From: Asterias amurensis
Taxonomy: Eukaryota > Echinodermata > Asteroidea > Forcipulatida > Asteriidae
Direction of reading: 5' to 3'
Assembly: GCF_032118995.1 (NCBI RefSeq)
Contig: NC_092660.1
Coordinates: 20,012,501-20,076,500, forward strand
DNA: 64,000 nucleotides
Below the pieces are notes generated by a model that had not been told where the DNA came from, did no database searches, and saw nothing but the letters and a program-made list of their open reading frames with translations. The stretch's first letter is position 1. Each line of letters begins with the position of its first letter. The translations under genes were made by a program, and so were the position numbers. Of this stretch, positions 1 through 64,000 are shown one piece after another.

Positions 1-3000
1 TTCAATATTTATTATTTTCTAAGTTGCATGTATTTACGACATTGTTGTGAACATTTTTAAATGTTTGGTATTGGAATTAAATATAGTAACTGCTGACAAC
101 TGTTTCTTGTACAAATTCTTTCTAGAATCGTTTTCAATCATTATTTAAAAAAGAAATTCTTGTGTCACTTTACTCCACAGAGAATTGTTCAAATAAGATT
201 TTTGGGCATGATTTTTTTCAAGAATACCATTTTTAAGCAGTGTCAATACTTGATTTATTTTAACTGACATGGGAATGTTTTCTCAGCCCGATCTGTTCAT
301 TTCATTACCCTTTCAAGTTCATGAATTTTTTTTTTTTTTTACCCACCCACCCACCCAGCCCAATTTCATTCTTCTTCATATGACTGTAAATGCTTTTGAA
401 GAACAAAGTTATGGCTCCAACATCAATTGTTTTCAATTACTTTTCCTAGCTAAAAAAGAACTTTGTAGTTTAATTTGAAAATAAATTGACGCTCTTGGCG
501 AGGGTGGTATTTGGAAAAATGTTTTTTTAATATATAAAAACTGTTTTTCAATTTTCAGTTATATCCAGCAACAATTTCAAGAAAAAAAAAGCTTGACTTT
601 TTGTGTAACAGTAACTTTACTTTCATTACTTCGTTTTCACTAAGCATTTATAATCCACACGAAAGATTTTCAAAAACAATAAATCATCTTACTGAAATCT
701 ATAAAAAGGAAGTTGTAAAAAATTCGGTGACAACCATGGAGAAAGTTATCAAGAATAATTATCGGGAAACATTGACTACAATACCAGTAAGAACATTGAA
801 CGATTGCCGCAAACGAATACCAACCAAAAGTGTCATGACCATCAACCGAGCATTTATGTTCTCTTTCAAATTCAATTCAATAATGTCATCGCTTTGATTT
901 TGTTATCAATACAAACGACCATGAAATAGGTCATTCGTAGTTAGGTTACCCTGTACCTTAAACATGTCGCAAACAACAAAATACTGTACACACAAACTAC
1001 CTGTTGCACTGCCAACGGGTGGCACTGAACTCGGTGCCGAAGATGAGCTCTTCCTCACCACTGTGGCCCCTGGTTCGATACCCAGCCAAAGCTATACATT
1101 ATTAGTGGAGTTGTGCATTGGTTCTCGAGCTCCTAAGCTTCCTCCAGGACCTCCAGTTTAACTTTCTCTTGAAAAATCCAACATTTCGATGTCATGCCTG
1201 CAGCTCTAACATGTTGTATGGTGAGCCGCTTCCTTTGCAATGCAGCTTCTCAGCTGCAAGTAAGGATGGTTGCCTCCTCCCATAGGCCTTTATATCACAT
1301 TATGATATTACATGACATACACAAGCTCAATTTCATGGTTGAAACGACTTCCTATTCATTTCTCAACATAGCGTGCGTTGCCATGGTACATGTAACCATG
1401 GAAACAAGGTTGTGGTAGGAATACTTTTAACACATGCATCCCACTATAATTGATGAGGATGAAAATTGTGTGCTTTCAGATGCCTGAGGAAAGCCTTCAT
1501 TATGGCTGAAGTCTTTTTCAGAGAATCAAATTTTGGGGTATACCTTCTTCAAAGAGATTGTTTAAAATGCTTTATAATATAGATAGTTCTCCACAGCGCC
1601 CTTTACCATGTACATTCTCATGGTCATTAATTGTTTACAGTAGACTAACTACCAAAGGTGTAGGCCTACCCACCCTGAAGCATGCAAGTTCACATCCAAA
1701 TCACTATGGTTATACTATAAATCTTTGTGCTTTGCTTTTGGAGTGCTTTCGACGCCTTTTTTCTGTACCTAATCCAAGAATCTTGTAAAATTGGTTTTTT
1801 TTTCTCAACAGAGCAATCCCACAACAGGCTTTCATCTGAATTCCAAGTGTGTATTAAATGTCTGTTTGGTCGAAAAAAATTGCTGTAATTTTCTTCAGAT
1901 TCAAAGAAATCATGCACTTCTCTACTGTTGACCTGGTTGAAGGTCCTAACATACGACTCAATTTTTTCAACGTCCGAGCTCCATTCTTAAAATCATTTTC
2001 TATACCTCCCCCTCTTCCCACAACCCCCGGAAAAGGACCATTTATTACAGGGTCTAAGTCATCCAACATACCTCAAGTTGGAAGTCATTAACCCCTGGGT
2101 CACAATTTTGGGAAAAGTTGTTACATTTTTAGCCTGCTTTTCTTCTATTTAGGGTGGGGAGCAAACAAACTTCTCGTTAACTTATGTATAGTTCATAAAA
2201 TGCACTTTTTCTATCTCACTTGGCAAGAAGAGGCAACGCAGTCCGACCCCCCCTCCACCCACTCTGCCACTGACTGCAAACTGTTTTGCTCTTCGCGCAT
2301 CAGTCTTGTTATACTGTTTAGATCGGAGAACAGCATAGCTCGCCTAATGACAAAGGTCTGGTGGGTAACAAACATTACAAACAAGCATTAATGATAACTA
2401 TTGAAAACACTTTCATAGAAATATTTGTTTTATTGCCAAAATTTATCTGACAAATTTCATTGAGAATAGATTGTAAATTTGTATTATCTATAAAGGATTT
2501 ATCTTTAAAATAACAGCATGTAAGGCACCATTTTTATTCACATAAAACTAAACTGCAGCATTATGTTTGGACTAAACTTCAAAATCTACATGAAATAAAA
2601 TGACATGTAATAAAAATGTAAGTAAAAATAACTTTTTAAGCCGAAGTAAGAATCAGGCCCAAAAATGAACCATTCCCTGAAAACAGAGGAAGACAGGTTT
2701 TTGTTCAAGGTGAGGCTATACTTAAACTGATTTGGGCAGTCGACTAAAATCAACTGCCACCACGGCCATGTTGCCACCACGGGCCTGTTGCCACCTGCTG
2801 GTTCAGTCTAAAAGGATCTAGGCATGGGAATCATCCACTAGGAGCTTGGCTGGTAGAGCAGAATGCACTACCTTCCCAACTTTATACCAAGCGGTTTTTA
2901 GTGCTAAGCTCCACGGCACAAATGTCACGACTGGGATTCTAACCCACACTCCACTGCCTAGAGCTTGGGTTCAGTGAACTAGACTGCTGGGCCACTTTGA

Positions 3001-3394
3001 GGCACAGAACATGATGGTTGGAGTCTTAGTCTTTGAAAGTATTGACAAGCCCATAGACATGATCACCATCTTAAATCTTTGAAAACTCAGTAAAACAAAA
3101 AAATCAATCCAGCAGTCAAGATGGACGCCATGCTGTAGTTTGCAAAAAACTATGCTAGGCTGAATAGTTGTGTACCGCCATGAGGGTCGCCAGTGTTGCT
3201 TAGGGTCCATTTTCGCGGTCATAACCAATGTTTTGGTATACCTGTTTTGGTTTAACTTGCCATGGGTTAACCACTGGCCATTAACCGGAACAGTTATTGG
3301 TTTTGACCACTAAAACACACCCCAGGACTTAGGATTTCAACCAGGTTCCTTTGCGCACTGATCATGCACATTTGGATATGAATATGGGCTAAAA
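1..3394. other. No recognised gene; scattered simple repeats
   Basis: No reading frame here resembles a protein family I know and none has convincing splice structure. The stretch holds a T-run followed by CCCA repeats near 330-358, a retroelement-like 3' motif near 1484-1511, and a degenerate tRNA-headed SINE near 2838-2996. The short open frames look like chance. Confidence 0.6.
2838..2996 (-). repeat. Degenerate tRNA-headed SINE
   Basis: The minus strand has a B-box-like segment (near 2930-2945) and a following 'cacgactgggattctaac' type block that matches, with decay, the SINE copies at 14996-15387 and 39419-39766. The ends are not sharp. Confidence 0.45.
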
Positions 3395-3562
3395 ACCTTT
3401 ATCATGCTGTCACCATCTTGGCCATGTTCCCTGTTTCCAATAAAAGTAATGAATGCTTACATTCATTGCGTATGGCACCAGACTATTATTTCGTCCAGCC
3501 TCAGTTTGGTTACAATGAGTTGGAATGGAGTAAAATCAAGATGACCACATCGTGATAAGGGT
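3395..3562. repeat. Short TIR element, copy 1 of 2
   Basis: The 168-bp stretch is bounded by inverted 'acctttatca' and 'tgataagggt' ends and is closely similar throughout to 32672-32842. Such a short non-coding element with inverted ends fits a MITE. Confidence 0.65.
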
Positions 3563-3574
3563 CTATTGTTCAAG

Positions 3575-3980
3575 GGTCTATGTACTTTTTTCAAACACAA
3601 TACACAATTCCACAGATTTATATTAAACTTTAACACAGTTTGAAGATAATGATAGTAGAAAGCTTCCCTTGAAATATTACTTAAGGAAGTGCTGTAGTTT
3701 TTGTGAAATGAGTAAAACAGTGCCACAAAAAATAATTTAGTCTCAGTTTTAGCATGTAAAAACGCATTAACCAGTTATGATCTGTTATGGTACAACTGGT
3801 TAATAGGTTTTTACATGCTAAAATAGTTTTCGTCTCACTGAAACAAAAATTATTTTGTGAGTTGTTTTTACTCGTTTCTCAAAAACTATAGCACCTCAGT
3901 AAGTAATATTTGAAGGGAAGCTAATACTATCATTATCTTCAAACCCTGTAAGTGGTGGACATTTTGAAAAAGTACCCGCA
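3575..3980. repeat. Large foldback (palindromic) element
   Basis: About 200 bp on the left (3575-3775) reappears inverted on the right (about 3800-3980). Markers are 'agcatgtaaaaac' opposite 'gtttttacatgct', and 'tttgaagataatgatagta' opposite 'tactatcattatcttcaaa'. The arms are diverged by small indels. There is no coding capacity; a foldback MITE is likely. Confidence 0.75.
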
Positions 3981-4164
3981 TCCTTTAAGAAGTTAAGTAT
4001 TGATTTTAGAGCATGAGAATGAGACGGTCTTGTTCCATGTACTGCTTTGAAAGCAACCACCCGCTGAAAACCCCTAGCTCCAAAAGATCCTTAGTGGCAA
4101 GCATTCTGTTGTTATAGTCTCTTTCTACTGTCAGCTGTTAAACAAGTTTCATTCAAGGTCATAG

Positions 4165-4448
4165 AGTTATATATAAGAACTAGAGGGCGCACTGGTGATG
4201 CTGCATCCACAAACACAATGGGACCACAAGGAGACAAGCGCGCCATTCTGTACGCGCGTTGAATATGAAGTACACGTTGGAGTTTGTGTTTAGTAAACGC
4301 TACGCGATGCTGTTTTGTCAACTTACAAAATGCCCGCACAAACACATGCTGTAAGATGCTGTTTTGTCAACTTAGAAAATGGCCGCATGCGCGCATGCCG
4401 GGCCGCGTGTATATGCCAGTGCGCCCTCTAGTTCTTATATATATAACT
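4165..4448. mobile_element. MITE with ~32-bp inverted ends
   Basis: The left end (4165-4195, containing 'actagagggcgcactgg') and right end (4416-4448, containing 'ccagtgcgccctctagt') are near-perfect inverted repeats. Inside, a ~33-bp block containing 'gatgctgttttgtcaactta' occurs twice (about 4308 and 4351). It is non-autonomous. Confidence 0.75.
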
Positions 4449-4648
4449 CTCTGTTCAAGGTAAACATCATTGGTCAATTCAGGGCACACAGAAGTTTGAG
4501 AATCAAACTCAATGCTGACACACCAACTCACTGTCCGTAACGGAAAACAATTGACCTTTCTCAAGTTTGTGTGACTTGGCAGTTTGGAATAAGTAGGAAA
4601 CATCTCTGAAGTGTCGCTTGAAATGTTGGTTTTTGTTCTTTTGTACTT

Positions 4649-5367
4649 TTATTTTGCATGAATCTTTTTATGGCTCTTTAAATGGTCACTTCGAATGAAG
4701 GACATACTGCATTGGTCACAGCCAAATGGTTTCTCCTTGGTGTGGATTCTCTCATGTATAGTCCGGTAAGAGCTCCTTGTGAAAGCCATCCCGCAGTACT
4801 GGCAGACAAACTCCTTGCAGTTCAGATGGATTGCCTCATGGCTGTTAAGGTTAAAGCGTGTCTTAAATGTCTTCGGACACATATGGCAAGCGTAAGGACG
4901 GGCAACATCATGGACTTTTTGGTGATGGTACAAGTATTTGGCACGGTGGAATGACTTATCGCATTTGTCGCAAGAGTATGACCTGTCTTCTGGGTCTAGG
5001 GGCTCGTGACACTTCAAATGTCTTGAGAAGTTTCTCTTCGCGGAGAAAGTCTTCCCGCACTCGTCGCAGCGATACTCGTTGCTGGCAACTTTGTGAAGTT
5101 CCTGGTGTCTTTTGAGGTTACCCTTGTAGGTGAATTTATCACCGCAGTCATTACAAGAGAAGCTTCCACGATCACTTTTCTCTTTATTTGCTCTTGGTTT
5201 TCCGGATGCAGACTTTGGTTTGAAACAAATTCTCAATTGTATTTTGGGAGTTGTCTTTGGAGTTTTGGGAGAAGGAGTCTTGGAGACTGCTTTTTTTTTT
5301 ACTTTTACGGATGACTGAGACTCTGGACTTTCAGGCCTTTTAAAGCGGCAAATGGTTCCCATTGTTT
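4649..5367 (-). CDS. Zinc-finger gene, exon 2 (all fingers)
   Basis: Follows a tatgtag acceptor. Contains the basic linker and all six C2H2 fingers in one exon, ending at TAA 4649-4651. Confidence 0.9.
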
Positions 5368-6218
5368 CTACATATGAAATAAAATAAACAAGAATGTTTT
5401 CATTGAGTAAGCTTTTTGTCTTAAAGGCACTAAACATTTTTGGTAATTGAACAATATTCTGTCTTGGTGTATCCCAACATAAAATTAAAAATCTGTGACA
5501 ATTTTGGCTGGTACAAGCATCAGAAATTAATTGTTAAAAGCATATTTTTGTTTTGACATAGTTTGTCACAAGATAATAACAATAGAAGGTGTTGTCAAAA
5601 TTATTTTGTGGAACTTACATACCAGCGACGTCGTGTTTTTTGCTTTTTAAGTTGTTTCTAAACTATGAACCGATCTAAAATAAACGTTTATAAATTATAT
5701 GTGATGACATGTGTAATAAACTCATAAAACAGTTTTTTAATCATGGTTTAAGCAATGAAAAAAAAGTGAACCATCAAACACGGTTTATAAATCATGGTTT
5801 AGAACCCCCCCCCCATAAAATACTTGAAAAAAAACGGCACTTTAATCAGGAAAGTCTTTACCTGAACTCTGAGAGCTGATGCTCAAACATGATCCGTTTG
5901 TAATCCATAAAAATTATAGCAACATAAAACATGGTTTACAAATCATGGTTTAGCCTACAATACCCCTTACTGACAAAAAACCCGAACAAAAACCCCACTT
6001 TTATCAGGCAAGTGTGTACCTGAACTCTGTGAGCTGATGCTCCCAGGATTCCTTCCCTCTCTTCTCTTAATGCAGACCGTGACGCCACTCGTCCTGGCAC
6101 AGCCATAGGAAAAGCTTGGACGGAACTGGTTAACTTCTTCCTGACACTCTCTTTGAAGCCTGGAAAGCGTTTCCTCAATGTCTTCCGTATCAGTCGACAT
6201 TAAAGGCTCGGAAGCCAT
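4649..6218 (-). CDS. C2H2 zinc-finger protein, six fingers (two exons)
   Basis: I join exon 1 (6218-6020, from ATG, 66 codons plus one base) to exon 2 (5367-4649) across an intron with gt at 6019 and ag before 5367. The join keeps the frame and gives 305 residues. Residues 1-66 are acidic then basic, without a known domain. Residues 75-135 are rich in Lys, Pro and Ser and look like a disordered basic linker. Six C2H2 fingers run from about residue 138 to the end, each with the C-X2-C-X12-H-X3-H pattern. Only the linker before finger 6 (TKEKPF) resembles the classical TGEKP linker; the others are atypical. This predicts a nuclear DNA-binding protein, but the fingers do not name an orthologue. 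An ATG inside exon 2 (MGTICR) could start a shorter form. The stop overlaps an AATAAA at 4648-4653, so the 3' UTR may be very short or use another signal. Confidence 0.88.
5421..5520. repeat. Partial TTAA MITE end
   Basis: 'ttaaaggcac' and the following 'ttttggtaatt' match the end of the TTAA MITE family (10242-10610, 38955-39210). No matching right end is obvious. It lies in the zinc-finger intron. Confidence 0.4.
6020..6218 (-). CDS. Zinc-finger gene, exon 1
   Basis: Starts at the ATG of MASEPLM and ends SSQSS plus one base at a gtacac donor. The last ~25 bases and the donor are duplicated in the intron (5781-5884 compared with 5931-6043). Confidence 0.75.
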
Positions 6219-6338
6219 TGATTTTTTATATCGATTGCAACTGTCAGAATCATAGCACACCTTCAGAATAAACAAAACATAAAGATATCAATCAATATAA
6301 ACCACAAGGGAAACTGACTGGGTAAATTTTGAAATGAT

Positions 6339-6540
6339 TTTTGGGGGTTGAAAAAAGAATTGACTAGAGTGGGATTCGAACCAACGACCTCTGGATTAAC
6401 GGAGCTATCTAGCCCTATGTTAGGGACACCACCAACATAGGGCAAGATAGCTCAGTTGGTAGAGCGCCGGCACGTTAATCTGGAGGTCGTTGGTTCGAAT
6501 CCCACTCTAGTCAATTCTTTGTTCAACCCCAAAAATCAAA
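6339..6540. repeat. tRNA-like palindrome (tRNA-derived SINE pair)
   Basis: The right arm (6440-6513) has tRNA-like A and B boxes: a D-arm 'agctcagttggtagagc', an anticodon-like loop with GTT (Asn-like) and a T-arm 'ggttcgaatccc'. Its acceptor ends do not pair, so it is not a functional tRNA. The left arm (6339-6420) carries the same sequence inverted, including the flank out to 'tttttgggggttg' / 'caaccccaaaaat'. The centre is near 6430. Confidence 0.75.
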
Positions 6541-7933
6541 ACATAAAGATGTCAGTCATTTTAGTTTTGCATCAGGGACAAAGAAGAATGTATTGTTATG
6601 TTGTTAACCCACACACCCTTGTGTATTAAGTACTGTATAGGCCTGTATGTTTCATTTTAAAAGGGCAAGGGCATCAAGAGGCATTTTCTCCTTGTATAAA
6701 GGTCACCCTATAACTAAGGAATTTGTAAATTTCTACTGGAGCATTTCAAGGGAACTAAGGCATTGACCAGGGGGCATGGAGGCAATCGTCTTTGTTGCGC
6801 CCGTGAAGTATCACGCCTGATTGTATACTTGGTACTTTCCCGAGTTCTGTGAACCATGGAGTAATAAACTAGTTAATTGCTCCATATAATGTGTGAACAT
6901 AGCCTAGGCAAATCAATCAGATGGGATTCAAATCTACGACCTTATTGATAGAGTCTTATTGATAGACAGTCTTACCACTACACTAGACCATTTATATTAG
7001 GATAGTCGCGAACAGCAAAATATCAAGAGAGGGCGCTGTTGAACCCAAACAAAGGTATAGGCGTTGTGTGCGCGAGTCGTACAAACTGCCTAGTAACCGC
7101 CCCATATTCCTTCCCACAATGCAGTGCGTTTCTGAATCGCGATAAACCTTATTGCAATGCAATGTTAATATGTAAAGGTCATGGGTTCGATTCCCCACCC
7201 AAGTGATTTGCCTATGAATTTTGTTCACATAATAGAGTAAACTAAAAAGTGCAAAATAAACATCGTCATCAGGGTAGGCCTGGAATTACACGCAGGCCAC
7301 GGCCTTGTCTTCGTTGCCCCCCTTGCCCTGGTCTTGGCTTTGGTTACGTTTGGTGCCCTTCAAAAGATTCCATATAGGGGCCTAATGAATTAAGAATTTC
7401 CCAGTCAGTGGACTGAAAGTGCCCTTTGTAATTCATTCGAAGGTGAATTTACCTGGGCCTGGAAATGATAGAAAAAACATACTTTTCGTAAGCCTTCACG
7501 CCCCCCCCACCCCCCACGGTACGTATTCATATAGTGTATTAGCTATAATCATCATTCGTGTTATAATTATTTTGTAAACTTACTGACGTACCACTTTTTG
7601 CATTGGCAATGTAATGTACGACATAAAACAAATTCGTGCACAGACATTCCGACTTGTCTGATCAGCCTCTGATCAACATCGACAGTACACCAAAGAGGCT
7701 AAGACATAAAGGAGGGACACGCTAACGCTATGTAATAATACCAATTATGTTAGAAATAAATGATTTATGTTTCATTCATACAAATATTAATACGAACCTT
7801 TTTAGTGCGCTTCAAAGTTGTTATGCACAGGCTAGCCGGATGATGGTCGTCTGATGTGATTGATGACGATGAGTCTGTCTAGAGAGGGCGCTCTTCCCAA
7901 TAGACGTACAGATCCACAGACATAAAGAATGGT
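6541..7933. other. Unassigned DNA with repeat fragments
   Basis: No gene recognised. Near 7170-7205 'ggttcgattccccaccc' looks like the T-arm of another tRNA-derived repeat. A C-rich run lies at about 7501-7518. Confidence 0.5.
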
Positions 7934-8318
7934 AGGAACACATTGCCTTGGATCGGTCGAGTTGGTCTTTGAAAAGCGTTTGTAACCGTTTTTTATAAAA
8001 TGCATATGGGTAGAAAGATGTTGTAAAAGTAGAATACAATGATCCACACAAACATGCCTCAAAATTGCGTGGTTTTCTTTTTACCTCGTCGACTAACACG
8101 TCGGCCATTTATGGGGGTCAAAATTTTGACTCCCATAAATGGCCGACCGTGTTAGTTCGCACAGTAGAAGGAAAACCACGCAATTTCGAGGCAAACTTGT
8201 GTGGATCATTGTATTCTACTTTTAATACATCTGTCCAACCATATGCAGTATATAAAAAATGGTTACAAACGCTTTTGTTTTGACCAACTCGTCCGATCCA
8301 AGGCAACGTGTTCCTTTA
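7934..8318. mobile_element. Large foldback MITE
   Basis: Two ~185-bp arms in inverted orientation meet at about 8126 ('caaaattttg'). The ends read 'aggaacacattgccttgg' and 'ccaaggcaacgtgttcct'. Long nearly symmetrical arms without a coding region fit a palindromic non-autonomous transposon. Small open frames here are by-products. Confidence 0.85.
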
Positions 8319-9102
8319 AATGGTAGGGCATCTATCGCAACGCAAGTGTGACAGCCCGATTTTTTGCCAACCGCGAGGACGGTTTGAAAACTATGAAAGC
8401 AGTGAATCAAAAACGGATTGATCTAGTTAGTAGAAAAGTTACACAACAATGTTGAATTTATTGGAAACAAATAGGAGATATTTCAGCCCATGAATTGTTA
8501 CGGAGTTAATGTTGAATTTGGTCACACGCTAACATTCGGCTGGCCATGCCTTGCATGGAGCATGGAGGAATAAATTAATTAATAAACTAATTTATTCCTC
8601 CATGCATGGAGGATACTTCTACCATGCTTATATCAACAACAAAAAGGTCTTTTTGGCTCATGATTCGCTATTATTTGGCAACTACTAACTGGGTGTCCAG
8701 TCCCTTATTACCAAACGTACACCTTCCCTTAAAATCACTCTTCGAAGTCCGTTTGTATCTGGGCACATGGAAAAGGAAGCTTTCAATACTGGTTAGAGTT
8801 CAATTTAATACATAGTTTAGAGGCTAGAGTTTGTACTCGTGTAACATTATGTTATCAAAGTATTTTAACTCACCAAACGTTTCGCGTAATTAATATTGAA
8901 AACATTTACAGCATAAATTGAGATTAACAACCAATTAAATAATTAAATATTATGAAACAATGTCCCCATTCATTTGGTGCAACCAGGTGTTTTTGAAGTA
9001 ATGTTTGAAGCTTTGCATGATGTTGATAATACAAAGAAACTATACAAACTTGCGGGTACAGTACCATGTGTAAATCTCTTTTGTGGGAGTTTTGGCTCTG
9101 AA
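8319..9102. other. Unassigned DNA; short perfect hairpin
   Basis: A hairpin built from 'ggaggaataaatta' and its inverted copy lies at about 8564-8602. Otherwise I see nothing recognisable. Confidence 0.5.
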
Positions 9103-9490
9103 AAAACCTAGCCTTGATCAAGGCGCTACAGCAAGCCGCGATCTGCAAAATCCCAGTCCCCATCACTGAATTCCGCCAGCGCACCCCCATACATAACACA
9201 GTGCATATAATACGTGTACTACAGCGTATGTACACATACTTACTGTACATGTACATGTACATGTACCATCTGTATACGGTACACTTACGGTACATGGGTA
9301 CCTCCCAAGTAGCTTGAGCCACGTGTATGAGGTTGAAAATACAAAGACACGACCTAACCGTTCTCACGACTACGCTATACTGTTCTCGCTGTACATTGTA
9401 TGGTAATGTACATTTGTGTATGCACTGCATGCGTGTGCCGCGAACCGGGCCGGGGAACAGTACGTCAACAGCCTTGATCAAGGCTAGAAA
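9103..9490. repeat. Possible TIR element bounded by gccttgatcaaggc
   Basis: The palindromic block 'ctagccttgatcaaggc' occurs at about 9107-9123 and inverted at 9471-9486. Between them is a 'tgtacatg' repeat (9244-9265). A 185-codon open frame crosses the element on the minus strand but has no family resemblance. Confidence 0.45.
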
Positions 9491-9722
9491 AAACCCGGTG
9501 TTGTCTCGACTTCTTTAACAACATACTCTGCTCGAGTGTTGACATGTAGAGTATAGACCTTTCGAAAATAGAGATTTTTGTTTTCTTTGTTTCAAACCGA
9601 AATCAATGCAACAAAAGGATTGAGGGAAGCAATGGAGCCCGGTTTCGTACAGTAATTAATTAACACTAGACGTGCATGTGTACCGAAATGACATTTAGTT
9701 GCTTGGAATTGTTTGTTTCTCT

Positions 9723-9996
9723 CTAATGGTTCACACTTACATGTTTCTCACCGCTGCTTTTTGCAAATAACTTTTCCCAACTTTTAACCATCCTCCTGAC
9801 TGTCTTCACTATCATTATTATCATCCCTATCTTCATCATTTTCATCATCTTCACCATCCTCAACATCTTTATCTCTATAAACAAGAGCACTACCATTATC
9901 AAAGAAGTCATGTCTTTCATCATTCTCATAACCATCCCTCTTTACTGTCTTCACTATCACCACCATCACTATCATTATCTTCATCTTCTTAATCAT
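9723..9996 (-). pseudogene. Relic of paralogue-type acidic tail
   Basis: In the minus frame a stretch reading DGYENDERHDFF...GSALVYRDKDVEDG matches the short module found in paralogue B (GYENEERYDS...GSPLIYRDEDVEGG). It has no start, N-terminal domain or splice context of its own. It lies 3' of paralogue A, on the same strand, and may be part of an older, longer tail cut off by the MITE at 10242-10610. Confidence 0.55.
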
Positions 9997-10142
9997 TCTG
10001 TTTGGGTTTTGTTGGTTGTTTTTAAAACTTGCCCATTGCCTAATGTGTGTTTAACCTGTTTGACCTTTTAGCTACTTTTTGGGGGGTCAAACTGTTCATT
10101 ACTTTTTACTGTTTTTTTTTTAATGAAATAAACCAATAAATA

Positions 10143-10237
10143 ATAATAATATAAAAAATATCTTCAACATCTTCATCTCTTTAATCAAGGTGACTACCAT
10201 CATCAATGAATTCAAGCTTTGCTTCAATAACTTCAGA
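10143..10237 (-). pseudogene. Second relic of the YRDEDVED module
   Basis: Minus strand translates as EFIDDGSHLD-stop-RDEDVEDIF, a decayed copy of the module at 9723-9996 and in paralogue B. It ends at the TTAA MITE. Confidence 0.45.
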
Positions 10238-10241
10238 TTAA

Positions 10242-10610
10242 AGGCAGTGGACACTATTGGTAATTACTCAAAATAATTATAAAACCTTTCTTTATTACGA
10301 GTAATGGGGAGAGGTTGATAGTAAAAAACATTCTGAGAAACAGCTTCCTCTGAAGTGACGTAGTTTTTGAGAATGAAGTAATTTTCCATGCGTTTGATTT
10401 CGAGACCTCAAGTTTAGAATTTGAGGTCTCGAAATCAAGCATCAGAAAGCACACAACTTCGTGACACAAGGTTTTTTCTTTCATTATTATCTCGTAAATT
10501 CGACGACCGATTGAGCTCAAATTTTCACAGGTTTGTTATTTTATGGATATGTTGAGATACACCAACTGTGAAGACTAGTCTTTGACAATTACCAATAGGG
10601 TCCACTGTCT
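10242..10610. mobile_element. TTAA-flanked MITE, copy 1
   Basis: The terminal repeats are AGGCAGTGGAC and inverted GTCCACTGTCT, flanked by TTAA at 10238-10241 and 10611-10614. TTAA duplication is characteristic of piggyBac-type transposition. A central inverted block 'tttcgagacctcaa' / 'ttgaggtctcgaaa' is present. The right TTAA overlaps the stop codon of the paralogue A reading frame. Confidence 0.88.
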
Positions 10611-12524
10611 TTAATAGAGCCAGGCGACTTCACTGTCTTCAGTATCAACCCCGTCGTCGTCACTATCGATGTCGTTGTCATCGTTTTCGTCGTCGAAACT
10701 TTGATATTTTTTTGCAGAATCAAAACTATCTGTTTCGTCCTTAATACTTTGCTCATCACTATCTCTACTGTTGTCACTGTCATCGTAAATAGATGGTGTA
10801 CCATGTGCTGTCCCCTGATGACAGTTAAATCGACATGCCCAATCAATCTTGAATGACAGATTACTATGATGTTGACTGGTTGGATGTTTGATGGTGCCGC
10901 TTGGTAAAATATGACGTTGAAGAGTAGGTTGTCCGAAGGAGCTGCTTGAAGAAGGTTGGCTTTTGAAAGTTGATTCTTGGATGGCCCTGTCCAGACGAAA
11001 CTGAGGTTTAGGAGTAGATTGTCCGAAGGAGCTGCTTGAAGACAGTTCGCGTTTGGATGTTGATTTCTGGGTGGCGCTGTCTGAATGAAACTGAGGTTTG
11101 GGAGTTGCCCATTGGAGGAGGCTGCATGAAGAAGGTTGGCTTTTGGATGTTGATTTTTGGGTGGCGATGTCATAACGAAAGTGAGGTTTGGGAGTAGGTT
11201 GTCCGAAGGGGATGCTTGAAGAAGGTTGGCTTATGAAAGTTGATTCTTGGATGGCCCTGTCCGGACGAAACTGAGGTTTAGGAGTAGGTTGTCCGAAGGA
11301 GCTGCTTGACGAAGGTTGGCTTTTGGATGTTGATTTTTGGATGGCGATGTCATAACGAAACTGAGGTTTAGGAGTAGGTTGTCCGAAGGAGCTGCTTGAA
11401 GACAGTTCGCTTTTGGATGTTGATTTCTGGGTGGCGCTGTCTGAATGAAACTGAGGTTTGGGAGTTGCCCATTGGAGGAGGCTGCATGAAGAAGGTTGGC
11501 TTTTGGATGTTGATTTTTGGGTGGCGATGTCATAACGAAAGTGAGGTTTGGGAGTAGGTTGTCCGAAGGGGATGCTTGAAGAAGGTTGGCTTATGAAAGT
11601 TGATTCTTGGATGGCCCTGTCCGGACGAAACTGAGGTTTAGGAGTAGGTTGTCCGAAGGAGCTGCTTGACGAAGGTTGGCTTTTGGATGTTGATTTTTGG
11701 ATGGCGATGTCATAACGAAACTGAGATTTAGGAGTAAGTTGTCCGTAGGGGATGCTTGAAGACAGTTCGTTTTTGGATGTTGATTTCTGGGTGGCGCTGT
11801 CTGAACGAAACTGAGGTTGGGGTGTTGGCCATCCGACGGAGATGTTCGAAGAAGGTTTGCTTTTGGATTTTTTCATGGTGCTCTCTAAACAAAGCTGACC
11901 TTGAGGAAATGGTCGTTTCAAGGAGCTGTATGATGAGGAAGGTTGGCTATTGAAAGTTGATTCTTGGATGGCCCTGTCCGGACGAAACTGAGGTTTAGGA
12001 GTAGGTTGTCCGAAGGAGCTGCTTGACGAAGGTTGGCTTTTGGATGTTGATTTTTGGATGGCGATGTCATAACGAAACTGAGGTTTAGGAGTAGGTTGTC
12101 CGAAGGAGCTGCTTGAAGACAGTTCGCTTTTGGATGTTGATTTCTGGGTGGCGCTGTCTGAATGAAACTGAGGTTTGGGAGTTGCCCATTGGAGGAGGCT
12201 GCATGAAGAAGGTTGGCTTTTGGATGTTGATTTTTGGGTGGCGATGTCATAACGAAAGTGAGGGCTGGGAGTAGGTTGTCCGAAGGGGATGCTTGAAGAA
12301 GGTTGGCTTATGAAAGTTGATTCTTGGATGGCCCTGTCCGGACGAAACTGAGGTTTAGGAGTAGGTTGTCCGAAGGAGCTGCTTGACGAAGGTTGGCTTT
12401 TGGATGTTGATTTTTGGATGGCGATGTCATAACGAAACTGAGATTTAGGAGTAAGTAGGATTTGAAACTTTGCATGGTGGAGATAAGATATAGAAGAGTT
12501 TGCGGTAACACCATGTAATAACAA
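10611..12524 (-). pseudogene. Severed 3' part of paralogue A (basic repeats, acidic end)
   Basis: This open frame continues the Ser/Gln/Pro repeats of 12583-14700 after a 215-bp insertion. Its first ~23 codons are insertion sequence; the host part begins near 12455. Repeat units are ~30 residues (type KPQFR-D-A-QKSTSK, then SSSSSFGQPTP), grouped into a 360-bp higher-order repeat ('ttggaggaggctgcatgaag' at about 11111, 11471 and 12188). The last ~70 residues turn acidic (SFDDENDDNDIDSDDDG). The frame ends at TAA 10611-10613. Whether it is translated now is unknown; the simplest reading is a detached piece of gene A, unless the insertion is removed as an intron. Confidence 0.75.
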
Positions 12525-12670
12525 TCTCTAAATGAGTTGGGGTGGTTCTGAAAAGAACCGTTGGGTTAACTCGACGTTTCGATCAGTATGCTCTGATCGT
12601 CTTCTGGAGAATGCTGGACTCTGATGCTGCATGCTGCTTAAGTACTAGGCGGTGGATCAGCGGCGGTGGA
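12456..12670 (-). mobile_element. Penelope-like retroelement 3' fragment inside paralogue A
   Basis: This 215-bp stretch is foreign to the surrounding repeat array and is flanked by an 11-bp direct duplication, ttaggagtaag, at 12445-12455 and 12671-12681. It contains 'gaccaccc'/'gaaccgttgg' blocks and a stem 'gatcag-agcata-ctgatc' followed by 'gaaacgtcgagtt' on the minus strand. The relative at 58010-58170 has the same core. I recall this type of end from Penelope-like elements; that assignment is inference. Confidence 0.7.
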
Positions 12671-14700
12671 TTAGGAGTAAGTTGTCCGTAGGGGATGCTT
12701 GAAGACAGTTCGTTTTTGGATGTTGATTTCTGGGTGGCGCTGTCTGAACGAAACTGAGGTTGGGGTGTTGGCCATCCGACGGAGATGTTCGAAGAAGGTT
12801 TGCTTTTGGATTTTTTCATGGTGCTCTCTAAACAAAGCTGACCTTGAGGAAAGGGTCGTTTCAAGGAGCTGTATGATGAGGAAGGTTGGCTATTGAAAGT
12901 TGATTCTTGGATGGCCCTGTCCGGACGAAACTGAGGTTTAGGAGTAGGTTGTCCGAAGGAGCTGCTTGACGAAGGTTGGCTTTTGGATGTTGATTTTTGG
13001 ATGGCGATGTCATAACGAAACTGAGGTTTAGGAGTAGGTTGTCCGAAGGGGATGCTTGAAGACAGTCCGCTTTTGGATGTTGATGTCTGGGTGGCGCTGT
13101 CTGAATTAAACTGAGGTTTGGGAGTTGCCAATTGGAGGAGGCTACATGAAGAAGGTTGGCTTTTGGAAGTTGATTTTTGAGTGGCGCTGTCTGAACGAAA
13201 CTGAGGTTTGGGAGTTGGCCATCCGTAGGAGATGTTCGAAGAAGGTTTGCTTTTGGATGTTTTCATGGTGCTCTCTAAACAAAACTGACCTTGAGGAAAT
13301 GGTCGTTTCAAGGAGCTGTATGAAGAAGGTTGGATTTTGAAAGTTGTTGCTCGGATGGCGCCGGCTGCAGGAAACTGATGTTTGGGAGTTGACCATGTGG
13401 AGGAGCTGCTTGAAGGTTGGCTTTCGGAAATTGATTTTTGGAAGGCTCTGCTGCCTAGAGAAACCCGATGTTGGGAAATTGGTTGCCCGAAGGAGCTGCT
13501 TGATAAAGTTTGGCTTTTGGTGGGGGAATTTTGGATAGTGCCGCCTGGAGGGAACTGATGTTTGAGAATGGGTTGATAGAGGGCGTTATTTTGATTAGGC
13601 TGACGCAATGGAGCATTGATGTTGGAATACATTGTCCCAGAAGACTGTTGTTGAAAGGGTGGTGGTGGTGGCTGAAAGGTGCCAAGTAGAGGCTGACGTT
13701 GAGCTAGTTGATAAACGCTGTCATTCAAGGGGATTCTTGGCTGAAGACTGCTGACGCCAACTTGCCTTGGTATGTTTTTGCGGAACAACCGAACGATCAC
13801 ATCACAGCCACGCATTGGACGAAAATCTAGATTCTGGCAGAAGTTCCTAATAGTATTCGAGTAAGAACCAAGAGGCATATTGGGTTTACCTCGGAATTGA
13901 AATACCATGTCCAGACCAGCAGGGGAAGCAAATTGCTGCTCAAAACCATCACCAGGGTAATTGTTGTCAATAAACAACACCAAACAACCGTGCTTTAGCT
14001 CATTGAGAATAGAACGCAGTAGTTCTTTTCGGTTTGGGTCAGTTCGGAAAAATGCTGAAACCGCTGAGTAGGATTTCACAAGCGTAAGTAGATCTACATC
14101 TCTGATGAAACTTATGACATCACTTGGAAGTCTTGTATCTCTGACAAGGTCACATCTCTTGTAGGTCACCTGAAAATCATCTGGTAGAGTTTGGTAAATA
14201 GTATCCCAAGTGAGTTTCCAGTTTGGGAACAAATCCAGAACAAAGCAATGGAGCGACGAAGGGAAGAGGTTTGTATCTCGAAGGAATTTAGTGAGACCAA
14301 CAAGGTCTGAACCCGGCCCACCACCAATACTACACGTCTTCATACTCTGCTTGTATTTCAACGTTCTTGAGATCTCAGTCAGGTTTTGATGAAGAGAGTG
14401 ATGTACGAGGTAACAGTGATGCATAAAATACAGAAAGACATAGGCGCATCGGTTAGCAGCGTCATTCCAATCCGATCGGTAGTCAGAGCTTGAATGAGAC
14501 AGCCCTGTCCTGTACATCTGAGAAATTCTTCTAACAGACTTTTTTACTTGATCGTACTTAGAGACACCATCGACTTGATCAAGAAGGCCATCAAGGGTTT
14601 CTGTCAATACACGTCGGAAGAAATCTGCTACAAATGACTGTGCAATTGTTGGTGGTGTTTGAAGACCGTTCCAATCCATTCTTTCTGTAATATAATTCAT
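12583..14700 (-). CDS. Paralogue A: methyltransferase-like domain plus basic repeat tail (truncated)
   Basis: The 705-residue frame starts MNYITERMDW. Residues 1-~310 are the shared domain: helical N-terminus, GGGPGSD at about 126-132 (glycine-rich loop as in motif I of class I SAM methyltransferases), an acidic residue at the end of the next strand (LDLFPNW), then YKRCDL, LVKSYSAVSAF and LVLFIDNNYPGD. This arrangement suggests a Rossmann-like methyltransferase fold, but no catalytic signature tells the substrate. A Pro/Gln-rich linker (TFQPPPPPFQQQ) follows, then Ser/Lys/Gln repeats with net positive charge. The last ~29 residues (from about NPPPLIHR) come from the inserted retroelement, which supplies the stop. 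Deleting 226 bp (insert plus one duplication) joins it in frame to 10611-12455. Met8 (MDWN) is an alternative start if the upstream 'ttatattacag' is a splice acceptor. Confidence 0.8.
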   Translation of the reverse strand: MNYITERMDWNGLQTPPTIAQSFVADFFRRVLTETLDGLLDQVDGVSKYDQVKKSVRRISQMYRTGLSHSSSDYRSDWNDAANRCAYVFLYFMHHCYLVHHSLHQNLTEISRTLKYKQSMKTCSIGGGPGSDLVGLTKFLRDTNLFPSSLHCFVLDLFPNWKLTWDTIYQTLPDDFQVTYKRCDLVRDTRLPSDVISFIRDVDLLTLVKSYSAVSAFFRTDPNRKELLRSILNELKHGCLVLFIDNNYPGDGFEQQFASPAGLDMVFQFRGKPNMPLGSYSNTIRNFCQNLDFRPMRGCDVIVRLFRKNIPRQVGVSSLQPRIPLNDSVYQLAQRQPLLGTFQPPPPPFQQQSSGTMYSNINAPLRQPNQNNALYQPILKHQFPPGGTIQNSPTKSQTLSSSSFGQPISQHRVSLGSRAFQKSISESQPSSSSSTWSTPKHQFPAAGAIRATTFKIQPSSYSSLKRPFPQGQFCLESTMKTSKSKPSSNISYGWPTPKPQFRSDSATQKSTSKSQPSSCSLLQLATPKPQFNSDSATQTSTSKSGLSSSIPFGQPTPKPQFRYDIAIQKSTSKSQPSSSSSFGQPTPKPQFRPDRAIQESTFNSQPSSSYSSLKRPFPQGQLCLESTMKKSKSKPSSNISVGWPTPQPQFRSDSATQKSTSKNELSSSIPYGQLTPNPPPLIHRLVLKQHAASESSILQKTIRAY

Positions 14701-14995
14701 GCAAGTAGATCATTAGATCCTTGTCACAAGTGAACTTGAAGGAAGCACTGAACACTTCGATTCTAACAGTAATACCACTGTTTTAGAGATAATGTGTAGA
14801 CATTAAAAATGCCTGGAACCGGAAGTCTTTTTAGGCAAAGTACACCTGTGGTTTTTAGAACTGGTTGATTATTTGAACTAAGTTATAGTTAATGTAGATT
14901 TATTAATCATTTCAAAGGGCCGTCGCGTTTGGAGATCACTGGAATTTTCGAACTGATGGCCGTGCCGAAAGAATACTTCCTTATAGGAATAAATA
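14701..14995. other. 5' flank of paralogue A; start of duplicated flank
   Basis: The first ~60 bases match, inverted, the sequence just upstream of B and C ('gatccttgtcacaagtgaactt'-like). From about 14888 to 14990 the plus strand matches 20560-20660, downstream of B, marking the edge of the tandem duplication unit. Confidence 0.6.
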
Positions 14996-15387
14996 ATATC
15001 GAAGTCTTATATAGCGCACGTATCTACCAAACAAGGTACTCAAGGCGCTGAGTATATACAAACTTTCAGAAAGATAGGATTTGCAGTGATGAATTCTGAG
15101 ACCCATATATGTAGCACCTTATAAGGGTTTACAAGGCGCGTAGATTGGCCGCAACCAGGAACACCGGGGCGAACCCCTTCTCTTTTTAATAAGTGTACTG
15201 GGTTCTTTTACATGCGTTACACAACACATGGGACCAACGGCTTTACGTCCCATCCGAAGGATGAAGCATTGGTCAAGTGTCTTGCTTTAAGGACACAAGT
15301 GTCACGGCTGGGGATTCGAACCCACACTCTGCTGATCAGAAACACCAGAGTTTGAATTAGGTGCTCTTTACGCTCGGCCACGACACT
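14996..15387 (-). repeat. tRNA-headed SINE
   Basis: On the minus strand it begins 'gtgtcgtggccgagcg', carries a B box near 15310-15325, and ends in 'gcgctatataagac'-type sequence. It is the same family as 39419-39766. It is absent at the equivalent site after B (20660), so it was inserted after the duplication or lost there. Confidence 0.8.
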
Positions 15388-16399
15388 TCCACAGGAGCGG
15401 AGCGTTACATGAGGAGCGTTTCTGTAGTAACGTTTCTTATATTCAAATTTTGGGGAATACAAACTGCTGGGAATAAAACAAATTAATTACCGTGAGTTGC
15501 ATGCTTTAAGGATTTTTGGAACTGGTTGTCAGAATATAGAGCAGTCATCAGTTTTGCAATAGAGCAAAATCTACACAGTATTTCTAGTACACATAGAAAC
15601 TATGTTGGTAATAGATGCTATTTACAACATCAAGCGAGAGATTCATACTTGAGAAAGAGTATGTTTATTGTATCATGACTAAATCCAAGATGGCTACAGA
15701 TGACCTCAAAATTAAAAATGTTTTGGCCGAGTTTGGTTTTTGTTGTACACTATGCGCTGACTAAGAAACTTACCTTTTAGCTGGGTTTTCTTTGATAGAG
15801 CTTTATTTCAGAATAAAAAACGGACAACACATGTGACACAATCTGACAAAATCCACGGAAAAAATAATTATTACATGAAATTCAGAACACAGAAGTTCTT
15901 GCACAATCGCTCGTTGATTAAGGGTATTCCCCTTATCTAAAAATAAACAAGAAACGGAGTTCCTGAGAGGTCATAATCATAGTCACTTACAGTTATGAGG
16001 GGTCTCACGGATTTCTACACCGCGGTAGTAGCATATATATACAGCATGACAGTAGTAGATACACACATCTAGAACAAATATTATATATTGATACCTCGTC
16101 ATGAAATGCCTCAAATCCTATATTGACTTATTCATTGAGACGGAATTCTATTTTGCGGCATAAACGGTTACGAGAGAAGCATTGCATGTGTCAAACCGCC
16201 TCAACCACCCACTCATGCGCAGATAGTAACAGCTCTGCATAGATTATTCGTGTAAGGAGATACATTTATCGCATATGGTATGAGCATGGAGGAAGAATCC
16301 ATGGTATGAGTATGACTAATAAGGGTAACAGCCTACAAGGAGCAGTCAACATTGGTTTTTTAAATGACTTACTTCCTTTCGGCACCAATTAAAGACAAG

Positions 16400-16616
16400 T
16401 TGCATGCCTACCTTGTTTATAAATATTGCTGTGCATAATTTTTAGTCTATGTAAGATACATGTATACCTTATATTCTTAATTAATATCTTAATCTGTCTG
16501 TTTATTGTTATACAATTTTTAGTGGTTTTTTCTGTACTGTTTGAATCAAGGCCAGTTTTAATTTCCCCAGTGTGGGATAATAAAGTCTTATCTTATCTTA
16601 TCTTATCTTATCTTAC
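16400..16616 (+). repeat. LINE-like 3' end with (TCTTA)n tail
   Basis: 'ccccagtgtgggataataaag' followed by five or so TCTTA units is a typical 3' end of CR1/L2-type non-LTR elements with a simple-repeat tail. No reverse transcriptase coding is visible. A (TCTTA)n tract also occurs at 20703-20732. Confidence 0.55.
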
Positions 16617-18160
16617 ATGTACAGCAGTAATCTGTCCACTTGTTCCCGATCTATGAGCTATCAATTGGGTTTAGACATTTTTCTTCGAAAAACTTTTCAC
16701 AATGCAAAAAACTAGTATTAAAATTGACACCATGGGTGTTTTCATATATACACAAGAGAGAATCAAACTGATTATAATATAAATGGTGTTAAAATGTCAT
16801 TTCTATTTTTTTTTAATTCTTTGTCTTAATTGTGATTCTCTCTTCAGTATGTGACAACACCCATTTTTATCACCTCTATTTCCTGCAGTGTTATAATGGG
16901 CAGTTAGTACTGTAGCCAGTATACACCGAAAACACATTTTTAGTTAATTGCTCGTTTAGCTTTTATAAAAAACAGATATGTTTTTGATATAAGGATGCAT
17001 CATAAGTTTGAGAAGCTTAACCTCGCAACGCCCCACCCTTGTTACACGACAAAATAAAATACACCTATAATAATTATTATGTTAATTTAAAAACAAAATC
17101 AATGCTATTACCCTTTCGAAACGTTGTAGAGATGTTTGGCCAAATAATAATATACAATTAAGTTTCTTTCGGGCATCTGCCCGGAACACCTCTTGCATGT
17201 TATTCTCGTTTTTCTTAATACTTATATAATTCTTCTTTTCTCCCCTGCGATTGTCCGCTTATTCTAATCGCACATTATTTTTCCAAGCTCATTATGAACT
17301 TGAAATGTCAAGCGCCCTCTACTGGCTAGTGAAATGTAAACAAACAGCGTTGCATTGCGTACAGGGGAATACCCTAGATTCGTTGAGCAATATTCCTATG
17401 CGACAGCTTCCTGCTGCTGGACTTCATAATTTTCGTATTTTATTCAAGAATAGAGCTCTAAAGCAAAGCCAACTGAATATAAAGGTAGGTTTCTGAGTCA
17501 GCATGGTGAAAAAAACTAAACTGCCCCTAAATATGTTTAATTTGGAATCCAAATTGTTTATTCATTCTCAGTTCTATGAAATACTGTAATGCTTGCTCTA
17601 TTCCACATAATGGACTCCTGGTAGTCATGTAACGTGTTAATAACAACTGAGTTGGGAAATCGACTGTAGAAGAAATTATTATCGGCATAGCAAATATTTA
17701 TAGCCAATCTCCATCACTCAATCAACTCTCAATGGCGATTTTGTTTCAACTTTTATAATCCAAATCCGAAAGGCACAATTTGTACAGCTCAAATTTTGAA
17801 GTTGTTCTTTTCCTTCTCGAATTATACCGCTAGTTTGCCTTATATTACACCATAGAGCATCTATTATAATGCACATCCCGGGTACTTACACAAATCGACC
17901 CCCCCCCCCAAAAAAAAAAAAAAAAAAAAAAAACACGTCAAAAAAAACCTGCCAATTAGCCCCCTCTAAAGTCGTATACTGAGGAATAAACTAACTGATA
18001 TCAATCCTAGGGTCTTTCTGATGGTTTAGATGGTTACAGACGTGTCTAAATGCTTACATAATATTCTCTATAGAGCAGTATACTAGTGCAATGTAAGAAT
18101 CGAAGTGCTCAATGCTTCTTGCAAGTTCACTTGTGACAAGGATCTAATGATGTACTTTGC
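16617..18160 (+). repeat. 5' flank of paralogue B, duplicated upstream of C
   Basis: This flank is matched along most of its length by 20733-22949, apart from insertions in the C copy (about 22150-22390 and the MITE at 22399-22766). It includes a MITE-like block (16733-16868) also present at 20853-20996 and 33374-33535, and a C-run plus A-run at 17900-17934. A conserved 'aaag|gtaggttt' at 17485 looks like a splice donor. It could pair with 'ttatattacag' ending at 18176 and give a 5' noncoding exon. Confidence 0.65.
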
Positions 18161-20539
18161 ATGAATTATATTACAGACAGAATGGATTGGAACAGTATTC
18201 AAACACCACCAACAAATGCAGCAGATTTCTTCCGACGTGTATTGACAACAACCCTTGATGGCCTTCTTAATCAAGTCGATGGTGTCTTTAAGTATGATCA
18301 AGTTAGAGAGTCTGTACGACGAATTTCTCAGATGTACAGGACAGGGCTGTCTCATTCAAGCTCTGACTACCGATCGGATTGGAATGACGCTGCTAACCGA
18401 TGCGCCTATGTCTTCCTGTATTTTATGCATCACTGTTACCTCGTACATCACTCTCTTCATCAAAACCTGGCTGAGATCTCAAGAACGTTGAAATACAAGC
18501 AGAGTATGAAGACGTGTAGTATTGGTGGTGGGCCGGGTTCAGACCTTGTTGGTCTCACTAAATTCCTTCGAGATACAAACCTCTTCCCTTCGTCGCTCCA
18601 TTGCTTTGTTCTGGATTTGTTCCCAAACTGGAAACTCACTTGGGATACTATTTACCAAACTCTACCAGATGATTTCCAGGTGACGTACAAGAGATGTGAC
18701 CTTGTCAGAGATACAAGACTTCCAAGTGATGTCATCAGTTTCATCAGAGATGTAGATCTACTTACGCTTGTCAAATCCTACTCAGCGGTTTCAGCATTTT
18801 TCCGAACTGACCCAAACCGAAAAGAACTACTGCGTTCTATTCTCAATGAGCTAAAGCACGGTTGTTTGGTGTTGTTTATTGACAACAATTACCCAGGTGA
18901 TGGTTTTGAGCAGCAATTTGCTTCCCCTGCTGGTCTGGACATGGTATTTCAATTCCGAGGTAAACCCAATATGCCTTATGGTTCTTACTCGACTACTATA
19001 AGAAACTTCAGCCAGAATCTTGATTTTAGTCCAATGCGTAGCTGTGATGTGATCGTTCGGTTATTCCGCAAGAGTCAGTCAAAAATCCCCTTGAATGACA
19101 GGGTCTTCCAGCTAGCTCAACATCAGCCGTTACGTAGTACCTTTCAATCTCCACCACTGCCCTTTCGACAACAATCTTTTGTTGCAAATAATCCCTACGT
19201 CAACGCTCTCCCCACAATGCGTCGGCCAACTGAAAGCAAGTCCCTCTATCAGCAAATTTGCGAAGTAGAGATTCCCCCAGATGCCACCATTCACCGACCT
19301 TTCCGGACAATATTTCCCCACATGTATGCTCCCGTACGTCAGCCTACTTCAGGTTTTGAGAATGATGCGAGGCATGACCTCGTTGATCTTGGTAGCCCTC
19401 TTACCTATAGAGATGAAGATGATAAAGAAAAGGATGGTTATGATAATGTTGTAAGGTATGAATTATTTGATCATGGTACTCCTCTTTTTAGAGATGAATA
19501 TGTTGAAGATGGTGGAGGGTATGAAGGTGCTAAAATGGACGATGTAAGTGGTGGAGAGTATGAAGAAAATTTAGAGAATGGAGTAGATGATGCTAAGGAC
19601 AGTGATGATGATAGTAAACACAGTAAGGAGGAAGGTTATGAGAATGAGGAAAGGTATGATTCCCTTTTTGATTATGGTAGTCCTCTTATTTATAGAGATG
19701 AAGATGTTGAAGGTGGTAAAGAAGATGATGATGGTGAAGATGATGGCGATGTGGGCGATTTATATGGTGGAGGGTATGAATATGGCGATGTGGGCGATTT
19801 ATATGGTGGAGGGTATGAAGATGGCGATGTGGGCGATTTATATGGTGGAGGGTATGAATATGGCGATGTGGGCGATTTATATGGTGGAGGGTATGAAGAT
19901 GGCGATGTGGGCGATTTATATGGTGGAGGGTATGAAGATGGCGATGTGGGCGATTTATATGGTGGAGGGTATGAAGATGGCGATGTGGGCGATTTATATG
20001 GTGGAGGGTATGAATATGGCGATGTGGGCGATTTATATGGTGGAGGGTATGAATATGGCGATGTGGGCGATTTTTATGGTGGAGGGTATGAAGATGGTGA
20101 AGTGAATGATGTATATGGTGGAGGGTATGAAGATGGCGATGTGGTCGATTTATATGGTGGAGGGTATGAAGATGGCGATGTGGGCGATTTATATGGTGGA
20201 GGGTATGAAGATGGCGATGTGGGCGATTTATATGGTGGAGGGTATGAAGATGGCGATGTGGGCGATTTATATGGTGGAGGGTATGAAGATGGCGATGTGG
20301 GCGATTTATATGGTGGAGGGTATGAAGATGGCGATGTGGGCGATTTATATGGTGGAGGGTATGAAGATGGCGATGTGGGCGATTTATATGGTGGAGGGTA
20401 TGAAGATGGCGATGTGGGCGATTTATATGGTGGAGGGTATGAATATGGTGATGTGGGCGATTTATATGGTGGAGGGTATGAAGATGGCGATGTGGGCGAT
20501 TTATATGGTGGAGGGTATGAAGTATGTTCGATTGTTTAA
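18161..20539 (+). CDS. Paralogue B: methyltransferase-like domain plus 20x 13-residue repeats
   Basis: The frame codes for 792 residues. Residues 1-~303 are the shared domain, nearly identical to A and C: GGGPGSD at 122-128, Asp152 in LDLFPNW, CDLVRD at 179-184, LVKSYSAVSAF at 203-213, LFIDNNYPGDGF at 238-249. A Pro/Gln linker follows (to ~400). Then come three copies of an acidic module ending in GSPL-YRDED or similar. Finally 20 near-identical units GDVGDLYGGGYED (or ...EY) span 19745-20524. The tail is acidic, Gly/Tyr-rich and probably disordered. Near-identity at DNA level implies recent expansion. There is no signal peptide or membrane segment. The product is unknown; a SAM-dependent methyltransferase role is inferred only from the fold-like motifs. 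The start may instead be Met8 (18182) if splicing uses the acceptor ending at 18176. Confidence 0.85.
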   Translation: MNYITDRMDWNSIQTPPTNAADFFRRVLTTTLDGLLNQVDGVFKYDQVRESVRRISQMYRTGLSHSSSDYRSDWNDAANRCAYVFLYFMHHCYLVHHSLHQNLAEISRTLKYKQSMKTCSIGGGPGSDLVGLTKFLRDTNLFPSSLHCFVLDLFPNWKLTWDTIYQTLPDDFQVTYKRCDLVRDTRLPSDVISFIRDVDLLTLVKSYSAVSAFFRTDPNRKELLRSILNELKHGCLVLFIDNNYPGDGFEQQFASPAGLDMVFQFRGKPNMPYGSYSTTIRNFSQNLDFSPMRSCDVIVRLFRKSQSKIPLNDRVFQLAQHQPLRSTFQSPPLPFRQQSFVANNPYVNALPTMRRPTESKSLYQQICEVEIPPDATIHRPFRTIFPHMYAPVRQPTSGFENDARHDLVDLGSPLTYRDEDDKEKDGYDNVVRYELFDHGTPLFRDEYVEDGGGYEGAKMDDVSGGEYEENLENGVDDAKDSDDDSKHSKEEGYENEERYDSLFDYGSPLIYRDEDVEGGKEDDDGEDDGDVGDLYGGGYEYGDVGDLYGGGYEDGDVGDLYGGGYEYGDVGDLYGGGYEDGDVGDLYGGGYEDGDVGDLYGGGYEDGDVGDLYGGGYEYGDVGDLYGGGYEYGDVGDFYGGGYEDGEVNDVYGGGYEDGDVVDLYGGGYEDGDVGDLYGGGYEDGDVGDLYGGGYEDGDVGDLYGGGYEDGDVGDLYGGGYEDGDVGDLYGGGYEDGDVGDLYGGGYEDGDVGDLYGGGYEYGDVGDLYGGGYEDGDVGDLYGGGYEVCSIV
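19745..20524 (+). repeat. 39-bp tandem repeat, 20 units, coding
   Basis: 780 bp equals exactly 20 units of 39 bp, each coding for 13 residues. Most differences are one base (gat or tat at the last codon). Units 9-11 are the most divergent (DFYGG, GEVNDVY, GDVVD). Confidence 0.97.
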
Positions 20540-22949
20540 ACTATATGCCTATCTTAATTAATGTAGATTTATTAATCATTTCAAAACGTCGGCGCGTTTG
20601 TGAGATTACTGACAATTTTGAACTAATGGACGTGTCGAAAGAATACTTCCTTTTATGAGTACATGGGAAGCGTAACTATAGTAACGCTTTTCATATTCAA
20701 ATCTTATCTTATCTTATCATATCTTATCTTACATGAACAGCAGTAATCTGTACACTTTTAGTCCCCGATCTATGAGTTATTAATTGGGTTAAGACGTTTT
20801 TCTTCGAACAACTTTTCACAATGCAAAAACTTAGTGTTAAAGTTGACACCATGGGTGTTTTCATACATACACAAGAGAGATTCAAAATGATTATAATATA
20901 AATGGTGTTAAAATGTCATTTCTGTTGGAGAAATAATTAGGGTTTTTTTTCTGTTTCTTAATTGTGGTTCTCTCTTCAGTATGTGACAACACCCATTTTT
21001 ATCACCTCCATTTCCATTTAATGGGCAGCTAGTACTGTAGCCAGTACACCGAAAACACATTTTTTAAAGTTAATTGCTCGTTTAGATTTTATAAAAAACA
21101 GATCTGTTTTGATACAAGGATGCATCATTAGTTTGAGAACCTTTACCTCGCGACGCCCCACCATTATTACACGACAATAATTATTACACCTCTAATTTTA
21201 CGTTAATAAAAAAAAGGCTAATAACCTTTCGAAACGTTGAAGAGATGTTTAGCAAATAATAGTACAAAAAAAACATTTCCCCGGGCATTTTCCCGGAGCA
21301 CCTCTTGTTTTTGTCGTTTTCTTAATACTTCAAGGTCGTCTTCTTCTCCCCTATTTTGGTCCGCAAATAACAATCGCAAATTTCTTTTCCAAGCTCGTTA
21401 CGAACTTGAAATGTCCAGCGCCCTCTACTGGCTACGGATCAATGTAAACAAACAGCGTTGCATTGCGTAATACAGGGGAATACCCTTTATTCGGTGAGCA
21501 ATATTCCTATGCGAGAGCTTCCTGCTGCTGGACTTCATAATTTTCGTATTTTATTCAAGAATACTAGAGCTCTAAAGCAAAGCCAACTGAAAGGTAGGTT
21601 TCTGAGTCAGCATGGTGACAAATACAAACTAAAACTGTCCCGAAATATGTTAAATTAGGATGTTAATCCATATCCAAATTGTTTATTCATTACTCAGTTC
21701 TATGAAATACTGTGACAATGGAATACTGTGTAATGCTTGCTCTGTTCCACATAATGGACTCTTAGTAGTCATGTAACGTGTTAAAGACAACTGAGTTGGG
21801 AAATCGTCTGTATATGAAATTATTATCGTCATAACCAATATTTAAAGCCAATCTCCATCACTCAATGGAAAAAAACCAGCAACACCTTTGTATCAACTTT
21901 TATTATCCAAATTCGAAAGGCACAATTTGTACAGCTCAAATTTTGAAGTTGTTCTTTTCCTTCTCGAAGTATACCGCTAGTTGGCCTTATATTACACCAT
22001 AGAGCATCTATATAATGCACATCCCGGGTACTTACACAAATCGACCCCCTCAAAAAAAAATATATAAAAAAACGTCATAAAAAAAACTGCCAATTAGCCC
22101 CCTCTAGAGTCGTATACTGAGGAATAAACTAACTGATATCAATCCCAGGGTCTTTCAGATGGTTTAGAGGTTGTATTTCGCCATTCCATTGGCGGAAAAA
22201 AATATATAACTGCATGGCAGACCAAGGCTCGTTTGAGTTGAAGTCAATGGGGAAGTTTTTACAGACAGCGGACCAGTCTATGTTGCAATAAAACAGCGGA
22301 TAAACGACCTTGTCCTGGCCATTCAAACTTTAAATTATATTCCTGAGGGTATTCTGCTAGGAGTCAGGGAAAATAGGATTGCAACTTCATTCATTTAAAG
22401 GTAAGGTACACGTTTGGTTGTTACTCAAAACAAATATTAACTTAAAAACTGACTTGGTAAAGAGGATTGGAAAACTGTGTATAATATAAAACATTGTGGG
22501 ACACAACTCCCTCTGAAGTAACGTAGTTTTTGAGAAAGAGATAGTTTCTCACTTAAATAATAAAAGACTTCTAGCTAGAAGTCTTTTATTCCTATCTGAA
22601 AGCACACGAATTCGTCCAACAAGGGTATTTTTTCTTTCATAGTTTTCTCGCAACTTCGGTGACCGATTGAGCCCAAATTTTCACAGGTTTGTTATTTTAT
22701 GCTAATGATGGGATACACCAAGTGAGAGCACTGGCCTTTGACGATTACCAAACGTGTATAATGCCTTTAAAGAGTAATTAGAAAAGGGCTTAAACCGTAG
22801 CACGGGTAAAAGACATCCAATTACAGACGTGTCTAAATGCTTACATAATATTCTCTATAGAGCAGTATACTATAGTGCAATGTAAGAATCGAAGTGTTCA
22901 ATGCTTCTTGCAAGTTCACTTGTGACAAGGATCTAATGATGTACTTTGC
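20540..22949 (+). repeat. Intergenic copy of the duplicated flank (upstream of C)
   Basis: 20560-20705 matches 14888-14990 plus 15395-15450; 20733-22200 and 22800-22949 match the flank of B. The candidate donor 'aag|gtaggttt' is conserved at 21594. The 'ttatattacag' acceptor before the C start is also kept. The small open frames around 21237-21658 are the same as one at 17251-17496 and could be exon sequence, but they are not shown to be coding. Confidence 0.65.
22399..22766. mobile_element. TTAA-flanked MITE, copy 2
   Basis: TTAA at 22395-22398 and 22767-22770 flank ends AGGTAAGGTACACG and inverted CGTGTATAATGCCT. The internal sequence is related to 10242-10610 ('gaaagcacacgaattcgt', 'ttttcacaggtttgttattttatg'). 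It is absent upstream of B, so it inserted after the duplication. Confidence 0.82.
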
Positions 22950-25900
22950 ATGAATTATATTACAGACGGAATGGATTGGAACGGTATTCAAACACCACCA
23001 ACAAATGCAGCAGATTTCTTCCGACGTGTATTGACAGAAACCCTCGATGGCCTTCTTATTCAAGTCGATGGTGTCTTTAAGTATGGTCAAGTTAGAGAGT
23101 CTGTACGACGAATTTCTCAGATGTACAGGACAGGGCTGTCTCATTCAAGCTCTGACTACCGATCGGATTGGAATGACGCTGCTAACCGATGCGCCTATGT
23201 CTTTCTGTACTTTATGCATCACTGTTACCTCGTACATCACTCTCTTCATCAAAACCTGGCTGAGATCTCAAGAACGTTGAAATACAAGCAGCGTATGAAG
23301 ACGTGTAGTATTGGTGGTGGGCCAGGCTCAGACCTTGTTGGTCTCACTAAATTCCTTCGAGATACAAACCTCTTCCCTTCGTCGCTCCATTGCCTTGTTC
23401 TGGATTTGTTTCCCAACTGGAAACTTGCTTGGGATACTATTTACCAAACTCTACCAGATGATTTCCAGGTGACCTACAAGAGATGTGACCTTGTCAGAGA
23501 TACAAGACTTTCAAGTGATGTCCTCAGTTTCATCAGAGATGTAGATATACTTACACTTGTCAAATCCTACTCTGCGGTTTCAGCATTTTTCCGAACTGAA
23601 CCGAACCAAAGAGAACTACTGCGTTCTATTCTCAATGAGCTAAAGCACGGTTGTTTGGTGTTGTTTATTGACAACAATTACCCAGGTGATGGTTTTGAGC
23701 AGCAATTTGCTTCCCCTGCTGGTCTTGACTTAATATTTCAATTCCGAGGTAAACCAAATATGCCTTTTGGTTCGTACTCGGTTACTATTAAGAACTTCTG
23801 CCAGAATCTAGATTTTAGTCCAATGCGTAGCTGTGATGTGATTGTTCGGTTATTCTGCAAAAATATGCCAAGGCAAAATGGCGTCAGCACTCTCCAGTCA
23901 AGAACCCACATGAATGACAGCGTATTTCAACTAGCTCATCGTCAGCCTCTACGTGGCACCTTTCAACCACCACCACCCTTTCAACCACAGTCTTTTGGGG
24001 TAAACTATCCCTATATCAATGCTCCAATGCATCGGCCTACTCAAAGCAGCTCCCTCAATCTGCCTATTACCCGGGCTGATAATCTCCAACATCAGTTTCC
24101 TCTAGGCAGAGCCTCCCAAAAATCAACTTCAAGCAGCTCCTCCCAACGGCCAACTCCCTTTGGGGCAATGTATTCCTACATCGATCCTTCAATGCGACAG
24201 CCTACTCAAAGCAGTCATTTCCCACAACCTTTTCTCCATCTTCAGTCTCCTCCAAGTGGCACCATCCAAAATCCAACCTTCAGAAGCCAACCTTATTCAA
24301 GCATCCCTTTTCAACAACCTAATCTCCATTGTCTTTTTCCTAATACAAGTGGGGAAAATGGTTCTCAGAATGATGCAAGGCATGAGTTCTTGAATCATGG
24401 TGGTCCTCTTGATTGTACAGATGGAGATGATGAAGACGATCGAGATAAGGATCGTGATTTGGATTGGTGTGAAGGGAATGAAGAGGATGAAGATGATGAA
24501 GATGACGAAGATGATGAAGATGATGAATATTCTGAAGGGAATGAAGATGAAGAAGATGATGAATGTGGTGAAGGGAATGAAGATGGTGAAGATGATGAAT
24601 GTGGTGAAGGGTATGAAGATGACGAAGATGGTGAAGATAGTGAAGATAGTGAAGATGATGAATATGGTGAAGGGAATGAAGATAGTGAAGATGATGAAAA
24701 TTGTGAAGGGTATGAAGATGATGAATATGGTGAAGGGAATGAAGATGATGAAGATGATGAAGATGATGAATGTGGTGAAGGGTATGAAGATGACGAGGAT
24801 GATGAATGTGCTGAAGGGAATGAAGATGATGAAGATGATGAATGTGGTGATGGGTATGAAGATGGTGAATATGGTGAAGGGGATGAAGATGATGAAGATG
24901 ATGAAGGTGATGAAGATGATGAATGTGGTGAAGGGTATGAAGATTACGAAGATGATGAATGTGGTGAAGGGAATGAAGATGAAGATGATGAAGATGATGA
25001 ATATGATGAATATGATGAATATGGAGAAGGGGATGAAGATGATGAAAGTGATGAAGAGGATGAAAATGGTGAAGGGTATGAAGAAGATGAATATGGTGAA
25101 GGTGATGAAGATGATGAATGTGGTGAAGGGTATGAAGATTACGAAGATGATGAATGTGGTGAAGGGAATGAAGATGAAGATGATGAAGATGATGAATATG
25201 ATGAATATGATGAATATGGAGAAGGGGATGAAGATGATGAAAGTGATGAAGAGGATGAAAATGGTGAAGGGTATGAAGAAGATGAATATGGTGAAGGGGA
25301 TGAAGATGATGAAGATGATGAAGGTGATGAAGATGATGAATATGGTGAAGGGGATGAAGATGATGAAAGTGATGAAAGTGATGAAGAGGATGAATATGAT
25401 GAATATGATGAATATGGTGAAGGGGATGAAGATGATGAAGATGATGAATACGATGAATATGGTGAATATGGTGAAGGGGATGAAGATGATGAAAGTGATG
25501 AAGAGGATGAAAATGGTGAAGGGTATGAAGAAGATGAATATGGTGAAGGGGATGAAGATGATGAAGATGATGAATATGATGAATACGATGAATATGGTGA
25601 AGGGGATGAAGATGATGAAAGTGATGAAGATGATGAATGTGGTGAAGGGGATGAAGATTACGAAGATGATGAATGTGGTGAAGGGAATGAAGATGAAGAT
25701 GATGAAGATGATGAATATGATGAATATGGTGAAGGGGATGAAGATGATGAAAGTGATGAAGGTGATGAATATGATGAATATGATGAATATGGTGAAGGGG
25801 ATGAAGATGATGAAAGTGATGAAGATGATGAATGTGGTGAAGGGGATGAAGATTACGAAGATGATGAATGTGGTGAAGGGAATGAAGATGAAGATGATGA

Positions 25901-26129
25901 AGATGATGAATATGATGAATATGGTGAAGGGGATGAAGATGATGAAAGTGATGAAGATGATGAAAATGGTGAAGGGTATGAAGAAGGTGAATATGGTGAA
26001 GGGGATGAAGATGATGAAGATGATGAAGATGATGAATGTGGTGAAGGGTATGAAGATTACGAAGATGATGAATGTGGTGAAGGGAATGAAGATGAAGATG
26101 ATAAAGATGATGAAGAAGATGAAGAATAA
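22950..26129 (+). CDS. Paralogue C: methyltransferase-like domain plus Asp/Glu repeat tail
   Basis: The frame codes for 1059 residues. Residues 1-~303 are the shared domain with GGGPGSD at 122-128 and the same downstream motifs (CDLVRD, LVKSYSAVSAF, LFIDNNYPGD). A Pro/Gln/Ser linker (TFQPPPPFQPQSFG) spans ~330-470. One short module (NDARHEF...GGPL) follows. About 550 residues are then almost only Asp, Glu, Gly, Tyr and Cys, in imperfect repeats such as DEDDEYGEGDEDDESDEEDE. The tail would be extremely acidic and disordered. Its DNA is (GATGAA)-like and open in other frames too, so long frames on the opposite strand are artefacts. It is tandem to B and shares its 5' flank. Function is unknown; the fold assignment carries the same caution as B. 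A polyadenylation signal follows at 26291. Confidence 0.85.
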   Translation: MNYITDGMDWNGIQTPPTNAADFFRRVLTETLDGLLIQVDGVFKYGQVRESVRRISQMYRTGLSHSSSDYRSDWNDAANRCAYVFLYFMHHCYLVHHSLHQNLAEISRTLKYKQRMKTCSIGGGPGSDLVGLTKFLRDTNLFPSSLHCLVLDLFPNWKLAWDTIYQTLPDDFQVTYKRCDLVRDTRLSSDVLSFIRDVDILTLVKSYSAVSAFFRTEPNQRELLRSILNELKHGCLVLFIDNNYPGDGFEQQFASPAGLDLIFQFRGKPNMPFGSYSVTIKNFCQNLDFSPMRSCDVIVRLFCKNMPRQNGVSTLQSRTHMNDSVFQLAHRQPLRGTFQPPPPFQPQSFGVNYPYINAPMHRPTQSSSLNLPITRADNLQHQFPLGRASQKSTSSSSSQRPTPFGAMYSYIDPSMRQPTQSSHFPQPFLHLQSPPSGTIQNPTFRSQPYSSIPFQQPNLHCLFPNTSGENGSQNDARHEFLNHGGPLDCTDGDDEDDRDKDRDLDWCEGNEEDEDDEDDEDDEDDEYSEGNEDEEDDECGEGNEDGEDDECGEGYEDDEDGEDSEDSEDDEYGEGNEDSEDDENCEGYEDDEYGEGNEDDEDDEDDECGEGYEDDEDDECAEGNEDDEDDECGDGYEDGEYGEGDEDDEDDEGDEDDECGEGYEDYEDDECGEGNEDEDDEDDEYDEYDEYGEGDEDDESDEEDENGEGYEEDEYGEGDEDDECGEGYEDYEDDECGEGNEDEDDEDDEYDEYDEYGEGDEDDESDEEDENGEGYEEDEYGEGDEDDEDDEGDEDDEYGEGDEDDESDESDEEDEYDEYDEYGEGDEDDEDDEYDEYGEYGEGDEDDESDEEDENGEGYEEDEYGEGDEDDEDDEYDEYDEYGEGDEDDESDEDDECGEGDEDYEDDECGEGNEDEDDEDDEYDEYGEGDEDDESDEGDEYDEYDEYGEGDEDDESDEDDECGEGDEDYEDDECGEGNEDEDDEDDEYDEYGEGDEDDESDEDDENGEGYEEGEYGEGDEDDEDDEDDECGEGYEDYEDDECGEGNEDEDDKDDEEDEE
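24465..26128 (+). repeat. Imperfect GATGAA-type coding repeat with higher-order units
   Basis: The tract is built of gat/gaa codons with ggt, tat and tgt interruptions. Blocks of ~120 bp recur: 'gaagattacgaagatgatga' appears at about 24940, 25134, 25662, 25850 and 26052, showing duplication of whole segments. Confidence 0.9.
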
Positions 26130-26290
26130 GAAGATGTTAAATCGGATGAAGTGATGAAGAAGGTTAATATGATGTAGGAGATGAAGACAATAGAACAACT
26201 GGTTGCACCGAATGAAGTTCAACCATTGGTTTATAATTTAGTTGGTTGTTATTCTCAATTTATGCTGTAAATGTTTTCAAATATGAGTTA

Positions 26291-26296
26291 AATAAA
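26291..26296 (+). terminator. Polyadenylation signal AATAAA after paralogue C
   Basis: A canonical AATAAA lies about 160 bp after the C stop codon and just before the TTAA MITE at 26312. Position fits a short 3' UTR. Confidence 0.5.
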
Positions 26297-26311
26297 TAGT
26301 TGTTCATTTAA

Positions 26312-26664
26312 AGGAACATTACAGAATTGTTTTTTGCTAACAAAACAGTTGCCGACAGTGAAGCACTTTATGTAAACCACCTACATAAACTGACAAACCT
26401 GTAGAAGTTTGAGATAGATCGGCCATCTGGGTCACGAGAGAACAGTGAAAACCGATTACAAATTTTGCATTGCGTTGATGCCAAAATAAAATTGAATAAA
26501 ACGCTCACTTAGCGATAAACTCCAAACGCGAAATTAGATTATTTATTTAGACAGAAATATTTCAAGGGAAGTTTTCAACTATCATAATCATTAGACCGTG
26601 TAAGTTTTATGTAAATCTGTGATCTTCACGATTTTTTGTTTCTTAACAGTTCTGTAACGATCCT
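26312..26664. mobile_element. TTAA-flanked MITE, related family
   Basis: TTAA at 26308-26311 and 26665-26668 flank ends AGGAACATTAC and inverted GTAACGATCCT. The interior differs from 10242-10610, so it is a sister family using the same target. Confidence 0.7.
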
Positions 26665-26908
26665 TTAAATATTAAATATTCCTTTAAATAGTTTGATAAC
26701 ATACATGTACATGTGTAAAAGTTAAAGCCCACAGATTTATATACTCAATTTTGATTACAAAGATTAAATATAATGCTTCATAGAATGCCATATAATATGC
26801 ATAATGAGTGGCTTAGGTGTAACTTCAACTATAACCTGTTCAAAATTTCTTTTCTAAGGTGCCCAGATAACAAAGGACTTCGAACAGTGATTTTAAGAGA
26901 AGGTATAA

Positions 26909-27059
26909 AGGCCGGTTTATAGTCGGTCGCGCGACGGACGCGCGACGGAAATCTTGCGCGCAATCCTAAGACTGAGACCTAAAAACCGTGTCTTTTTATG
27001 ATCGCGCGTCTAGATTTCCGACGCCCGACCATCGCGCGACCGACCATAACTCGGCCTTA
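26909..27059. mobile_element. Short GC-rich MITE
   Basis: Inverted ends of ~45 bp: 'aaggccggtttatagtcggtcgcgcgac' region opposite 'gtcgcgcgac..ccataactcggcctt'. The ~150-bp element is CG-rich in an AT-rich setting. Confidence 0.7.
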
Positions 27060-30000
27060 AGTTTGGTAAAAACTCTAAAAATTACCATTTTGATTAGAAG
27101 CCTACAGCAGATTTCGATAGTGTATTAACGCATTTTCACTTCGAAGTTATTATTATTGGTTTATTAAAAATGCAAACATGGCGGCGGCCAAAAAGCCGAA
27201 TTGCGGATGCATATATACAAAGGGTAAAAATACAAAAATTATTACTATACATATGTTAAAATTTGATAAAAAAAAAACATTAAAATTAAACAGACAAATT
27301 TTACACTAGGGAGCAGGTATAAATAAAATCCAAAAAGGCACTACAAAAAAAAACAAAAAAAAACAAAATTAGACATAAAAACGAACAGTCAATTAAAAAA
27401 GAAAAAAAAACTGGGCCAGCCAGAGAACTGTCAAGTAAACAGAACACCATACAGATAAAAACACTAAGATTTGTGATTCAGCAGACTAGTCAATTTGGGG
27501 ATACAACAGTTGTTATATATGCTGGTTCTACATTTAACGGCAGTGAGCTGAGCAGAATTTCTAAGGTGGTTGTTCCTATAGACCGATCCAGGCGCGCAAG
27601 TGCTGGGCGCCGCCATGCGCTGCGCGCAATTACTGGGTAGTCTTTGAGCCTAGTTTTGTGCACAAAGACACGAGAAAATCGTTTTCCTTTTCACTTTTTT
27701 TTATGGGAATTGAATGTCTTCCTTGATAATCTATGAAATTTCCTTGATATGGCTGCTTGATATAACAACGTACTACATTCTTGATTTATTTTTTATTCAG
27801 CAGAAAGTAAAATACTGAAATTCTGACAAAATACCTTGCCGATGTAATGCATTTTAGCATTGAATTATTATTTTGTTAAATCAAATGACGTAAAAGTAGA
27901 TTTGACTAGTCTTAAAATGAAATCGAATGACTTTTTTAGTAGCATTCGATTTCGTGCGAAATAAAATAGGCTGGTTGGTAAAATTGGCTGCTCACTTTCC
28001 GAAATTGACCGAGAAAACCTATATTTTGTATCCCGGAGTTCAATGTGATTTGCATTTATCAAGAAAATTGTAATTTTATAACACACCAATGTGTACTATA
28101 TAATTTGGTATTTTATGTCTTTTTTATTAAAAAATTACGTCATTTTTACGAATGTATTCTTGTAATATTTTTGTCTGTAAACATTTTCTTAATTCGGCCT
28201 CTGGCTGCGATGACCTTTTTGATCAACAAACCATTTAAATTAAATTCAATTCAATAATGAAGTGTTTACTTAAAAACCGTTGTGGGTGTGAGATTTTCAA
28301 AGTAAATAATATTTTGTAACATTTAATCAAACTAAAAAGGAAAATTTGCAGCTGTATTCATTTGGATTTTAGTAGTTTAAGTAAGTGTATAACACTTTGA
28401 GGAATGCTTTTATGAGTATTTTATATATTTAGCATGTCAATGTAGAATTTCAGTTTGGGGCTTCCCAAGGAAAATTGTACACGTGAAATTAGATCCAAAC
28501 CAAACGAAGAGGCATCACTGGCCACGACCAACATGCCATAACACAAGGAAAAAGCCATTAGAAAGGTTGACAAACGAAACCATACAAGTTGACAGATCAA
28601 CAAGTTCTTAGTCGAGCTTCCCGTATAGATTAATTGGGGAGAAAATGGGTAGTTAGGTCTTCTCTTACCATTCGATGTACAAGATCTTGTCCTACCCTTC
28701 GTAGAAATCCACATCGTCAGAAAACCAATACCACACAATCCACAGAAAAACTCCATGGATGCTGCTTTAATAACACACACTCAGACACCTTCATATTATT
28801 CAGTCAGAGTCAATGAAAAGATCTGATTGACAAGAAAAGCAAGTTTTAAAGGGGGTTGCGTTTTGTAATCGCTCAAAAAAATTGCTGCAGTATTTTTGTT
28901 TAAAAAAAACCAAGAATGGGATAAACCAATCATAATAGCTCCCGACGGTGACCCCAATTATAACATTTAGTGTCAAAACAAATAAGTTTCCTAGGGTGGA
29001 CAACAAAATAATTTGTAAAATACGGGGAATATACGATTTTTGGCAAAAAAAGTTTTCAATATTTCTAGATCGTCGCGTAAAAAATGGCGATGATATGAAA
29101 TTTGTGGCAGGTAAAAAATATAAAAAAACGGGGGAGGGAGCAATGGTCCAACGCCCAATCATGATACCAATACCAATACAACAGCGAACACAGGCCCCAA
29201 GGTCCGGACGCAATTTTGTTTTCTTCTGCATTTTAGAATTGGCATCCTTAAAAAATTCAAGATGTTTTTTTTCCGGTTTCCCTTTTTGGGATTGATTTAG
29301 AAGACGACAGTGGCAATTTCGTAGTTCAGAAAAAAATGAAGTCCGGACACACTGAAATTTACATTACAGTTACTAGCTACCCATCACGTGGCCACCTTGA
29401 TTTGGCACGGTGGGCGGAGCAATGGTGGTAGCTATTGCGGGAAGGTTCAAAACCCAATCCAAACCCCATTCTATAATTCACCCCGATTACGTAATGATGT
29501 TTTCAGTCATATAATAGGCAGTCGGTTATAAAAACATCTTACCAAAATGACAACCCCGACGAACTTGCCTCAAATACACTGTTCGTTGCACTAAACAAGT
29601 TCCAAGCATTAATCAAGTTCCAAGCATTAAACAAGTTCCAAGCATTAAACAAGTTCCAAGCATTTTTGTGAAAGATTTCCGCATGCCACCACTTTTCCTC
29701 ACATTTTTACCAAAAGGAACGAATATATCTCATTTGAGTAACTTAGATACTAAATAATTTCACAACGAACTAAAAAGGTGGTGGCAAGATACGGAAATTT
29801 TCCCAGAAATATTGGTGTCTTTAATTTTGCGGAGCTGTCTTGAGTTAAATATGACGACTGTTTGTTTTTTTTACCTTTCCGTTTCGTGGACTACTTTGCA
29901 GGGCAATACACATTTCTTTGTCTCTGTTGGTTGGTTGAATCATGTGGGTAGAAATAGTTGGTTGAAATGAACCATGGAGGTAGGTAGAATTATACATCCA

Positions 30001-32671
30001 TGGTTGAACATGCTGCATCAATAGGATCATTCTCGCTATGGGGATGCTGCAGCTCTCCTCACGATGGGCTCCTCCTGATGGGCCGACAATCGATGGGCCG
30101 CGGGCGGCAGCTCTCCTCACGATGGGCCGTGAATTGCAGCTCTCCTCCCGATGGGCCGTGGGTTGCAGTTAGCTCTAGTCCCGCGGGTTGGGTTTTTGTC
30201 TTCTCATGTGGTGGTCTTCGGCTTTGTATCAAACTCCAATATTCTGTTGTCACTCGACATACAAGTGGAAAGCCAACGTATAAAAGGAGCTTGCAAAGCA
30301 ACCGAAAGCTCAGCAGATTAATAAGCCCATTGTGGAGGTATTTTCCACAACTGTCAAGAGAAAGCTATGCCTAAGTTGGACTCCTCCGTTGCATGCAACG
30401 TCCTACCAGGGCTACTTCTTTCCACTCGAAGTTCGGCACTGTATAATATCGGCAATTTCGTAGTCTTCAATACTCGACTCCGTAGCGACTTTAGCAATTC
30501 ACACGAACAGATGGATTTATGTATGTACACTGTTACTAAAAAAATATATAAAAATCTCTGATTTTGAGAGATTTTGAAAGACTTGCTGTTCGAAGATATG
30601 ACGAGCAAGTGAAGGATATAACGTTTGTCTAGTTGAATGTAGCAGTGTAAAACTATGTTGCCGAAAACACCTGTGCATAAGCATAAAGGGAAATATCGTA
30701 TTTGCATAACAAAGAGGTTTGCGTAATAGTTTGGCAAACTGTTGGTTGAAAGAATGCGTGGAATTTGCAAGATGCATGGAAACTCATGAAGGGATAAAAA
30801 ACAACGCCGTTTGTGTGCTTTGGTATTTCCTAAGGTTTAGTTTTTTCAACTACATAGCTTTTTTTATTTGGAAGTAAGCAAGATAAAGGCGTGTGCATTT
30901 TGCCGTGTATTTTTTATATTTTATAAAGATCTAAGTTTTAACTACGGCAACAAAAATTAGTGAACAAAACACACGGACAACTTACTGGGTATATAGGTTT
31001 TATCGTAAACCTTTCGTATGTTTACCTACGGTCGTGTGAATTCTGGAGACCACCGACGTAGTTTTTAGAATAAGCTTATACAAATGTGTTTTTTTCTTTC
31101 TTTTGCGTAGTGTTTAGAGTTCAAGCCATTCATTTGTGTATTTTGTCTATTGGTGGACAATCGGGCGGGGCAAGGATGTCCAAGCCGGGAGGGGTGGGGG
31201 GGGGGCTGTCCTGGTCCTGTAATCAACATGTGAAAACAATTAAATCTAAACATTTTTGACGAGATATTGAGCAACACTTAAAGAGTGAAACACGTCACAC
31301 ATATAAAGTTAAATACGGATATAGCTGCATCTTTTTTCTTTTATTCATTTTGTTGATTTATTTAATTGTTATGTATAGTTCTCCACTTTGGAGCAACAAC
31401 ATGGTCACAGAAGCTATTTACTATAGTTACAAATCACAGTACTTAGGCCTAAGGTTTAAAACGAAGGGCAATCCACTTAAAGGAGAGGTGCTATTTTGAT
31501 TTTATATTTTATTTTTTTATTGCACCAGCTTTACTCTCGCACAAAACAAGACATACATACCTTATTAAGGCATAATTTGCAACAAATTTAACGAAACTAT
31601 TAAACTTATTTCATAACAGTACCCTGCTGGACTTCTTCATAAAACAATCAGTATTAATTACACAAGTTAAACATGACTGCAGCGAACTACACTAAAAACT
31701 ATATAGGAAGATTAAACACTGTGGACACACAACTGGTAGAGACTGTTATATTTCTCCATCTCTCTGGTTTTGAGGTCGAGGTGGGAGAGGGGATGGTGCA
31801 TGCGGTACCAATTTAACACAATGATGAAAAAGGCCGATTTCATGTTCACCTTTATATGGGGAACTCTAGAAGACCTGGTACTCCACATGGAATGTTGTGA
31901 ACGAAGTCTATGGGAAGTTCTTATACAGGGATAAAGGAAAGAACATAAGATTGAATTTCCATGAAGAGCAAGACTTTGCACTATTTTTAATGTTTTTTTT
32001 CTTCTAATTGCACGAAAGCAGTAAGTTGCCGGACTGTAGATTGAAATAAGCACGGTGCATAAATGTGTGATAGTACACAATCAGTGAGGGGAAAGAGCAA
32101 GTTGGTGATTTCCAAACTGTTTTTATAAATATTTCCACAGGTTGGTTGTTTGGTTTCGTAATTTTACGAAAACTAAATCACCTGAATTTATCTTTTCAAA
32201 AACAATCATGATGCACTATGCCTTTAATTGCAGACACTGGACAAAACCAAAAAGTGTTTACACTTATGCAAATGAGTATAAACGCGTATTGCTACAACAA
32301 ACAGTGAATACATTTGCGTTCTCTTTTGGCAGAGGAAGTTGTAAAAACATGGGCTTTTACATAAATTTCGTTCAGTACCAAATATAGAAGTACAACTTAT
32401 TCTTACTTAGAATCTTGGGGCTATGATAATCACACAATTTGTTTTATTGTAAAGTTCGAAAATAGTAATAAAAGCTCAATTTTGTCAAGTGGTGTATTAA
32501 ACAGCAGTGGTGGTGGTGTTTTAGTGGGACTGAGGCAGGGTAGCGCTTTAAAGCATGAAACTTGTTAGTGTTTGGAATATACTTTTTGACAAGGAACTTG
32601 AAAACATGCAGTGTTTTGTAATGCTGCAATATGGTAGTAGAGTAAAAGGGAAATCATGTCTGACTGCAAAA
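27060..32671. other. Unassigned repeat-rich DNA, no recognised gene
   Basis: Contains an A-rich stretch (27160-27420), a short CG-rich patch (27575-27640), an 18-bp tandem repeat (29594-29667) and an imperfect repeat of 'gcagctctcctc.cgatgggcc' (30050-30170). Two hydrophobic minus-strand frames (28421-28780, 28800-29231) have no family resemblance and opposing frames of similar length; I do not call them. Confidence 0.5.
29594..29667. repeat. 18-bp tandem repeat, ~4 units
   Basis: The unit acaagttccaagcattaa is repeated about four times with one base change. Confidence 0.85.
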
Positions 32672-32842
32672 GACCTTTATCACTCTGTCACCATCTTGGT
32701 CATGTTCCCTGTTTCCAATACAAGTAACGAATGCTAACATCCCTGCGCAAACATGGCACCAGACTATTATTTCGTCCAGCTTCAGTTTGGTTACAATGAG
32801 TTGGAATGGAGTAAAATCAAGATGGCCACACTGATAAAGGTC
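32672..32842. repeat. Short TIR element, copy 2 of 2
   Basis: Inverted ends 'gacctttatca' and 'tgataaaggtc'; closely similar to 3395-3562 across its length. Confidence 0.7.
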
Positions 32843-33035
32843 TATTATGCTTTGAACACAACAACTATAATCTTCATCCGCTAGATGCAATGATAATGTG
32901 GGTTTATTAGTGAAAAATGATAGTTCATTGTTATGGATTGGGAATGTCTACTTTGTGTATAAATCTTGCTTTGCGATAATGACTTGCTGGAAACCATCAC
33001 ACGTCTAACTTGCAGTTTCAAGGACTTTAACCCCT

Positions 33036-33224
33036 GGGCCCAATGTCCTAGAGCTGCTTAAACCAAGAAATTTATTTTTGCTAGGCAAAATAAAAGCAGG
33101 ATAGCAGTCAAATATGCTACATGTGATATGGCATTTTGGCTGGTAACAATATTCCTGTGTTAAGCATAATTTTGTTGTGCTAAGTTATTTTCTCTCCTGA
33201 AGCAACTCTATGAAATTTGGCCCC
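33036..33224. repeat. GGGCCCAATTTCAT-type MITE, copy
   Basis: Ends 'gggcccaatgtc..agagctgctta' and 'agcaactctatgaaatttggcccc' are inverted repeats. Related copies lie at 34210-34407, 44644-44812, 49683-49931, 52915-53093 and 57789-57958. Confidence 0.65.
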
Positions 33225-33373
33225 CGAAATTTGGCACAGATTTCACAAAGAGCTCAGATTGACAATTAGTGGGGTTATCAAGCTAATCATTGTTATTAGA
33301 GCAGAGTGTGACGTCTTGACACAACAATCACTAAAATGCAAAATCACTTAGTGTTAAAATTGACACCATAGGT

Positions 33374-33535
33374 GTTTTCACATAGATACCGAAGAATGAA
33401 TCAAATTTTACATCTTAGGGTGTTATTAGGGTGTTGACATAACACCACTTAATGCTTTTGCAGAAGTTAGTGTAATGGTGTTTATTTTGATTATTTTTTT
33501 AATATTTATATGTGACAAACACCCATTATAATGGT
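33374..33535. repeat. MITE with ends ccataggtgttttcaca / tgtgacaaacacccat
   Basis: Third copy of a block found in both paralogue flanks (16733-16868, 20853-20996), with inverted ends. It shows that block is a dispersed element, not part of the gene. Confidence 0.6.
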
Positions 33536-34209
33536 TGCAAATCACTACTACTTTCAAATAATCATGTCTTCACAAACATCACTCTAAGTTCATCGTCTTT
33601 ACTTTCCTACCCAATTTGAAGTCGTCAAGGCTTCGCACTCGGACAAAAAATTTCCAGGTACTTGTTAACATTGACTGCATATACAGAAACTAAACCTGTC
33701 ATAACCTACAAAGCTAGCAAATACATGATAAATAAATTATTTTTTGGGAAGAACCACTAATCTGAGAAACACCCTTCTTTGAGACCTAGGGCTGCTCGTT
33801 TAAAATCCACAAAATGTTCATGTTATACAATTTTCTCTATTGACAGTTTTACAGTATTCACAAAGTTCACCTGACACGTTTAATTATCAAGGAATGCATA
33901 ATGGGGTTACAACATGGGAACGCCTAAGGCAACTTACATCAATGTAATATATTAGTTTTCAATTATCAAATATTCACATCTTTTGACAGTTGTAAGACAG
34001 TGACCGCATAGGCCTACTGAAAAATATAACTCCTGCCACATTAAGCTTTTGAAGTGAAAGATCAAAAACAGGACAAAGTCCGAAAGATTCATTCTTCTTT
34101 TTTCTAGAACGCTGACAAATAAAAACAGTTTTTTTCCTGAGTGGCATTGTTAAGTTCATCAGTGTGGTCAAGTGTGGACAACTCAAATAGAAGTAATTCT
34201 ATAGCGCAT

Positions 34210-34407
34210 CAGGGCCCAATTTCATAATGCTGTTGAGCAGAAAACTCTGCTTGAATTATTTTGTTTGATAAACAAAAATTGAGTGTGGCACCAGTCACAA
34301 CAATGTAAACTTGATGTAAGTTTGGTTGGTAACCTGTTTCTGTTAAGCAAAACTTATCTGTGCTTAGCATGTTTTTGTGCATACAGGCTTAATGAAATTG
34401 GGCCCCG
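34210..34407. repeat. GGGCCCAATTTCAT-type MITE, copy
   Basis: Begins 'agggcccaatttcataatgctg' and ends 'cttaatgaaattgggcccc'; complete inverted ends. A degenerate relative continues to about 34600. Confidence 0.75.
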
Positions 34408-34599
34408 GACCCAGTTACATAAAGCTGGTAAGTGGAAAAGAACGCTAACCAAAAATTAGTGTGGTACCAGTCGCATCAGCTCATACTCAATGACTTTTTG
34501 GTTGGTAAGCTATTTCTGCTAAGCATTTTTCCTGTGCTTATTCGTTTTGTTTTGTGCAAATGGCCATGCTTACCATAAGCAAACAAAAATTGATTTGTA

Positions 34600-37086
34600 A
34601 GGTAGCCAACAATTTGCCCCTTATATTTAATAGATTTCACAGTTTAGAGAGGAATGTTTGTTTGTTTGTGTGCAAGACTTTTTCAAGATTCTAAAGCATT
34701 TTCACTTACATGGCTAGTGCAGTAATTTTGCCCTAACCTTGCATCATAGGGGGAAAATTGTGACTGTTAGTGCAAACAAATGTGAACAGCCCCATGAAAT
34801 AATACCAAAGTTAAGATGAGAAAGACTTTATAAGACGCTGCCCTGCCATTTGGGGTCAAATAGTTGTGGCATCGACAGCCTGCAGTCTGCACAACCTTCA
34901 AAGTGTGCATGGGCTTGGAACAGCAGGCATGCGTCTACTCCACAATGATTTTAGTTTTTTAAACTTTGATTGTTTGTCATAACTTCAAATTTCTTTTACC
35001 TAAATCTTAACCTCCCAAATCTCGGCCCTTTTCCAAAATGAAATATCTTCTCCTTTTTTTCACAACAAGATTCCTGAACTTATAACTATTTATAATCCAT
35101 ATTATAAGTCAATATAAAAAAACATATCTTTGGAATAATTATCATTGTATACACAGGAACATATAAACATCCATACATTAGGGGTTTCTTCATGCTATCA
35201 AACTGACCAAGATTTTGTTTCATCTATTCTGACTTCGTCATCCCTTTGCATCAATCTTCCTCAAGTTCTTACAAAAATTTGAAGTTGATCAGTTCTAAAG
35301 TTCTAAAGCAAGATTCCCATTGGACTTTTCTTTCTTCTTAAATCCAATGGGGACGGATGGTAAACTGAGCTAAAAACTGCAGTGGAAACAGCTCTGTAAA
35401 CCTACAACGACCACCCTGTAAAACGCTATACAAACGTTGCGGAATATGAGTCCAGGTGGGAACACACAGTAGCATTCCACCAAAGCCAGTGACGGTTACT
35501 CTCCGCGTGCAGGGTCGGACAAAGTCCAATGAGATCAGGGCTTAAGACTTGCCGCTTTAGCCTCTGATTAATAATACTGCTTGACGTCTTAAGATTATGT
35601 AATATCTTAGCCCTCTCCTTACCAAACTATTGTGATTTTTCTGAAATCTATAACCATGGTATTTAAAAAAAAATTGATGACATCTATGAGTTTTTGTACA
35701 CCAACGACCACGTCACAGCATACAACAATTGTATACTGGATCTAGCAGGCTTCGACAGCACCCACAGCAATTGCCATGGTGCCCTGTGATTTCCAATAGC
35801 ATCATAAATTTTCCACAAACCGGAGGAGGACAATTGCTGTGCCCCTTCAAGAGTGAAATTCAAGGCCTGTATGGTTCAATAGTGGTTTGATATCAATTCA
35901 AATACATAAGTCACAATTATACACTCAAGGAAGTGTGGTTATTTTTATAATGCGATCAATTTTATCTGTTGAGTGCTGCAGCACGAGGGCCAAACGATAT
36001 TTCAATTTCAATTCAATTTCAATATTTTATTAGCCATGTTAAAAAGTACATGTTTTCATTTTCAAAAGAGATGGTTTCATGCTTGATGGATAGCTGGCTC
36101 CTTATTTTGGGCAACTCTCAAAAAAGGTACAACATTGGTTTATTATTCGTCTAGTGTTCACAAAAAAAAAACATAAACTGAGAATTTCATCACAATAGGA
36201 ACTTATTATGCTTTGGGTAAAGCACCATATGTTTCACAGGTAAGCAAGAAAATTAGGCGTCCAGCTAGCTCTTTCACTATGGAATTGCATTGTTACACAT
36301 GTACCTCATTCATTTTCATACATTAAGCACTAGAAGGTTAGCATGCCATTTGTGTATGTGTCTGGTTAGCAACGCTACAAAATAGAAACTCCAGCAAATC
36401 GACCATTAAGCAGCTCTATGAAATTAAACCCAGTGGAGAGCAATTGCCGACATAAAAACCCAAAACTAGGATCCACTTTTTTGGAGGTTTGGTGTTAGGA
36501 TTGTGTCTTTGATGATGCAAGAATGGAATTTGACACACAGTCAGAGTATGTCACAAGAAAGATAATTGGCTATAGGGCCATCGCAGATGTCCTTTGACAA
36601 AATATAGGTAGCATAACAATCATGGCAGAAAAACTTGATATTTGCTCATTGTTCTACCTATAATTTTTTCAAAATTTAAAACTGCGACAGCCCTATAGCC
36701 TAATACCTTTCTCATATTTGTGTGCCATGCTCGTATTATCAAAGTCACAAATCCCCAAAATATTTCTTTTATCTTGAAATGACAAGTCCATTTTAATTTT
36801 GCAAAGGGCACTGCCATTGGAAAATCCTAAAGTCGATGGGGAACTTTTGAAGGGCCCATGGCCTCCGTTGCCTGCATTTAATTCCAGGCCCGACACTACA
36901 AATCACTGCGGTGACGATGAAATTGCATCGGAAGCACATCATGACAAACCTCACTAAGAGATATCAACCCCAAGCTCACTTGAATGGCGACGTTTGTTCC
37001 TCTCCCCGTGGCAGCACTCAGCAGAGAAAATTAAATCGCATGGCTTTACTTTGAATATATATATCCTACACATATTATAGTTACTT
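34600..37086. other. Region downstream of AP3D1; probable 3' UTR then unassigned DNA
   Basis: The AP3D1 stop is at 37087-37089 on the minus strand, so part of this is its 3' UTR. Minus-strand AATAAA occurs near 36140 and in the 36020s; I cannot tell which, if any, is used. 35740-35880 matches a repeat at 40050-40200. Confidence 0.45.
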
Positions 37087-37182
37087 TTACGCTTCCGTTA
37101 GGAATGTCTTGACCTCATCGAGCAGCGATGATAGAACTGTTGGATCAGAGCTCTTACCATCCACTGAAATGCTCTTGTTGGG
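37087..37182 (-). CDS. AP3D1: AP3D1 exon 27 (C-terminus and stop)
   Basis: PNKSISVDGKSSDPTVLSSL LDEVKTFLTEA then TAA at 37087-37089. Matches NSVSVDGKCSDSTLLSNLLEEMK. Confidence 0.96.
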   Translation of the reverse strand, partial: PNKSISVDGKSSDPTVLSSLLDEVKTFLTEA

Positions 37183-40100
37183 CTGAAAAGAAACACATAT
37201 AAAATTAAAATTTTCTGCTAAACAAAAGAAAGCAGGATACCATTCACATATTGTACAAGTGACATTCTACTTTGGCTGGTAACCTGAAACCGGTAAGCAC
37301 ATAGTTGTTGTGCTTAGCTACTTGTCTGTGCTTGAGCAGGTCTATCCAGGCCTCACCTAGTTTTAAACCTCTTCACCACACTTCTTTTCCCTTATTACAA
37401 CTAAGCATGTTCAGCAGTTCAGTCATTAGTGGTGATAGCGACTTCTTAAGAAGCATTGATATCATCACTCAGTGACACTCAAGGCGCTTCAGGAACACCT
37501 GTCCCCGATTTCACAAAGCGCTGCGGCGCGTCGCAAGTGCAAGTTGCGACCGGTTGCACGTCGTAAGTTGCGAACTCGTCGCAGCCGCGACGTGCCTTAC
37601 AGGTCTGCGACGCATCGCAAACCCTACGATGCGTCGCTACTTGCGGTGAGTTTCGTGAAATCGAGGGCAGGGCAAACATCTTCCGTTTTTGATAAGTGAA
37701 CTTGGTTATTTTACATCTATGGCTCTACATCCCATTCGAAGGCACAGAAATAATAAAGTGCCTTGCTCCAGGACACAAGTGTCACAACCAGGACTTGAAC
37801 CCACCCTAAGTAACAAAAACACCAGAGCTCTTGGCCACAACCTTTGACCTGGAACTGATGGAGTGTGTATTGGAACATCAGCACCCATTCCGATTACTTC
37901 CTTTCACAATACCAACAATCTGGCACTTACCATGACTTTAAGAAGTAAACAAACATGATGTCCTTGTATTGAGCGACTGTAGAGAGATGCCGTCGTCTGG
38001 ACTCTCTCAACTAGAGACATATGGCCATAGAAGCAGGTTCTGGCTAGCACGATAGAGAAGTCAACATCTACGCTAGGAATGGTCAAGGACTGTTTGCTTG
38101 TCAGGTCTCCTCCACTGAGTAGCTCAGAGTATTCCGCACTGAAACGCACATCAGAATCAAAGATGGTAATGAATGAGGGATGTAGGGTTTAATAAAAGAG
38201 ATGGCCTTGGGCCTTTCTCAAACCCCGGCTTGGGCTTAGTCTCCAGCTTGGGCTCAGTCTCCCGCTTGGTCCCTGTAAGCTGTGTACGCAGTGGAAACCC
38301 TGCGGGTATGAACCAGCCTTCAGACCATTACCTTTTTGGAGCAGTGTGTATTGAACATCTGACTGCGCCTGGAGCCGGAGCCCAAGCCGAGGTTTGAGAA
38401 ATGCCCCGATACTTCATGGAGGCAATGGGGGCAAATGCCTCGGTGATCCTTGAAATGTTCTAGTAGAAATTAAAACTGTTCTTGGTCACCCTTGCTCTCA
38501 TAGTAATGCCTTTACCAATGAAAAACTACCATGCCCTGACAAGAATTTATTACCTCGATAACAAGACCCTGAAGTCCTTGTAAAAAGGCATGATTTATTA
38601 AACCGTTGGAGAAAACAGGATCAATTACTAAAACAAAAAATTACAGGAGTTTTGTACCTGGTGCATTGCTTGGCAACAAAGTACGCAGAAACTGGAAGGT
38701 GCACTTTGAAATCTATCTTCTCACTAGTTGATCCATTATCATCCTGTTAATAAAAGGCAAGAAAAAAAGAGAAAATATTACGGTAAGCTCCATTAAGAAT
38801 TTCCCAGTTTGGCCAGAAAAACTTGTAAGGTATACATCCGTTTCAGTGAGTGGGTGTGTTTACATTGATTGACTTGGGCATAAAAACTTGTATTAGCAGT
38901 TTATACGCCTGGGGCATTCAGAAGCCCCTACTGGTTTGTGCATGATCCAATTAAAGGCACTGGACACCTTTGGTAATTGTCAAAGGCCAGTCTTTTCACT
39001 TGGCGTATCTCAATATTATGCATAACATAACTAACCTGTGAAAATTTGAACTCAATTGGTAGTCGAAGTTATCAAAAACTATGTTACTTCAGAGAGACAG
39101 AGAGAGCCGTTTCTCACAATATTTTATACTATTAACAGCTCTTCGTTGCTGGTTACCAAGTATTTATGCTAACAATTAATTTCAGTAGTTACCAATAGTG
39201 TCCACTGCCTTTAAATCCACTGAAAAAGCATGGAGATAATAACAGGTGTAAAATGTCAGACATAAAGGATGCATCTTTTTAGCATCTTCCTTTAATGGAT
39301 CATTCCCATAATGAAAACAGAATATCCAGGGATGAGAATGTATGAAAACCTAAAATCCTGGGAATTTGTAAACTGTTTCTTGTTGGTGTGAAGAGTTCGT
39401 TCGGGTGGATATTTATGTGGTGTCGTGGCCGAGCGGTTAAGAGCACCGAATTCAAGCTCTGCTGATTCTGTTCATCAGAGTGTGGGTTCGAATCCCGGTC
39501 GTGAAACTTGTGTCCCTGAGCAAGACACTTAACTATTATTGCTTCTCTCCACCCAGGGGTAAATGGGTACCTGTGAGGGCAGAGATGGTTCTTGTGATTG
39601 ATTTAGTCGAGTAGCGCATTTGTTGCACGAGGCTGTATACTCCCCAGGGAGCTGAGATGGTTTAAGGAGTGAATTAAGGCACAGTGACCAGGGGTAATAA
39701 TTTGAAGCGCTTTGAGACACCCATTCGGGAGTGAAAAAGCGCTATATAAACTCAAATATTATTATATTTCAGTCAGTGGACAGGCATAGGGATACAAGCC
39801 AAAAATTGAGGGTGCTCCAAAAAGTTGTCTTGTCTCTTACCTTCAGCATGTAGGTTAATGTCCCACGTAGTTTCTGAAACGTGGTAATACTCTCGACTGT
39901 GAAGGCAAACTGCCCTTCATTGGTCATACTAGGTGGGAGTTGGAATGGTACCTGGATCCCCTCATGCTGACTCTGTCCGTCCTTTAAAAGTGAGAAAAAC
40001 AAAAACAACATCAAAAACAGAAATCAGCGATTAGTACTGGAAATAACCCACGGCATCCACAGCAATTGCCATGGTGCCATGTGCTTTTGCTGTAATGCCC

Positions 40101-43100
40101 TTTGCAAAGTTCAAATAAAAATTTAAATTTTCCTACAGGAAGTGCCCTTACCAGAAGAAAATTGCTGTGCCCCTTCAAGAACGAAAATGAAGACCTGAAT
40201 GCCATTAAGACATAGCAGATGTTTGTTGGACTTGGAAGAAATAAGTTTGTTCCTGGTTTGATTGGCAGCATATTGCGCCACAGCATCGTGTAAACCATTA
40301 CATGGTGCTATGTTAAGGAATAGGTATCATACTTCAAAATCGACCTTAGCATACCTTGCAGGCAAGATAAATACAGTACCAGCGCTTAGAAATGTAGTTT
40401 TAAGTGTGGTATAAATGTAAAATATCATTGTTTTAATAGACACACCCACAACCAAGATCCCAATACTTACCCCTCGTATGAGCCTCGTATTGAGTGTGTC
40501 TCGAACATTGAAGTCCAGTGACTTGACTTGGGATGATGTCAGATTGCTGAAGATAACGGATACTACTACTTGTTTGGACGTTTTAGCTTCTACTCTTGTT
40601 TCATACATCTAGATAAAAAGACAAAAGACATTTGTTATGGTGCCACCATGTATCTGTGGTCAAGTGGTTAGACTGCAGTCACTTGCAATCACAAGGTTGT
40701 AGGTTTGACTTCCCAAAGCTTGCACCAACAAATATCAAACTGGCTATAAAACACCAACTATTGATTTACTATGTAAAAACACCAAACATTGATGTGTAGG
40801 TTATAAAATTAGTAAAATGTTGATTTCTTTAACTTACCATTTTAATTGATTCATTCTCCGCTAAAAGCCTGTAGCTTGACATTGGCTGATTGAATAAAAT
40901 AAACAAGTACAAACAAAATCAGTTATTTTAAAGACCACAGGAAGTTCTGGGATACTTTCTGGGAGACCTTCATGTGGCAGTATCCTGGGTGGATTAACTC
41001 AGCACCAATTTTTGGACTGTGTATAAGTACGCCAGATTAAATCAACTTTATCTAGAAGACATTTGTATTGGTTACAATGCACCATGTGACCTTAGATAGC
41101 CTTTGTATGTAAAGACAGGGTTAATCACCTAAAATGCACATTGAACAGAAACACCAGGACAGGGATCAGAGTCATTGCTGAAAACAAAAAAATGTGAAAC
41201 TAAGATCAACATTTGAGGTTTGTTGAAACATTAGCATTTCCAACTTTTATTAACTCATGGGGGTGAAGATTTCACAGAGCTTTTAAGGAGCAGTATCCTA
41301 AAAACTAGGGAAGTAGATCAAAGAGCAGGATTTCTGACAGATCAACTGCTACTTTTTGACAAGGCAGACATAAGAAAGTCTGAATTCAGATAAAAGTCTC
41401 AAATTTCTCATCCAAGACCAGGTTCACTAAATATTTTCTCAAACTAAATGTTATCGGAGTTAGTACTGACCGGTATGACTACATCTGGTGTTGTTGCTTC
41501 AGCCTGGGCTGTACCATTTTCCATTGGCTCCTCAGTCCTTTCTACCTCCTCAGCCTCCTCATGGGCGTGGCTCTTGTGGGAATGCTTCTTCTTTTTATCC
41601 TTCTTCTCTTTCTTGGCTTTCTTCTCCTTTTTATGCTTCTTGTGTTTCTGCAAAATGATTCAGAGACTTTTGTTACATTTCAGAACGGCAAACCAGCAAC
41701 GACATTGCTGGGGCGTCTTGGTTTGTATCATCTGGGGATAAAGTGGTTAACCACTCTGTGCTGTAAGATTACTCATTCGTCTTGACAACGGCAATGCTCT
41801 TCTCTACAGTCTTCCTTACAAACAGATTTTCCCGTCCTTCAACGCATCAAAAAATTAACAAGGATGATGAAAGAGGGAGATTTAAAAGAGGGCGCTACCA
41901 GAAAAAGTTTGTTCACAGTTTGCCGTATGGGGGGGGGGGGGGTGACAACAGAATCTACGGGCCTATCTTAGTGTTTAAAGCCTAAGAGAGTAGTATCTAG
42001 ACACTAACCTCTCCCGTGGGTTCCTCGCTGGCATCCATTGGTTCATCTACTCCAACATCCTCTCCACCTATCGCTGATGAAGAAGCAGCTGCATTGTCTT
42101 TAGTCAACCAGAAATTAATGTCCTCATTCTAGTAAGGGAGGAAAAAGTTCAGCCATGTAAAAAAAAAATTAACAGGTAGAATAAGTTTTTGTTAACGTAG
42201 TCCTGATGTTTAGGCAAAATTATTAAGAAAGATACAATAGAAGTAAACAAAATCACATATTAAACATTTAAAAGATAAATGGGTTGGTTTTCAGTTTGAT
42301 CGACTACCTTTTTCACGTTATATATTTTTTATTTAGAAAGCCATGGGTCGATTTCACAAAGAGTTAGGACTCGTCTTATCTCGAATTAGGACGAGTAACT
42401 CGTCCTACATGTAACTTAGGATTAATCTCAAGTTAGCTTTTCCATGATTTTCCTTGCACCCTTTATTTTTGTATATTGCAGTCACAAACTTTGAGTTTTA
42501 CAGACATACAAAGTGCATCTTCCGAACCATTCATTCGTTGCGTTGGGATTTTTAGAATCAGAAAGAGCACCCTCACTGGGAAATGGCTTTATCTCAAAAT
42601 TTAAACAACAAAAAAGGCTTGCAACGTTTTACCAAAACAGGTTTTGCATCCTCCATGTTTATGTTATTCATCGAGTGGTGATCTAACCTTGGTTTCTTGA
42701 GGTGGATTGCTAGCCTTGACTTCAGGACTGGTAGTCTCCACTGCAGCCACTTGACCATTGGGCCTTGGGGATTCAGCTTCCCCCATCCCAGCCATGAGGT
42801 CCACCTCATTCTCAGCTGGTGCTGCTACGTCATCCACTGCATTACTGGACTTCTTTTTATGCTAATATACATGTTAGACAACAAATTGTAATCCACAGAA
42901 CGTCATTGAAATGTCACACAAACAAAAGTATGTTTAACACATGAATGGACCGTTTTGTGGACAAACACATTATACATGTATATATTCATTCACCAGATAA
43001 AGACATTTAGAGATTTGTGTACTCATTTATTTTTTTTTTAATGAGAAATCATGGATTTCTGTCTTTGATCCCCTCACCTTTTTCTCTTTCTTTGATTTCT

Positions 43101-46100
43101 TCTCCTTGGTCTCCTTCTCTTTCCGATGGTGGTGATGTTTCCTCTTAGGTTTCTCACCAAGGATAACCTCCGTGGCTTCCAGACCGACCTCGGTCCTGCT
43201 GCCCTCTGGAACGATGTGGTGGCCTCGAATTGGGATCTTATCTTCTTCATCCAAGGGTCTATAAGAGAAGAAGATAAGACAATAACCCTTTCAGCCCCAC
43301 ATTTATAACCCTTTCAGCCCCACAAATAAGGTCCGACATGCATGTGCGTATGCTTGGTGCGCGCGGCAGAGTTGTGCAGAAAGGCATTGGAGAGGCGCAC
43401 GTGTTCTTGCTCACACGTGCGTCGTGGGCGGAGCCTAATGGATCGGTCTATCATGTGGGAATCTCTTTGGATACTGACTGTCATCTCTTTTTTAAATCTA
43501 GTTAGTCCTTCTTTGTCAAATTTGTGACTTTTATTGCGCTTGTTTGGTTTCCATGTAAAAACTGCTTTTTCCCACATACTGCATCTTTTGAAGCTACTTG
43601 CCTGGTGCATGTTTCTCTCAATCCTACTTTAATTTGACTGTTTTAAGAGGAATATCAATTCCACTTCCCTGAGGTTTTTTCATCTTAAAGGCTTTTTTCT
43701 TGTATCCCTTTACCAAAAGTGGTCCTCAAGTTTTGTAATAAGGAGCCCCTTACAAAAAGTGGTTCTCAGGTTTTTATAATTAGAAGTTGGCCAGCAGACC
43801 ACTGTTTAGGCAGACACTGGCATGTATTGTACACTATTTTTATAAGTTCAGTGTTCTAGCTACTAAGCCAAGGAAACCTGCCAAGTTTACCTGTCTAAAT
43901 CAATATCCAAGGCTCGGTGTGGATCATCCATAGCTCTATCATCATCTTCGCCATCAGAATATGTTGCCCCCTGAAGAAGAAAAAATAAGCAAATAAGTGA
44001 TAGAAAAGAAAACCATACGATGGATAAATAAACACAGCTGGAAGTTTAGAAGGTCACTTTAAGATTAGGATCTCTTCTGTATTCCTTGAGAGCGCTAGAA
44101 CCTAAAGAATACTCGTTCAGTGGAAGTTTTGTGTCGTACAAAAAATACCCAAACGCTTTGAAAAGTTATACAATTCCTTGATTAAAATCTTAATTATTCA
44201 CCTCAGGCATTTCCTCTCCGACAATGTCCACTTTGTGGGCAACCTGAACGTCATCGCTGGACTCCGAGACATGGCGCCCTCGCTTGCCCTTCTTGTGCTT
44301 CTTCTTGTTCTTCTTAGACGACTTGGACTTCTTCATGTATTCATCCGTAACATTGAAACCTGCTATATAGAGACAACAGTGAAAGACAAAAACTAAGCAT
44401 GAGTCTTTGTCAATCAAAATTACTAGTGAACACCCTGTGCTAGATTCTCCTTTGGTTGTTAGAGTGAACACGGTTGTTTCCTTCGTACCTACATGTAACG
44501 ATGTTAAATTTGCATCAAGATAAAGAATGTTACATTACATTGTTTTATACTTACCATCGATGTGTGCAAGCACTGTTTACAAACTCACAGGTATATTACT
44601 TGGGTAGGATTCGAACCCCATACCTTTGCCATTCTAGAACAGAGCCCGGTTTCATAAAGCTGTTTAGCAGAAGATAACTGCTTAGCAAATTTATCTGCTA
44701 AGCAACAATTGAGTGGGGCACCAGTCACAACAATGTAAACTTAATGTGATTTTTTGGTAACCTGTTTCTGTTAAGCGATACTTTTCTGTGACTTAGCAAT
44801 GGATGCTGGATGTCCTTTATACCAACTAGGTACCAGCTGCTGAAAAATATGATTCAAACTGCCTCTAGCTACAGGGCTATCTTGGTGGTCTAGTGGTAAA
44901 ACAGCTGTAGAAAAGCGAAGAGCGTGGGGTCAAATCCCACCAAAGTTAAGAGTATGCAGTAAAACCAGATAATACCCATGTATAATTACATATTATAGTT
45001 ACTTCCTATAAATGGATATGTATTATTTTGTACTTGTTTTATGCCTCTGAAGAAGGTCCAGTTTGGATCGAAAGCTCAGGCCATCTACTCTATTCATTAC
45101 TATACATATATACCTTTGGAGCCTTGAGGATAAAACACAAACCTTTATGCAACCAACTCAGTATTGAATCTAAAAAAAGAAATTTATAATTTAAAATACG
45201 TTGAGTCATCTAGTGCGCCACTCAAACTTACTTATACACCCTCCCAAAACATAAACATCAAATCTTACACATAGTAAGTTGGGGATAAAAACTCCACTAC
45301 AGACTAAAGCACAGAAGCATACAATAAAATAAGAAAAACAAGAGTCACAAACATTACACATTGACCAATAAGACCTTTAGCGGCCACAAACGGCTTGTAC
45401 CAGAATGCCCATAGCGGCCACAAACGGCTTGTACCAGAATGCCCATAGCGACCACAAACGGCTTGCACCGGAACGCCCAGAGTGGCCACAAATGGCTGAA
45501 AGATTTTACTAACGTTCAAACAAGAGCAACAGCAAGAGGTTAAAGAAAAAATTGACATTTTCAAACCTAATCCACCTAGTGCCCCCTGTAGGATTCGAAC
45601 CAGGGTACTTTAGCTGGAAGGCAAGGCAAAGACAACCTCCCAGAAATTAACAGTGTGACTCCCACAGTGTGTGGCAACCAGTTTACTCAACTCATGCCTT
45701 ATATTAAATGCACTAGGATCGCAAGAGTCATTTGCAAATGTCCCCGCAATCAAACGACGCTGAATGCACCATACGGAACTGTTATTTTACTAGCAACATC
45801 AGACAGATACATTGGACATAGAATCACATACAAAAATGCAAAGAATGAACATTTTAAAAGGGGGAAATCCCAATAATGCTAAGGTCTCACATGCCTAACT
45901 TAAAAAAAACAAGTACGCAAGAACCTATTTACATTTCAAGGTTGTTTACATGCAGAACAAAACACGTCAACTTAAAACATACTCCAACATGCAACTCTGG
46001 CCACTTTTTCCTTAAACATCCGAGAGCACTTTCTTAATATCTTCTTTCTTTTCTCAGACTCAACAATTCATGCAATAATACAACGCAGGGGGAGGGAGGG

Positions 46101-49100
46101 AGAGGGAATGGGGGGGGGGGGGAGTCCAACGTGCCCTGTACCGTTCTCTCTCGTTATTATTTGCCGTGCAATGTATATTTACAAGCAAGCATGGGCTCCC
46201 ACCCAAAACAAAACTGTTGGAAATTAGCAGGGTGTGGGGTTTTTATTGCTTTTTGCTCCGATGTAGAAGTGACCTTTGACCTTTACACAAGGTCAGTTCA
46301 GGTAATTTTGTTTGCCTTGTCCTGGCAAACGCTTTTTGAATTCTTGCCAGACAATCTTTGCCACACACTTCTTACGGTTCCTTCAAAGGGAATACAACTT
46401 ATTGTTACGACATAGCGGTATCAAAGAATATACAATTTTCTAATCGGCAACAAAACCAACTGTCTCAAGAGACCTTGACGACACTGAAAGGTGGTTCTAA
46501 TAACAATGGCCAGTTTAAACAGTACATATTGTACATCACTGTTATGTGCTTCCCTTTGTGAGACCCTGGTGCAGGCAGTGAAATCAACTATCAGCAAACG
46601 TTATCAAATACCACAGAGTTCCCGGACACAGGGTGTACATATCAAAAATACGATTTCTATTATAGTTTTTTTTATTCAAACAGTGATGGCTGGCCTGCAA
46701 ACTTCACCTAAGTATCTCGTGAATAATAGAAATGACAAGAATCCAGCATATTTCTCATACATAATTTGTTTAGTGTTGACCCCTAGTCTATAATCCCAAA
46801 GTAATCCCATCATAATTTTAGTATCTGAAGCACAAAACTTCGCCAAACTTTCTCTTAAACTGGATACCGTTCCAGTGGTGGAAACATTTTGATCAGCAAA
46901 AAGTGAATACAGCCTCAGCGATTTTCCAACAATTTTGTAAAAAACATGTACTTTTTTTCTTCAAAAAAAAATAGAGCCCCATCCACCGAGAACATGCAAG
47001 CGTTCGGAACAAAACATGGAAATTTGGTATTTGTCAGTCACCTGGAATGTCACGATAACTCTTGTGTATCAGTTGCCCATCTTTGTTCACGCCTGGACGA
47101 GGGATTCAAAAAGGCATGCACAGATACAGAGAGAGCCAAAAGAGAAGACAGGCCGAGTGCATTAATATTCATGACCCCCACAAAAAGACAACTACCCAGA
47201 CTAATGTTTATTCATGAAGCATTGGATATTCATGAAGGGGTGTTAAATATTATTCATGAGCAAAAGCGAAAAAAGAAAGCTGGATTTGTCTACATGTAAT
47301 TAGTTATTCATGAGGAGTTAAATTGTTCAAGCTTGAATATTGAAATGAAGCATGGGAAGACATGGATCGTAAAAAAATGGAACTTGAATAACAAAAAGGA
47401 AGGTTTGAAGTGCAAAGGGGAAATTAATTCATCATGCCTCAGCTCATTATAATCCCAATGAACAAATGAAAGGGCCACCAAAACCAAAAGGGCAATATCA
47501 CTAGACCCCTTGCGTAAGACGATTCTTGTCCAAGAAAGCACCCTCACTAACGCCAAAAAACACCCTCACATGGGTTAAACGAGGCAAACCATTGGACCTG
47601 AGCTGTTCTTTGCGTGACAAAGTGTGTGTTTGACCTCAGCTTCCCTGAAGCGATTTGCGTTATGCAAGGGGTCTATTGGCTTAAATCAATCTGGCCAATG
47701 TCAGGTTCGAATTGGCGGCCAAATCTATGGCTACATTTAGATTTTTCGCTTATCATACGTTGAAGTATAGGAGGTACTTTTAGCAACAACCTTGGCAAAA
47801 GTCGTACACGTATGCCAACTTCAATTGGGCCATCTTTACTTGGGTTAATAGCAATCAGGCCAGCATAATATTGGCCACAATCAATTGGTCCGATAACTGT
47901 CGTTATGAAAGCCCAAAAAAAAGTTTGTACCAAGCCAATATGGCTTGTGTTTATATCCGGTTTCCTTGGCATTAAACGACTGAGAATATTTCTATTCCCC
48001 TCTTGACAGGATGCCAGTCCATCACAGAATACTCCCCATCTCATACCAAATATGATTTGTTGACACAAGAGTCACATTTGACCAGGCCAAGATTTGAACC
48101 CTAATCTGTAAATTACAGAGCTCGAGTCCACCCTAGACCGCTCGGCTACGACACCCTACATGTACATCACTAAGATAGGTAGAGAACTAACCTGGAATAT
48201 GCAGAGGCACATTGAGATCAATCTTAGCTACTGGGATGCCATCCACCATGGCTTCGTTCTCAGCGGCTAGATCTTTAAGCTTCTTCTTGCGACTGTCTTT
48301 GAGGTAGTGCGGGTTGCTTGCTTGTTCTACCTTACGAGCCTCCCGACGTTTCTTCAGTTCCCCTTCATCTAGCTCCTCGTACTTCACCTTCTGGCTGACC
48401 CTAGAGAGTAAATTATACGTAATATTAATAATGGGTAACATTTATAAAGCGCATAAGCAGCGGCATCAATGCGCTTATTTACAAACTTTAAAATTCTAGG
48501 CTACTCACATGTAACATCTAAAAAGACCTTAAGCTACACACTTAATTTTTTTTTTTTAAATGGAGGAACAATAAAAGTTTACAGTACCAAAATGTTGACA
48601 CTGTCACACACAAAATACTGAAATCACCAAAAATTATACATCAAACAATAAATACTGATATCACAAAAAAGTATAGCAAAAACAGTGAGGAAAAGTAAAT
48701 TAAACCCAGAAACGTAAAGTACGGTAATGCTCTTCTTTACAAACATGATGAAAACTTCTAAAGCCCTTTTCACACTACCCTATTCCCCAGGGGCAACCCA
48801 GGGGAATAAAGTCCAGCCCTCTTCACACTTGGTTCATATACATGCAAATTGATAGTTTGTGCAAGGGGAGAGCCCTGAAAAGAAATAGAAAAATGGAAAT
48901 ATTGAAAAAATGGAAAAAACTTGATTAATTCTAAGAAACATAAAGAGGGTAAGTATACGTACCTATGAGCATCATGTACAAACATGGTATCTATTGTCAC
49001 TTCATCATCAGAGCTTTCTGAAGGCGGCTCGTTAATCCATTTGTCAAGGTCCAACCTGATCAAAACCAAAGAGAAGAAGATAGAGTATTAAACTAAACCC

Positions 49101-52100
49101 TGAACTTTCTGTAATGATAATAGGTTCTTGAACAGCACTTTAAATTCCTTTAAAAATAGTACTGAAACACAACATAAAGAACCCACAGGCTCACAGTTTT
49201 TAGAATGGGAAAGAGGAGTCTTGAGGGTGCTATTGTGGTTTGTTTTTGGCAGGTCGCCATTAATTAAAAAAGCGAGAAAATAAAACCCCAATATATTTGT
49301 CCATATGGTCACTAAAATAAACGCTATAAAAGCATGTAATAAGCCTATTCGGAGTTCCAGCTGTGCATGTCTGTTACTGCTGACAACGCAATTTGGTGCT
49401 CTCCCATGACATTTTGACAATATTAGCGGGTATTGTCAAAAGGTCACTATAGAGCAACAAATTGCGTTGTCAGTAGTAACAGACATGCACAGCTGGATCT
49501 CTGAATAGGCTTATTGTTTGCCAGTTCACTCTGCCTTTTCCTGCCACTTTTCCCTTCCACTGTTGCGTTTTAAGGGTGTGTTGTTAGCCTGCTACACCCA
49601 TCATCCAGGGTGTGTTGTTAGCCTGCTACACCCATCATCCAGAGTTTGCTCCGATAGTTTTTAGTGACTGGCCATAAGGACCAGGGCCCAATTTCATGGC
49701 TCTGCTTACGGAATTCTGCGCTTAAGATCACAATTCCCCGCTTACGTGCAAGCGCCGAATTTCTGCGCTAGCCTTGTAAGCGTAGAATCCCTAGTAACGC
49801 GGAGTACGCACGCGCAGAAGCCAAAATTCGCCGCTAACCCATGAAATACGCTTGCCATGAACACAGGATTCCCTGCTTCCGTTAGTGCTGATTCTGTGCT
49901 TACGGTCAGCAGAACCATGATTTGGGCCCTGTTAGCTTGTCATTTTACTAGTAATGCGGCTTTCTCACAAGTCAATTTTTCAAATGAGGTAGGGATATCT
50001 TTCAACACTGAACTAGCCAGCAGGACCACTTGGAGTGAATTGTGACTGGTCATTCAGTGTTTTAACTGGCATTTATAAATACCTCGGACAGTTTCGCTAT
50101 TCCTATTGGTAGAGATCGTGTCACGTGGGGGTGTTTAAACCGCTGATAATGACCAGTGTTTAAAACTTCGTCTCGGTAAAATTATCAAAAACCAGGCCTC
50201 TTTGGGATTAAACCACTAGTTGAAAACCTCTTCACCACACATGGATTCCCTCTATTTGGCCAGTGGACCACTATTAAGGGAGAAACTGCTGGATTGGTTA
50301 TCAAGGCTGGATGAGACTCTCTAAACACAAGGTACTTACCCCTCGGGTACAGGGACCTTCTTCTGGGCCTTGGGTGCCACTGGGTTTAGCTCTCCAGCAA
50401 ACAGAGCAGCAACCTCCTCCGCGACATCGATGTCCTTCTCCTGTAGCTTAGTGATGTACTTCAACATCTGAAGGATGCAGCATGCCTGAGATAGAGGTTG
50501 ATGAAAAGTGTTCTTAGATTTGTGTTTCTTGGAGTAGCGTTGCTCAACATTGATATAATGGGGACCGACTGCACTAGATTTCAGTTTTGGATATCTCCAA
50601 AACTTGGTCACGGGCAGACAGGACTTAATTTTATGGACATTTCATCCCAAGGCTATAAAATCCAATGTTCTAAAGCACTACATTTGCTGTGAATCTCTTC
50701 TTTTTGTAGCTCACAGCATCAACATCAATGATGTGATTATAGAAAAATGAATAACCGGTGTTACATTTTAAGTCTCTCACATCACCACAAATTGAAATCT
50801 AAAGGTTTGGTCAAAACAGGGCAGTGTATTTCTCTGTTTTGATGAAATCTTAATCCTTCCCCCACCCCAATAGAAATAAATGAAAATCTTCAAACCATGG
50901 AAAATCCTGAAAAATACAGATATCTGGAAGATTTCATGAAACCAAGAAACATCCTGAAAAGAGGAAAATTCCTGAAAACATGACTAATCCTAAAACCAGG
51001 AAACGTCCTGACATATCCCATCTCTGATAAAAATCGTTCATTTAATCTTACCCTCTGTTGGAATTCTGGAATAGCACTCTTTAGCAAAGACAGGGACAAG
51101 TCCTGACACCAGGATAAGTCCTTTAACTAGAAAAAGCCTTAAAATCAGGAAAACCAACCAGGAAAACCAAGGCATTGATCTTATCTTACCCTCTCTTGTA
51201 CTTCAAGATTAGCACTCTCAGCAAATACAGGGAGCTTCTCCGTGATGAGCTGTGTTACTTCCTGGATTGCTTCCCGTTCACCTTCAGGTTCCATCTTCAC
51301 CAGTATTGCACTGTACAACTTGATGATGTTGTGAACGTAAATGCTCTGCAAAGTAATTGAGTTTCTATAAGTAACTGATTTCTAATAACAAGCATTTTTA
51401 GTAAACAAATTCTGAACCTGATCTCTACATAGTTGATTTTCTCAAACAAGAACATCGAGTCGCACTAAGCAAAGTGACACATTCCTGAAACCAGGAAGAC
51501 TCATGAAAGTGACAAGTACTTAAAAGTATGTGTGACTTTGCTCAGTGGAAAAGAGTAAGGAAGCAACAGACTGTAGGTTTTAAAGGTTTTTACATGAAAG
51601 TTTGCTAAAAGCCACTCTTGGTATTGGGCTACAAGAGGAAAAGTATTAAAGATGAAAATATCTCAAAGTATTAATTTCCTCTGAACACAGAGGAATTTGT
51701 AAGATGGAGAGATACAATTGTACATGCACCAGGCAAGGAGTACCAAAGAGACGCAGTAAATGGAATATTGATTTACATTATAATACTTGTTTATGTTGAG
51801 CTGTCATTTAGCAAACATATTTGATTTAAGTGCAACCTGTGTTAATATTTTCTTTTTTTAAGTAAATAATTGCTGCTGTTTTTAATGTCTTAGTGACCTT
51901 TATTATTATTAATGATTGTTCTCCAGTTTTTAACACTGAATGTTTTTTTATTTTAATGATTGTTCTCCAGTTTTTAACACTGAATGTATTTTTATTTTAA
52001 TATTTTATTTTACCGATTTAAAACAAAATCTTTCCTTCTGGGGTTTATGTTTGTTTTCCTGTGGACATTGTGTTTTGTGTTACAAACAGTACCCAAATCC

Positions 52101-55100
52101 TTTAATAAACCAACAATGTTATATACTACTGACCTGTATATGACCAGGTAGACTAGTAACCCTCTGCCTCAACATAGCCTCCAACGTTACCCGAGGCTCT
52201 AGTAAGAACTCTGAGAACTCTCCAACAATCCAGGCTGCTGCGTAGAGTACCTCACAGATGCCATTATTCTGGGCTGACGAACCCACTAAGAGACTGGAGT
52301 TCTCAAGAAGTAAGGCCTGGGTGGACGCAAAGGAATAATCAAATAATAAACCAGAAGATAAATTTACTTGGTAGAATTTTAATGATTTTGGATTAAACAA
52401 AGAAAAAATGACTAGAGCCACCTCCAGATTAATGTACAAGTACTCCCCCAAAGGAAAACCCCAGAGAAATATTCCAGGGAAAACCCATGTAGTCAGATAG
52501 GGACTGAAAACCCAACCCACATAGTGCCCCCAGTGAGATTCGAACTAGGTCCCAAAGGTGGAAGACGAGGAAAGATACAACTACGCCAACCCAAACACCC
52601 ATACCACAATGATCCCAGAGCGACAAAGAGAGGTCGCTTAGTAATTGCTGTGTATCAGTATATTATTTCATAATAAGTTTGTGGCTCCATCATGAACACT
52701 TACCATTTGTTGCACTCCAAAGGAACGTATCGCCTTGACTCGGATAGCTACATCCAACATCTGAGATGCAATAAGATGGCCGTGTTTTGTTCCTTCAATC
52801 TTAGTTAACTCCACTAGAATGCTCACATACCTACACAACAAAATGAATGGGTCAAAAAGCAAGAACTGACTTTGAGGTTTGATGCATGATTGAATTCTTT
52901 TTTAGATTAACCAAGGCCTAGTTTCAAAAAGCAGAAAATTTACTTAACAAATTTCTGCTAAGCAACAATAAGCAGGATACCACTCACTGATGATACATTT
53001 AAAATAGTATTTTAGCTGGTAACAATTTTTTTATTAGCATAATTTTGATATGTTTAGCTAGTTTATGTGCTTGAAATTAGGCCCTGGATGTAGAGACTTA
53101 ATTTTGTGCTTATTACCCCTCTTTAAACAGATATCAGTGTTGTTGTTTTTGTCTAGGAGGGCGGGATTATGGTTGACATTTAAACATCTCAACCCCAGTA
53201 CCTACCATTCAAAGTTGACAATGTACTGATAGTTATTTTGACTACAGATCTGAATGATCTTAGCAAGTAGCTCGTCTCTGTATTGAGATCCCTCTGCTCT
53301 GTCTACATGGATCATCAACTTCTTCACAATCTCCATCAAATTCTTCTTGGAGACCTGTAGACATGTTTCATATTTAAGAACAGTAAGAAAGGAAAATTAA
53401 ACTCGTCCCCTAAAACCTGGTTCAAACTTCCTGCAAATGCGAAGCGAAATTTGACATCACATGGCTGATTTTGCTGCAAATGTTTTGCATGAGTCAAGCA
53501 CTTGAGTCAAGTGATGCGAATAAGTCTTCGCGAATTTGTGACATCATATTCGTGTAGCATTCACATTCACAGGAAGTATGAACTGGGTTTTAGACTGAAT
53601 TCAATGATCAAAAGGATTTTACTTGTCCCTTTCTTTATTTAAGATAGGGTCATAGATTGTTTGTTGTCAATGTCATGCTTTATTTATAGGCAAAGTTATA
53701 AAGAAAGATACAGTATAAGTCACATGTAAAAAAATTCTTTTAGTCATCGAGAGAGACTCTGCTAGGCTCGAAACAACATGCCAATAACTAGTTTTAAAAT
53801 ATTTACAACAGTTCTTTTGGGTTGGTAAGCAGTTTGCAACAGTTAAATAAAATTAATCATATCAAAGTTTTGTCTGAATAAAGTGTCTTACAAAGAAAAT
53901 AGTGACAAACTGTATTTTCAAAAAAAAAATATCGTATCAGAGAGGTGACAGCAAGTACCACCTAAATCTTTGGTGGCAGCATTCGCAAACAGGCACCAAC
54001 CTTAAGATATATGAGAATTGCTTCACGCATGATTTGTTTCTCAAACTCAAATGTTTTGGGGGCGACAAAATTATCCAAACTGTGTAAAAAACGGCACTCA
54101 GATGCGAGTAGGAAGAATGCCACGCCTACATTAAAAAGGTTTTAAGCTGCAAAAAATTAAACCTGTTACATACCATGCCGTAGAGCAGATCCAACGCCCT
54201 GAGCCTGATGGATTCATCTTTATCATCCAGACAGTCTAAGATAAGATCCTTATGACTCTGAACAGACTTAGGATGAGTCTTCAAGATTTTACCCATTGCT
54301 AGTAGACCCAGGTACTTAACTAAAAAAAAGGATAGCAAATTGGAAAGTTTAAGCACTGTACAAAAACCTTAACAGGTTGTAAAAATGTAACATAAATGCA
54401 GTCTTTTTTGGAAAAATTACACTCTTTTTTCGAAAAGAAAGTTTACATTCTATGCTACATTCTGACCGACATAGTATGGAGACTGTCAACAGTCCTTATC
54501 TGTTGATAAAGCACAGGAACTTCAAAACATAGGAACTTCAAAGCATAGGATAAGAGCACCTGGTGTTTCTAATTAGCCGAGTGTGGGTTCAAGTCCCGGT
54601 TGTGATACTTGCTTCATCCTGCAGATGGGACGTAAAGTCGTAGGTCCCGTGTGGTGTGTAATGCACGTAAAAGAAAAGAGAAGGGCTCGCCCTGGCTTGA
54701 TTGGCTGCGTAGTGCACCACAGCAATTTGTAAACCATTACATGGTGCTATGTTAAAGGAGTAAGTCTCATATCTCAAAGTAGTCCCACATATCTTGCAAG
54801 AAAATACTGGAGCACCTTGAGCGTCACTGAGTGAAGGATATGGGTGCCATATAATAAGCAACTAATTATAGGATAGACTAAAGAAAAAGCTTGTCAACTT
54901 ACGGTTCTGATCTGTGTCTTCAATGAGAATGCGCAGCTTTTGAACACACAGCTGTAAACAAAGAGACATTGCAAAAAGAGAGAGGGGAAAACAAAAAACA
55001 TGAATCTGGTGTGCTATCTTGAAATATATAAGCGTAAGTGTTAGTCACTCCTAAAAGAGGAAACTGATTTAATGAGAAAGTGCAGCTTATCACTGTGTAA

Positions 55101-58100
55101 ATGTACAACACTTGGATCCAGATCTTAGGAGGTACACATGTACATTGAAAGGATGACCTTTAGTAACCCCTCTTGTTATAGATTTGAGTGAGCTTTTGGG
55201 ACCGGTATTCAAAAGTCTGCGATTCTCAGAGATACTAAACAATGGAGAATGAAGCAATCCACCGCGTGTTCTTTGAGTTGTTCCAAACTATTGCAATAGT
55301 AAATTAGTTTGTTAAGTGCCGTCATTTACTTCTGTAACATCCACTTTGCAGTATTTTTTTTCTTTTAGCAAGAGTTACCAGCTCCAGTGCCATGGGCTAG
55401 TAATAAGCATGTCTTGTAGGCCTGGGCGACTAGTATACAAATATTGACTGCTTCGAGTGCTATGGTTAAAACTACGACTCCTGAGGTGATCCTTGGAGCG
55501 TTCTATTTTCCCGAGGCCCAACAGACTATTTATCATCCTCGTACACGCAACATTCGTACGTGCGTTTCAGATACACAACTGATTGGGTTCGAGGTGGGTA
55601 AAAAGACGTCTGGGTACTGCACGCTGTGTGAAGGATGCACTACATGATCACACGGCTGCCGTTTCTAGTAAAACTAAGACATATCATGTGACGTGATCTA
55701 AACCCATGAAAAGGCAGAATCGGTTAGTCGCGTTCCTATTAGTCACAACTTTGACACTAGTCGCACTAGTCACCAAGGCTTAATGTTTATTAACCCTACC
55801 ACTGACTGGCCAATCAATATCATCCATTGTGGTTTTGATATGATAAATACTGTGACTTTGCAAGCCCACTTTGTGGTGAATGCAGAACACACATGTACAC
55901 ACGTTGGTGAATCCCGCTAATCGAGGACTTCTCCTGGTTTTCATAATAAAAAAAAACAAGGGAATGACTCATGCATTTTTGGTGAACCCATCACCTCCGA
56001 GTCCTAAACAGAACTGTATCATGCAACCAACACCTTTGTCACCTTCCCTGTCTACCTAAAGCAATGATGAATAATTCTTATTACAACCAAAAGGAGCCAG
56101 ACTAATTCACTCATCAAGCCTTGGTTTGGTTACCCACAACCTCGTTCCTAGTAGTGTACAATCTCGCCGCGCCATTTTTCTTTCTTTTCCAGAGTGTATG
56201 ACTCGATCATAACCCCCATGGAAGTATGACTTTAAAATATCAAAATATTTATGAAATTTTTAATTAATACTTTGGTTGATCATTTCTATGTTAGAGACTA
56301 CATGTATATAGAGCGCGCTGTCAAAAGACACATCAAGTCATAGAGCAACTGGCCCCCCCCCCCCCTCATACGTGCAACTGTATGCAGTTTAAGGTGACAA
56401 CATATGAACACGATTCATTTGAAATGTATTGTGTCGAAATACATGCATTTTTACATGCGGTGGAAAGTTTTTAACAAGCAAGCACGCAAAACAATCACTT
56501 TTGGTTAGCCAATCAGCGTTTAATTTTCAGTGTTACCCTCCCAAGAGTTAGTGACGACAAGTTTTGATACGCGGCACGGTGACTAGTGTTGTAGTTAGAC
56601 CAATTTAAGTGGTGGGCTCTAAATCCAATTTAATCCACCAAGGGCGAGCGGTGCTACAAAATTATTCATGATTAGATATGGGCCATCATTGCTGAAGTGC
56701 AATTTTAGGGGAAATCTGTGCTGGAAGAAAAGTGTTCAGAGTGCTGGGCGAGATTTGTTGGCTACAACAACGGCGCTGACCATGGTAGAAAGGCTGACAT
56801 GGGAGCGTCATCCAACCCACAGCATTCCTGCTCCCTGATAAAATACCAAGACCCTGAGGAAACCAGCTGATCTTAATAGTTAAGACTCTTACTACCAGTG
56901 AGAGAAGTTTTAGAATGTTCCTTTAGGGAACATCATGCTTTCATGCAAGATAAATTAACTTGTTATCTGGATAAACTGTATGGCACTCCTAGAGCTCCAT
57001 TACAAAACTGTGAAGTCATTCCCACATAAATCAAAAGACGTTTTCTTTTTAAATGCAAGATAAATTATTTTGTTATCTTGATAAGTTACATCGCAATCCT
57101 TGAGCTCCTTACAAAAGTGTGAAGTCATTCGCACATAAACAAAAAGGTACCTTTCATTGTTTTTTAAAATTGTGAGATAAATTATCCCCTTATCTGAATT
57201 CTATACACCGGTCCAAATCTTTGGAACAATCTCACACCTTGCATTAGACAGTCTTGTTCACTTAATGTATTTAAATCTAAGTTAAAAACCCATTTGTTTA
57301 CCTCACCCATTTAATTCATTCTTGCTCTAATTGTGTATTTGATTTGTCATTTTTTCTCAGCATTTTTTGTATTCCTTGTAATGCGCAGTAGAGTAACTGC
57401 GCAATATAAATATCCGTTTTATTATTATTATTATTATAAATGTTATGGCACTCCTAGAGCTCCAAACATTCGTATAACTAGCTATAACAAAGTTTCAAAA
57501 GAAACCAAAACCTAGTTTTTGTTAGAAAAATTGGTCCAATGATCATTGGAAATCCACAAAATGTATTAGCAATAATAGTGAGGAATAACTGTTAATTGTG
57601 AATCAACTCCCAAGTAACACATTATTGTCGCAATTGTTAGATAATGAGTTGAATCATTAAGAATGAGTGAATGAGGAAATAATTCATCATGAAATGATCA
57701 GTTCAACACAATCTTAAAGTGAATATGTTAAGAATTTAACGAATGAGTTTATTGGAGACAGAGAGACACTAGGTGGCAGCAGACATACCAGGGCCCAGTT
57801 TCATAGATCTGCTTAAGCAAACATTATGCTTACCAAAATAAGGTAACCAGCCAAAATACCATTCCACATGTACAATCTATGACTGGTATCCTGCTTATCT
57901 TTGCTTAAGCAGAAAACTGTTCAGTATTATTTGTTGTTTAAGCAACTCTATAAACGGGTGAAGTTTGAGGTAGCAACATGTGTTAATCTCTTTGAGTAGT
58001 GTGGGTGTTGAAATGAACTGGTGGCTGACAACTGAACGTTTCGACTTGATCGCCGAACTGGACGTTTTGATCAGTATGCTCTGATCATCTTCTGAAGACG

Positions 58101-61100
58101 ATCAGAGCATACTGATCAAGATGTTGAGTTGTCACCCACCGGTTCTTCTCAGAACTAGCATGTACTCCACAGAGATATTCACATGGCCTTACTGCAAACT
58201 TCACCTGAATATGCTTGCACCATGCACAGTTTTCAAAACCTACAAACTCCCAAAAGGTTTGCCATTGTTTACAAACTTCTGAACATGTGCTTTATTAAGA
58301 ACAATGTAAACACTGACTAGCACCTAGTGTCTCTAAAGCTGTCTCTCAGATGATATGATCGATGCAGAATGTAAATGAAAGAGTGTCTACATATTTTTAA
58401 GGTAAGTTTACTATTGCCAGGCAACTTTGGCGAAACACCGGGTGTGACCAGTTAGACCAGTTCAATTTCTACTTGCCCCCGAAGCGAATGTAATTTTGCC
58501 AAAAGCATCATCCACATTCGCATTTGCATGAAGTATGAACAAGCCTTTAAAGTTAAAAAGACCTTACTGCAACACCACTACAAAAACAAAATGACCAGCT
58601 ACCAAACTCTGTCACGGTCTGGGCCTGCGCCCGTTCCTTGATTAAATTCCCGGCTCCAGGAAGAGAACAAGGGTCATGGGTCAGAGTTGACACAAGGTCG
58701 GTGAGAGAGTATATACCTGTATTGATGCTGAGTGGTCGGGCATTCCTGAAGATAACGAAATCAAAACTGTAAGTTATAAAAGAGAGAGAAATTGAAACGG
58801 GAGAAGAGGGGAGAGAAAAAACAGGGAGAGAAAAAAAGAGCAGCGTTCAGTCGGATGATCAAATGAAGCCCAAGAGATGGTAGGAATACAGAGAATTTCC
58901 CTTGTAGGTGACAAAGAAAAAGTATCTATTTTTCAACTTCATCCACCATTTTTCAACTTTATCCAACATTTTTCAACTTCATCCAACAATTTTCATAGCA
59001 AAAAGATTTGTAATGAACAAGTTTTTTTGTACACTGAATGCTAACACTGAGTTGCACATGATATCTGAGTGGCAATCGATACATTTTGGGTAGCATTTTT
59101 ATGTGCTATACAAGGGAAATCATTCACTGTAATTCTGTAACAATGCAAATCTAAAGTGAATATGCAAGCTGGCCGCTAAAGAGGCTAAATTGCGAGGGAC
59201 ACAGAGAATTTCACATTCTCAACGTACTATTACTAAACATAAAACTATCATGCATGTATACATTGACTAGAGCCAGATCTCTATTGATTCAACATGGGAG
59301 ACACTTGTGGGTGACTAAGGGAAATAAATTATTTCTCACAGAACATGCAAACATGTTGAAACCAACAAGCATGACATTTGGCCCTTGGAAAAGTGTAGTG
59401 AACAGTTTTGATCAAGTGCAAAGGGTTGACTAATATGTAAAAGGCTTTAGTTGACTTTTAAGGTTATTTAACCACAATTTTTCTGATTTTTTCAAGGGCC
59501 AAACAAATCAGAAATTAGGCAGAAGCGGGGATATGTATCGTGCCTGTAACTGACACATGTTCATGTGAGGGTTTGCATGACTTGCTCACAAGAACAAACA
59601 AAATGAAAATTTTAATTTTTGAGGTTTGTTCACAATCATAATATAGACCTTATGCATATGACGTCATTTCAGTAGGGCGCCCTCACCTAGAGGTCAAAAT
59701 GAGATTGTTCATTGGCCAATACTGTGCGCCGCACGTACAAATCTGTGCGTCTCGATTGTTTCGTCACCGTTTTTCCCTCTATAATGGCGTCTGACGTCAA
59801 TGCATTAGGTCTATTGTAAGCGCCCACATATAGCTTCAATGCAGTCTACGTTAGTACTCTAGCCTATTGTACAAGTATTAGATGCATTTGAGTGCATTGT
59901 GGCAAAATATAGTCACATGATGACATCTGTTTCTTTTCATGAGGCCAAGCTGAGTGACACAATGACCAGATTATAGTGAATGGCTTTATTCTGTGACAAT
60001 GCACAACACAAAATGCATTCAATCTACATGTAGCTGTATGGCAATAGAAAGGTATGGCACTACACTATGAACATCCTTTGTATTTAAGTAATACACCAAG
60101 GGTATACACCGAGGGTATACACCGAGGGTATACACCAAGGGTAATAAATGCATGCAATAATAGAAGGTAGACATAGATCAAACCAATGAAAGCTAAGGCT
60201 TAACTAAAGTTTATACGTAAGGGAAAGGATTTTGTCCAACGATTTCGCACAACAAAATATTTTGACTGAACAAATTTTGTGCACACTGAACACTAACATT
60301 GAGTAGCAATGATGACTCGTTATAGTAGTTACTGATACATTTTGTGCAGCATTTTACTCTGCTATGCAAGTGAAAGTGTTCTCTGTACTAAGTACATTTA
60401 AGAGTAAATTTATTTCATTATTTGTGTTGGTGACGACACGAGTCACAAGATCATAACATTCTTCACATTCATATACTTTGTCTTTGATAAAAACGTGAAT
60501 AAAAGATGACACTTGAGAAGGGTCTTTACTCAAGTAACCACATGTGAAAACAAAAATGAATGTCTATGTCCAACAACATAACAGTGTAACATCGTCACAA
60601 CACACTGCATGCCAAATTAAGAACATTAACAATTGCACTGGATGATTCTATGCATCAAAGACCCACCTTCAAACCACTCTACCAAAATAGGAAACCTTGG
60701 AAATACTTGGTGTTTGACCTGGAGAGGCCAGATTTCTCAATGGATCAAGGGAGAGAAGTCTTCACCCTGCGCAACTACAACTTTTAACAATTTTCAAACT
60801 AATCTTTTAAAATCCTTTCATAATATGTAGAATTCTCAGTGGGTATTCTGTGGTACTTGTATAAAAGATTCTAAAGCCAGTTCATACTTCCTGCGAATGC
60901 GAAACGAATTTTGATGGCACAAATTTGCTCGAAATAGTTTCCGTCAGTTGACATGTGCTCAAGTCCAGCAAAAACATTCGCTGCTTAACAGCCCTGTGAT
61001 GTCAAAATTTGTATCGCATTCGCATTCGCAGGAAGTATGAACTGGGCTTTAGGCGTTTTTCTCAACACAAAAGCAACTTGTGCATTGTGATTACTGAATG

Positions 61101-63313
61101 ATGGTTGTATTCTTAGAAAATAACCTCTCCAGGGCTACACTCTAGGTGGCGCTCTGCGTTTACTGACAGTAAGTACAAGTTTCAAGACTTACCTGAGATG
61201 ACTGTGTTGATGCATTCGTAGAGTAATGACATCGCTGATGTACTGTAAACATAAAAACAGAAAATCAAATGTAAATCAGACATAATAGAGATTTTGTCAA
61301 GATTTGTCCAATTAAACTGCATCTAATGCAACCTGGAAATGCATAAGGATAAAGACAGGTACCTGCTTTTCGGACAGTGATTTCACTGGATACAATGATT
61401 TAATTGGGTGTGTTTTGATTGGTCCGAGGTGACGTTTGGCAGCTGCATTTTGGTCGTCTGCATAAGAATGCAGGTGAAGGGTGATTATGGACGGGGATTG
61501 ACCTAGGCTAGAGGTCACTCTCTGGTGTTATTCACGAGCCTCGAAGTGCCACGTCACATGTTCAGACTACATCTTAATATGGTTTGAAAGGCTGTTTTTG
61601 AGGCTACATAATGATATTCTTATTGATTTTCTAAAAGTACAAAAGTAAGAGATCAGATTAAAACAGTACTAATATAATGACAAAGTTTTGTAAATGTTCC
61701 AATCGGATTACTTGCCTGTGAATGAGGTTAGTTAATGGTTCTAGAAGCTTCTTGCCTAATCTGGGCTCCAATGGCGTCAAAGCTCCAAACTACAAAAGAA
61801 ATAATAAATTTAACAATTTACTAAGACACAATTATGTACATAATAAGTCATACATTTAAAGAAATCATCATAAATTTGTCAATACTTTTGGCGAGTCCTT
61901 TAATATCAGGGACATTTGGCGGCTTTGTAAATATTAGATTCTGTCATAAGAAATTCCTTTAAACAATGTCTACCAAAAGATTCCTTGGTATAATTACACA
62001 GTTTTGGAGCCTGAAGGAGCCAAAACTTCAAAGCACCAACATCAGGACCAATAGGTAATGATGATATTTACAATTTAATAGGTTTGAGGAAAACCCCCAA
62101 AAAGAAAAACCCAGGCGATCAAGTAGACTGATGAAAACCTGATCCAAAGGCAAATCTCCTGTCTCAGACGGGATTCAAACTAGGGTCCACGCGAAAGAAA
62201 GGCAGGAAAAGATCCCTCTAACCAACCAGAACCAAAATCCCCTTCAAATTCTCATTCGCAGGAAGTATGGACCAGGCTTAAGACGTACTTCCAGCCTTTC
62301 TAATTTCTTACCAGTTTAATGATCTTAATCAGCATCCAGTTATTGGTTGAGCTGGTCATCAATTTGAAGAACAATGGAGCTAGTGATAGGTAATTCTTAG
62401 GGTTTTTACGAGCCAGTTCACAGATGACGTTAACTGCAGCTGACTGAACACCTGCGATAACATACAAAAAGAAAGTGTTTGATATTAATTCCCACGTAAA
62501 TTCTATGTTATTGACTATTTTCATAAAACTGGGACAACTGGGTAAAGAAAATATATCAAAATCAAGAGTAATATGCTGTAAACCATAAGGGAAGCGGAAT
62601 GGGTAAGTTTTGAACAGTTGCATCCCCTCAAGGTGATCCCCTGGCTGCCGCTTAACAGGCCATCTCGTAAACTTGGGTGTTATCTCTGGCTACACAACGG
62701 TTATATGGCTTCGGACTGGCACCCCCAAACATGGATATTGACATCAACATTTGGCTGGAGGTTGTTGGTCCCTTGCCAGTAAATTTTTCTTACAAAAACA
62801 ACTTTGTATCAAACTCTAAACATCACTGTGTATTCCTAAGCGTACCTGGATCTGGGTCCTCTAGTTTCTCCTTCAACCTTGGGAAGGCTGGTCTCAAAGC
62901 TTCAGGGAACTAAGAGAGAGAGAGAAAAGAAGATTGGAGATTTATAAACAAAAGTTTGAAAGGAATGATGCAAAACTTCCATCCATCTATCAAATCTGAA
63001 TCAGGGAGGATTAGAATTGCATTTCTCTCAGAGCATGAAACTAAGAGTGCATTATGAATGCTGCATGTCTACTGCCCTCTTTGATACAAACCTCTCCAAG
63101 GTCAACCATTAATGAGCACCATAACTGAATCCCCCCCCCCATGCCCCCACGCCACCTCCTTGCGTTCACTACCCGTTTGTGAGAAGCCCACTCAACAAAA
63201 CACAGAATATTTTGGCGATATTTTACTTTTAAGAAGTCTTGACTCACCTTGAGAAAGATTTTGTACATAAGAAGAACTGCTTTCTTCCGTATATACGGTC
63301 TTGTGGAAGCCAT
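37087..63313 (-). CDS. AP3D1: AP-3 complex subunit delta (27 exons, 5' partial)
   Basis: The delta large subunit of the AP-3 adaptor complex, which sorts membrane cargo from endosomes/trans-Golgi to lysosomes and related organelles. Exons in coding order (minus): 63313-63248, 62909-62846, 62451-62312, 61789-61716, 61242-61193, 58745-58717, 54951-54903, 54319-54174, 53354-53206, 52830-52704, 52316-52134, 51345-51190, 50485-50340, 49055-48963, 48400-48192, 44359-44202, 43970-43891, 43258-43078, 42861-42688, 42128-42009, 41647-41471, 40885-40838, 40608-40471, 39981-39841, 38743-38658, 38138-37931, 37182-37087. They sum to 3288 bases, exactly 1096 codons with stop, and every junction keeps frame. 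Exons 1-13 are the adaptin helical trunk (PYIRKKAVLLMYK, DDKDESIRLRALDLLYG, GHLIA.QMLDVAIRVKAIR). Exons 14-21 are the Lys/acid-rich hinge. Exons 22-27 are the ear (VPFQLPPSMTNE, YSRSIQGHHVCLL). Compared with the mammalian protein as I recall it, ~160 N-terminal residues are missing, beyond position 64000. Confidence 0.97.
37498..37671. mobile_element. GC-rich MITE in AP3D1 intron
   Basis: Ends 'cctgtccccgatttcac' and 'gtgaaatcgagggcagg' are inverted. The interior is rich in 'gcgacg' and 'cgtcgc' with local hairpins. Confidence 0.65.
37725..37852 (-). repeat. SINE fragment in AP3D1 intron
   Basis: Minus-strand copy of the tRNA-headed family ('ggacacaagtgtcac', B-box-like 'aacccaccct'), truncated at both sides. 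Confidence 0.6.
37931..38138 (-). CDS. AP3D1: AP3D1 exon 26 (ear)
   Basis: 69 codons: AEYSELLSGGDL and ASLYSRSIQGHHVCLLLKVM; near-identical to mammals around SMYSRSIQGHHVCLL. Confidence 0.97.
38658..38743 (-). CDS. AP3D1: AP3D1 exon 25 (ear)
   Basis: Codes DDNGSTSEKIDFKVHLPVSA YFVAKQCT plus AG. Confidence 0.94.
38955..39210. mobile_element. TTAA-flanked MITE, copy 3
   Basis: TTAA at 38951-38954 and 39211-39214; ends AGGCACTGGACAC and inverted GTGTCCACTGCCT. Shorter than 10242-10610 (256 bp); central part deleted. Confidence 0.85.
39419..39766 (+). repeat. Full-length tRNA-headed SINE
   Basis: 5' head 'ggtgtcgtggccgagcggtt' (A box) and 'gtgggttcgaatcccgg' (B box) resemble a Leu/Ser-type tRNA. 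The body includes 'gtgtccctgagcaagacact' and ends 'gaaaaagcgctatataaact' plus ATT repeats. The most complete copy here. Confidence 0.88.
39841..39981 (-). CDS. AP3D1: AP3D1 exon 24 (ear)
   Basis: 47 codons: EGIQVPFQLPPSMTNEGQFA then KLRGTLTYMLK, matching VPFQLPPGVSNEAQY. Confidence 0.96.
40040..40370. repeat. Dispersed repeat pieces in AP3D1 intron
   Basis: 40050-40200 matches 35740-35880 ('cacagcaattgccatggtgcc', 'ttgctgtgccccttcaaga'). 40240-40330 matches the SINE body at 54695-54800 ('gtaaaccattacatggtgct'). Confidence 0.6.
40471..40608 (-). CDS. AP3D1: AP3D1 exon 23 (ear)
   Basis: 46 codons: MYETRVEAKTSKQVVVSVIF, LDFNVRDTLNTRLIRG. Beta-rich ear segment. Confidence 0.95.
40838..40885 (-). 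CDS. AP3D1: AP3D1 exon 22 (ear start)
   Basis: 16 codons, PMSSYRLLAENESIKM, matching mammalian SSYSLLAENSYVKM. Phase 0. Confidence 0.93.
41471..41647 (-). CDS. AP3D1: AP3D1 exon 21 (Lys-rich hinge)
   Basis: Codes KHKKHKKEKKAKKEKKDKKK then an acidic run to TTPDVVIP. Typical delta hinge composition. Confidence 0.92.
42009..42128 (-). CDS. AP3D1: AP3D1 exon 20 (acidic hinge)
   Basis: 40 codons: NEDINFWLTKDNAAASSSAI to EEPTGE. Low conservation; phase 0 and canonical sites support it. Confidence 0.78.
42688..42861 (-). CDS. AP3D1: AP3D1 exon 19 (acidic hinge)
   Basis: 58 codons: HKKKSSNAVDDVAAPAENEV to NPPQETK. Weakly conserved; supported by phase 0 splice sites (ttag, gttag) and position. Confidence 0.8.
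43078..43258 (-). CDS. AP3D1: AP3D1 exon 18 (Lys/His-rich hinge)
   Basis: Codes PLDEEDKIPI and a KRKHHHHRKEKETKEKKSKK tract; phase 0 end. Confidence 0.93.
43891..43970 (-). CDS. AP3D1: AP3D1 exon 17
   Basis: Codes GATYSDGEDDDRAMDD then PHRALDIDLD plus AG; matches the mammalian DPYRALDIDLDKPL. Confidence 0.94.
44202..44359 (-). CDS. AP3D1: AP3D1 exon 16 (Lys-rich hinge)
   Basis: Codes FNVTDEYMKKSKSSKKNKKK then HKVDIVGEEMPE. The acceptor is tagcag, so splicing three bases earlier (44362) would change Gly to Ala-Gly. Confidence 0.93.
44644..44812. repeat. GGGCCCAATTTCAT-type MITE, partial
   Basis: Starts 'gcccggtttcataaagctgtttagcagaag' and contains the shared 'gtgtggcaccagtcacaac'-type interior; right end decayed. 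Confidence 0.5.
44878..44945 (+). repeat. tRNA-like sequence (SINE head)
   Basis: 'tggtctagtggtaa' (D-arm-like) and 'gtggggtcaaatcccac' (T-arm-like) in tRNA spacing, but no proper acceptor stem. It is followed ~100 bp later by the Penelope-like motif at 45047. Confidence 0.5.
45379..45496. repeat. ~36-bp tandem repeat, just over three units
   Basis: The unit 'agcggccacaaacggcttgtaccagaatgcccat' type is repeated with increasing divergence rightwards. Confidence 0.85.
47985..48163 (-). repeat. tRNA-headed SINE in AP3D1 intron
   Basis: Minus strand begins 'gtgtcgtagccgagcggtct', with B box 'agggttcaaatctt', then 'gtgactcttgtgtcaacaaa'. It lies just upstream of exon 15's donor. Confidence 0.7.
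48192..48400 (-). CDS. AP3D1: AP3D1 exon 15 (hinge)
   Basis: Codes VSQKVKYEELDEGELKKRRE, EQASNPHYLKD and PVAKIDLNVPLHIP. Matches the mammalian RRREARKQEQANNPFYIK region. Confidence 0.95.
48963..49055 (-). CDS. AP3D1: AP3D1 exon 14 (hinge start)
   Basis: Codes LDLDKWINEPPSESSDDEVT and IDTMFVHDAH; the LDLD-WINEP motif marks the trunk-hinge junction. Confidence 0.96.
49342..49512. repeat. Foldback repeat, ~80-bp arms
   Basis: 'agctgtgcatgtctgttac' on the left and 'gtaacagacatgcacagct' on the right; 'gacaacgcaatttg' opposite 'caaattgcgttgtc'. Centre near 49428. Confidence 0.82.
49574..49641. repeat. 34-bp direct duplication
   Basis: 'gggtgtgttgttagcctgct' plus 'acacccatcatcca' occurs twice in a row, identical. 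Confidence 0.9.
49683..49931. mobile_element. GGGCCCAATTTCAT-type MITE, full copy
   Basis: Inverted ends 'agggcccaatttcatggctctgc' region and 'gcagaaccatgatttgggccct'. The interior is rich in 'gcttacg' and 'cgtaagc', giving extensive hairpins. Confidence 0.75.
50340..50485 (-). CDS. AP3D1: AP3D1 exon 13 (end of trunk)
   Basis: Codes ACCILQMLKYITKLQ, AEEVAALFAGELNPVAPKAQ and KKVPVPE plus GG. This segment is a signature of delta adaptins. Confidence 0.97.
51052..51102 (-). CDS. Possible AP3D1 cassette exon or decayed copy of exon 12 end
   Basis: 51 bases between a gtgtcag acceptor and a gtaaga donor, phase 0, no stop. Its last nine codons (SAIPEFQQR) align codon-for-codon with the end of exon 12 (SANLEVQER), including the donor. 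One extra base upstream breaks the alignment, so it may be non-functional. Confidence 0.4.
51190..51345 (-). CDS. AP3D1: AP3D1 exon 12
   Basis: 52 codons: SIYVHNIIKLYSAIL to ESANLEVQER. Not obvious from open frames alone but splice sites (cag, gtaaga) and homology are clear. Confidence 0.94.
51913..52000. repeat. ~44-bp direct duplication
   Basis: 'gattgttctccagtttttaa' followed by 'cactgaatgt.tttttatttt' occurs twice in succession in the AP3D1 intron. Confidence 0.85.
52134..52316 (-). CDS. AP3D1: AP3D1 exon 11
   Basis: 61 codons containing NNGICEVLYAAAWIVGEFSE and TLEAMLRQRVTSLPGHIQ. Phase 0 both ends. Confidence 0.96.
52704..52830 (-). CDS. AP3D1: AP3D1 exon 10
   Basis: Codes YVSILVELTKIEGTKHGHLI then ASQMLDVAIRVKAIR; phase 0 end. 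Confidence 0.96.
52915..53093. repeat. GGGCCCAATTTCAT-type MITE, diverged copy
   Basis: Left 'ggcctagtttcaaaaagcag' and right 'gcttgaaattaggccc' are decayed inverted ends of the family; interior 'agcaggataccactcact' shared. Confidence 0.6.
53206..53354 (-). CDS. AP3D1: AP3D1 exon 9
   Basis: Codes VSKKNLMEIVKKLM through QNNYQYIVNFE; last Trp codon split TG|G. Confidence 0.95.
54174..54319 (-). CDS. AP3D1: AP3D1 exon 8
   Basis: Codes KYLGLLAMGKILKTHPKSVQ then SHKDLI..CLDDKDESIRLR and ALDLLYGM, nearly identical to mammals. Ends in phase 0. Confidence 0.97.
54547..54855 (+). repeat. tRNA-headed SINE in AP3D1 intron
   Basis: Contains 'gtgtgggttcaagtcccgg' (B box), 'gggacgtaaagtcgtaggtcc' and an end 'tgggtgccatataataa'. 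Same orientation as 39419-39766 but a different body variant. Confidence 0.75.
54903..54951 (-). CDS. AP3D1: AP3D1 exon 7
   Basis: Codes LCVQKLRILIEDTDQN plus first base of Leu; donor gtaagt. Confidence 0.94.
56949..57470. repeat. ~110-bp tandem repeat, third unit split by a LINE fragment
   Basis: Units start near 56949, 57058 and 57176 ('gataaatta.....ttatct.gat' then 'gcactcctagagctcc', 'gtgaagtcattc.cacataa'). The third unit stops at about 57195 and resumes at about 57440. Confidence 0.7.
57196..57438 (+). mobile_element. LINE (CR1/L2-like) 3' end
   Basis: 57210-57302 translates as GPNLWNNLTPCIRQSCSLNV then FKSKLKTHLFT, the conserved C-terminal tail of CR1/L2-type reverse transcriptase proteins. 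It ends in 'aatataaatatccgttttat' and (TTA)n. It is 5'-truncated, as usual for LINE copies. Confidence 0.8.
57789..57958. repeat. GGGCCCAATTTCAT-type MITE, copy
   Basis: Begins 'gggcccagtttcatagatctgctta' and ends near 'aagcaactctataaacggg'; interior 'aaccagccaaaataccattc' shared with other copies. Confidence 0.65.
58010..58170 (+). repeat. Penelope-like fragment related to 12456-12670
   Basis: Contains a palindrome around 'gatcagtatgctctgatcat' and 'gatcagagcatactgatc', then 'gttgagttgtcacccaccgg' and 'ttcttctcagaac', matching the insert in paralogue A. Confidence 0.6.
58717..58745 (-). CDS. AP3D1: AP3D1 exon 6 (29-bp microexon)
   Basis: Only 29 bases: completes Gly and codes MPDHSASIQ, matching the conserved GMPNHSASIQ. 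Between cag and gtatat. The next intron is 3.8 kb. Confidence 0.92.
60098..60142. repeat. 13-bp tandem repeat
   Basis: The unit gggtatacaccga/caa is repeated about four times. Confidence 0.85.
61193..61242 (-). CDS. AP3D1: AP3D1 exon 5
   Basis: Codes TSAMSLLYECINTVIS; begins with the last base of Ser and ends with the first base of Gly. Confidence 0.93.
61716..61789 (-). CDS. AP3D1: AP3D1 exon 4 with GC donor
   Basis: Codes FGALTPLEPRLGKKLLEPLT NLIH plus AG. The intron starts gcaagtaa, not gt. The AG plus T of the next exon gives the expected Ser, which fixes the junction. Confidence 0.93.
62312..62451 (-). CDS. AP3D1: AP3D1 exon 3
   Basis: Codes the strongly conserved VQSAAVNVICELARKNPKNY and FFKLMTSSTNNW trunk helices, ending KIIKL. 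Ends in phase 0. Confidence 0.96.
62846..62909 (-). CDS. AP3D1: AP3D1 exon 2
   Basis: Codes FPEALRPAFPRLKEKLEDPD P plus first base of Gly. Acceptor ttag, donor gtacg. Confidence 0.95.
63248..63313 (-). CDS. AP3D1: AP3D1 exon 1 in window (trunk)
   Basis: Codes MASTRPYIRKKAVLLMYKIF plus two residues, phase 0 at both ends. The Met is internal: the mammalian protein has LM-SHTKPYIRKK here. Flanked by cag and gtgagt. Confidence 0.95.
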
Positions 63314-64000
63314 CTGTTTGGAATTCAAATAAAATTATGGTTAATGTATTATGACTTACTATTTCATGCTCAAACTCGAATATCTGTTTCATTTCTATTC
63401 TTCACTTGCTTGTTTTTAATTGAATCTTTTAATAGTGGCCGACTGATTTATTCCCACATTCTCTGGAGGTATTTGTCTAGTGTGGATCAAGTCTGTAGTG
63501 TGATGTCACAATGCTGTTTTGATTCCTAGGTGCTTAGAGGTATTTTTGCCCAGAATGACATTGATGTGTTTTTTTCACACAATGAAATCATTTTGTTGAG
63601 TTTTTAACCATTACACACTAACCCTTCTATTTAACAAAAGAATGTTACTTTTGTTCAAGTTAGTCTTTAATGGATGATTTTACAGCCTAAAAAAACCAAC
63701 AAATTTAACACATACATATGTAGATAACTGATAGTGAATTCTCAAATGTATTATTGTTTGTGTACTATTGCACATTCTAATTTTAAACATTCTCTACTCT
63801 ATTACATTCATAACATTTGTATATATTAGAAACTAAAACCAACAAAATGAAGAGGTACACTTGCACAATAACATATCATTATGAATTATATGAGCAACAT
63901 GGCCAACCAACAGTGATCGTTACATGTACAATAGTGCCTGGTATCCAGCAAATGAACCATGTTGAAGGTATAGGAATTAATACATGATATCACATAGTTG
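63314..64000. other. AP3D1: AP3D1 intron running off the window
   Basis: I searched for the preceding trunk exon (the FTFKRIGYLAA-type segment) on the minus strand and saw none. The AT-rich stretch is probably intron. Confidence 0.7.

Follow-up and report, generated by a model that had tools for sequence, protein, structure and literature searches.

A clustered starfish family of methyltransferase-like genes with a conserved domain and differently amplified repetitive tails

Three related genes and the insertion in gene A

The window analysed here, a stretch of 64,000 nucleotides from the starfish Asterias amurensis (contig NC_092660.1, positions 20,012,501 to 20,076,500 of the forward strand), carries three related genes, A on the minus strand and B and C on the plus strand. 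They share a methyltransferase-like domain of about 310 aa, which is 94% identical to B in A and 92% identical in C; the matches recovered with B in a search of the genome (E 4e-201 for A and 3e-199 for C) exclude chance. A sequence-only reading of the locus had described about 300 nearly identical residues in the three genes, which these values bear out, and had placed the genes on the correct strands. However, A does not form the one frame over 10611-14700 that was assumed there, as it is split by a 214-bp insert. The features are as follows:

12583-14700, minus: open reading frame of gene A, 705 aa
13729..14700, minus: methyltransferase-like domain and start of the linker of A, residues 1-324
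12671..13728, minus: linker of A and first block of ~30-residue Ser/Gln/Pro units
12457..12670, minus: insert in A, 214 bp, 5'-truncated 3' end of a Penelope-like element, which ends the frame of A at 12583
12518-12564, minus: histone-type 3' stem-loop within the insert (Rfam RF00032)
10611-12524, minus: distal open reading frame of A
10611..12456, minus: remainder of the tail of A, cut off by the insert and today an open frame by itself, with ~30-residue units followed by an acidic end
9829..9989, minus: relic resembling the acidic tail unit of B (80% of bases), downstream of A and outside its frames
16577..18035, plus: block upstream of B that shares 83% identity with 20693-22172, its counterpart upstream of C
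18161-20539, plus: open reading frame of gene B, 792 aa
18161..19090, plus: methyltransferase-like domain of B, residues 1-310
19091..19741, plus: linker and acidic segment of B
19742..20522, plus: array of B, in which a 39-bp (13-residue) Gly/Tyr/Asp unit is present 20 times
22950-26129, plus: open reading frame of gene C, 1059 aa
22950..23903, plus: methyltransferase-like domain and start of the linker of C, residues 1-318
23904..24477, plus: linker of C with stretches alignable to the repeat units of A, then the acidic start
24478..26129, plus: Asp/Glu-rich 9-bp repeat tail of C

Because of the likeness of their upstream blocks, B and C look like a tandem duplication. Elsewhere in the window lie a C2H2 zinc-finger frame (4649-5533, minus) and an adaptin N-terminal exon (62300-62689, minus).

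On either side of the insert in A stands the 12-bp direct repeat ACTTACTCCTAA, once at 12671-12682 and again at 12445-12456; the second of these may in part belong to the element itself. It has 2046 candidate copies in the genome; 40 of these were scored and, besides the insert itself, 39 rows are 98-100% identical over 205-215 bases, and two more are short fragments. In one longer copy (L026), the 3' sequence that it has in common with the insert is preceded by separate open stretches, one for a reverse transcriptase (RVT_1, E 1e-10) and one for a GIY-YIG domain (E 3.4e-5), which marks the insert as the truncated 3' end of a Penelope-like element. The tail of A was truncated by the insertion of such a 3' end, and the near-identity of the copies points to a recent event, such that A has probably lost its distal tail recently. 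Two other readings of A, as a single frame and as a gene interrupted there by an intron, were rejected, since what separates the two frames is a high-copy insert between direct repeats; likewise, the stem-loop was dropped as a histone-like mRNA end of A, since it belongs to the insert. It scores 35.6 bits against the RF00032 threshold of 34, and its 16-base core is intact in all eight of the loci L024-L031, the first of which is the window copy itself; at the Rfam gathering threshold a histone-type stem-loop was found nowhere else in the window or in the loci L009-L023. As an observation in its own right, a high-copy, young Penelope-like element bears this structure near its 3' end, and a literature search found no paper joining Penelope-like elements with a histone-type 3' stem-loop. 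A further stretch resembling the insert lies at 58088-58254 (plus).

The starfish family and its tails

The domain of B finds at least 24 places in the genome (491.5 Mb in 23 contigs): three in the window, six and three in two groups on contig 4, a group of nine on contig 5, and one place each on contigs 2, 8 and 18. Hence, the earlier count of three paralogues stands for the window and not for the genome. Of the 24 copies, one is broken; the other 23 are uninterrupted, 22 of them free of internal stops and one with its stop where the domain ends. In all 23, a single open frame spans the matched domain and no intron divides it. There are members that consist of hardly anything beyond the domain and three relatives with a cysteine-rich end, whereas L016, L018 and L019 bear long repeats of their own. 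A contig-4 paralogue (L009:2865-4058), which shares 64% identity with B, has at its end a hydrophobic stretch that resembles a tail anchor, and this protein may therefore be attached to the membrane.

The tails of the window genes are arrays of 90-bp units in A (two blocks of 17.1 and 8.8 copies), 39-bp units in B (20.0 copies, 96% matches) and 9-bp Asp/Glu-rich units in C (191.8 copies, 71% matches), in keeping with the earlier description of ~30-residue repeats in A, twenty 13-residue repeats in B and an acidic tail in C. The same description had called the three tails unrelated, a view that we reject: the Pro/Gln-rich linker after the domain is common to all three, with matches in protein comparison between A and C (E 8e-18), A and B (E 8e-12) and B and C (E 3e-12). 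The B-C match extends into the start of the acidic part, at 26% identity and with long gaps, and stretches within the linker of C align to the repeat units of A; the distal frame of A gave no match to the linker of B in protein comparison. The linker homology shown for all three implies that their tails would descend from one ancestral segment. For the acidic part, a common origin is shown by alignment for B and C, and is likely for A, given the composition of its acidic end and the relic nearby at 9829-9989. The pattern of the repeats shows what each copy would have amplified, namely a Ser/Gln/Pro unit in A, a Gly/Tyr/Asp unit inside the acidic part in B and acidic codons in C. Their composition indicates that all three tails are probably disordered.

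The contig-5 cluster offers a second, weaker case of the amplification of different tail segments, parallel to that of A, B and C. Here, L016, L018 and L019 have a common C-terminal motif (E 0.001 for L016-L018 and 0.007 for L016-L019); L016 has amplified a 17-residue unit and L018 and L019 a 13-14-residue unit, and a stretch kept in L018 resembles L016 (E 0.006). The tails of L014 and L016 gave no match to each other. Two members of this cluster are preceded, at a distance of about 2 kb, by a 150-bp tandem repeat (L016:480-931, L019:100-700).

Comparison of dN/dS over the shared domain, which the earlier reading had put forward as a check, gives 0.33 for A-B, 0.35 for A-C and 0.36 for B-C (Nei-Gojobori; Fisher p 0.0008, 0.0002 and 0.0004, respectively): the domain of the three genes is under purifying selection. 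In the repeat units of A, silent change is not in excess (ratio 0.92, against 0.94 and 0.91 in shifted frames). The ratio of 1.40 in the units of B weighs little, because it includes one stray GGGYE unit from outside the array and because the shifted-frame controls scatter (2.10 and 0.78). The notion of a constrained domain paired with fast-changing repetitive tails is upheld by these values.

The closest pair depends on the region. Over positions 200-800 (600 sites), 7 differences separate A from B, 27 A from C and 24 B from C; in the 100 bases that precede the ATG, B and C are told apart by a single difference in 98 sites, and A and B by 17 in 90. The sites at which one gene is the odd one out are clustered (38 runs in 83 sites, p 0.00065). 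Taken with the shift in the closest pair, this clustered order indicates that the domain of A, B and C is a gene-conversion mosaic.

Assignment of the domain and its bacterial relatives

Motif I of the domain reads GGGP in 23 of 23 family rows, with Gly as the next residue in 22, and the end of strand 2 is acidic in all 23 (Asp in 22, Glu in one). Against the Pfam family PF11312 (Methyltransf_34), with which the region from motif I to strand 4 aligns, the whole proteins A, B and C score 15.7-16.6 bits and the B domain alone 19.5, under the curated cut-off of 26 bits. However, 21 of the 22 aligned family members match the profile at E <= 1 (best 3.2e-7), and one of the eight scanned singly passes the cut-off (L020:7868-8761, 30.3 bits). 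In a scan of the genome with the profile, five of eight places were over the cut-off, three of them only with their neighbours in frame; all five lie within the starfish family and one is the broken copy. PF11312 includes yeast Bmt6, which makes m3U2843 in 25S rRNA. Unlike that family, A, B and C have long repetitive tails and belong to multicopy clusters without introns in the domain. The tRNA m3C methyltransferase METTL6 gave a sub-threshold profile match (E 0.05) through strands 3-5, which leaves the motif I region uncovered.

Modelled from the three near-identical rows of A, B and C, the domain itself reached a pLDDT of only 36, whereas a cyanobacterial relative aligned with A, B and C was modelled with the class I strand order at a pLDDT of 79 (five models, 79 to 50). 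The solved structures listed as Foldseek matches of the latter model are mostly methyltransferases, with query-normalised TM-scores of 0.33-0.49 in 50 listed rows. Structure prediction, also proposed by the sequence-only reading, thus speaks through the relative rather than through the starfish domain itself. That reading's assignment of a class I SAM-type domain finds support in the PF11312 matches of paralogues, the homology to bacterial relatives and the class I model of one of these, and we accordingly regard the starfish domain as a predicted class I SAM-dependent methyltransferase. Searches of the PDB with phmmer and with the cyanobacterial profile, of PHROGs, viral contigs and phages, and an initial contig scan gave nothing useful, and nor did a literature search for the motif, the family name or intronless methyltransferases in Asterias; of two NCBIfam searches, one gave a match at E 0.23 and the other none.

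A plasmid search with the divergent member L022 found two cyanobacterial proteins (E 0.6 and 0.2), which score 27.0 bits (L033, over the cut-off) and 24.3 bits (L032, under it) against PF11312; among other relatives, L040 passes it at 30.0 bits, and L038 (23.3) and L035 (21.5) fall under it. The cyanobacterial and starfish profiles align with an hhalign E of 2.2e-14 over 189 columns; a value of 5e-47 between two alignments was set aside because both sides contain A, B and C. Eight more prokaryotic loci emerged from another scan, seven of them cyanobacterial and the eighth from Gemmataceae; of 392 genomes sampled from the planctomycete phylum, 5 have a match, and these include the source genome. 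These ~304-aa hypothetical proteins (WP_104910312.1, BAY67155.1; L034-L041) are collinear with the starfish proteins over the ~300-residue domain; the cyanobacterial and planctomycete proteins are 22-23% identical to A, B and C and have no tail.

Just downstream of the methyltransferase in all eight cyanobacterial loci examined (L032, L034-L039, L041) lies a homologue of one AlkB-type dioxygenase, the copy in L034 scoring 130 bits to PF13532. The methyltransferase of L041 is divided between two ORFs. Two of the eight loci with the pair are on records named as plasmids. The sole planctomycete locus examined, L040 from Gemmataceae, has no adjoining AlkB gene; there, a DUF1848 gene follows the relative (L040:3986-5890), and an upstream ORF resembles, by sequence impression, HsdM of type I restriction-modification systems. 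AlkB-like sequence was looked for in the window and in the loci L009-L023, and none was found. AlkB enzymes act on methylated nucleic-acid bases, and methylation of RNA or DNA bases is on this ground the likeliest chemistry of the bacterial relatives; by analogy, we infer that the starfish proteins may also methylate nucleic-acid bases.

A model of the locus and its alternatives

The account that we favour, and consider reasonably probable as a whole, is that A, B and C are recent copies of a class I methyltransferase in which the domain has been conserved and different segments of one ancestral tail have been amplified. They would belong to a starfish family whose genes are mostly clustered and lack introns in the domain, and, on the basis of the fold and of the neighbourhood of the remote bacterial relatives, would most likely methylate an RNA base. 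Purifying selection and gene conversion between the copies keep the catalytic domain constant. The C-terminal tail would stem from one ancestral Pro/Gln/Ser-then-acidic segment, probably disordered, of which a different part would have been amplified in frame in each copy, perhaps by repeat slippage or unequal crossing-over; in A, it was cut short, probably recently, by the Penelope-like 3' end. Such a tail presumably adjusts where the protein goes, how it condenses or which partners it binds, and may tolerate drift of its sequence as long as composition and frame are kept. The locus would then be a natural experiment on the evolution of disordered tails, with near-identical enzymatic domains, homogenised by gene conversion, joined to tails that share an origin but differ in the segment amplified.

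The lack of introns in the domain and its collinearity with cyanobacterial and planctomycete proteins also underlie a bolder reading, to which we attach little probability: the family might have come by horizontal transfer from an AlkB-paired bacterial methyltransferase and expanded into an RNA-base-methylating arsenal, each copy of which explores its own tail. The relationship itself suggests that a methyltransferase superfamily, in which the cyanobacterial relatives adjoin AlkB-type dioxygenases, has an animal branch, and the pairing makes a reversible mark on nucleic-acid bases directly testable.

Several alternatives have to be weighed against the favoured model. First, in line with the conflict that the sequence-only reading had named beside modular localisation as a possible setting, A, B and C might belong to a rapidly evolving conflict family, with copies acting against viruses or mobile elements and with tails and domains diversifying under selection. 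The clusters, the growth in copy number, the gene conversion and the presence of a broken copy are what such a family might display, as are some of the dN/dS values among the 15 chosen pairs (one of which gave none). Of the 12 pairs outside the window, ten range from 0.25 to 0.78, including five contig-5 pairs at 0.37-0.78, and the contig-4 pair L020-L021 reaches 1.19. Nevertheless, values near or above 1 can equally reflect relaxed constraint, and the domains of A, B and C are conserved (p < 0.001). The AlkB-type neighbour of the bacterial relative in L034 matches the 2OG part of the PADLOC profile CARF_2OG (E 4.8e-56, profile positions 189-350 of 353), but its CARF part is unmatched; the B domain itself has no match in PADLOC and two bacterial relatives have weak ones (E 0.02 and 0.015). 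We therefore hold this explanation to be unlikely.

Second, the domain might be a catalytically inert SAM-fold binder, with the tail as an RNA- or protein-binding arm; it would then work in RNA or ribosome assembly, a role that METTL17/Rsm22 may also play. The fold of METTL17/Rsm22 is similar to that predicted for the relative of the starfish family, at 11-13% identity; the VIA differences to the next rows are, however, small, about 1 to 2 Z. In METTL17, four cysteines bind an Fe-S cluster, and the SAM motif is less conserved than these ligands (PMC11046306). In the starfish family, by contrast, motif I and the acidic residue of strand 2 are near-invariant, which disfavours a reading of the METTL17 type. 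Judged by column conservation over 22 starfish rows, a set of four invariant cysteines like that of these mitoribosome assembly factors does not appear: C119 is the sole invariant cysteine column and C148 the sole other near-invariant one. We consider this explanation unlikely.

Finally, the family might be one of small-molecule methyltransferases akin to NNMT or histamine methyltransferase that grew in number to serve metabolism or chemical defence, which we find very doubtful: among the Foldseek matches listed, the best E-values do belong to NNMT and RedM, followed by FPP and histamine methyltransferases, but matches among Rossmann methyltransferases are common (612 at E <= 0.001), small-molecule methyltransferases do not usually have long acidic tails, and the neighbour of the cyanobacterial relatives is an AlkB-type dioxygenase.
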